Source: Candidatus Calescibacteriota bacterium (GTDB taxonomy: Bacteria; CAIJMQ01; JAADFP01). Taken from it: a DNA stretch of 36,333 nucleotides. The position numbers and the translations under genes are program-made. The notes under the pieces were generated by a model. That model ran no database searches, was not told where the DNA came from, and saw only the letters and a program-made list of their open reading frames with translations. The stretch is taken from contig JAGGYA010000006.1 in the NCBI GenBank assembly GCA_021162785.1, positions 1-36,333 on the forward strand. Reading direction: 5' to 3'. This document shows, piece after piece, positions 1 to 36,333 of this stretch (within the stretch, counting starts at the first letter, position 1; the number at the start of each line of letters is the position of its first letter).

Positions 1-66
1 AATTAATACACTGGCTCTTTTTCTTTATAAATTGAGGGTAAAAAGGTAAAATTTTAGCGAGGAAGA

Positions 67-324
67 ATGAGGAAAGTTAAAATTTCACATAAACAGCCCA
101 GGCTTTTCTGGTATCTCAAGAAGGGAACTGAACTGGATCTGGATAAACCTGAAGAGCTTGACCTTTATGTTCAGGAAATCCTCACCCATGGAAAAGCAGA
201 AGATGTAAAGGAGCTCCTTCAAATCCTTCCTTTTCCCTCTCTCAAGTCTTCCTTTCAGCGGATTAAAAATTTCCTTCCTCGAGAAGTAAAAAGCTTCTGG
301 GAGAAGAACCTTGGAGATACTTAA
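67..324 (+). CDS. Small partner protein of AbiEii-like gene (DUF6922-like)
   Basis: An 85-aa protein starts at ATG 67 after a purine-rich ribosome site (GAGGAAG). It opens with a PRLFWYL segment and an acidic stretch (ELDLDKPEELDLYVQEIL). Small proteins of this style commonly sit directly before AbiEii-family nucleotidyltransferases and are annotated as DUF6922 or as the antitoxin side. The stop overlaps the next gene by 14 bp, so the two are probably translationally coupled. No DNA-binding motif is obvious. The role as antitoxin or partner is inferred from position only. Confidence 0.65.
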   Translation: MRKVKISHKQPRLFWYLKKGTELDLDKPEELDLYVQEILTHGKAEDVKELLQILPFPSLKSSFQRIKNFLPREVKSFWEKNLGDT

Positions 325-985
325 TTCCCTTCAAAAGGAAGTTCTTAATATTTTCCAGTATTTACCTCCAGAGAAAGAACAATTTTACTTTACGGGTGGG
401 ACCTGTCTTTCCCTCATATATCTTCAGCACCGGAAAAGTCTGGATCTGGATTTCTTCACTCCACATCCTCTATTTATTCAATCCTTTAGCCTGAGTGTGG
501 AAGAAAAATTAAAAGAAAGAGGATTTGAAGTAGAAAGGAAAAGGAGTATTCATTCCTTTGTGGAATTATTAGTGAGTTTCAAAAATGAAACTACCATTAT
601 CCATTTCGCTCAGGATAGCCCATTTCGTCTGGAACCTGTAAAAGAACATCCGGAATATCCTGGAGTAAAAATTGATAGCTTCCAAGATATCTCAGCCAAT
701 AAAATTCTTGCCCTCTTCGGCAGGGCTTTACCCAGAGATTTTCTGGATATTTACTTCATTTCCCAGAAAATAGAAAAAGACAGCCTTCTCAACTTAGCGA
801 GAAAAAAGGATCCAGGATTCGACCTCTACTGGTTTGGGATAGCACTGGAACAAATTCACCGCTATACTTCAGAAACTTTTGAAATGCATCTTCTCCTAAA
901 AAAGGTTTCCTTTCTCCAAATCAGGAATTTCTTTGAGGAATGGCAGAAAGAGATCTTTTCCCAACTGAAAGGGAAAAACACTTAA
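311..985 (+). CDS. Nucleotidyltransferase, AbiEii/AbiGii toxin family
   Basis: This 224-aa protein carries the nucleotidyltransferase signature near residues 28-48: FTGGTCLSLIYL followed by KSLDLDFFT, the GG...S-x-D-x-D form of AbiEii-like NTases. AbiEii toxins of type IV TA systems transfer nucleotides to RNA or tRNA targets, with metal held by the paired Asp residues. The start is TTG 311, 5 bp after GGGAGAAG and inside the upstream gene; no early ATG exists in this frame. It pairs with the 85-aa gene before it. Length is somewhat below long AbiEii proteins (about 300 aa), so it may be a compact variant. Family is fairly sure; toxin activity is not shown. Confidence 0.8.
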   Translation: MEILNSLQKEVLNIFQYLPPEKEQFYFTGGTCLSLIYLQHRKSLDLDFFTPHPLFIQSFSLSVEEKLKERGFEVERKRSIHSFVELLVSFKNETTIIHFAQDSPFRLEPVKEHPEYPGVKIDSFQDISANKILALFGRALPRDFLDIYFISQKIEKDSLLNLARKKDPGFDLYWFGIALEQIHRYTSETFEMHLLLKKVSFLQIRNFFEEWQKEIFSQLKGKNT

Positions 986-1168
986 ATCCTCTCTACTTCT
1001 CTTAAAAAATTCATTTTTCAGCTCAAGTCATAAGGAGGGTTAGAAAAAAACAAGCAGAAAGGCTCAAGGATAAATTTTTCTCTATGGTTAATTACCCCCC
1101 CCACTAAAAATAAGTAGCTACTCAATTTATTCATGCTCTTTTCAGAAATTAGGGTGTCGAACTTGAGC

Positions 1169-2206
1169 CTAATGCTTTATTCCTTGTAAGAAAAATCCAT
1201 TGCTTGCCCCAATTAACCGAAAAGGCGTATCTATTAAGTAAAACAGAGGATAGAGTATGTTCAGTATTCTATTTAATAACCTCCACTTAAGAGGAGGAGG
1301 TATAGCAAGCTGTGGGTTTTTGGGGTTGAATATGGAAGGTGGACTTTTCTTAATCTTACCCTTACGGCGGTATTGCAGGATTAAATAAAGCAATTCATTA
1401 AAAGCCAAAGTAAAAAAGGTATCAAAATAAGTGATTTTTAATTTTGTCATTCCTTTGGTTTCCAAGAGTTTTTTTACTTCATTGGCATCAAGAAACTTCT
1501 CCGGGTCGTGGTCATCCAAGTGACCTTTATCTACTCCCAGTCTGCGGAAAGTTATGAGCCTCAGGAAACAGTGCCAGGTAAAGAGTTGTTTTTTGTTCAG
1601 AGTATAAACAAGGAGTTTACCACCGGGTTTAAGCACTCGCACCATCTCTTCTAAGGCAGTTAAAGGATTTGAGAGATGCTCCAGGGTATCCAGTGAAATA
1701 ACCAGGTCAAAAGAATTGTCCCGAAATGGTAAAGATTCTGCATCGCCTACCCAATACTCATTAGTCAGGGGATTATAGCAACGGGCTATTTTTATTGCTT
1801 CTATGGATATATCGAGACCTACTCCTTTCATATCATAATGGGCACAAATTTTATTCAGGATTTCTCCTCTCCCGCATCCTACATCCAGAACTTTCCCTTT
1901 CCTCTCAATCAATGCATCCAGCAAATTTCTCAGGGCAATGACCTTGAGGTTACCGGCAATTTTTAGCCCCCAATTGTCTGTAGCTACTATTTGTGGAAGG
2001 GAAGGGTTGAGGGAAAATTCTCTCATAAATCGGTCATAAGTTTCTTTCTGATGTCGTTTCCAGGGGTCATCTATCTCTTTATGAAGGATGGGAATGCCAT
2101 CCTCAATGGGGAAGATATTTCCACAATTTTCACATATGAGGGAGTCTTCTTCCTCCTTTAAATCCCCCTTGCAACAGGGAGAAACTAAGTATTCTGGCAG
2201 ATTCAT
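1169..2206 (-). CDS. SAM methyltransferase with Trm112-like zinc domain
   Basis: A 345-aa class I methyltransferase. Residues 1-45 look like a Trm112-type zinc ribbon with two Cys pairs (SPCCKGDL and CENCG), then PIEDGIPIL, which is typical of this domain. Residues about 100-215 form the SAM-binding Rossmann domain: VLDVGCGRGE is motif I and LVISLDTLEHL is the post-motif acidic segment seen in methyltransferase type 11. The C-terminal 100 residues are basic and hydrophobic (YLIDTPFRLIGASNG) and may touch the membrane. The start at 2206 has GGGAG just upstream. It stands alone on the minus strand. The substrate cannot be told; such proteins often modify lipids, quinones or glycans. Confidence 0.85.
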   Translation of the reverse strand: MNLPEYLVSPCCKGDLKEEEDSLICENCGNIFPIEDGIPILHKEIDDPWKRHQKETYDRFMREFSLNPSLPQIVATDNWGLKIAGNLKVIALRNLLDALIERKGKVLDVGCGRGEILNKICAHYDMKGVGLDISIEAIKIARCYNPLTNEYWVGDAESLPFRDNSFDLVISLDTLEHLSNPLTALEEMVRVLKPGGKLLVYTLNKKQLFTWHCFLRLITFRRLGVDKGHLDDHDPEKFLDANEVKKLLETKGMTKLKITYFDTFFTLAFNELLYLILQYRRKGKIKKSPPSIFNPKNPQLAIPPPLKWRLLNRILNILYPLFYLIDTPFRLIGASNGFFLQGIKH

Positions 2207-2459
2207 TCTCCCAATGCTTTTTCTTTATCCATTACTCTAAAAGATTACCAATTTTTTATCAAACTCAAAACCAACAAGCTGCAGGACCATTATAAACCAA
2301 TACTTACACCTTATTCCATCCTGAAAGAGATGCATTACTCCGTAAGACATAGGATCTTCTGCATTCCCCTACCATAAACAATTTTTTCCGTTTACATAAA
2401 GTCCACTTCATCATTTTTAAAAAATAGGTAGCTACCATTTTTAAAATTTCTCTTCATCC

Positions 2460-2488
2460 TTGAGGGGGGATTAGGAGTGGTATATTAT
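2460..2488 (+). promoter_or_regulatory. Predicted sigma-70-type promoter
   Basis: TTGAGG (2460-2465) is followed by a 17-bp spacer and TATTAT (2483-2488). It sits 29 bp before the ATG of a short signal-peptide ORF at 2518 and would also serve the methyltransferase gene at 2670. The rest of the 2207-2517 gap shows nothing else that I can support. Prediction from sequence pattern only. Confidence 0.45.
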
Positions 2489-2517
2489 ATTGTGATTGTA
2501 AAGATGAGGAGTGAAAA

Positions 2518-2694
2518 ATGAAGAAAGATATTTTTCTTCCCCTTTTACTAATCCTTTCCTTCTCTCTACTGGCCGATGTCTCCCTTGTGCGGAAGATCAA
2601 GCTTCCCTGTCTTCAATTTGAGAAGTTTTTCTTTAACTGGAGGGAAAAATTAAAAGGAGGTATTTCAAAATGGGATTTTTGCGTTTTCCTTTGA
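2518..2694 (+). pseudogene. Short signal-peptide ORF, probable truncated gene
   Basis: A 58-aa reading frame starts at ATG 2518 with an AGGAG site 4-8 bases upstream and a plausible promoter before it. It begins with a clear export signal: MKKD, then a hydrophobic run (IFLPLLLILSFSLLADV), then a basic segment with Cys. It then runs out, with its stop inside the next gene (25-bp overlap with 2670). The well-formed start and missing body suggest the 5' end of an exported protein whose remainder was deleted. A genuine small leader or exported peptide is the alternative. Confidence 0.4.
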
Positions 2695-3755
2695 AGAAAC
2701 CAAAACCTGATGCGAAGTATTTTCTTGATGTATTACTGAAAAGGCGTGAACCAGCTTATGTGCCTTTGTTTGAATACATTGTGAATGAGCCGGTTATGAA
2801 ACGATTGGTTGAAGAAGTTCTTGGACGAAAATGGGTTCCTTTTGGCCCTGATCGGGAATCGCAAATGCGTTACTTAGATAACTACATTGAAGTTTTTTAT
2901 CGTCTGGGATTTGACCAGATTCGTTTTGAGTATGGAGTGGTCTTCCCCCAAAAATTTGCACGAATCGGTGAGGATGGTAGAAGCTGGGTGAATGACCACA
3001 CGGGTGCCATTAGTTCATGGGAAGATTTTGAAAATTATCCCTGGCCATCGGGAAAAGATGTGGACCTTTTCCCATACGAATATTTATCAAAAAATTTACC
3101 AGAAGGGATGGGACTTATTGCCAGTTCATGTGGGGGAGTATTTGAAGCAGTGAAAAATAGTCTTTTAGGTTTTGAAAAACTGGCCTATATGCTCTATGAT
3201 GACCCTAAACTGGTTGAAGCAGTCTTTGAACGGGCAGGACAGGCTATCTATGAGTTTTACCAGCAAATAGTGGGTTTACCCCGCCTTATAGGATTCTGTC
3301 AGGGAGATGATATGGGTTTCAAAACGCAAACTCTCATCTCTCCTGATGCTCTCAGAAAGTATGTATTACCCTGGCATAAGAAATTTGCTGAATTAGCGCA
3401 TAAACATGGACTGGTTTACTTCCTCCATTCCTGTGGAAATATTGAGGCAGTGATGGAGGATCTTATCGAAGATGTGAAGATCGATGGTAAACATTCGTTT
3501 GAGGACGCCATTATGCCTGTATGGGAGTTTAAGAAAAAGTATGGGGATAAAATTGCTGTGCTTGGTGGAGTGGACATGGATAAACTTGCAAGATTACCTG
3601 AGAAGGAGTTACGGGCATATGTGCGATATATTCTTGAGGAATGTTCGCCAAGGGGTGGTTTTGCCATTGGTTCGGGTAATTCAATACCGGATTATGTATC
3701 CATGGAGAACTATCTCATCATGCTTGATGAAGCACTTGCCTGGGGAGAGAGGTAA
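2670..3755 (+). CDS. Uroporphyrinogen decarboxylase-family methyltransferase (MtaA-like)
   Basis: A 361-aa TIM-barrel protein of the URO-D superfamily. It resembles the branch that contains corrinoid:coenzyme M methyltransferases more than heme-pathway HemE. Visible marks are SSCGGVFEA (about residue 151), the GDDMGF turn, and YFLHSCGNIEAVMEDL (about 250), whose His and Cys match the zinc ligands of MtaA/MtbA-type enzymes. A strong AAAGGAGG site lies 9 bp before ATG 2670. No corrinoid protein or MtaB-like partner is nearby, so the methyl donor and acceptor are unknown. Many bacteria carry such orphan members of unproven function. Family assignment is firm; reaction is not. Confidence 0.85.
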   Translation: MGFLRFPLKKPKPDAKYFLDVLLKRREPAYVPLFEYIVNEPVMKRLVEEVLGRKWVPFGPDRESQMRYLDNYIEVFYRLGFDQIRFEYGVVFPQKFARIGEDGRSWVNDHTGAISSWEDFENYPWPSGKDVDLFPYEYLSKNLPEGMGLIASSCGGVFEAVKNSLLGFEKLAYMLYDDPKLVEAVFERAGQAIYEFYQQIVGLPRLIGFCQGDDMGFKTQTLISPDALRKYVLPWHKKFAELAHKHGLVYFLHSCGNIEAVMEDLIEDVKIDGKHSFEDAIMPVWEFKKKYGDKIAVLGGVDMDKLARLPEKELRAYVRYILEECSPRGGFAIGSGNSIPDYVSMENYLIMLDEALAWGER

Positions 3756-3837
3756 AAAACTCTACCATATCTTATGCAGAAAAACTTCTAATTAAAGAGG
3801 TTCTATTGAAAGATTTTATGCGAAAAAGGAGGGAAAT

Positions 3838-4056
3838 GTGATTTTATGGGTTCTTGGTATCCTGCTAATTTTAATTGTGGGTATTTCCTGTCTCATTGCT
3901 GAGCGGGAAAAGAAAGAGGAAATAACCACTGAGGAACTTGCTCGAAAGGTAGATGAATTTCTTCGAAGTTCCCCAAAAATTAAAGAGGAAGTGGAGGATG
4001 AAGAAGATGAAGAGGATAATGAAGATTCTGAACAAAACACTCCTTTCCCCTTCTGA
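3838..4056 (+). CDS. Small single-pass membrane protein with acidic tail
   Basis: A 72-aa protein with GTG start at 3838, placed 5 bp after an AAGGAGGG site. Residues 1-20 form one membrane segment (ILWVLGILLILIVGISCLIA). The remainder is a charged cytoplasmic-type region ending in a run of Glu and Asp (EEVEDEEDEEDNEDSE). I do not recognise a family. The very good ribosome site and the amphipathic design favour a real gene. It lies 82 bp downstream of the URO-D-family gene and may share its transcript. Confidence 0.55.
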   Translation: MILWVLGILLILIVGISCLIAEREKKEEITTEELARKVDEFLRSSPKIKEEVEDEEDEEDNEDSEQNTPFPF

Positions 4057-4417
4057 CCCTGACTGGATTAAAAGCGTTTGTGCCAAAAATCGATTATCTC
4101 GGGTATTACTGGGAAGGGGACAATCTCAATTTAACTCTTTCCACTACTCAAGCAAAAAACGCTTTAAAAATTATCCACTTAAGCAGAAGATATGAAAGAA
4201 AAACGCTTTTTCCACTTTTATTTCTCCAAAAAAGAAAGAATTAAAATTGCATTATCATTAAAAACTTAGGAAAAGAGAACATTTTTTCTATAAGATAATA
4301 AATCTTTGGTTTTAAAAAGGATTGGGCAAATATTTTTAACTTTTCTTTTTATATACTCTTCTCACCTAAATTTAATTTTGGTAAAATTCACTAACTGCAC
4401 CTGTATTGGATATTGAG
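4032..4417 (+). other. Gap with a coding-like stretch lacking a start
   Basis: No complete gene is seen between 4057 and 4417. Frame 4032-4244 is open for 70 codons and reads like natural protein (for example GLKAFVPKIDYLGYYWEGDN, then AKNALKIIHLSRRY), but it has no start codon and begins inside the 3' end of the 72-aa gene in another frame. It may be the tail of a frameshifted or deleted gene. The rest (4245-4417) is A+T-rich and appears to be spacer leading to the hicA promoter. Confidence 0.3.
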
Positions 4418-4438
4418 TGATATCAAATATGATATAAT
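4418..4438 (+). promoter_or_regulatory. hicA promoter with overlapping palindromic operator
   Basis: An inverted repeat, ATATCA (4420-4425), 4-bp spacer, TGATAT (4430-4435), overlaps a consensus TATAAT -10 box (4433-4438) preceded by an extended TGA. TGATAT also occurs as a direct repeat at 4418 and 4430. The position is right for autorepression by the ribbon-helix-helix part of HicB. Transcription would begin near 4445, only about 6 bp before the GTG start, so the leader is nearly absent. Confidence 0.55.
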
Positions 4439-4450
4439 GGGGAGGTGTGA

Positions 4451-4720
4451 GTGGCGAAGATAGAGAGGTTGGTCCGAAAAATGCTGAACAAACCTGCAGA
4501 AATGTTGTTCACTGAAGTAGAGTATGTACTTAATTATTTTGGATTTATCAAAAACACTCCCAAAGGTGGGAGTCATTTTATTTTTAGAAAAGGGGAGGAG
4601 TACATTACGGTGCCAAGAAAGAAGAAAAAGGTAAAAAGAGGTTATATATTGAGGATTATTGAAATGTTAAATCTGGAGGAGTGGTATGAGAACCTCAAAA
4701 AAGAGGGAAGAATTAATTAA
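4451..4720 (+). CDS. hicA: HicA-family mRNA interferase toxin
   Basis: An 89-aa protein with the HicA fold signature: GFIKNTPKGGSHFIFRKGEE then ITVPRKKKKVKRGYILRIIE. HicA toxins are small double-stranded-RNA-binding-fold ribonucleases that cut translated mRNA. The catalytic His of the G-SH-F motif is His42, with the usual TVP strand and basic patch after it. The N-terminal 20 residues are longer than in minimal HicA proteins. The start is GTG 4451; the upstream in-frame GTG at 4445 is followed directly by TGA. Its end overlaps hicB by 35 bp, giving the usual toxin-then-antitoxin order. Confidence 0.88.
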   Translation: MAKIERLVRKMLNKPAEMLFTEVEYVLNYFGFIKNTPKGGSHFIFRKGEEYITVPRKKKKVKRGYILRIIEMLNLEEWYENLKKEGRIN

Positions 4721-5150
4721 TTATTACCTGAGTCTACCCTATACGGTAAAAATAATGGAAGAAGAGACTGGTGGGTTCCATGTAGAAATTGAGGAGCTCC
4801 CGGGATGCATGAGTTACGGAGATACTTTAGAAGAAGCTTACAAAAATATAAAGGATGCCCAGAAGCTCTGGATTAAGACTGCACTTGAGAATGGTAAAGA
4901 AATTCCTCTACCTCGGATAAAGGAGGAGTATTCGGGCAGAATCCTCATCCGAATACCTAAGAGTTTGCATAAAAAACTTGTGAAGGAAGCCAGGAAAGAG
5001 GGGATAAGTCTTAATCAGTACATCCTTTACCTTCTTTCGGAAAGGCACACTATTAAATCCGAGAAAAAATGGGAGGAGGTTAGTAAAGAATTGTATAAAG
5101 AAAAGGGGGGTAAAATAATACCCTTCCCTGTCACGAAGCTGGGAGTATAA
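4686..5150 (+). CDS. hicB: HicB-family antitoxin with RHH domain and C-terminal tail
   Basis: A 154-aa antitoxin. Residues 14-77 form the HicB partial RNase-H-like fold (YTVKIMEEETGGFHVEIEEL, then PGCMSYGDTLEEAYKNIKDA) that blocks HicA. Residues 83-120 are a ribbon-helix-helix DNA-binding domain (GRILIRIPKSLHKKLVKEA, ISLNQYILYLLSER) that would bind the palindrome over the hicA promoter. A further 34-residue tail (121-154), with a Trp, a Tyr and IIPFPV, follows the RHH. In TAC systems such a tail is the chaperone-addiction region, so it may be bound by the SecB-like protein encoded 4 bp downstream. GGAGGAG precedes ATG 4686. Tail function is inferred. Confidence 0.88.
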   Translation: MRTSKKREELINYYLSLPYTVKIMEEETGGFHVEIEELPGCMSYGDTLEEAYKNIKDAQKLWIKTALENGKEIPLPRIKEEYSGRILIRIPKSLHKKLVKEARKEGISLNQYILYLLSERHTIKSEKKWEEVSKELYKEKGGKIIPFPVTKLGV

Positions 5151-5154
5151 GGGA

Positions 5155-5568
5155 ATGGAGAAAAAAGAAAGTGATTATCTGGAACTGATTAAAAACCTCA
5201 AAATTAAAAATTTAAGGATTACCTCTTTGAATGCATGGATAGCGGAAGATTTTTCCCCTCCTGCAGAAATAAGAACCAAGGATAAAGCAGAATTAATAAC
5301 CGGTGAAGGCAATGGTTTTAAAGTGCTTCACCTTTACCAAATAAGAGGGAAAAAAGAGGGAGAAAAAGAAGTGAAATTCAAAATCGATGTAACTTTTGAA
5401 ATCACATATGAATCAAATCTGCAAATAACACCTGAAGAGTTTGAAATCTTTCGAAAAGCAAATTTATACCTTCATACATGGCCATATCTCAGAGAGCTTG
5501 TTCAGGAAGTAACTTTAAAAATGGGTTTACCTCCCTTAATTCTCTCTCCTTATTTAATAAAACCTTGA
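5155..5568 (+). CDS. SecB-like chaperone of a TAC system
   Basis: A 137-aa protein with the outline of SecB. The N-terminal half has alternating strand-like segments (KNLRITSLNAWIAEDF; EVKFKIDVTFEITYES). The C-terminal helix region reads LHTWPYLRELVQEVTLKMGL then PPLILSPYL, matching the SecB pattern of a proline, (Y/R)E-V, G-x-PPL-x-L-x-P. Solitary SecB-like proteins tied to TA pairs are the chaperones of toxin-antitoxin-chaperone systems, where they fold and protect the antitoxin. It starts 4 bp after hicB and is surely cotranscribed. A general export SecB is less likely given length and context. Confidence 0.75.
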   Translation: MEKKESDYLELIKNLKIKNLRITSLNAWIAEDFSPPAEIRTKDKAELITGEGNGFKVLHLYQIRGKKEGEKEVKFKIDVTFEITYESNLQITPEEFEIFRKANLYLHTWPYLRELVQEVTLKMGLPPLILSPYLIKP

Positions 5569-5683
5569 CTCAGGCTTTCCATTGTTTTTCCCTGAGAATA
5601 GTATCTGTGATAGTAAAATTTTTCAGAGGAAGTAGGAAATAGAAAAGGGTTAAAATAAAGTGAATAATTGAAAAGGTATAAGT

Positions 5684-7474
5684 ATGACAGCAGGGAAAGT
5701 AAAAAGGGATTTCTCTGAAATTTCTTTAATTTTTATTCTTTTTCTCCTTTCCAGACTCCTTTTTATTTTCTTTACTCCCTTAAGCAACTACTGCGAAGAA
5801 GCGAAAATTGGGAGTCTTGGGCATGATTTCCTTTTTGAGGGTGGGCTAAAACTCCCTTTCTGGTGTTACATGGATTCCCCTCATGCTGGGGGAAGTATTT
5901 TCTCCAGTTTGATAGCTATTCCTTTTTATTGGATAGTAGGTGATCGTTATCTGGCACTGAAGATTCCTGCATTGATTTTTTCTTTTTTAACCATACTTCT
6001 CTGGTATAAATTACTTGCTAAGGAAATGGGGAGAGAAACCCACATATTCTTCCCTTTCCTTTTCTTTTTTGTGTTTTCAACACCCCATTTTCTCCAGAAA
6101 TCAGTGATCTGGGAAGGGAACTGTGTAGAGTTAATGTTTTTTAATGTAGCCACCACTTACTACTTCTGGAAATACATCTTTTGTGAGACAAAGGCTGTGC
6201 CATTAAAAAGGTTTTTTCTTCTGGGATGGTTAATGGGGTTCACCTGCTGGATACAGTTTATAGGTTTTTACCTTTTTCTTACAATTTTTATCTTTCTTCT
6301 CACTTTAAACCATAAAAGAATTAACTGGAAAGGCTGGGGGAATCTTTTTGGAGGATGCTTAGCTGGGCTTTTACCTTTATGGATTTACAATTTTCTGTAT
6401 GAGTGGGCTACTTTCACTTCTGATGCAAGAGGTAGGTTGATATTTAACTTTAGTTTTAAAAAACTCAAGTCTCTACTCTTTTCCTATCTCCCAGCATCTT
6501 TCCATTTCCTGGATTTGGGGCCGGTTAAAGCAATCTTTCTGGACTTTTTGCTTTACTTCTCTTTTATCGGGGTTGTAATTCTGCACCTTGTAAATCTTCG
6601 GAAAAGGGAAGCAAAATTAAACAGCTTTATTACTTTCCTATTGGGCTATCTTGCTATTTCTATTCTTTTTACTTCATTCACTAATTTTCCTGTAAGCGGC
6701 AGGGAAGAACCTGGATGGAATACCATGGATTTCCATGCAGAATATTACCTTATTTCCCTCCAACCCGTAATTCTTGCTCTTTTCCTTTTTATTCTGAAAT
6801 ACAGGCACAAGTTAATTAATCTTTTTGTAGGTTTAATCTCTGTTTTATTCTTTATCAGTTACCTTAATCTTTTTAACCTTCCTTTCTTCAATGAATATAT
6901 CTTACATCCTAACCACAGCACTTCCATGAATGTTCTTGAGTGTGGGTTCAACTTCGTAAAAAACCCGCATCTCTTTTTAAGGGTCTTACCAAAAATACCC
7001 CCTGAGTTTCGCGAGTTTTACTGGAAAGGGGCAGGAATGGAAGTGGGTTATCTTGTGGATAGAGGCAGAATATCGGAAGTGGAAAAAATCTTAGAACAGT
7101 TAATCCAGGAAATGAAGGAAGGGAAATATCTTCAAGTTTTTGTTGAGGGTGTGAAGGAAAGTGAGGGACAATCTGGTAAAGAGAAAAGGCTACAAGAAAT
7201 ATTTTATCTTCTCAAAAAGTCAGGATTAACTCATATAGACATTATCAGTGCAAGTTCACAGAGGTCGGCATCTATAGGTTTCTTCTTCTCCCATGTTTCT
7301 GGCAGAGGAGTGATTTTTAAAGCATTGTTAACCCATCCCACAGCAACTCCGCCTTTCCCTTCTTTGAGTATTTCCACTGCTCCTGACCCGAGACGGGTAG
7401 CTAAGATTCTATCTATAGCGGTGGGTGAACCTCCTCTTTGCAGGTGTCCAAGAATGAGCACTCGTGTTTCATAA
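5684..7474 (+). CDS. GT-C-type membrane glycosyltransferase-like protein
   Basis: A 596-aa polytopic membrane protein, about ten or more hydrophobic segments between residues 12 and 410. The first outer loop has acidic residues (NYCEEAKIG), followed by PFYWIVGDRYLALKIPALIF, which recalls the PMT/ArnT (GT39-like) pattern, so a lipid-linked sugar transferase is likely. Residues about 420-515 form a soluble tail. The last 80 codons (from 7231) run antisense through the 3' end of pfkA and have low-complexity, non-native composition. The true protein may have ended near 7230 before a stop was lost. ATG 5684 has a modest AAAAGG site. Confidence 0.7.
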   Translation: MTAGKVKRDFSEISLIFILFLLSRLLFIFFTPLSNYCEEAKIGSLGHDFLFEGGLKLPFWCYMDSPHAGGSIFSSLIAIPFYWIVGDRYLALKIPALIFSFLTILLWYKLLAKEMGRETHIFFPFLFFFVFSTPHFLQKSVIWEGNCVELMFFNVATTYYFWKYIFCETKAVPLKRFFLLGWLMGFTCWIQFIGFYLFLTIFIFLLTLNHKRINWKGWGNLFGGCLAGLLPLWIYNFLYEWATFTSDARGRLIFNFSFKKLKSLLFSYLPASFHFLDLGPVKAIFLDFLLYFSFIGVVILHLVNLRKREAKLNSFITFLLGYLAISILFTSFTNFPVSGREEPGWNTMDFHAEYYLISLQPVILALFLFILKYRHKLINLFVGLISVLFFISYLNLFNLPFFNEYILHPNHSTSMNVLECGFNFVKNPHLFLRVLPKIPPEFREFYWKGAGMEVGYLVDRGRISEVEKILEQLIQEMKEGKYLQVFVEGVKESEGQSGKEKRLQEIFYLLKKSGLTHIDIISASSQRSASIGFFFSHVSGRGVIFKALLTHPTATPPFPSLSISTAPDPRRVAKILSIAVGEPPLCRCPRMSTRVS

Positions 7475-8199
7475 CCTACCTTATCTCTTATTTTCCTTGC
7501 TATATCCAGAGCTCCTCCCTCCTCTTCCCCTTCTGCAACTACAAGAATACTGGAAACTTTCCCTTTCTTCTTTCCTTCCTCCAGTCTTTTAATAATCTCA
7601 TTTAAATGGGTGGGTGTTTCGGGAATTAGGATATCCTCTGCTCCACCGGCTACTCCTGCATAAAGGGCAATAAATCCGCTGGTCCTTCCCATCACTTCTA
7701 TTATGAAGAGTCTTTCATGGGAAGTGGCAGTATCTCTAATTCTGTCTATAGCTTCCAGAGCAATATTTACTGCAGTATCAAATCCAATGGTTAAATCTGT
7801 TCCCCATAGGTCATTATCTATGGTTCCAGGGACACCCACCGTGGGTATACCCCAGTTTTTGTAAAGTGCATATGCTCCCCTATAGGAACCATCACCTCCT
7901 ATCACCACCAATCCTTCTATCCCCCATTTTTTCATGTTCTCCACTGCTATTTTCTGTCCTTCCAGTGTTTTAAATTTTTCTGATCTGGAAGAGAGGAGTA
8001 TGGTTCCACCTCGGTTCACTATTCCGGATACAGACCGGGCATCCATTTCTATGAAGTCTCCCTCTATAAGCCCTTTAAACCCTCTTTTTATCCCCACCAC
8101 TTCCATTCCTTCATAGATTGCTCTTCTTACCACTGCTCTTATTGCCGGGTTCATTCCCGGAGAATCACCGCCTGAAGTGAGAACTCCTATCCTTTTCAT
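7231..8199 (-). CDS. pfkA: ATP-dependent 6-phosphofructokinase
   Basis: A 322-aa, full-length phosphofructokinase that phosphorylates fructose 6-phosphate to the 1,6-bisphosphate in glycolysis. Motifs in order: TSGGDSPGMNPAIRAVV (N-terminal nucleotide loop), VVIGGDGSYRGA, VGVPGTIDNDL with the catalytic Asp, IEVMGRTSG, and ILGHLQRGGSPTAIDRILA. Gly in GGDGS and in PGTIDND marks the ATP type; pyrophosphate-dependent enzymes carry Asp and Lys there. Its start overlaps the radC stop by one base (TGATG), so it is the last gene of the minus-strand operon. Its 3' 244 bp overlap the opposing membrane-protein frame. Confidence 0.96.
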   Translation of the reverse strand: MKRIGVLTSGGDSPGMNPAIRAVVRRAIYEGMEVVGIKRGFKGLIEGDFIEMDARSVSGIVNRGGTILLSSRSEKFKTLEGQKIAVENMKKWGIEGLVVIGGDGSYRGAYALYKNWGIPTVGVPGTIDNDLWGTDLTIGFDTAVNIALEAIDRIRDTATSHERLFIIEVMGRTSGFIALYAGVAGGAEDILIPETPTHLNEIIKRLEEGKKKGKVSSILVVAEGEEEGGALDIARKIRDKVGYETRVLILGHLQRGGSPTAIDRILATRLGSGAVEILKEGKGGVAVGWVNNALKITPLPETWEKKKPIDADLCELALIMSI

Positions 8200-8891
8200 C
8201 AGATAAGCCTCCTTTCCCGAAAACTCACATAACCATCTCTGGCAATAATTATGTGGTCAAGGATTTCTACACCTATAATTTCTGCTACTTGTTTAAGTCT
8301 TTTAGTTATGAGTATATCTTGTTCACTGGGTTCAGGATTACCTGAAGGATGGTTGTGAGCAAGAATTATGGAGGAAGCGGGGATAGTAAAGATGGGACGA
8401 AAGACTTCTCTGGGATGGACTAAGCTTTCTTCAAGTGTCCCTACACTTACCTCTTCTTTTCCCACCAGTTCATTACGCGCATTGAGATAGAGAGCAATAA
8501 AGTATTCTTTTTTCCTATCCCTGAATTCCCAGAGGAGATCTACAACTTTACGGGGTGAATCAAGGACAGGTAAAGTGTTTTCTTTTCTATTCATTCTCTT
8601 AGCTATCTCAAAAAGAGCTTTTATAGTGGCAGCTTTTACCTTACCCATCCCCTTTATCCTTGTGAGGTCTTCTATGGAAAGTCTGGAAAGTCCCTCCCAT
8701 CCATATCGGGAAAGGAGATAACGAGCCAATTCCAGCACATTTTTACCCCGATACCCTGCTCTCAAGACTATGGCCAGGAGTTCCTCATCTTTTAGACTTT
8801 CCTCTCCCATTTCCTCCAGTTTCTCCCTGGGTTTACGGTGGGAGGGCAAATCTTTTATTCTGTAAGTGGATCTCCTCACCTTATCACCCAT
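8199..8891 (-). CDS. radC: RadC family JAMM/MPN protein
   Basis: A 230-aa RadC protein of normal length. Residues about 15-100 hold the UPF0758 N-terminal part with a helix-hairpin-helix (LTRIKGMGKVKAATIKALFE). Residues about 105-228 form the MPN/JAMM domain with the metal motif AHNHPSGNPEPSEQD and the upstream Glu. RadC was named for DNA repair but its biochemical role is unsettled. The N-terminal 16 bp overlap ispA, and its stop overlaps the pfkA start, so it is translated within the operon. Confidence 0.95.
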   Translation of the reverse strand: MGDKVRRSTYRIKDLPSHRKPREKLEEMGEESLKDEELLAIVLRAGYRGKNVLELARYLLSRYGWEGLSRLSIEDLTRIKGMGKVKAATIKALFEIAKRMNRKENTLPVLDSPRKVVDLLWEFRDRKKEYFIALYLNARNELVGKEEVSVGTLEESLVHPREVFRPIFTIPASSIILAHNHPSGNPEPSEQDILITKRLKQVAEIIGVEILDHIIIARDGYVSFRERRLI

Positions 8892-9697
8892 TCCACCATC
8901 TCCTTGAGGATTTTTCCTCTCTCTCCAAATTGACGAACAGCCTCAATGGCCTTCTTTCCATATTCTCTCCCTTTATTTCTTGCTCCCTCTATACTTAGAA
9001 GGGCAGGAAAATCTGGATAAGGAGGTTCTTTCCCTTCCTCTGCTTCTCTCACATCGTCCATGATTTGAAAAGCAAGACCCAGGTTTTCTCCATAACTACC
9101 CAGTAAAGCAAGTTCTTCTTCATTTGCATCTCCAATTACTCCTCCACTGAGAACAGAAGCTTTGATTAGTGCACCAGTTTTGAGGCTATAAATTTTCTTC
9201 AATTTTTCAATGTTTTCCTCCTTACCCATATGTATATCCATTACCTGCCCTTCAATTACCCCTCCTATTCCTAAGGAAGAGGAGATTAACTGAAATATTT
9301 TTTCTTTCTTCTCTGCAGGAAGGGAAGCAAAGGATAGGGTCTGGAAAGCAAGATTAAATAGAGCATCCCCCACAAGAACCGCCATTCCTTCTCCAAATTT
9401 TTTATGCACTGTAGGTTTACCCCGTCGAAAATCATCATTATCTATACAGGGGAGATCATCATGGACAAGTGTGAAATTGTGAATGAGTTCTATAGCTACA
9501 GCAGTTTCCAGAGAATCTTCTACCTTCCCATTTACCGCATAGGTGGAAGCCATCACCAGTAATGGACGGAATCTCTTTCCTCCCGGGAAAAGTGCATAAC
9601 GCATTGCTTCTTGAAGTTCACCTTTACCTTCTATTTTTCTTTCCAGGATTCTTTCAAATGGGGGGAGATAAAGGGAAATGAAGTCTTTAAGATTCAT
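8876..9697 (-). CDS. ispA: Polyprenyl (farnesyl/geranylgeranyl) diphosphate synthase
   Basis: A 273-aa trans-prenyltransferase making C15 or C20 diphosphates from IPP and allylic diphosphates. The first Asp-rich motif is DDLPCID in LVHDDLPCIDNDDFRRGKPT, the DDx4D bacterial form. Other marks are GGKRFRPLL (IPP binding), VGDALFNLAF and LKTGALIKAS. The second Asp-rich motif reads FQIMDDVREAEEGK: the usual DDxxD is DDVRE and the region is shortened before PALLSIEGAR. It overlaps asd by 4 bp and radC by 16 bp. Product chain length cannot be read with confidence. Confidence 0.92.
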   Translation of the reverse strand: MNLKDFISLYLPPFERILERKIEGKGELQEAMRYALFPGGKRFRPLLVMASTYAVNGKVEDSLETAVAIELIHNFTLVHDDLPCIDNDDFRRGKPTVHKKFGEGMAVLVGDALFNLAFQTLSFASLPAEKKEKIFQLISSSLGIGGVIEGQVMDIHMGKEENIEKLKKIYSLKTGALIKASVLSGGVIGDANEEELALLGSYGENLGLAFQIMDDVREAEEGKEPPYPDFPALLSIEGARNKGREYGKKAIEAVRQFGERGKILKEMVEWVIR

Positions 9698-10752
9698 AGT
9701 TTTTTCTTTTCCAGAAGAAGTTCCGCAATCTGGACTGCATTTAGTGCAGCCCCTTTTCTCAAGTTATCCGAGACTATCCAGAGGTTAAGACCCCGGCAGA
9801 TACTTTCATCCTTCCTTATTCTTCCCACAAATACTTCATCTTTACCATCAGCTACAAGTGGGAGGGGATAAAGGTTTTCTTCCAGATTATCCATTACCTT
9901 TACACCCGGAGCTTTACTGAGGACCTCTCTCACCTCTTCCAGTTCAAAATCCTCTTCCAGCTCAATATTCACTGCCTCAGCATGGCCACGAAAAACAGGG
10001 ACTCTGACAGTTGTAGCAGTCACCGCAAGATCAGGTATCCCCATTATTTTCCGGGTTTCATTCACCATCTTCATTTCTTCTTTTGAATAAAGATTGGGAA
10101 GGAAAATATCTATATGGGGAAGAACATTGAAGGCTATCTGATGAGGAAGGACGCGGGAAGAACTCTTTACCTGGTAAATGGAAGGATCCAGATCCATCCA
10201 GGAACTCACACCCTTCTCCTCCGCTTTGTGGACAACCTCTTTAACCTCCTGCCAGAGCTGATCCACTGCTTCTTTACCCCATCCCGAAACCGACTGATAG
10301 GTGGATACTACAACCCTTTTTATTTTCCACCGGTCATGGATGGGCTTTAATACAACCACCATCTGAATTGTGGAACAGTTTGGGTTGGCTATTATACCTC
10401 TGTGCCAGTTCACATCCTGAGGATTAACTTCTGGAACTACAAGCGGAACATCTTCTTCCATCCTCCAGGCACTGGAATTATCTATCACCACACACCCATC
10501 TTTTACCGCAATTGGAGCAAATTCTCTGGATACCTTTGCTCCTGCAGAGAATAGAGCAAGTTTCACTCCCTGGAAGGAATTCTCATCCAGAACCTGCACA
10601 GGTATTTCTTCTCCCCTGAATCTCACCACTTCCCCACGGGATCTTTCCGAAGCAAGGGGGAGAAGTTCACTTACAGGGAAGTTTCTCTCCTCCAGAACTT
10701 TAATCATCTCCCTTCCTACCATTCCCGTGGCACCTACAACTGCGACTCTCAT
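9694..10752 (-). CDS. asd: Aspartate-semialdehyde dehydrogenase
   Basis: A 352-aa NADP-dependent enzyme that reduces aspartyl phosphate to the semialdehyde for lysine/diaminopimelate, threonine and methionine. VGATGMVGREMIKVL is the nucleotide-binding start. NPNCSTIQ holds the catalytic Cys126. YQSVSGWGKEAVDQL and RVPVFRGHAEAVNIE (active-site Arg and His) follow, as does DEVFVGRIRKD. Length and all motifs are normal. It overlaps the Clp1-like gene by 4 bp and ispA by 4 bp. Its placement with an RNA-kinase-like gene and radC does not form an amino acid pathway cluster. Confidence 0.95.
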   Translation of the reverse strand: MRVAVVGATGMVGREMIKVLEERNFPVSELLPLASERSRGEVVRFRGEEIPVQVLDENSFQGVKLALFSAGAKVSREFAPIAVKDGCVVIDNSSAWRMEEDVPLVVPEVNPQDVNWHRGIIANPNCSTIQMVVVLKPIHDRWKIKRVVVSTYQSVSGWGKEAVDQLWQEVKEVVHKAEEKGVSSWMDLDPSIYQVKSSSRVLPHQIAFNVLPHIDIFLPNLYSKEEMKMVNETRKIMGIPDLAVTATTVRVPVFRGHAEAVNIELEEDFELEEVREVLSKAPGVKVMDNLEENLYPLPLVADGKDEVFVGRIRKDESICRGLNLWIVSDNLRKGAALNAVQIAELLLEKKKL

Positions 10753-11606
10753 TTTTCCTCCCCTGTTTCTGGATCAATAATCAATCTGCCCACCCAGATT
10801 ATCTTCAAATCGTCAAAATTTTTCAAGGGAGTAAATATTTTTACTTTCCCCTTTTCCACTCCCATCCACAAACCCAATCCCAGAAGAAACCCTTTTTCTT
10901 CCAGTAAGCCTACGAGTTGTCCCCTTTGGATAACCTTGGTATGGGAAACAAAACCCAGGCCCTTTAAAGAAAACTCTTTTACTTCACCACCTTCAAAATA
11001 CCGTTTAAACTTCTCTTTTCGAAAGTTAATCCTATCCTGTCGTGTTTTCACCTTTACAAAATCACCCACCTTGAGTTTCTCCACCCTAAATCCCCCACTA
11101 AGTAAAAGACTATGAATTTCTTCCATTTCATCCTCTCTTTCCAAGATAACTACAAGATCCGGTTGAAATACCAGCGATTTCATGTACTTCAACCTCTTCC
11201 CTTCCTCACCTTTTATAAGTCCTGAGGTATCCATCACTGCAGGAGGATTCCCTTTCTCTTCAAGGACTTGAACAAAGGAGTGGACCCCTAAAATCACTTC
11301 ACTGAAAAATCCACTGGGAGAATTTGAGCCTATAAACCACTGATAATCTGGGAGAACCGTCTCCAATTGTGAAGGAAATCGCTTAAGGAAGGACATACTC
11401 AAGGTAGCAGGAGGACCCAGGATTGCCTGACCAACATCTGCGTTGATGTAGGCAACCTCTTCCTTTTTCTCAATTAAAATTTTGAGAATATACCGTGCAT
11501 AGGTAGTTTTACCACAATCTACACCCCCTACCAGCATTATCCTCCAGTCCTGGGAAGAAATCTCTTCTGCAAGTTTTTTCCAGGCTGGTGGGAATTCCCA
11601 CTCCAT
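10749..11606 (-). CDS. Clp1/Grc3-like P-loop polynucleotide kinase family protein
   Basis: A 285-aa P-loop protein. MLVGGVDCGKTTYARYIL (residues about 24-41) is a Walker A in the Clp1/NOL9/Grc3 style, followed by INADVGQAILGPPATLSMSF, where DVGQ matches the D-x-GQ motif of that family. VMDTSGLIKG resembles the Walker B region. Characterised relatives phosphorylate RNA or DNA 5'-hydroxyl ends. The C-terminal 80 residues form a small strand-rich domain ending near the stop. It is the first gene of the minus-strand operon; a TAAAAT box ends 7 bp before its ATG and no Shine-Dalgarno site is present, suggesting a leaderless start. Confidence 0.78.
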   Translation of the reverse strand: MEWEFPPAWKKLAEEISSQDWRIMLVGGVDCGKTTYARYILKILIEKKEEVAYINADVGQAILGPPATLSMSFLKRFPSQLETVLPDYQWFIGSNSPSGFFSEVILGVHSFVQVLEEKGNPPAVMDTSGLIKGEEGKRLKYMKSLVFQPDLVVILEREDEMEEIHSLLLSGGFRVEKLKVGDFVKVKTRQDRINFRKEKFKRYFEGGEVKEFSLKGLGFVSHTKVIQRGQLVGLLEEKGFLLGLGLWMGVEKGKVKIFTPLKNFDDLKIIWVGRLIIDPETGEEK

Positions 11607-11613
11607 TTTTTAA

Positions 11614-11619
11614 ATTTTA
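11614..11619 (-). promoter_or_regulatory. -10 box for leaderless start of the minus operon
   Basis: Read on the minus strand, TAAAAT lies 7 bp before ATG 11606 with no ribosome-binding purine run between. Transcription would begin at or next to the start codon. No good -35 was found. Confidence 0.4.
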
Positions 11620-11656
11620 CCTGAAAAAGACTGGGAAAAGTGGGAAATGGAAATAA

Positions 11657-11668
11657 TGGTATAATACC
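11657..11668 (+). promoter_or_regulatory. Extended -10 promoter for the SPFH/ABC unit
   Basis: TGG-TATAAT (11657-11665) is a perfect extended -10 element. It lies 7 bp before ATG 11673, so the transcript should start at or beside the A of ATG and be leaderless. The box is embedded in an 11-bp palindrome, GGTATAATACC (11658-11668), which could also be a regulator site between the divergent operons. Confidence 0.55.
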
Positions 11669-11672
11669 CTGC

Positions 11673-12650
11673 ATGAGATCATACTGGGCAGTTACTCTGG
11701 TCTCTTTAAGGGAACTTATCAGACAGCCCTTTTTTACCATCACTCTTTTTGGTGGTGCATTTTTTATTCTTGCCAGTCCTGTTTTCACGATGTTTACTTT
11801 TCTAACCTCTTCAGTGATGGTTATGGATATGGGACTCTCCACTATTCTGGTTGTAGCATTGAGTTTGGGAGTCCTATTTGCAGTGCTTATGGTCGCCCGT
11901 GAAGTTGAAGAGAAAACTACTGTAAGTATCCTTAGTAAACCCATATCTCGTTTTACCTTTCTCACTGCCAAATTAACTGCTATTTGTATAGCCATATTGC
12001 TGGCTATTATCCCTCTTATTTCCATCCTTATAATGACCCTGAGACTGGGTGTTCCCGAAGCAGCTTATTCAGAAGTTGAGTATCCAGTCCTCTGGATGGA
12101 ATTTGGCCCTCTTGTAATTGCCTGTATAATCGGTGCACTGGGTAACTATTATGCGGATAAAAATTTTACCTCACTCTTTGTGATTTCCCTCAACATTCTC
12201 TATATTCTTTTCCTTTTCTTTTTAGCTTTGGTAGATGAGGAATTTAAATTTAACCCCTTTAAGGTCAAAATGCATTTTGAACTTATTAAACCAGCCCTCC
12301 TAATCTGGTGGGGTGGGAGTCTCTTTGCAGCACTTGCCCTTTTATTTTCTCTTTCTGGGAGAATGATGTTAGCACTTACACTCTCTCTCCTCATTGCCCT
12401 TGTTGGTCTTTCTGCTGATTTTCTCTTTACTAAAATGGGGAAAGGAAACTGGTGGGCAAAAGCTCTATATGCATTAATTCCGAATTTACAAATTTTCTGG
12501 GCACAGGAATTCTGGGAAAGAGAAAAAGAAGTGCCTCTTTCTTACCTTTTTAATGTTTTGAGGTATACTATTCTATATATTGCGGGTATTGTTTTCATAG
12601 CCTGGGGAGTTTGGGAAAGAAAAGAGGTGGGAGTTGGAAGAAAAGGCTAA
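11673..12650 (+). CDS. ABC-2 type transporter permease
   Basis: A 325-aa integral membrane protein with about six hydrophobic segments. The first follows RELIRQPFF, and the cytoplasmic loop AREVEEKTTVSILSKPISR is the usual mark of ABC-2 permeases (export or membrane-remodelling type). I chose ATG 11673 over the in-frame GTG 11640 because the MRSYWAVTLVSLRELI start fits the family and a -10 box ends 7 bp before it. It overlaps the next SPFH gene by 17 bp. Its likely ATPase is encoded 6 kb downstream at 18352. The cargo is unknown. Confidence 0.85.
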   Translation: MRSYWAVTLVSLRELIRQPFFTITLFGGAFFILASPVFTMFTFLTSSVMVMDMGLSTILVVALSLGVLFAVLMVAREVEEKTTVSILSKPISRFTFLTAKLTAICIAILLAIIPLISILIMTLRLGVPEAAYSEVEYPVLWMEFGPLVIACIIGALGNYYADKNFTSLFVISLNILYILFLFFLALVDEEFKFNPFKVKMHFELIKPALLIWWGGSLFAALALLFSLSGRMMLALTLSLLIALVGLSADFLFTKMGKGNWWAKALYALIPNLQIFWAQEFWEREKEVPLSYLFNVLRYTILYIAGIVFIAWGVWERKEVGVGRKG

Positions 12651-14505
12651 ATTCAGACAGGGTTTCCAAATATCTATTGGAGGTATAGGAGTCTTATTTG
12701 TCTTTGCTCCCCTTTATTACTTCTTCTATACCCGGGTAAAAGCTGCTACTCTGGCTATTACTGCCCTATTTGAAGGGGTTGGTATCATAGTATTTCTGGG
12801 ACTTTTCCTGCTTTATTATCAGAGATTCAAACTGGAAAGGGAAAAAGAAGAATTAGAGGAAATTTCTCGCCAAAGGGGAAGAATCTTTGAAGATAGAGAA
12901 ACAGGTGTTTTAATCAACGAAATCAGACTTCAACAAACAGAAAAATGGACACTCCCTTTTCTCTCTCTTATTGTGGCCGGTCTTCTCATAAGTGGGATAA
13001 TAAACCTCTGGAAAAACTTTGCCGGAAAATATCAAACTCTCCCCTACTCTCCACTTACTCCTCTCTTCCTCATAGCCACCTCCATAATGTTCTTCCTTTA
13101 CTCTCGATACATTCTGGGAATGAGCAAGGAAAAAGTATGGAGAGAGCTGCGTGCAGGGGCTTCCTGGCTGGGAATGACTGCAATATTCTCCTTCCTATCC
13201 GGTATTTCCATTACTTTGAATCATTTCCGTCTCATAAAAATTGATACTTTTCTATTCTATATTTATTCTGCTATTGGTGGATTAACTGCAATAGAAATAA
13301 TCCTCAATCTTATAGGTCTTTTCTATAGAGTTAAGGGGGCAGAGTTCCGTATACCTTTTGATTCAAGGCTTTTATACATGTTCTCCTGTCCAGAAGAAGT
13401 ATTTCCTTCTTTTGCAGAACTTCTGGATTACCAGTTTGGTTTCCGAATTACCCAAACCTGGTTTTATCAATTTTTGAAAGCAAGGCTTATACCTCTAATT
13501 CTTCTTCAAATTTTGTTCCTTTATCTTCTAACCTGCATAGTAATTATCCGACCCTATGAAATGGGATTTATTGAGTTTCTGGGAAAACCAGTAGGGGGAG
13601 GAAAAATATTTAAACCTGGTCTACACTTTAAGTTCCCTTATCCCATTGGAAAGGCAAGAATCTATCCTGTAGGAAGAATTATGGGCATAAGGGTAGGAGC
13701 AAAAGGGAAGGAGGGAGAAAGAATACTCTGGACTGAACAACACTACGAGGAGGAGTACAACTGGATCATTGCCAGTCGAGAAGCAGTAATAGGGGGAGGA
13801 GAATATAGAACTGTGCCGGTAAACTTTCTCTCAGGGGTAATCTGGGTTTATTATCGGATAAAACCTGAAGAACTCTACAATTATGTTTATCTACATAAAG
13901 ATGGAGAGAAACTACTGGAAAGCATAGCCTATAACCAGTTCTTACGTTTAGCAATTAATGTAGATTTCTTTGAGATTATGAATGTGAAAAGGCTTAAGTT
14001 CGCTGAATTACTCAAGGAAAAAATACAGAAAGAAGCAGATAAAAGGAAACTGGGGGTAAAAATTGAAGAAGTTACCTTAGAAAATATTCACCCTCCTGTA
14101 AATGTGGCTCATGCATTTGAAAAAGTAGTGGGAGCGCTGGAAAAGAAGGAGGCTTCTATTCTTGGAGCAGAGGCTTACTATAACAAAGAAGTTACTCTTG
14201 CTAAGTATACTGCTTCCACTTTATTAACTGAAGCAGAAACTTACCGGGATACTCGTAAAATGCTCTCAAAAGCAGAAGCAGAAAGTTTCCTTAAGAGGCT
14301 TGAGGCTTACAATAAAAATCCACGAATTTTCAAATACCGCCATTATTTAAGGATATTAGAAGAAAGTCTTTCCTATCCGAGAAAGTTTGTGGTCTTGTCA
14401 CCCCGGGTGGATCGGGATGTCACCATCCTTAATTTGGAAGAGGTCTTGAGTCCGGATGTTCTTTCACTGGCTCTTGAGGCGGAATTAGAAAAGGAGAAGA
14501 AATGA
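12634..14505 (+). CDS. Polytopic SPFH/band-7 protein (HflK-like, with extra TM region)
   Basis: A 623-aa protein. Residues 1-315 hold about seven membrane segments, unlike ordinary HflK. From about residue 300 it continues as an SPFH domain: CIVIIRPYEMGFIEFLG, GLHFKFPYPIGKARIYPVG, and the later LKEKIQKEADKRKLGVKIEE, then ENIHPPVNVAHAFEKVVGAL. A helical, Ala- and Glu-rich coiled-coil tail follows (EAYYNKEVTLAKY). SPFH proteins form large ring- or cage-like scaffolds in membranes. TTG 12634 is the start, just after GGTGGGAG within the previous gene. It is the first of three tandem SPFH genes and overlaps the next by 4 bp. Confidence 0.8.
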   Translation: MEEKAKFRQGFQISIGGIGVLFVFAPLYYFFYTRVKAATLAITALFEGVGIIVFLGLFLLYYQRFKLEREKEELEEISRQRGRIFEDRETGVLINEIRLQQTEKWTLPFLSLIVAGLLISGIINLWKNFAGKYQTLPYSPLTPLFLIATSIMFFLYSRYILGMSKEKVWRELRAGASWLGMTAIFSFLSGISITLNHFRLIKIDTFLFYIYSAIGGLTAIEIILNLIGLFYRVKGAEFRIPFDSRLLYMFSCPEEVFPSFAELLDYQFGFRITQTWFYQFLKARLIPLILLQILFLYLLTCIVIIRPYEMGFIEFLGKPVGGGKIFKPGLHFKFPYPIGKARIYPVGRIMGIRVGAKGKEGERILWTEQHYEEEYNWIIASREAVIGGGEYRTVPVNFLSGVIWVYYRIKPEELYNYVYLHKDGEKLLESIAYNQFLRLAINVDFFEIMNVKRLKFAELLKEKIQKEADKRKLGVKIEEVTLENIHPPVNVAHAFEKVVGALEKKEASILGAEAYYNKEVTLAKYTASTLLTEAETYRDTRKMLSKAEAESFLKRLEAYNKNPRIFKYRHYLRILEESLSYPRKFVVLSPRVDRDVTILNLEEVLSPDVLSLALEAELEKEKK

Positions 14506-15449
14506 TGAGGAAAGTAGGTAGTCCCCAGTATCTTCTCGTTGGTATCCTCCTCTTTATCATCCTTATACTTTACCTGGTGGCTTTCCAGGTAAGGGTGGAT
14601 GAAACTGCTGTAGTAACCACTTTTGGTAAACCCGTAAGAGTTATCACTTCTCCCGGTCTTTACTGGAAGGCTCCCTGGCCGATACAGGAAGTGTATCGTT
14701 TCGATTCAAGGATTCAGGTTCTGGAAGGAAAAATGGAGGAAGTATTTACCAAAGATGGGAAAAATATAATTCTGGTAACCTCCACACTCTGGCGAATAAA
14801 GGATCCTTTAAAGTTCTTTGTAAGTGTAGGAGGAATGGATGAAGCTAAGAAGAAATTAAGTGCCCTGGTAAGAAATTATGTTAATGGAATAATTGGGACA
14901 TATGAACTCTCCCATTTAGTAAATGTGAAAAAGGAGGAACTAAAATTTGATGAAATTCAATCTAAAATAACTCAACTTGCCCGTGTAGAAAGCGAAAAAA
15001 CTTATGGAATTACTATTGAAGATGTATTAATTAAACGACTGCAATTCCCTCAAGATGTTACAGAGGATGTATTTGAGAGAATGAGAAAGGAAAGGGAAAG
15101 AATTGCAGAGAAATACATTGCTGAGGGAGAAGGACTGGCAAGCGATATAAAAGCAAAGGCTGACGCAGAGAAAGAAAGAATCTTAGCAGAAGCTAAAGCA
15201 AAGGCGAAGAGAATAAGAGGTGAGGGAGATGCAGAAGCAGCTAAGTATTACGATGTTTTCACTAAGAATGAAGACCTTGCCATTTTCCTGAGAAAACTTG
15301 AAGCACTGGAGAATACACTTAAAGAAAAATCAACCGTGATACTGGATTATCGAACACCTCCTTATGACCTTTTCTTAGGCAAGTATCTTGAGACATCTTC
15401 CAGTGAGGAGACTTCAAAAGAGGAAGAGAAGGATAAAAATGAAAGATAA
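14502..15449 (+). CDS. SPFH/band-7 protein, HflC-like
   Basis: A 315-aa protein with one N-terminal membrane segment (LLVGILLFIILILYLVAF) and a complete SPFH domain: VRVDETAVVTTFGKPVRVI, SPGLYWKAPWPIQEVYRFD, SALVRNYVNGIIGTYELSHL, then VLIKRLQFPQDVTEDVFERM. The distal region is an Ala/Glu/Lys coiled coil (ADAEKERILAEAKAKAKRIR). This is the HflC plan. HflC with HflK surrounds FtsH protease in known bacteria, but no ftsH is in this window. ATGA overlap with the preceding gene and an AAGGAGAAG site indicate coupled translation. Confidence 0.85.
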   Translation: MMRKVGSPQYLLVGILLFIILILYLVAFQVRVDETAVVTTFGKPVRVITSPGLYWKAPWPIQEVYRFDSRIQVLEGKMEEVFTKDGKNIILVTSTLWRIKDPLKFFVSVGGMDEAKKKLSALVRNYVNGIIGTYELSHLVNVKKEELKFDEIQSKITQLARVESEKTYGITIEDVLIKRLQFPQDVTEDVFERMRKERERIAEKYIAEGEGLASDIKAKADAEKERILAEAKAKAKRIRGEGDAEAAKYYDVFTKNEDLAIFLRKLEALENTLKEKSTVILDYRTPPYDLFLGKYLETSSSEETSKEEEKDKNER

Positions 15450-16470
15450 GCCTGCTTCAACTCCAGCGCTGGAATATTTTGCCCGAGCCTTAAAAATTAG
15501 TTTTGGGTTCCTCAAGTTTTTTATCCTCCTCATCCTTTTTTATTATCTCTTTTCGGGCATTTTTTCCGTAAAACAGGATGAAGTGGCGGTAATTCTCCGA
15601 TTTGGGAAAATTGCGGGTGTGGGAGAAAAAAGAGTATTAAAACCTGGTTTCCACTGGGCATTCCCAGAACCCATTGATAAAGTTATTAAAATACCCATTA
15701 AAAAAATTAAGACACTTACCATTGAAGATTTCTGGAATCCTGACCTTGACGCAAAAGAAAAACCCAAAACTCAACCTTTCCTTATCCCCTGGAGGGAAGG
15801 ATATGCTATTACAGGTGATATTAATCTTATCCATATGAAATGGCAGGTGGAATACAAAATTACCGACCCTATTTCATATATAGTGAATGTAAAAGACGAA
15901 GAAAAAATTGTTAAAGATGCTCTCTGTCAGGCCATTATACGAACTACTGCTACTTTCAATGTGGATGAAGCCTTACGAGCAAAACTGGAAAGGCTTGTGG
16001 AAAAAACAAAAGTCTATGCTAATAAAAAACTTAAAGAACTGGATGTAGGGCTGGAAATTGTCTCTCTTTATCTGGCAAGATCCCAGCCACCTTTGCAAGT
16101 TAGCGAAGCTTTCAATAAAGTAATTCGAGCTGAACAGATAAAAAGCGCAAAAATAAACGAAGCTAAAGGTTATGCTAATCGGGTAATCAATACTGCAAAG
16201 GGAGAAGCAGCAAAAATTATAGCTTCTGCTTTAACTTACAAAAATGAGGTGGTAAATCAGGCAAAAGCAGATGCAGAATATATTTTGAAATTGACCCGCA
16301 GATACAGTGAAGGAAAAGATTTAGATACTTACCTTGACTATTTCTATCAGGAAAAAATGGAGGAAATTTTATCCAGAATAAAAGGGAAATTTATCCTGAG
16401 AGAACCTGTTCCTGGAAGAGAAAATGAATTAAGGCTTATCATTAGTAGAGAAAAATGGGGAGGGAAGTGA
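15439..16470 (+). CDS. SPFH/band-7 protein, HflK-like
   Basis: A 343-aa protein starting at ATG 15439 (AGAAGGA upstream), overlapping the HflC-like gene by 11 bp; an earlier in-frame ATG at 15388 adds only basic residues. It has one membrane segment near residue 30 and an SPFH domain: VKQDEVAVILRFGKIAG, KPGFHWAFPEPIDKVIKIP, AIIRTTATFNVDEALRAK and EIVSLYLARSQPPLQVSEAF. PPLQVSEAFNKV is the HflK-typical segment. A coiled coil and a short C-terminal domain follow. With its neighbours it would form a hetero-oligomeric SPFH complex. A metal ATPase gene starts one base after the stop. Confidence 0.85.
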   Translation: MKDKPASTPALEYFARALKISFGFLKFFILLILFYYLFSGIFSVKQDEVAVILRFGKIAGVGEKRVLKPGFHWAFPEPIDKVIKIPIKKIKTLTIEDFWNPDLDAKEKPKTQPFLIPWREGYAITGDINLIHMKWQVEYKITDPISYIVNVKDEEKIVKDALCQAIIRTTATFNVDEALRAKLERLVEKTKVYANKKLKELDVGLEIVSLYLARSQPPLQVSEAFNKVIRAEQIKSAKINEAKGYANRVINTAKGEAAKIIASALTYKNEVVNQAKADAEYILKLTRRYSEGKDLDTYLDYFYQEKMEEILSRIKGKFILREPVPGRENELRLIISREKWGGK

Positions 16471-16471
16471 A

Positions 16472-18355
16472 ATGGAAAAGGAAGCGGAAATCTATCCTAC
16501 TGTGGAACACATTCACCACGAGGAAGAAGAGGTCTCCCATCGTCTAATCAGTGCATTAATTGGGGGAATTTTAGTATTTAACGCTTTTCTCGCCAGCTGG
16601 ATATTTCCTGAAAGACCGGAAATTTCCGGATTAAGTGCTTTAATTGGTGCTATCTTGCTTGGACTCCCCATTATAAAAGAGTCTCTACGAGGCTTCTATG
16701 AAGGTCAATTGCATATGGTTCAACTTGCCTCCATAGCCATCCTTGCCTGTATAGCACTTGGTGATTACAAGACAGCTGGTGTAGTGGCTTTCATAATACT
16801 TCTCGGGCATCTCCTTGAACACAGAACCGCCCTTGGAGCAAGGGAAGCTATTGAATCTCTTTTAAGACTCACACCTCCCACAGCACATCTTATCACCCCT
16901 CAAGGGGAAAAGGAAGTAATGGTAAGTGAACTGAAACCAGGAGATCTTATTAGAGTAAAACCAGGAGAAAACATACCTGCAGATGGAATAATCAAAAAGG
17001 AGACCACCACCATAAATGAGGCATCCATTACTGGAGAATCCTTGCCCGTGGATAAGGGGCCAGGTGACCCAGTGTATGAAGGGACAACCAATCTTACGGG
17101 AGCTATCATTGTGGAAGTAACCAAAGTGGGTAAAGACACTACCCTGGGGAAAGTGAAAGAGCTCATTCTTCAGGCAGAGAGAACAAAAATCCCCATTGTT
17201 TCCATAATAGAAAAGTATTTTCACTGGTATATTCCCGTAATAATAATGGTGGCAGGTCTCATCCTCTTCTTCACTAAGGAAGCCAATAGAGCAATCTCAG
17301 CACTAATAGTTGGTGCTCCCTGTGCCCTGCTTCTGGCCACTCCTACTGCCATAATAGCTGCTCTTTCCTGTGCAGCAAGAGCTGGAATAATGATTAAAGA
17401 TACCCTAAAAATTGAAACTGGTTCCCAGGTCAATGCAGTTGTTTTTGACAAAACAGGCACCCTTACAACAGGCGAACTTGCAGTTACAGGAATTCATCCA
17501 GTAGAAGAAATCTCTCCGGATCGTTTCCTTTTCTATGTTGCCTCTGTGGAAAAGCATTCTCAACACCCTACTGCTAAAGCAGTAAAGGAACTGGCCAGGA
17601 GAGCAAGAGTTAAATTTGTGGAACCTGAAAACTTTGAGGAAATAGGAGGTAAAGGAGTAAGGGGTAAAGTTGAGGGTAGAGAAGTTATAGTGGGCAGGGA
17701 AACATGGCTTGAGGAAAATGGGGTTAAAGTTCCAACTAAGGTTAAGAAGGAAAAAGCATTGAGTGTGCTTCATGTAGCCATTGATAAAAGATACTATGGA
17801 TGGCTGGAACTGGAAGACCAGATGAGAATGGAGGCAAAAGAAACCACGGAAATTTTAAAGAAAATGGGTATAAAGAAACTGGTTATGTTAACCGGAGATA
17901 AGAAAGAAGTTGCTGAAAGAGTGGCCAAGGAAAGTGGTTTTGAGGAAGTAGTGGCTGAGTGTCTGCCCGAAACAAAGCTGGATATTGTAGAGAAACTAAA
18001 AAACGAGGGGTATACTCTGGCAGTGATTGGAGATGGGATAAATGATGCACCCGCTCTGGCTGCTGGAGATGTGGGTATTGCACTGGGAGCTATGGGAAGC
18101 GATGTGGCTATCAGCAGTGCATCGGTAGCCTTAATGTCCAATGATTTGAGGAGAGTTCCTTATTTCCTGGCATTAGCAAGAACCAGTCGAGGAGTAATTT
18201 ATCAAAATCTGGTATTGGGCGGGATATTTGTAATTATTGGCCTTTTCCTTTCAGGTGCAGGATTTTTCTCCCCCATCATTGCTGCTCTTTACCATGAGCT
18301 GGGTTCTCTTATTGTAATTTTCAACAGTGCAAGAATAATCAAGTTTGAATTATGA
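16472..18355 (+). CDS. P1B-type heavy-metal ATPase, Co/Fe/Ni-like subgroup
   Basis: A 627-aa P-type ATPase. TGES (187-190) is the actuator loop, DKTGT with Asp326 the phosphorylation site, HP at 365-366 (KHSQHPTAKA) the P1B mark, and GDGINDAPALAAGD the hinge. The sixth-helix metal motif is APC (282-284), not CPC, and the last helix reads HELGSLIVIFNSARI, close to the HEGGT motif of P1B-4 pumps. There is no CxxC metal-binding domain; instead the N-terminus is His/Glu-rich (HIHHEEEE). Co, Fe or Ni export is more likely than Cu or Zn, by inference. It overlaps the ABC ATPase gene by 4 bp. Confidence 0.9.
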   Translation: MEKEAEIYPTVEHIHHEEEEVSHRLISALIGGILVFNAFLASWIFPERPEISGLSALIGAILLGLPIIKESLRGFYEGQLHMVQLASIAILACIALGDYKTAGVVAFIILLGHLLEHRTALGAREAIESLLRLTPPTAHLITPQGEKEVMVSELKPGDLIRVKPGENIPADGIIKKETTTINEASITGESLPVDKGPGDPVYEGTTNLTGAIIVEVTKVGKDTTLGKVKELILQAERTKIPIVSIIEKYFHWYIPVIIMVAGLILFFTKEANRAISALIVGAPCALLLATPTAIIAALSCAARAGIMIKDTLKIETGSQVNAVVFDKTGTLTTGELAVTGIHPVEEISPDRFLFYVASVEKHSQHPTAKAVKELARRARVKFVEPENFEEIGGKGVRGKVEGREVIVGRETWLEENGVKVPTKVKKEKALSVLHVAIDKRYYGWLELEDQMRMEAKETTEILKKMGIKKLVMLTGDKKEVAERVAKESGFEEVVAECLPETKLDIVEKLKNEGYTLAVIGDGINDAPALAAGDVGIALGAMGSDVAISSASVALMSNDLRRVPYFLALARTSRGVIYQNLVLGGIFVIIGLFLSGAGFFSPIIAALYHELGSLIVIFNSARIIKFEL

Positions 18356-19215
18356 GTGAAATCGTAAGTCTATTCGGGGTTACAAAAATATTTAAAGATT
18401 TCTGGGGTAAACCAAAGGTTAAAGCTGTAGATAATCTTGATTTGCAAATAAATGAGGGTGAGATATTTGGCCTTTTGGGTCCCAACGGTAGTGGGAAGAC
18501 CACCACGCTAAAACTTATTTTGGGTCTTCTCTATCCTACGCGAGGGAGGATCTCGGTTTTTAACAGACCACCCGGGGACAACCTAATCAAAAGGCTAATT
18601 GGCTATCTTCCTGAAGAAGATTACCTCTATCCCTATCTAACAGCAAGAGAGATAATGGATTTCTATGGAAGAATTTTTAATCTTAGCACACGAGTAAGAA
18701 AGGAGAGAGCAGATTATCTTCTTCAATTGCTGGGGATAAAAGGATACGAAAACAGACCTATAGGAGAGTACTCCAAAGGTATGGCCAGAAGAATTGGTCT
18801 TGCACAGGCACTGATCAATGACCCTCAACTTTTGATTTTAGATGAACCAACCAGTGGTATGGATCCCATAGGAGCTCGGGAAGTGAAAGATCTTCTTCTG
18901 GAACTCAAGAAGAAAGGGAAAACCATTTTAATCTCTTCCCATCTTCTTGCAGATATTGAAGATATCTGTGATCGGATAGGCATTTTATATGAGGGGAAAC
19001 TCATAGCTACAGGTGAAGTAAAAAAACTTCTTTCACCCTTTAAAGGAGAAAGTAATCGATTAGAAAAGTTTTTCCTTCAAGTAGTGGGAAAGGCTAAAGA
19101 GGAGAAAGGGGAGAGGGAGAAAAAAGTTGCTCCTAAGAAGAAGGAAAAGAAAGAAGTTAAAATAATTGAGGAAGGCCCCGATATGGAACTTTTGAAGAAA
19201 CTTACTAAAAAATAA
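18352..19215 (+). CDS. ABC transporter ATP-binding protein
   Basis: A 287-aa ATPase. Walker A is GPNGSGKTTTLKLILG, the signature is EYSKGMARRIGLAQAL, Walker B is LLILDEPTSGMDPIG and the switch His is in ILISSHLLADIEDICD. This is the exporter-type (ABC-2) subfamily. After about residue 225 there is an unusual Lys/Glu-rich linker (KEEKGEREKKVAPKKKEKKE) before a short tail. It should drive the permease encoded directly after it, and possibly the one at 11673. Confidence 0.92.
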   Translation: MSEIVSLFGVTKIFKDFWGKPKVKAVDNLDLQINEGEIFGLLGPNGSGKTTTLKLILGLLYPTRGRISVFNRPPGDNLIKRLIGYLPEEDYLYPYLTAREIMDFYGRIFNLSTRVRKERADYLLQLLGIKGYENRPIGEYSKGMARRIGLAQALINDPQLLILDEPTSGMDPIGAREVKDLLLELKKKGKTILISSHLLADIEDICDRIGILYEGKLIATGEVKKLLSPFKGESNRLEKFFLQVVGKAKEEKGEREKKVAPKKKEKKEVKIIEEGPDMELLKKLTKK

Positions 19216-20523
19216 ATGTTTCACAGAATACTTGCTATTACTCGAAAAACCTTTTTTTATTACTTTCTTTCTCCCGCTTATGGAATAATTATCTTTCTCC
19301 TTTTACTTCTACCCTTCTGGTGTTTGAGACTGGAAGGAGATGGAACTGCTTTAGGAAAATTTAAAATTTATTCCACTTACACCTTCCTTCTTGCCACTAT
19401 AATCCTTGTAGGAACCAATATATTTACTTCTTGCACTGTATTAACCAGAGATTGGCGAAGAAAAAGCATTTTCCTCTTAGATGTTAAACCTGTAAAACGA
19501 TGGGAGATTCTGGCAGGTAAATGGTTGGGGATAATCTTTCTAAACATCACTTTTTTGGCCATCCTCTTCTTTTCTATCTATCTTTCTTCAAAATTTCTTT
19601 CTCGCTACTATCTCCCTGAACTACGGGGCGAGAAAAATGTCTTTCTCACCTACCAAAAAATTCTTCCTTCTTCAAGAAAATCTCTACCTTCTTCAGAAGT
19701 GCATTCTCTTCTCCCTGGAGTGGAGAAAGAAAGACCTGCTGAAGAAAGAAAAGCCTCTTACTCTGTTTTGCCTGGTGCTCATGTTACCTGGCTTTTTCAG
19801 GGTATTGCTCCCACAGAAACTACCTTAATCCTAAATTACAAATTCTTTACTGCTAAAAAGGAAGAGACAAAAGTTATAGGATTCTGGATTATTGGAGATC
19901 CATCCACCAAAAATCTTTTCCGATACCAAAGTGAGGTTAAAGCAGGAGAAACCCATAAGATTCGTATACCACCCTGGACTTTAAACGATAAGGGAGAGTT
20001 ATGGGTAACTTATTTTAACATTGATCCCTTGGAAAGAAGTGTAGTCTTCCCAAAGGAAGAAATTACTCTTTTGGCTCCCTGGGGGAACTATTGGTTAAAC
20101 TTAATTTTTGGAGAATTTCTTCTTTTACTCATCATCTCCTTTGTTGTATTTTTGGGCATAACCCTAACCACTATGACTTCCACAATAACTGGAATAATAG
20201 GGACTCTTGTTTTCACAAGCATTTCTTTTGCTCGGGATATCCTGGGAGCATTTGTTCATTTTTTTGTAGAAACTACTGGGAAGAAAACTGCTGGTGTTAG
20301 TATTTATGCTCATTTCACTAACGGATTACTGACCCTCCTCAAGCATCTTCTCCCTCCCTTAGGCGAATGTCTTTCCCATAATTATGTAGGGAATGGAATT
20401 GTGCCTCCCCTCCTTCTTTTGGGAAAGTTATTTGTGGAAGTCTTTTTACTCAAAGGTTTAGGAGTATTCCTAATAGGAGTCCTTTACTTCACCCGGAGAG
20501 AATTGGGAATTCCCAATGAATAA
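19216..20523 (+). CDS. ABC-2 permease with large extracytoplasmic domain
   Basis: A 435-aa membrane protein starting immediately after the ABC ATPase stop. Two hydrophobic segments lie in the first 75 residues and another near 110. Residues about 125-285 form a soluble, strand-rich domain (ETKVIGFWIIGDPSTK; GETHKIRIPPWTLNDKGELW), probably outside the membrane. Three to four further membrane segments end the protein. The loop LTRDWRRKSIFLLDVKPVKR resembles the ABC-2 coupling region. The outer domain suggests that it handles a surface or periplasmic partner. It overlaps the next gene by 8 bp. Confidence 0.75.
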   Translation: MFHRILAITRKTFFYYFLSPAYGIIIFLLLLLPFWCLRLEGDGTALGKFKIYSTYTFLLATIILVGTNIFTSCTVLTRDWRRKSIFLLDVKPVKRWEILAGKWLGIIFLNITFLAILFFSIYLSSKFLSRYYLPELRGEKNVFLTYQKILPSSRKSLPSSEVHSLLPGVEKERPAEERKASYSVLPGAHVTWLFQGIAPTETTLILNYKFFTAKKEETKVIGFWIIGDPSTKNLFRYQSEVKAGETHKIRIPPWTLNDKGELWVTYFNIDPLERSVVFPKEEITLLAPWGNYWLNLIFGEFLLLLIISFVVFLGITLTTMTSTITGIIGTLVFTSISFARDILGAFVHFFVETTGKKTAGVSIYAHFTNGLLTLLKHLLPPLGECLSHNYVGNGIVPPLLLLGKLFVEVFLLKGLGVFLIGVLYFTRRELGIPNE

Positions 20524-22042
20524 AAGTCTAAAGGCATTGATTTTGGTGGTATCGGGTATCCTTATAATTTACCCTTCTTTTATCTGGCTGGAGAAGGTGC
20601 ATCAAGTTAAAAAGCAACATATCCCTCAACCTAAGTATGAAGCATGGAGAAAACTCCCACCCGAACTTATCTTCACCACCACACTTCTGGGAGGATTCCG
20701 GGGAATAATAGTGGATATTCTCTGGCTGAGATCCATGAAATTAAAAGAGGAAGGTAAGTATTTTGAGTTGGTTCAGTTAAGTAAGTGGATTGGTTTGCTT
20801 CAACCCGATATACCTTATGCCTGGACATTTAATGCCTGGAACCTTGCATACAATGTCTCTGTGGAGTTTCCCACAGGTGAGGAAAGATGGAATTGGATAT
20901 ACTTAGGTATAAAACTCTTAAGGGACAAAGCATTGATTTACTGCCCTACTGGAGCAGATATTTATAAAGAACTTTCTTGGATATATCTCAACAAAATTGG
21001 TGGAACAATTGATGAGTTCAGCGCGTTTTACAAACAAAAATGGGCTCAAATTATGGATGATGCTCTGGGAGGAGCAAAAGTGGAAGATTTGGCAAAAATA
21101 ATTGAAGAAAAGGGGAAAGAAAAGAAATTTAAGGAAATTTTGAAAAAATTGAAGGATGAAGGAATCAACCCTCTTTTAAATCCAGAGATTCTTAAGAGTG
21201 AGGAAGTGAAGAAAAGAATCCCTCAATCCTTAAGAAAAGATTTCCACCTGTGGATCAGGGCTAAATACCTTAAAGAAACCCTAAAACTTGACCCTAAAAT
21301 AATGAAAGAGCTAAATGAGAAATTTGTCCCTTTCGATTGGAGAGTGCCAGGGCCACATGCTATATATTGGGTTTATCTTGGACACAAAAAAGCGGAACTT
21401 GATGAGGTTACATATAAAAGATTCATTTATTATGCAATGAACAACATCTTAAAATGGGGAAGGGTAAGGATAAGTTATCTCCCTGCTGGTAAAGTTTTTC
21501 TGATTAACCCTAACTTTGCTGTAGTGCCTATTCTCAATAATTTCTATGAAGAAACAATTAAATCCTTAGAAAAACATTTTATAACTCCTACCCAGGCTTC
21601 CCATGCTAACTTCCTGAAAGATGTAATTCTAAATGCATTCATTTACAATGATTTGAAAACTGCTCACAAATACTTCAAATATCTTAAAGAGCATTATCCT
21701 CAGGAAGTTGGACACCGGAACTTTGAAGAATTCATACTCCATGAATATTCTTACATTCTAAGGGAAGGAAGTATCCAAGAAATCAGGTCATTACTCTTTG
21801 GTATCCTTTATCAGTATTACTGGTCATTAGCTGTGGGTGAAGATGATAGAGCTTATGGACTGGACCATTTAGCCCATCTATTACATAAAAAAATTAAGAG
21901 CTTTGGTAAGTTCAGAGATGTTATTCCTGAGTATGATGAATTAAAAGAATTTGTGCTTTCCAGAGTATATCAAACTTTTCCCTCCGCATTGGTGGAGAGT
22001 TTAAAAATTAGGTTGAAAAAAATTCCTGAGGAGAAAAAATGA
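20516..22042 (+). CDS. Membrane-anchored helical repeat protein of ABC/SPFH cluster
   Basis: A 508-aa protein with one N-terminal membrane anchor (ALILVVSGILIIYPSFIWLE) and then a long helical region. The segment LLGGFRGIIVDILWLRSM with PDIPYAWTFNAWNLAYNVSV looks like degenerate TPR helices; I recall similar proteins next to ABC exporters in other phyla but cannot name a family. It may be a periplasmic adaptor for the permease just upstream. Start overlaps that gene by 8 bp, and its stop overlaps the M16 peptidase start by 4 bp. Function is unknown. Confidence 0.65.
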   Translation: MNKSLKALILVVSGILIIYPSFIWLEKVHQVKKQHIPQPKYEAWRKLPPELIFTTTLLGGFRGIIVDILWLRSMKLKEEGKYFELVQLSKWIGLLQPDIPYAWTFNAWNLAYNVSVEFPTGEERWNWIYLGIKLLRDKALIYCPTGADIYKELSWIYLNKIGGTIDEFSAFYKQKWAQIMDDALGGAKVEDLAKIIEEKGKEKKFKEILKKLKDEGINPLLNPEILKSEEVKKRIPQSLRKDFHLWIRAKYLKETLKLDPKIMKELNEKFVPFDWRVPGPHAIYWVYLGHKKAELDEVTYKRFIYYAMNNILKWGRVRISYLPAGKVFLINPNFAVVPILNNFYEETIKSLEKHFITPTQASHANFLKDVILNAFIYNDLKTAHKYFKYLKEHYPQEVGHRNFEEFILHEYSYILREGSIQEIRSLLFGILYQYYWSLAVGEDDRAYGLDHLAHLLHKKIKSFGKFRDVIPEYDELKEFVLSRVYQTFPSALVESLKIRLKKIPEEKK

Positions 22043-24567
22043 GGAAATTGTTTATACTCTTTCTCTTACTTCTCCCTTTCTCTTGCTCGTCCTATGAAGT
22101 CTTCACCCTTGAAAACGGGCTAAAAATAATTTTTGAACCTGGCCTTTCCAACCAGGTATATTTCCAAGTATGGGTGAGGACGGGAAGTGCATTAGAAAGA
22201 GGATACTATGGCTCAGGAATATCGCACTTTATTGAACATATGATTTTTAAGGGGAGAGAAGGGGAAGAACCTGGAGAACTTGCTAAAAGAGTAAGAGAAC
22301 TGGGTGGTGATATGGGAGCCTATACATCTCTTGATCACACTGTTTACTACATGACATTACCCCGAGAATACCTGGAGGAAGGGTTGAAACTCCTTTCCAA
22401 GGCTATTTTTTACCCTTCTTTTCCCGAAAAAGAGATGAAAAAAGAAAGAGAGGTAATCTTGAGGGAAATGGATATGAAAGAAGATAATCCCGATAGTTAC
22501 CTTTCCTGCAAGATGTTTGAATATTTCTTCTCAAATCACCCTTACCGCTTCCCCATCATTGGTTATCGCAATCTTTTCCTCAAACTTAAAAGGGAAGACC
22601 TTCTCAAATACCACAGAAAAATGTATGTCCCTGGGAATATCATTCTGGGAATTGCAGGGAATTATGAAGTAAAAAAGGTAAAAAAATATGTGGAAAAGTA
22701 TTTCTCCCCTATTCCTCCTCAACCCATCCCTGAAATAAGAGTCCCTCAACTTTTTGGGGAAAGGGGTAGAACAGAATATAAGTTCTTTAAAGATGTGAAA
22801 ATGGAAAGAGTCTTCCTCGCCTTCCCTATACCGGGATTAGGTCATCCGGATACCTATTCCTTGGATTTATTATCTCTGACTCTTACGGATGGAGAATCCA
22901 GTATTTTGGTAGAAAACCTCCAGAAAGAAAAAGACCTTGTTTCAAGTGTGGTTTCTTTCTCCTATACTCCTCCAGGAACAGGAATTTTCGCTATAAAACT
23001 TCTCCTCAAAAAAGATAAGAGAGAGAAGGCTCTCGATGAACTCTGGAGAATTCTCACTAACCTAAAAAATTACCTTTCAGAGAAAGATATAGAAAGAGCA
23101 AAAAACAGGCTCCTTCTTCGATTTGCTAAGGAAAGAGAATCTTTAAGTAGCCGATTGGAAAGTATGGTATCTGACCTATTTTACACAGGTAATCCCGAAT
23201 ACTATTCCTTCTACATAAAGAAAATAGAATCCCTTAAGAAAAAAGACTTAATTTATTCTGCAAGGAAATATCTCAAAAAAGAATTAGTCTCAACTTTTAT
23301 CCTCACTTCCCCTGAGAAAAAGGTAGAAAAGAAGAAAGAAGAGGAAAAAGTAAAAGTGGAAAAGATTACTCTTCCAAATGGTGTAAGAATACTAATTTGG
23401 AAAAAGGATATTCCATACCTGAATTTAAGAGTCATCATGAAAGGAGGGGTGATTCTGGAAAGTCCTGATAACAATGGTGCTACTTCCTTTATCTCCCGCC
23501 TCCTGGTAAAGAGTAAGCCAGGAAAAAAGTGGGTAAAGGTTGTTGAAGGGAAGGGTGGCAAAATATCCTCAGGTTCAGGGAACAATACGCTTTCACTCTC
23601 CCTTACCCTCCCCTCAAATTACAGTGGGCTGGGAGCCCGAGCCTTCATAGATATCCTTCTTCACCCTCAATGGGAAGAAAAAGATTTTGCCAGAATAAAA
23701 AGGATAATTCTCAAAGATATAGAAATGAGAGAGGAAACCCCTTTCTCCTACGCTTTTTACCATCTCAAAAAGAACTTCTATGAAGATCACCCTTATGCCT
23801 TTCCTATCATAGGAGAGAAAGAAAGTGTGAAAAAGCTTACTTTAAAAGATCTCAAGAAATTTTACCTACGCACACTTTTAAACCCTGGAAACATGGTTGT
23901 GGGAATTGGGGGTGGTGGAATAGATAATTCCCTATTAAAAGAGGTCCGCTCATCTTTGAGAAAATTAAAACCCCTTCCCTCACCCTCTACTCCACCCTTG
24001 CCCAAATTTAAACGAAAAAGGGTGGAAAAGAAAAAAGAGTTCCGAGAATCCTTTATCCTTATGTCTTTCCCTATCCCTCCTTTTAACCATCCGGAAAACC
24101 CTGCCATGGAAATACTCTCCTCCTTCCTTACCGGCCAGGCTTCTCCTCTCTTCATTCATTTAAGAGATGAAAAGGCTCTGGGTTACCTGGTGGGGAGTTT
24201 CACTGTTCAGGGCTGGGATACGGGAATGCTTGTTTTTTACATTGGAACACAAAGGGGGAGAGTGAAAGAAGCGGAAGAAGGGTTAAAGGAAGAAATTTCT
24301 CAAATTAAAAAAGAAGGTATCCCTGAACCAGAATTTCTGGGATGTGCCAAAAAAGTCATAAGATGGAAAAACGAACGCATGGAAATACTGGAGGATGCAC
24401 TTGCTGAACTGATGATTTATGAATTATACGGTCTTGGATACAGGAAACCACTTGAGTGGGATAAAGTAATTGAAAAAGTCTCCCTTCAGGATGTTAATAG
24501 ACTTTTAAAAGAGTACCTGGATTTCTCCAAATCTTGCACATTTATTTTAGTGGGGGAAGGGGAGTAA
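22039..24567 (+). CDS. Exported two-domain M16 (insulinase/pitrilysin) peptidase
   Basis: An 842-aa protein with a signal sequence (LFILFLLLLPFSCSS; the Cys may be a weak lipobox). The first M16 half has the inverted zinc motif HFIEH (His63, Glu66, His67) and the third ligand Glu143 in VILREMDM, 76 residues later, as expected. The second half (from about 440, LPNGVRILIWKK) lacks HxxEH (GATSFISRLLVKSK), as in enzymes where the C-terminal half only closes the chamber. It is predicted to degrade peptides in the periplasm or at the outer membrane. Overlaps the upstream gene by 4 bp. Confidence 0.9.
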   Translation: MRKLFILFLLLLPFSCSSYEVFTLENGLKIIFEPGLSNQVYFQVWVRTGSALERGYYGSGISHFIEHMIFKGREGEEPGELAKRVRELGGDMGAYTSLDHTVYYMTLPREYLEEGLKLLSKAIFYPSFPEKEMKKEREVILREMDMKEDNPDSYLSCKMFEYFFSNHPYRFPIIGYRNLFLKLKREDLLKYHRKMYVPGNIILGIAGNYEVKKVKKYVEKYFSPIPPQPIPEIRVPQLFGERGRTEYKFFKDVKMERVFLAFPIPGLGHPDTYSLDLLSLTLTDGESSILVENLQKEKDLVSSVVSFSYTPPGTGIFAIKLLLKKDKREKALDELWRILTNLKNYLSEKDIERAKNRLLLRFAKERESLSSRLESMVSDLFYTGNPEYYSFYIKKIESLKKKDLIYSARKYLKKELVSTFILTSPEKKVEKKKEEEKVKVEKITLPNGVRILIWKKDIPYLNLRVIMKGGVILESPDNNGATSFISRLLVKSKPGKKWVKVVEGKGGKISSGSGNNTLSLSLTLPSNYSGLGARAFIDILLHPQWEEKDFARIKRIILKDIEMREETPFSYAFYHLKKNFYEDHPYAFPIIGEKESVKKLTLKDLKKFYLRTLLNPGNMVVGIGGGGIDNSLLKEVRSSLRKLKPLPSPSTPPLPKFKRKRVEKKKEFRESFILMSFPIPPFNHPENPAMEILSSFLTGQASPLFIHLRDEKALGYLVGSFTVQGWDTGMLVFYIGTQRGRVKEAEEGLKEEISQIKKEGIPEPEFLGCAKKVIRWKNERMEILEDALAELMIYELYGLGYRKPLEWDKVIEKVSLQDVNRLLKEYLDFSKSCTFILVGEGE

Positions 24568-24591
24568 AATGAGGAATAGGGGGTGGGTAAA

Positions 24592-25293
24592 ATGAAAAGA
24601 TTTGTCTTTTTCCTTCTTTCCCTCTTCCTTCTTTCTCAACTTCAAAGCGAGGATTGGGAGAAACTGAGAAGGGAAATGGTGGAAAAACAGATAATTGCTC
24701 GAGGGGTGAAAGATCCTCGCCTAATTCAAGCAATGCTTAAGGTGGAAAGACATCTTTTTGTGCCTCCAGCCTATCGGCACCTTGCCTATACTGACCAGCC
24801 TTTACCCATTGGTGAAGGGCAAACCATTTCTCAACCCTATATAGTCGCTCTTATGACTGAGCTCCTGGAGCTTAAAGGTGATGAAAAGGTTCTGGAAATC
24901 GGCACGGGTTCAGGGTATCAGGCAGCCATACTGGCAGAACTTGCTCAGGAGGTTTACACAATTGAGATAATCCCAAAATTAGCAGAGTCAGCAAGAAAAA
25001 GATTGGAAAAACTGGGTTATAAAAACATCAAGGTAAAATGTGGTGATGGTTATATGGGATGGGAAGAATATGCTCCTTTTGATGCTATAATCGTCACCTG
25101 TGCACCTGACCATATTCCCAAACCTTTACTTGAACAACTTAAAGAAGGGGGGAGAATGGTAATTCCAGTGGGGGAATATTACCAGGAACTAATACTGGTG
25201 AGAAAAAAAGAGGGGAAGATCATTAAGAGAAGCATAATCCCGGTGAGATTCGTTCCCATGACAGGTGAAGGAGTGAAAAGAGGAAGAAAATGA
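24592..25293 (+). CDS. pcm: Exported protein-L-isoaspartate O-methyltransferase
   Basis: PCMT repairs isoaspartyl residues in aged proteins using SAM. The sequence has all family marks: [72 protein letters not shown] and GRMVIPVGE. The catalytic domain is preceded by a hydrophobic signal ([16 protein letters not shown]), so it is likely exported. I chose ATG 24592, which has AGGGGGTGG before it; GTG 24583 is in frame and adds three residues. It lies 24 bp after the peptidase gene and overlaps the regulator gene by 4 bp. Confidence 0.92.
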
Positions 25294-26612
25294 AGAAAGT
25301 TCTTATTGTAGAAGATGAAGAGAGGATGAGAGAACTCCTCACGGATCACCTCACCTCCTGGGGATACGAAGTCACGGGAGTATCAGATGGGGAAACTGCC
25401 CTCAAGAAACTCAAAGAGCATCATTTCCCCATTGCCATTATTGACCTTAGACTTCCGGGGATGGATGGATTGAAGCTTCTGGAAAAAATAAAGGAAATCG
25501 ATCCTTCAACGGAAAGTATTGTGATAACTGCCTATGCTACGGTTGAATCCGCTATAAATGCATTAAAGAAAGGTGCTCGTGATTACCTCACCAAACCTTT
25601 CAAAATGGAGGAACTCAGAGTTGTTATAGAAAAAGCAATGGAGGAAAAGTTAAGGGAAGAAGAGAATCGTTACCTTAAAGACCATCACAGAGAAAAAGTC
25701 ACCTTCACGGATCTGGTTTACAGAAGCAGAAAAATGAAGGAAGTGGTGGAAAAGATAAAGAAGGTGTTAAAAAGCGAAGTGACGGTTCTTGTTACAGGAG
25801 AAAGCGGTACCGGCAAGGAACTTGTGGCCAGAATTATCCATTATGAGAGTCCCAGGAAGGAAAAACCTTTTGTGGTGGTGAACTGCGCTGCGCTTCCCGA
25901 AACACTTCTTGAAAGCGAACTTTTTGGCCATGAGAAAGGAGCTTTCACTGGAGCAAATACTCGAAAAATAGGGAAGTTTGAATTTGCTGATGGTGGAAGT
26001 GTGTTTCTGGATGAAATTGGTGAAATGCCCCTTCCCCTCCAGGCTAAACTTTTGAGATTCCTCCAGTATAAAGAATTCCAGAGAGTGGGAGGGAATGAAA
26101 CCATTCGGGTGGATGTCAGAATAATTGCTGCTACAAATAAAGATCTTAAAGAAGAGGTGAAAAAAGGAAATTTCCGGGAGGATTTGTATTATCGTCTTGA
26201 TGTTTTCCCCATCCATTTACCCTCTTTAAGAGAGAGGAAAGAAGATATACCCTTACTGTGTGAAAACTATCTGGCACGGCGATACCCTCATAAAAAAATA
26301 TCTCCAGAAGCAATGGATTTACTCTTAAATTATTCCTGGCCTGGAAATGTGAGAGAACTGGAGAATGTCCTGGAACGTGCCTGTCTTCTGAGTGAGGGAG
26401 AAACAATCCTTCCTTCCCATATATCTCTCCCCTTCCCTCGAGGAGCGAAAGAGTTAAGCACACTGGAAGAAATGGAAAAAAATCTTATTCAGGAAGCCCT
26501 GAAACTCACACGGGGTAACCAGACCCGTGCTTCTGAACTTCTGGGTATTACCCGAAGAACACTCATTTATCGGATGAAAAAGTATGGGATAAATCCAAAG
26601 GAGTTCAGTTGA
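25290..26612 (+). CDS. Sigma-54-dependent NtrC-type response regulator
   Basis: A 440-aa regulator. Receiver domain 1-118 has phospho-acceptor Asp52 and Lys102 (YLTKPF). The AAA+ domain, about 140-375, shows [16 protein letters not shown] (Walker A), [10 protein letters not shown] (the sigma-54 contact loop), [12 protein letters not shown] (Walker B) and [17 protein letters not shown] Fis-type helix-turn-helix closes it ([19 protein letters not shown]). It should activate sigma-54 promoters after phosphorylation. No sensor kinase is in the window. It is the last gene of the SPFH/ABC unit and overlaps pcm by 4 bp. Confidence 0.95.
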
Positions 26613-26624
26613 AAAGATCACTTT

Positions 26625-26651
26625 ATGCCGGCATTTTCAAAGAAATCTTTG
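26625..26651. promoter_or_regulatory. Two adjacent palindromes before the Fe-S activator gene
   Basis: ATGCCGGCAT (26625-26634) is a perfect 10-bp palindrome; CAAAGA-AA-TCTTTG (26638-26651) is a perfect inverted repeat 3 bp further on. Both lie in the 77-bp gap between the regulator and the activator operon, upstream of the predicted -10. They may be binding sites for a regulator. No T-run follows, so a terminator is unlikely. Confidence 0.35.
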
Positions 26652-26675
26652 TTCTCGCAAAGAATGGGTAATTTC

Positions 26676-26684
26676 TGGTAATAT
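26676..26684 (+). promoter_or_regulatory. Extended -10 promoter of the Fe-S activator operon
   Basis: TGG-TAATAT (26676-26684) ends 5 bp before ATG 26690. There is no purine-rich ribosome site between, so the transcript is predicted to start at the initiation codon. A typical -35 and a -24/-12 sigma-54 element were looked for and not found. Confidence 0.45.
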
Positions 26685-26689
26685 AAAAG

Positions 26690-27466
26690 ATGAAAATAAT
26701 CTGTGGAATAGATGCTGGATCAACAACCACAAAAATTGTCCTGAGAGAAGGTGAAAAAATCCTCTCCTATACCATTTTCCCCACCGGGACAAAAGTGAAG
26801 GAAGAAATAGAAAAAAGACTTAAGGAGTGTCTGGAAAAGGCGGGTAGGAAACTCTCCGATGTTTCGGTTGTAATATCCACTGGCTACGGGAGGAGACTTA
26901 TCCAATTCGCGGATAAAACAATCAGCGAAATCACAGCCAATGCCAAAGGAGCAATATGGCTATCCAGGGAAAAAATCAGAACAATCATTGACATCGGTGG
27001 ACAGGATAGCAAAGCTATTTCCTTAGATGAAGAGGGAAAAATTGTCAATTTCGCCATGAACGATAAATGTGCAGCCGGAACAGGGAGATTCCTTGAAGTA
27101 ATGGCAAGGGTTCTGGAAGTGGGAATAGAAAAGATGGGGGAAGTCTCCCTCAAAGCGGAAAAAGCGGTGAATATAAGCAGTCTGTGTACCGTCTTTGCTG
27201 AATCAGAAGTAATTTCCCTTCTGGCCAGAGGTTATCCTGTTCCGGAAATAATTGCGGGGCTACATCGGTCTATTGCCAGAAGAGTTGGACAACTGGCAAG
27301 GAAAGTAGGTATCAGGGAAAAAGTCTTCTTCAATGGTGGTGGTGCCCTCAATCCCGGACTGCGTAAGGCACTGGAGGAGGAACTTCAAACCAAACTCATA
27401 GTTCCAGAAATCCCCCAAATTGTCTCCGCCTTAGGTGCCACTTTGGTTAACGAAACTCAATCGTGA
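26690..27466 (+). CDS. ATP-dependent Fe-S activator (HgdC/BadF-BcrA-type)
   Basis: A 258-aa acyl-CoA dehydratase activator-family ATPase of the ASKHA fold. Phosphate loop is CGIDAGSTTTKIVL; then STGYGRRL, ITANAKGA, IIDIGGQDSKAI, NDKCAAGTGRFLEV and SSLCTVFAES, and finally FNGGGALNPG. Cys127 and Cys166 match the pair that in each subunit helps hold a single [4Fe-4S] cluster between two monomers. Such proteins use ATP to push a low-potential electron into HgdB-type partners. The only such partner here is at 32940, in the same unit. Its stop overlaps the next gene by 4 bp (GTGA). Confidence 0.92.
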   Translation: MKIICGIDAGSTTTKIVLREGEKILSYTIFPTGTKVKEEIEKRLKECLEKAGRKLSDVSVVISTGYGRRLIQFADKTISEITANAKGAIWLSREKIRTIIDIGGQDSKAISLDEEGKIVNFAMNDKCAAGTGRFLEVMARVLEVGIEKMGEVSLKAEKAVNISSLCTVFAESEVISLLARGYPVPEIIAGLHRSIARRVGQLARKVGIREKVFFNGGGALNPGLRKALEEELQTKLIVPEIPQIVSALGATLVNETQS

Positions 27467-28278
27467 AGAAATTAATTTTTCTCCTCCTGGTAGTTCTTAC
27501 GATTTCTGGGTGTGCAAAAAGAGAAAAGGAAGACCTTACAGTTATCTTTGGCACCAGGCTGGGAGATTCTGGAATAGCCTTTTTCATACAGGAAGAATTT
27601 GAAAAAAGATACGGAATTAAAATCAAGCCGAGATACCGATGTATGGAAATGGCTGTAAAAGAAATCAAGGAAGCAGATGTTCTTGTACATGCTCACCCCA
27701 ATATAAAAATCCTGGAGGAAGAAGGTTGGGTGATGGGAAGAAAACCGGTTATGGAGAGTCAATGGGTTCTGGTAGGCCCTCCATCAGACCCTGCAGGTGT
27801 AGGAAATACAAAGAATATCTTTGAAGCATTACGAAAAATTTATAAGTGTAAAGCTCCCTTCCTCTCAAGAGGCGACCTATCCTGCCAGAACACCAAAGAG
27901 AAACAACTCTGGGAAAACCTAAGAATTAAGCCGGAGGGAGAATGGTATGTAATCTCCCAGTTGAGTAACCTTCCTTCCCTTCGTATGGCGTCACAAATGG
28001 AATGTTATTATCTGGCTGATGAACCTACTTTTTTAGCGGAGAGAGATTTCCTCCACTTAAAAGTTTTCATAAAAGGAGAGGATATCCTCAAGGATAGATG
28101 GGAGGTGATGATAATAAATCCAGAAAATTTCTCTGTTAACTATAGAAAAGCCAAAAAGTTTGTGGAGTTTCTCACTTCACCTGATTTTCAGCAAAGACTG
28201 AAAGAATGGGGCAAGGACAGGTTTGGTGTGGCACCTTACTCTCCAGTTTTTCAGGTAAAAACCGCTGAAGAGGGATGA
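27463..28278 (+). CDS. TupA-like substrate-binding lipoprotein
   Basis: A 271-aa lipoprotein. The signal ends at a lipobox, TISGC. The mature part resembles the tungstate-binding TupA group: TRLGDSGIAFFIQEEFEKRY, EADVLVHAHPNIKILEEEG, PVMESQWVLVGPPSDPAGVG, APFLSRGDLSC and YLADEPTFLAERD align with TupA features (DSG, DVL-V-HA, VGP-DPAG, F-SRGD-S, LTD-x-T-YLA). No cognate permease or ATPase follows. The ligand may be tungstate, molybdate or something else. GTG 27463 overlaps the activator gene by 4 bp. Fold is fairly sure, ligand uncertain. Confidence 0.78.
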   Translation: MKKLIFLLLVVLTISGCAKREKEDLTVIFGTRLGDSGIAFFIQEEFEKRYGIKIKPRYRCMEMAVKEIKEADVLVHAHPNIKILEEEGWVMGRKPVMESQWVLVGPPSDPAGVGNTKNIFEALRKIYKCKAPFLSRGDLSCQNTKEKQLWENLRIKPEGEWYVISQLSNLPSLRMASQMECYYLADEPTFLAERDFLHLKVFIKGEDILKDRWEVMIINPENFSVNYRKAKKFVEFLTSPDFQQRLKEWGKDRFGVAPYSPVFQVKTAEEG

Positions 28279-28688
28279 AAAAATTTATTTTATTTACCTT
28301 CATCTTCGGTCTTCTCCTTTTAATTTCTGGTTGCAGTAAGAAATCAACTGTTCACTCGCATGAAGAAGGAGTCTGTCAATGCACAACTGGGCTGGATGCA
28401 AAACTGGCTCAGAAAATGGCAAGAGATTATGCCTGTGACCACAAGAAACTGGGTGATAGATACTTTAGAAGTTGTAAGTACCCAGAAGCAAAATTATCCT
28501 ATCATAGAGCAATAGCTATTGATCCTACTTATGCTGAAGCATATTACATGCTGGGCTTGACATATATAAAACTTGGAGAGAAACAAAAAGCTATAGAAAT
28601 CTTTGAGGAAGGATTAAAGATGAATCCTGGGCACAGAAAACTTAAAAAGATGATAAGAAAAATTAAGAAGAATGCATCTGGAGATTAA
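28275..28688 (+). CDS. TPR lipoprotein with Cys/His-rich N-terminal segment
   Basis: A 137-aa lipoprotein (lipobox LISGC). After the anchor comes HSHEEGVCQC and then further Cys residues (YACDHKK, RSCKYPEA), a pattern that could bind a metal. Two TPR-like units follow; the clear one is AEAYYMLGLTYIKLGEKQKA, then IEIFEEGLKMNP. It probably works as a periplasm-facing scaffold for neighbouring exported proteins. ATGA overlap with the TupA-like gene and a 17-bp overlap with the next show strict coexpression. Confidence 0.75.
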   Translation: MKKFILFTFIFGLLLLISGCSKKSTVHSHEEGVCQCTTGLDAKLAQKMARDYACDHKKLGDRYFRSCKYPEAKLSYHRAIAIDPTYAEAYYMLGLTYIKLGEKQKAIEIFEEGLKMNPGHRKLKKMIRKIKKNASGD

Positions 28689-29634
28689 AACTTCCTGGAT
28701 ATTTAAAATTTTAAAACCATTCCTTTTTCTCATTCTCTTCTTTTCTCCTTTGAATTTTAAAGCAGATGATACTCAATATTTCCGAATTTATAAACTCTTT
28801 AACCGGGGAGATTATGGAAGGAAAAATTTTGAGAAGGAGGTTAAACTGTTAACTCAGGCAATTAAAGAGGAACCCCGATACTTCCCCTATTACTCACTCC
28901 TTTCCAAAATATACAGGATACAGGGTGAAACGGGAAAAGCCATAGAACTCTGGAGTAAACTTCTTTCTCTTAACCCTCCCAGGAAATGGAAGATTATAGC
29001 TACCCAGCATCTGTCTGCTTTAAAGGAGAGAAAAAAATTTAAAGTTAAAGTATCGGAGGAGGGATTCCTTGATCTCGTGGAGGTTTATAACTGCCAGGGA
29101 ATTACCAGAGATAATGTAAGATATGTCAATGACTTCTCTCTAACTCCTCAAGGAATTACTTTTGAAGAAAAACATTTACCAAATATACTGGCCTGTCCCC
29201 GGAATGTAAGAATTAAATTCCAATTGCCATGTTTACCCTATATTGATAAAAGGGAAGACCTTGACTTTTTTCTCACCGCTATCAAGTGCAGAGGACAGGA
29301 ACTGGAAATAGAACCCTCCCAAATTTACCGTTCTCTCCATATACTTGGTTTCTCCGTGAGCGGAGATAAAGAAGAAGGTGTCATCACCCTGATTTACACG
29401 GATGAATCCCAAAAAATTGAAGTGGAATTTTCTGACTGGATTAATCGTGAACCATCCCATGAACCGGTATACCGGGATTCAGAAAAACATTTTTGTAATG
29501 GGGAAGAAATTTCAGACCTGCAAAAACCTCTCTGGATGTTCCACTACTCCATCCTACTTAAAGAAAAAATCCTTAAAAAAATTGTCCTTCCTAAAAAGAG
29601 AGGGGTAAGAATAATAGCCCTAACTCTGAAATGA
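28672..29634 (+). CDS. Exported TPR protein of unknown function
   Basis: A 320-aa protein with an N-terminal signal or anchor (ILKPFLFLILFFSPLNFKAD). Residues 35-115 contain TPR-like repeats (YFPYYSLLSKIYRIQGETGK then AIELWSKLLSLNP). Residues 125-320 look strand-rich (VKVSEEGFLDLVEVYNCQGI; GFSVSGDKEEGVITLIYTDE) with several Cys. I do not recognise the C-terminal domain. It overlaps both neighbours (17 and 4 bp) and probably acts with the preceding TPR lipoprotein. Confidence 0.7.
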   Translation: MHLEIKTSWIFKILKPFLFLILFFSPLNFKADDTQYFRIYKLFNRGDYGRKNFEKEVKLLTQAIKEEPRYFPYYSLLSKIYRIQGETGKAIELWSKLLSLNPPRKWKIIATQHLSALKERKKFKVKVSEEGFLDLVEVYNCQGITRDNVRYVNDFSLTPQGITFEEKHLPNILACPRNVRIKFQLPCLPYIDKREDLDFFLTAIKCRGQELEIEPSQIYRSLHILGFSVSGDKEEGVITLIYTDESQKIEVEFSDWINREPSHEPVYRDSEKHFCNGEEISDLQKPLWMFHYSILLKEKILKKIVLPKKRGVRIIALTLK

Positions 29635-30563
29635 AGTTGAAGATTTCCTACCTCAGATTCACCGTGCAACTTCTCTCATTAACTCTCCTAACATATGGTG
29701 GCTACTGGTTTGGCTGGAAAAGGTTAAATTTGAGAGGCATCACTCTCCAGGCACCTATCCTTTCCTGTCACTTTAATGAAAAAGGCTGGTTTATCTGCTT
29801 TCTCTATGATTTTCAGCGGTTTCTCACCTCTCAACCTAAGGAAACTTTCTGGGTTTTCCTTTCCTTTTTTATCTTAGCCATATTTCTGGGAAGAATCTGG
29901 TGTGGTTGGATATGTCCCTTAGTAACCATACAGGAGATTTTTATCAAACTGCGTTCACTTGTGGGTATGCCTTACTTAAGAATTCCAAGAATTGGAAAAA
30001 CCCTGCTTAAAGTGGTAGCATCACTTTTCCTGGGAACCGTAGTAGTCTTCTCTTTCCTCTTGGGAAGACCCTTCTGTCCCCTTTATCGTTTCTCTCTGGA
30101 TTTGGAAACCCCTTTTTGCAAAATCTGTCCGGGAAGGCTTCTCATCTATCTTTTACAGGGTAAGGGGAACGAGTTTCTCTATGTGGATAGGTTCTCTCCT
30201 ATTACCCTTGCTTTTTCCTACGCTTCTTTCACTATCTTTTCCATATTTTTGGCTGGTATCACTGCAATACGAAAATTCTGGTGCAGAGTATGCCCTTTAG
30301 GATTGCTTCTAAACCTCCTCCATGTAAACAGGCTTTCTCCCTTTTCTCTTGAGAAAAATACACAAAAATGCACATCCTGTGGTGTCTGCAAAAGAGTCTG
30401 TCCACTGGATCTGGATACTGTGTATAAAGAAAAAAGGAAAGCAAATGTCCTGGGGAGAGACTGTATTCTGTGCCTTAAATGTGTGGAAGCTTGCCCAGAA
30501 AAGGATGCCCTTAAATTCACCATATTTAAAATACCCATAATCAGGTCGGGATTGATGTTGTGA
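29631..30563 (+). CDS. NapH-like membrane 4Fe-4S protein
   Basis: A 310-aa integral membrane iron-sulfur protein. About four to five membrane segments carry Cys motifs at their ends (WCGWICPLVTIQEIF, GRPFCPLY, FCKICPGR, FWCRVCPLG), as in the NapH/NosR/RdxA group. The C-terminal domain has two classic ferredoxin clusters: CTSCGVCKRVCP and CILCLKCVEACP. Proteins of this type pass electrons between quinones, soluble carriers and extracytoplasmic partners. Here it could supply the activator/HgdB pair or exported redox partners. ATGA overlap with the upstream gene. Confidence 0.88.
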   Translation: MKLKISYLRFTVQLLSLTLLTYGGYWFGWKRLNLRGITLQAPILSCHFNEKGWFICFLYDFQRFLTSQPKETFWVFLSFFILAIFLGRIWCGWICPLVTIQEIFIKLRSLVGMPYLRIPRIGKTLLKVVASLFLGTVVVFSFLLGRPFCPLYRFSLDLETPFCKICPGRLLIYLLQGKGNEFLYVDRFSPITLAFSYASFTIFSIFLAGITAIRKFWCRVCPLGLLLNLLHVNRLSPFSLEKNTQKCTSCGVCKRVCPLDLDTVYKEKRKANVLGRDCILCLKCVEACPEKDALKFTIFKIPIIRSGLML

Positions 30564-30567
30564 TGGA

Positions 30568-32964
30568 ATGAGAATTCCTATAGAATTAACTCGAATGAAA
30601 AAAATCTATTTAATTTTACCCCTTCCCATCTTAATAGGAATTCTTCTTCTTATTTACTTAAACAACCGCAATCCTTATTCACGAGAATTCACTGGCCATA
30701 TCTGTGATTGCTGGAGAAAGGTGAAAATCCCCTATGTGAAAGGTTCAAAACCTTTTGAAGGTGTATTCCCCCGAGCCAATTTTGTAGATAAGGAGAAACT
30801 TTACCTAATCGATATCCGGAAAATGAATAAAGAAATGAGATTCCTGGCCAGAGTTTTTGCTGGACTCTCTAACCGGAAACTCCCTCCCTCCTTCCTCATT
30901 CTTGACGAAAACGAGAAGTTTTACCATCTCTTCATCAAGGATATTAAAAGAAAGCAGTTGATAAATGGGGATACCCTTCTTTCCTTGGTAAGGGAATACT
31001 TCCAGAAAGGTTATATCCATGGTTGCATTCTTTATGATGGAAGACTTTGGTGGACTTCATCACATATCCTCAATGTGGTTAGAACCCTCTGTGCAGTGGA
31101 AGATGCAGTCCCTCTCACACCCACCCTGAATAAAAGACTAAATCTCCCTGTGATTGTGAATACTTTGGAAAAAAGGATCTGGAAAAAAGATGCCACTATG
31201 AGTTATCCTGAATACCAGTGGGCCTTCCATAATTTATGGAAAGAGTGTTATCATCATGTCCTTGCTTATATTCCACCTGGCGAAGACTCTCCTTTAACCG
31301 ATTATATAGTGCAGTTCAAATTATTTACTTTTTATTTACCTTCCCAGGATAAGAGAACAGAAAAACTTTTTGAATACATTCTCTCACATTCCCCTCCCAA
31401 CACAGCTGTAATAGGAGTCATCACGAGAAAAAAGGGGTGGGAAGGGAAAATGGAGAAAATTAGGACAATGAGAATAATGAGTAAATTCGGTAAGTTCTTT
31501 TTCACCGTTTCTTCTACTCCCAATTTGAGTTATTACACTGGACTCAGGGATGAGAAAAGACCTGTCCTTAAACAGAAAAAACAGAAAAAGAAAGAAGTAG
31601 AGAAGAAAAGATACATAAGTTTTGTTCTCACCACTGGAAACAGTCTTGATGTAATGATTAAGGAGAGATGGTTCCACTGGAACAGCAAGCCAAGAGGTAA
31701 AATTCCCATAGGCTGGTCAATACCTCTTGGGATTATTGACCTTTTCCCTTCACTTATCCAGTATTACTATCATACCGCGGAAGATACCGACTTTTTCCTG
31801 GCCGATACCTCTGGTATTGGTGAAATCTATCCTTTCTGGTATGGAAAAATTTATGGAGAAAGAAGGGAAGATGGATGGAGAGAATACCTTTCCATGACTT
31901 CCCACTACATGAGACTTTCCAGCATTGATACGCTCTGGACAGCATACCATGACAGGGAGAGCGAGGGAAAATTCCTCTTAATTTCTCCTCTCTCCAACTT
32001 AATCTATGGATTGGAAGGAGCACATCGATACCTTAATTCTTCCTCCTTCATATCCCAGAAAAAATGTATTTTCTTCCCTTATTTTTCCGTGAAAGTGAAG
32101 TATGACCTCAAAAATCTTTTAAATTTTCTCCCCCGTAATCTCCCTTCATTCATCCTGATTGGACTGGATGAGAAACTTTACGCGGATGTGGATATCCTCA
32201 AAGAAATTGAACTTTTGAAAGAAAATCTCCCTGAAGACACAGAACTTGTAAGGCCTGATGAACTTTTCTCTCTTTACAGGAAAGCTTTGAACCGGGGCTG
32301 GATAAAAATGGAAACTCCTGAGATTAAGTGGAAAACAAGGAAAAAAGTAACCGTGAGAAGGGTAAGGGGGAAAATAAATGTAGATGGGAACTTAAATGAA
32401 TGGAGTTATGCAGAAAAAATCACCATACGGGAAAAAAACCAGGTGAAATGGGGAAGATCCTGGCAGGGACCACAGGATATTTCTGGAGAAATCTACCTTT
32501 TACATGATGGGAAATATCTATATCTTGGAGCGGTGGTGCACGATGAAATGATCTCTACTGACAGGAACCCATCAGTTTCCGATGGGATAGAAATCTTCTT
32601 AGATAAGAGAGAGGGAAGATTTCATGCCCCCTCACTCACTCAGGGATTTTACGATTTCATTATTACCGTGGATGGAAAACTTCATAAGATTTATCCCACA
32701 TTTGACATGGGGTTAATCACTCCCGGCTGGGGTAGAGCCAGAGAAAAAATATCTGTTAAAAGATTTGCCAGAGGATATACCATAGAAGCCCAGATCCCCC
32801 TCCTGAATTTTCAAGATTATCCATATACCTCTCCTCTACCCAAACGCCTTTATTTAGACATTGCCCTTAATGATAAAGATGGATCCTTTCAAACTAAGAT
32901 TTTCTGGGAAGGGAGCCTTTACTCATACCCAGGAATAATATGCGGTATGATGAGCTTAGAATAA
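30568..32964 (+). CDS. Exported GxGYxYP-like protein with CBM9-like domain
   Basis: A 798-aa protein with an N-terminal anchor (IYLILPLPILIGILLLIYL). Residues about 345-575 resemble the GxGYxYP putative glycoside hydrolase domain: YISFVLTTGNSLDVMIKERW, RGKIPIGWSIPLGIIDLFPS, then ADTSGIGEIYP, where the name-giving motif is GIGEIYP (first Tyr replaced by Glu). Residues about 600-798 are CBM9/DOMON-like: GKINVDGNLNEW, GEIYLLHDGKYLYLGAVVHD and DGIEIFLDKREG. Such domains bind sugars or, in some exported redox proteins, heme. Start ATG 30568 has a poor ribosome site; ATG 30595 is possible. Confidence 0.7.
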   Translation: MRIPIELTRMKKIYLILPLPILIGILLLIYLNNRNPYSREFTGHICDCWRKVKIPYVKGSKPFEGVFPRANFVDKEKLYLIDIRKMNKEMRFLARVFAGLSNRKLPPSFLILDENEKFYHLFIKDIKRKQLINGDTLLSLVREYFQKGYIHGCILYDGRLWWTSSHILNVVRTLCAVEDAVPLTPTLNKRLNLPVIVNTLEKRIWKKDATMSYPEYQWAFHNLWKECYHHVLAYIPPGEDSPLTDYIVQFKLFTFYLPSQDKRTEKLFEYILSHSPPNTAVIGVITRKKGWEGKMEKIRTMRIMSKFGKFFFTVSSTPNLSYYTGLRDEKRPVLKQKKQKKKEVEKKRYISFVLTTGNSLDVMIKERWFHWNSKPRGKIPIGWSIPLGIIDLFPSLIQYYYHTAEDTDFFLADTSGIGEIYPFWYGKIYGERREDGWREYLSMTSHYMRLSSIDTLWTAYHDRESEGKFLLISPLSNLIYGLEGAHRYLNSSSFISQKKCIFFPYFSVKVKYDLKNLLNFLPRNLPSFILIGLDEKLYADVDILKEIELLKENLPEDTELVRPDELFSLYRKALNRGWIKMETPEIKWKTRKKVTVRRVRGKINVDGNLNEWSYAEKITIREKNQVKWGRSWQGPQDISGEIYLLHDGKYLYLGAVVHDEMISTDRNPSVSDGIEIFLDKREGRFHAPSLTQGFYDFIITVDGKLHKIYPTFDMGLITPGWGRAREKISVKRFARGYTIEAQIPLLNFQDYPYTSPLPKRLYLDIALNDKDGSFQTKIFWEGSLYSYPGIICGMMSLE

Positions 32965-34130
32965 TTTTTGGGGAGGAAATCGAAAAATTAAAAGAGCTAC
33001 CTTCAAGACCTGCTTCCATAAAACTCTTTGAAGACCTTGTAATCCAAACCCTTGAGGGGAAACTCTTTAAACAGAAAATTGTAGGGATTTTCTGCCTTTT
33101 CCCCCCTATAGAATTTATCTATGCTGCAGGACTAATCCCGGTGAGGCTCTGTTCAGGAGTTTATGAGACTATCCCTTTCTCTGAAGATATACTTCCCAGA
33201 GACTGCTGTCCATTGGTGAAATCTTCCGTAGGGATTTTGAAAAAGAAGATTCTTCCTTTCATAGATAGACTCTCTCTTCTTATCATCCCTACAACCTGCG
33301 ATTGGAAAATGAAAATGAGCGAAGTCTTAGATGAAGAAATACCCATCTGGATACTCAATCTTCCCCATCAGAAAGAAAAGGAACATCTTAAAAAAGCGTG
33401 GTTTAAAGAACTTGAAGAACTCATTAGAGAACTGGAAAAAATCGGTGAGAAAAAGATTACCCGATGGAGACTTAGAGAAAGTATAGTTATGGTAAGAAAA
33501 GCCCAGAGACTTTTCAGGAGACTATACGAACTTAAAAAGAAAAAACACATTTACGGTTCCGATATGGTCCTAATATTTACCACCTTCTTCTACTCACCTC
33601 TTCCCAACTGGATGGAGAAAATGGAAGAATTTTTAAAAGAAGCGGAAACTCTTGACCTCAAGGGGAATCCACCTCGCATACTTCTTACCGGCTCCCCCAT
33701 TATTTTCCCCAACCTGAAACTCCCTTATCTTATAGAATCCTCCGGTGGCCTGGTGGTGGCCGATGAATTCTGCACTGTTTCCAGGGTCCTTTATGACCCA
33801 GTAGTAATGGATGAATTCACTTGCAGAGATCTTTTTGAAGCAGTTGCAGAAAGATATTTACTTCCCTGCACCTGCCCCTGTTTCACTCCAAATGAAGAAA
33901 GAGAGAAAAGACTCTTGGAACTCTGCCAAAGTTTTGATGTGGAAGGAGTAATCTACCATGTTTATAAGGGATGCTTCCTCTATGATACGGAACTTTTCCG
34001 GATACAGCAATTGCTGAAGAAGAAGGATATTCCTCTTCTTCGAATAGAGACTGATTATACTCCAGAAGATATTGAACAGATAAGAACAAGGGTAGAAGCA
34101 TTCCTGGAAATGCTCAAAGAGAGGAGATAA
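32940..34130 (+). CDS. HgdB-family Fe-S protein (dehydratase D subunit / DCCP-like)
   Basis: A 396-aa protein of the 2-hydroxyacyl-CoA dehydratase/benzoyl-CoA reductase subunit family: AAGLIPVRLCSGVYE, RDCCPLVKSSVG, IPTTCDWKMKM, LIESSGGLVVADEFCTVSR, YLLPCTCPC, YKGCFLYD and RTRVEAFLEML. Cys residues 71, 89/90, 120, 278, 310/312/314 and 345 give ample cluster ligands. No HgdA-type partner gene is present, so a homodimer is possible, as in the double-cubane-cluster proteins, which also have a dedicated activator. The substrate is unknown. It overlaps the preceding gene by 25 bp and ends the unit. Confidence 0.85.
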   Translation: MRYDELRIIFGEEIEKLKELPSRPASIKLFEDLVIQTLEGKLFKQKIVGIFCLFPPIEFIYAAGLIPVRLCSGVYETIPFSEDILPRDCCPLVKSSVGILKKKILPFIDRLSLLIIPTTCDWKMKMSEVLDEEIPIWILNLPHQKEKEHLKKAWFKELEELIRELEKIGEKKITRWRLRESIVMVRKAQRLFRRLYELKKKKHIYGSDMVLIFTTFFYSPLPNWMEKMEEFLKEAETLDLKGNPPRILLTGSPIIFPNLKLPYLIESSGGLVVADEFCTVSRVLYDPVVMDEFTCRDLFEAVAERYLLPCTCPCFTPNEEREKRLLELCQSFDVEGVIYHVYKGCFLYDTELFRIQQLLKKKDIPLLRIETDYTPEDIEQIRTRVEAFLEMLKERR

Positions 34131-34150
34131 AGAAATTAATTTCTATTTTT
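34131..34150 (+). terminator. Possible weak terminator after the redox unit
   Basis: AGAAATTAATTTCT (34131-34144) is a 14-bp perfect palindrome directly after the stop codon, running into ATTTTT. It is A+T-only in the loop region and so weak. Placed between convergent units. Confidence 0.25.
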
Positions 34151-34361
34151 CTTTAATCTCCAGCAAAACAACTCCTTTAATCCATAGTGTCTTAAAATCC
34201 TTGTAAAAAAGAACCTCCTGATAAAAGGGGAAGAATTGTTAGATCTCTCATGGATCATCAAACTACCCTTAAGACATCGCAAAGCGGTGAGGACAACAAT
34301 TTGGTAGAGAGAAGAGAAAGAGATGGAGATAGTAAATGCTTAATAGAAGGCTTTCTCTTTT
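34143..34361 (-). other. Degraded region downstream of the SIR2-like fragment
   Basis: No intact gene. On the minus strand the last open stretch (about 34230 to the TAG at 34143) reads FFPFYQEVLFYKDFKTLWIK followed by a short basic end. It looks like a natural protein C-terminus with no start. It may be the tail of the SIR2-like gene whose front is at 34508-34362, with the middle deleted. This is only suggestive. Confidence 0.25.
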
Positions 34362-34508
34362 TTACAGGAGAAATGAGACTTGGCAGTTGTAGATCACCCC
34401 CATTATGGATACTCCCTTAGCTTCACTATAAAGTTCTTTCATAGTTGGACCCCCAAAGGATTTCGAAGCACCCGCGCCCAAAAATAAGACTATTCTATTC
34501 TGATACAT
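34362..34508 (-). pseudogene. Truncated SIR2-like (NAD-binding) protein, N-terminal fragment
   Basis: A 48-aa frame begins at ATG 34508, 5 bp after the nucleotidyltransferase stop. It reads NRIVLFLGAGASKSFGGPTM then KEL: the first strand and the GAGAS nucleotide loop of bacterial SIR2-like proteins (as in SIR2 effector domains of phage defence, which hydrolyse NAD+). After about 26 residues the similarity ends and a TAA follows. The rest of the Rossmann domain is missing, so it must be inactive. It would belong to the HEPN-MNT operon. Confidence 0.7.
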
Positions 34509-34513
34509 CGAAA

Positions 34514-35122
34514 CTATTTCCAAATCTTTATCTCATTGAATTTTACCTTAAAATTTCTGAAGATCTTTTCCATCTTCTCCCTTTCTTTAAACGGAACCAG
34601 AACACAACCAGAACTCAACTTTTCTCCTCCAATCTTTTGCAGTAACCCTGGATATTTATAACCGTGAATAGCATGGGGATAGAGTTTTCTATCGAATTTT
34701 GCCTTTTCTTTCTGAGAAAGGTTCTTTAATTCAAAGGTAAATAGAACATAAGGTCTTTGTTTAAGTAACAGAGCGGATTCTATCTCCAAAGGTTCTCTTA
34801 GATAAAGAACTTTACCTTCTTGGAAGATGTTCTGAAGTAGTCCTGTATCTGTTTGTTTTAATTCTTTCTTTGTTCTTATTGTGGGCTGGATACTTCGGGA
34901 TATCTTATTCTCCAATTTAATAATTGTGTCCTCGATTTTCTCCTTATTTGCTGAATTATCCACGAGTATGAAGAGATCTATGTCAGACCTCGCTCCATAG
35001 TCTCCCCGGGCATAACTCCCAAAAAGGATAACTCCTACCACTTCCTTTAATCTGGAGAGTTCTCGGCTTATTGTTTTAAGAATCCTTTTTTCAGCCAATT
35101 TTCTCACCAAACCTTTCCTCAA
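34514..35122 (-). CDS. MNT-type nucleotidyltransferase (HEPN partner)
   Basis: A 202-aa protein with the MNT motif GVILFGSYARGDYGARSDID at about residues 30-50 (G-S, then D-x-D). In HEPN-MNT TA pairs the MNT protein inactivates the HEPN toxin by adding AMP. The C-terminal half (from about 100) is an extra basic region not in minimal MntA proteins (about 100-140 aa). The start is uncertain: TTG 35122 is the longest frame, but GTG 35107 has GAGG 9 bp upstream and is preferable. It overlaps the HEPN gene. A SIR2-like remnant begins 5 bp after its stop. Confidence 0.85.
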   Translation of the reverse strand: MRKGLVRKLAEKRILKTISRELSRLKEVVGVILFGSYARGDYGARSDIDLFILVDNSANKEKIEDTIIKLENKISRSIQPTIRTKKELKQTDTGLLQNIFQEGKVLYLREPLEIESALLLKQRPYVLFTFELKNLSQKEKAKFDRKLYPHAIHGYKYPGLLQKIGGEKLSSGCVLVPFKEREKMEKIFRNFKVKFNEIKIWK

Positions 35123-35447
35123 AAAACTTTATTACCTCCTTCAGATTCTTCATAACCTGTTCTGCTCTTTTTCCATTAATTCCATCATAACCTAAGTCTC
35201 CATAGGCGAACCAGATTCTCCTCATGGCGTGGTTAATCTCTTCAGGAAAATTTGCATTGGCATAGTCGTGCCTTGACTTGTGGTCACCAAAATGCTGGTT
35301 GGTCCTTGCAGCATCCGCCTCAATGAGTTGTTCAACCACTTTGATTCCCAAATCTCCAACTACTGTAAATCTCTTCTCTTTAAATGCTTCTCTTATCGAC
35401 CTTAATTTCTCTCTTGCTATATCCAGGTGTTTCTTGTAATCCCCCAT
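35091..35447 (-). CDS. HEPN-domain protein (toxin of HEPN-MNT pair)
   Basis: A 118-aa, mostly helical protein (REKLRSIREAFKEKRF; GIKVVEQLIEADAARTN; AEQVMKNLKEVIKFFEERF) of HEPN type, placed directly before the MNT gene and overlapping it. HEPN proteins are often RNases with an R-x4-6-H motif. Here the candidate region is ARTNQHFGDHKSRHDY, where spacing is not canonical, so nuclease activity may be altered. ATG 35447 follows AAAGGGG, and a TACAAT box overlaps a palindrome just upstream. Confidence 0.75.
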   Translation of the reverse strand: MGDYKKHLDIAREKLRSIREAFKEKRFTVVGDLGIKVVEQLIEADAARTNQHFGDHKSRHDYANANFPEEINHAMRRIWFAYGDLGYDGINGKRAEQVMKNLKEVIKFFEERFGEKIG

Positions 35448-35452
35448 ACCCC

Positions 35453-35511
35453 TTTAGTTATTGTAACAAAAATTCTCCTAAAAAAGCCATATTTTAGTTA
35501 TGATAACGAAA
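35453..35511. promoter_or_regulatory. Twin palindromic operators in divergent region
   Basis: Two 19-bp direct repeats, TTTAGTTATTGTAACAAAA (35453-35471) and TTTAGTTATGATAACGAAA (35493-35511), match at 16 of 19 bases and start 40 bp apart. Each holds a palindrome (GTTA-TTG-TAAC and GTTAT-G-ATAAC). The left copy overlaps a minus-strand TACAAT (35465-35460) for the HEPN gene; the right copy covers ATG 35500. The layout fits a shared regulator of the two directions. Confidence 0.5.
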
Positions 35512-35703
35512 CCTCAAATACTTGCCTATTTAAAGAAGAACCGCCTATTTGGATTTAAAAATTTTCTGTTCATCCGAATTCCTTTTCTGCGAATCTTTAC
35601 AGGAATGAGAGCCCAAAAGAAGCGGGAAAATTTTATCCATAAGAGAGTAAAAGTGAAAATCTCAAAAACCTTGTTATTTCTTCTTTTCCTTTGCCTCTCC
35701 TGA
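35500..35703 (+). pseudogene. Possible decayed MNT-type nucleotidyltransferase
   Basis: A 67-aa frame starts at ATG 35500 with MITKPQILAYLKKNR, the common opening of stand-alone MNT nucleotidyltransferases (M-T-x-x-x-I-L-x-x-L-K-x-x). The expected LFGSxARG...SDID motif is absent in frame. Around 35590-35640 a frame-shifted version (FLFCESLQE, stop, EPKRSGK) roughly follows its length and charge pattern. I read it as a frameshifted, dead copy. A chance ORF is possible. Confidence 0.3.
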
Positions 35704-35923
35704 CTTCTTAGATTTGGGCTTTCTCTCCCTAAGTCCAGTGGATCTACCAATTTTGTATAGGCATCCGACCTCAGGGCTTGAATTTGGACATCTTTTTCAT
35801 ATATATATCAACCTCAGGAGTAGGTAAATTAAGGGTAATTTTAGAGCTTCCTGTAGGAGTTTCCGAACCTTGTCTGAAGGTGAGCTTTTTGAATTTGATC
35901 CTAAAGGAATTCTGTTGTATCAT
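35674..35923 (-). pseudogene. Frameshifted small ORF with (AT)n tract
   Basis: ATG 35923 lies after a very good AAGGAGAGGAG site and opens a 50-aa frame (stop 35771) beginning MIQQNSFRIKFKKLTFR. At 35799-35811 the sequence has an (AT) run next to an A5 run. Removing one AT unit joins it to QIQALRSDAYTKLVDPLDLG in another frame; removing one base instead joins a third frame that ends naturally (RSTGLRERKPKSKKSGEAK, TAA at 35674). I do not recognise the protein. It may be a dead gene or a slip-prone one. Confidence 0.3.
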
Positions 35924-35932
35924 TCTCTCCTC

Positions 35933-36117
35933 TCCTTTGTTTTTCCCTTCACCCTGTGGGTAAAGGGTTTTTATTTTTCCCGCCCAATTATATCAAGATT
36001 TTTAAGGTTTTTGATGCTTTCTATTGCGATTTTGGGGCCTATCCCAAAAATCGCAATAGAAGATGAAAGGAAGGATAAAAGAAGAGAAAAGAGGGAAAAA
36101 TAATTAAAAACAAAGGA
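35933..36117. repeat. Nested inverted repeat with strong central hairpin
   Basis: Central arms: 36019-36036 (TTCTATTGCGATTTTGGG) and 36043-36061, complementary except for one bulged base, with a 6-nt loop. Flanking arms: ATTTTTCCC (35974-35982) with GGGAAAAAT (36093-36101), and TCCTTTGTTTTT (35933-35944) with AAAAACAAAGGA (36106-36117). All are roughly centred on one point. No T-run follows the central stem, so it is not a simple terminator. It could be a MITE-like element or a structured RNA. Confidence 0.5.
35946..35979 (+). terminator. Intrinsic terminator
   Basis: CCCTT-C-ACCC, loop TGT, GGGT-A-AAGGG (35946-35968) forms a 9-bp stem with one C/A mismatch, followed at once by TTTTTATTTTT-type sequence to 35979. 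It would stop plus-strand transcription, yet no intact plus-strand gene precedes it within 1.8 kb. Confidence 0.6.
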
Positions 36118-36154
36118 TAAAAGACCCCGAAAAGGGTAAGAAATTGGGGAAAAA

Positions 36155-36333
36155 ATGGAAGAAGAGACAAAAAAGAAGAAAAGAGGCGCTATTTCTTCTG
36201 TGAAGAAGTCAGAAACCCAGGAAAGAATACTTGTTTTTCAGGAAGTATCAAGAAAAGGAAGCATTTGTGTAGATTTTTCAAAAAGAAGAAAGATTTCTTT
36301 ATTAATGCTCCAGAGTTTAATCACAAAACATCT
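36155..36333 (+). CDS. Partial ORF open at the window edge, unknown
   Basis: From ATG 36155, preceded by TTGGGG, the frame stays open for 59 codons to the end of the window. It begins MEEETKKKKRGAISSVKKSE and continues QERILVFQEVSRKGSICVDF, then a basic stretch and ISLLMLQSLITKH. No family is recognisable. It follows a 100-base, almost pure purine tract (36057-36190), which weakens the case for the first 15 residues. Confidence 0.35.
   Translation, partial: MEEETKKKKRGAISSVKKSETQERILVFQEVSRKGSICVDFSKRRKISLLMLQSLITKH

Follow-up and report, generated by a model that had tools for sequence, protein, structure and literature searches.

The locus described here raises the question of why a single protein of the HgdB type, accompanied by an ATP-dependent activator, should be encoded in one run of genes with a NapH-like membrane iron-sulfur protein and several exported proteins. 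The window, by which we mean the whole stretch of DNA that was analysed, comprises 36,333 nt of contig JAGGYA010000006.1 (assembly GCA_021162785.1, Candidatus Calescibacteriota bacterium), and the genes of interest occupy positions 26690-34130. An initial reading, made from the sequence alone, had proposed seven overlapping genes in this region and assigned each of them to a family. We confirm all seven ORFs at the proposed coordinates, all on the + strand, and the family assignments, obtained here from Pfam and NCBIfam matches, hold as well, that of the second TPR protein being weak (Table 1). Neighbouring ORFs overlap by 4, 4, 17, 4 and 25 bases, and the single gap between them measures 4 bases. 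Given these tight overlaps and the shared strand, we read the seven ORFs as one operon.

Table 1. Genes of the operon and the regulator gene upstream of it, with the match or feature on which each assignment is based.
Feature	Coordinates	Strand	Evidence
ATP-dependent activator (HgdC/DCCP-reductase type, acyl-CoA dehydratase activase family)	26690..27466	+	TIGR00241 280 bits, cut-off 125
TupA-like solute-binding lipoprotein, lipobox ISGC	27463..28278	+	NF041772 76.6 bits, cut-off 400
Small Cys-rich TPR lipoprotein, lipobox ISGC	28275..28688	+	TPR_2 58.7 bits; lipobox from sequence
Exported protein, weak TPR region and C-terminal region without family	28672..29634	+	TPR_2 19.9 bits, below cut-off
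NapH-like membrane Fe-S protein	29631..30563	+	TIGR02163 76.6 bits (cut-off 213), Fer4_5, 2[4Fe-4S] domain
Exported GxGYxYP protein, N-terminally anchored, C-terminal CBM9-like domain	30568..32964	+	GxGYxYP_C 83 bits, CBM9_1 46 bits
Double-cubane-cluster protein (DCCP) homologue, HgdB-type	32940..34130	+	HGD-D 322 bits; six [8Fe-9S] ligand Cys
Sigma-54-type two-component response regulator, candidate operon regulator	25290..26612	+	Ends 78 bases upstream of operon

By its Pfam domains the large exported protein belongs to the GxGYxYP family, with matches above the cut-off to PF14323 (83.1 bits) and PF20958 (37.8 bits) and one just under it to PF20957 (23.6 bits); its glycosidase activity is putative. 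A pattern search of the region ahead of the operon gave no -24/-12 site, and on this ground the idea of a sigma-54 promoter was dropped; sigma-70-like and terminator-like sites are no commoner than in shuffled sequence. A block of eight genes at 11640-22042 (SPFH, P-type ATPase and ABC genes), which also stands beside the DCCP operon in one relative (G234), was initially taken as part of the system. We now regard it as a separate neighbour: it occurs throughout the window's class without DCCP, and a stretch of 19 kb surrounding the intact operon of another relative (G386) showed no sign of it.

The initial reading had likened the lone HgdB-type subunit, with an activator of its own, to the double-cubane kind. 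Several results bear this out. The nearest solved relatives of the window protein are the DCCPs 6eno and 7yyl (E about 1e-65), and in NCBIfam it scores highest with NF040772, the model for double-cubane reductases, at 346.3 bits against a cut-off of 350, which is an annotation threshold and denotes no biochemical trait. Relatives in the same clade score 393.9, 395.5, 308.5 and 263 bits. Since the window protein falls below 350 bits, its sequence leads us to call it a member of a sister clade of DCCP, and not an equivalog in the sense of NF040772. The double-cubane ligands of BzdN, from class I benzoyl-CoA reductase (8s02), are Cys36/73/100/263/293/327 (PMC11971306), and C52, C90, C120, C278, C312 and C345 of the window protein align with them one to one; in the alignment of relatives the six ligand cysteines are invariant across 54 sequences. 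The proposed check on the cysteines thus finds every position that an [8Fe-9S] cluster uses, rather than a set that fits one [4Fe-4S] cluster only. The AlphaFold model of the protein (pLDDT 92.8, pTM 0.91) was compared with the PDB, where its best matches are 6eno, 7yzm and 7yyl, with TM 0.89-0.93. Ligands and fold, then, are those of a DCCP, and the [8Fe-9S] cluster itself is predicted.

These results allow us to ask whether the protein is half of a two-subunit enzyme. The 2-hydroxyacyl-CoA dehydratases (HgdAB, HadBC) share with the window the activator family and the subunit fold, but they need two different subunits and have no double cubane, whereas the window has one subunit gene. Similarly, BzdN works with BzdO, which holds the catalytic [4Fe-4S] cluster, whereas no BzdO-type gene was found in the window's genome (64% complete). 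More generally, the two different HgdB-type subunits that characterise dehydratases and class I benzoyl-CoA reductases are reduced here to one: the sole PF06050 (HGD-D) match in this genome, a 949 kb assembly of the completeness just given, is the window gene itself, and no separate HgdA-type partner came to light in it. DCCP identity and the sole PF06050 gene together explain the lone subunit well as a protein of the DCCP type, putatively a homodimer, and not as half a dehydratase, while an assembly of this kind leaves room for a second HgdB-type partner elsewhere in the genome. The closest known counterpart is the DCCP/DCCP-R system of Carboxydothermus hydrogenoformans (6eno, 7yyl, 7yzm), which likewise combines a single HgdB-type subunit bearing six ligand cysteines with a dedicated ATP-dependent activator. 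The window protein differs from that DCCP in its sequence (about 32% identity), its separate clade and its shorter N-terminus, and its gene is bound to those of a NapH-like carrier and exported proteins.

The activator retains both [4Fe-4S] cysteine motifs (CAAGTGRF and SSLCTVFAESE). Among activators of solved structure, HadI and HgdC score closer to it than the DCCP reductase does, and therefore activator similarity by itself cannot identify a DCCP system. In the activator tree, a check that the initial reading had suggested, it groups with the seven other NapH-linked activators.

The literature describes both NapH-like proteins and DsbD as modular carriers for electron transfer through the membrane (PMC8238504). 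The window protein shares with the carriers NapH, NosR and PceC the CxxxCP motifs and the C-terminal 2[4Fe-4S] domain. It differs from them in having four further invariant cysteines predicted outside and no FMN-binding domain among its Pfam matches; it also falls far below the napH cut-offs, both that in Table 1 and that of NF007013 (68.3 against 234 bits), and no nap genes were recognised among the window ORFs. Sixteen cysteines are invariant among seven DCCP-linked NapH-like proteins, and eight of these cysteines form the C-terminal domain. The model of the window protein, of moderate confidence (pLDDT 81), has four transmembrane helices (5-26, 69-86, 120-144 and 190-212). Hydropathy, loop charges and the model helices together predict that C46/C56 and C163/C166 lie on the outer side, and that C91/C95, C218/C221 and the eight cysteines of the 2[4Fe-4S] domain lie on the inner side. 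Four cysteines per membrane face, if so arranged, would be compatible with a metal or redox centre at both faces. A PDB search with the model gave nothing significant, and we found no solved structure of the membrane part of a NapH-like protein. The extra cysteines were at one point considered a hallmark unique to DCCP-linked NapH proteins, an idea now discarded because the broader NapH-like family has all 16. Within that broader family, a 16-Cys protein from the same class as the window (G006, L189) adjoins thioredoxin and thioredoxin reductase, and at two further loci (L185, L186) the gene precedes exported proteins with motifs of the Cys-x-x-Cys type, read from the sequence, for which there is no Pfam thioredoxin match.

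If the association of DCCP, activator and NapH-like protein is functional, we should see it elsewhere. The two closest DCCPs in the genome collection come from Endomicrobia SKYB98 (L072; 42%, E 8e-102) and Patescibacteria UBA2591 (L073; 41%, E 1e-99), followed by the next at E 2e-76; no DCCP relative was found in the viral contigs searched. At L072 the order is DCCP, activator, exported protein, NapH-like; in Desulfobacteraceae UBA2245 (L138) it is TonB-dependent receptor, exported protein, NapH-like, DCCP, activator. At L073 the DCCP and activator genes are followed, on the opposite strand, by one for an exported protein, and the locus also encodes a membrane protein of the DsbD_2 family; the NapH-like gene of this genome sits on a different contig from DCCP. 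We also worked in the reverse direction. A profile built from three NapH-like proteins of these loci was run over 386 genomes and gave 217 bits in G267, 208 in G130 and 170 in G234, followed by a gap to 114; each of these three genomes carries a DCCP of the same kind. G234 (locus L184) and G386 (locus L230), from two genera of one family, have in common a run of ten genes: HxC exported protein, anchored exported protein, NapH-like, DCCP, activator, WtpA-like binding protein, WtpB-like permease, WtpC-like ATPase, a second NapH-like protein and a PQQ-type propeller. The same pieces are shuffled in the other two genomes. For example, G130 has the HxC, anchored and NapH genes on one contig and the DCCP-activator pair on another, whereas in G267 the HxC gene accompanies that pair and the anchored and NapH genes lie elsewhere. 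Pieces that stay in one genome while swapping partners are as expected for one functional unit.

The conserved core is thus DCCP, activator and NapH-like membrane protein, usually with exported partners, and the link to a NapH-type carrier and to exported proteins that the initial reading drew for the window alone extends to distant lineages. Its expectation of a conserved neighbourhood was correct for this core but not for the full complement: the exact seven-gene set was not found outside the window, and genomes of the same family (G001, G002) and the same class (G003-G006) have neither DCCP nor a GxGYxYP protein. The GxGYxYP and TPR genes seem peculiar to the window's lineage; in other members, HxC proteins and exported proteins with a C-terminal anchor are used in their stead.

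The eight NapH-linked DCCPs, drawn from separate lineages, form one clade with SH-aLRT 100 in a quick tree of 62 rows. In a second tree, from which four long-branched rows were dropped (two of them clade members), the six remaining members are joined with bootstrap/SH-aLRT 100/100. The activators of the same eight genomes also group together (SH-aLRT 91). Branches within the DCCP clade are long and its inner order is unsure. The NapH subfamily is present in 8/8 clade genomes and in 0/6 genomes with an ordinary DCCP, where the best score is 78 bits; Fisher's test gives p = 3e-4 for this contrast, with four of the eight genomes having been found through NapH itself. The other four (the window, L072, L073 and L138) were the window itself or were reached by DCCP similarity alone. 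Since searches starting from DCCP and from NapH agree, the link holds in both directions, and we give more weight to the four genomes found through DCCP and to this reciprocal result than to the p-value. Across 115 loci, nearly all of them of DCCP/HgdB type, the HxC, anchored exported, 16-Cys NapH and binding proteins occur only with the clade. Full-length HxC proteins are confined, among the 386 genomes, to G130, G267 and G234 (373-433 bits; next 58), all of which are among the 4/386 with the NapH subfamily; the hypergeometric probability of 4e-7 rests on three genomes and on an HxC profile made from members of the set, two of them in the loci of those genomes.

These patterns weigh against the view that chance, or the history of one lineage, brought the seven genes together and that they have no joint function. 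That view accounts for the uniqueness of the exact set and for the relatives that lack DCCP and GxGYxYP, but the core recurs in separate lineages with its DCCPs in one clade and its activators in another, and the parts co-occur at the genome level even where the genes are split. These results already disfavour it, and we consider it most improbable. Conversely, we are confident that the deep-branching DCCP clade, its activator, the NapH-like protein and the exported proteins are a real, and previously unrecognised, functional unit. The initial reading knew of no described system that joins such an ATP-driven pair with a NapH-type carrier and lipoproteins, and the literature search agrees: within the library covered, it returned no paper joining NapH-like carriers with DCCP.

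What might such a unit act upon? The slot immediately after the activator holds a binding protein of one of two different tungstate-type families, a TupA relative in the window and WtpA relatives in G234 and G386. The ligand residues of D. alaskensis TupA are the TTTS motif, R118, T124 and D170 (PMC5517513). The window protein, which shares the fold family of TupA and WtpA (5my5, 3lr1, 2onk, 3cij), keeps the equivalents of R118 and D170, but TTTS is replaced by FGTR and T124 by Q, and scores in both families are well under the curated cut-offs (167.8 bits against 355 for the WtpA relative of G234). From the lost pocket residues and the low WtpA score, the ligand may be an anion other than tungstate; as the pocket residues differ, we do not claim tungstate. 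There is no permease or ABC ATPase gene (no TupB, no TupC) within 26690-34130.

One could suppose that the binding proteins and importer supply ordinary tungsten or molybdenum enzymes and merely adjoin the DCCP genes, as their best matches are to the tungstate families WtpA/B/C and TupA. The genomes with the importer, G234 (98% complete) and G386 (91%), give no match, however, to the MoaA C-terminal domain, in a search whose control was positive in 11/14 genomes, or to a nitrogenase-family protein; also, two different binding-protein families occupy the same place after the activator. The absence of both from these draft genomes is suggestive of a WtpABC-like transporter with no known customer there, and we regard an ordinary supply role as very unlikely. 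A bolder reading makes the clade the core of the uptake, and the use or transformation, of a tungstate-like oxyanion (W, Mo, V or similar) without pterin or nitrogenase, its electrons coming from the ATP-driven chemistry of the double cubane. We think this quite unlikely; if true, either a group 5/6 element would be put to use without a pterin or an oxyanion would have a reductase dedicated to it, and no known kind resembles this.

In the exported HxC proteins the His and Cys are invariant (residues 20 and 22, numbered on the first sequence). A signal cut just before the His, as ends such as YA followed by HLC suggest, would give a mature protein starting with His-x-Cys, a possible metal site. 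The window's genome (64% complete) gives no match to this family. A CBM9-like domain is common to the window GxGYxYP protein and the HxC protein of G130, and the GxGYxYP protein may stand in for an HxC protein in the window.

We propose that these parts would make up a reduction pathway that spans two compartments, is assisted by ATP and acts on an anion or metal, and we assign this mechanism a probability of roughly 0.45. Exported proteins (TupA-like in the window, WtpA-like in two relatives, HxC-type in others) would hold the substrate, an anion or a metal, on the outside. The NapH-like protein, with a four-Cys site on each side, would carry electrons between a low-potential cytoplasmic pool and the outer face, and the activator would spend ATP to charge DCCP, which, in the cytoplasm, would carry out the hardest reduction. 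Our computations show the parts, their inheritance together and the conservation of the ligand residues, and they predict the topology; the electron path, the nature of the substrate and a putative exchange of electrons between NapH and DCCP are what we infer from them, and outward flow is favoured at about 60:40. The thioredoxin and thioredoxin reductase genes beside the related 16-Cys protein, and the DsbD_2 gene near the L073 DCCP, argue for this pathway. Against it, several of the TupA ligand residues are gone from the window binding protein, and neither a permease nor an ATPase is encoded alongside it; an ABC transporter is present at only 2/8 loci, both in one family, the HxC family was not found in the 64% complete window genome, and the two-face arrangement of cysteines is predicted from hydropathy, charge bias and a moderate model.

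The same parts can be connected in two other ways. In one, the activator charges DCCP, which acts as a relay that passes electrons of very low potential to the NapH-like protein for a terminal reduction outside, on the substrate that the exported proteins hold. Such direct, ATP-driven electron export would suit the adjacency of NapH and DCCP genes at L138, L184 and L230 and the many exported partners, and the double cubane of BzdN, a proposed relay in benzoyl-CoA reductase (PMC11971306), is a precedent, but the Carboxydothermus DCCP itself reduces small substrates (PMC11971306). Moreover, a full importer at two loci points to a cytoplasmic substrate, and the ATP cost would imply an unusually hard acceptor outside; we consider export of this kind unlikely. 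In the other, the binding protein and a transporter bring the anion in for reduction by DCCP in the cytoplasm, and quinol or an exported donor supplies electrons that the NapH-like protein passes inward. This would account for the WtpABC-like importer right after the activator at L184 and L230 and the TupA-like lipoprotein at that position in the window. The activator, however, needs a potential far lower than that of quinol electrons, most loci are without an adjacent importer, and the thioredoxin reductase and thioredoxin beside the related 16-Cys protein suggest outward flow, which together make import followed by reduction unlikely. Under the two-compartment pathway that we prefer, the unit would function as a DCCP system extended by an arm in the membrane; classified by membership, it is a sister clade of DCCP.

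According to PMC11971306, what double-cubane proteins do in the cell is not known, and a clade with fixed, recurring partners provides a genomic handle both on a substrate and on how such a reductase might be tied to the cell envelope. The presence of tungstate-type transporter genes without a detectable molybdopterin pathway makes the question testable by metal-binding assays. Should electrons indeed pass through the membrane, low-potential chemistry driven by ATP would extend to a compartment in which it is not known. The recurrence of the same partners with one deep DCCP branch, in distant bacteria, suggests a dedicated and undescribed reduction pathway.

The eight-gene block upstream of the operon that encodes the double-cubane-cluster protein (DCCP) has its own distribution among genomes. 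When we compare loci, its gene order is kept in G004 and G005 (both of the window's class), G342 and G234, and corresponding portions lie on shorter contigs in G001, G002 and G006. Of the genomes found with the block, only the window's own and G234 have it next to the DCCP operon.

Features in the window and at related loci (L numbers; genomes in brackets)
Location	Feature	Remark
Window 11640-22042	Membrane protein, three SPFH proteins, P-type ATPase, ABC ATPase, ABC-2 permease, unassigned 508-aa protein	Eight-gene block
Window 34514-35447	Nucleotidyltransferase-fold gene, overlapping small unassigned ORF	Minus strand
Window 311-985	AbiEii-like nucleotidyltransferase	Top PADLOC match 38.8 bits
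L189:3249-5425 (G006, window's class)	Thioredoxin reductase, thioredoxin, 16-Cys NapH-like protein	Consecutive
L248:1346-1973 (G389)	Second NapH-like gene copy	Truncated
L184:2486-3544 (G234); L230:8865-9914 (G386)	Second NapH-like protein, then PQQ-type propeller protein	End of ten-gene run

The minus-strand pair resembles an MNT/HEPN-type pair, and its nucleotidyltransferase scores 59.6 bits to the PADLOC candidate PDC-S09.

Five loci (L099, L104, L106, L125 and L139) each carry one activator and two DCCP-type genes, and these paired genes are possibly heterodimeric or duplicated DCCPs.

In L248, the truncated second copy of the gene for the NapH-like membrane Fe-S protein runs into an opposite-strand ORF, which, as we guess from the ORF's sequence, may be transposase-like; the intact copy starts 2.4 kb downstream. 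Because a 16-Cys NapH-like protein, a thioredoxin and a thioredoxin reductase are encoded consecutively in L189, this trio suggests an Fe-S counterpart of DsbD.
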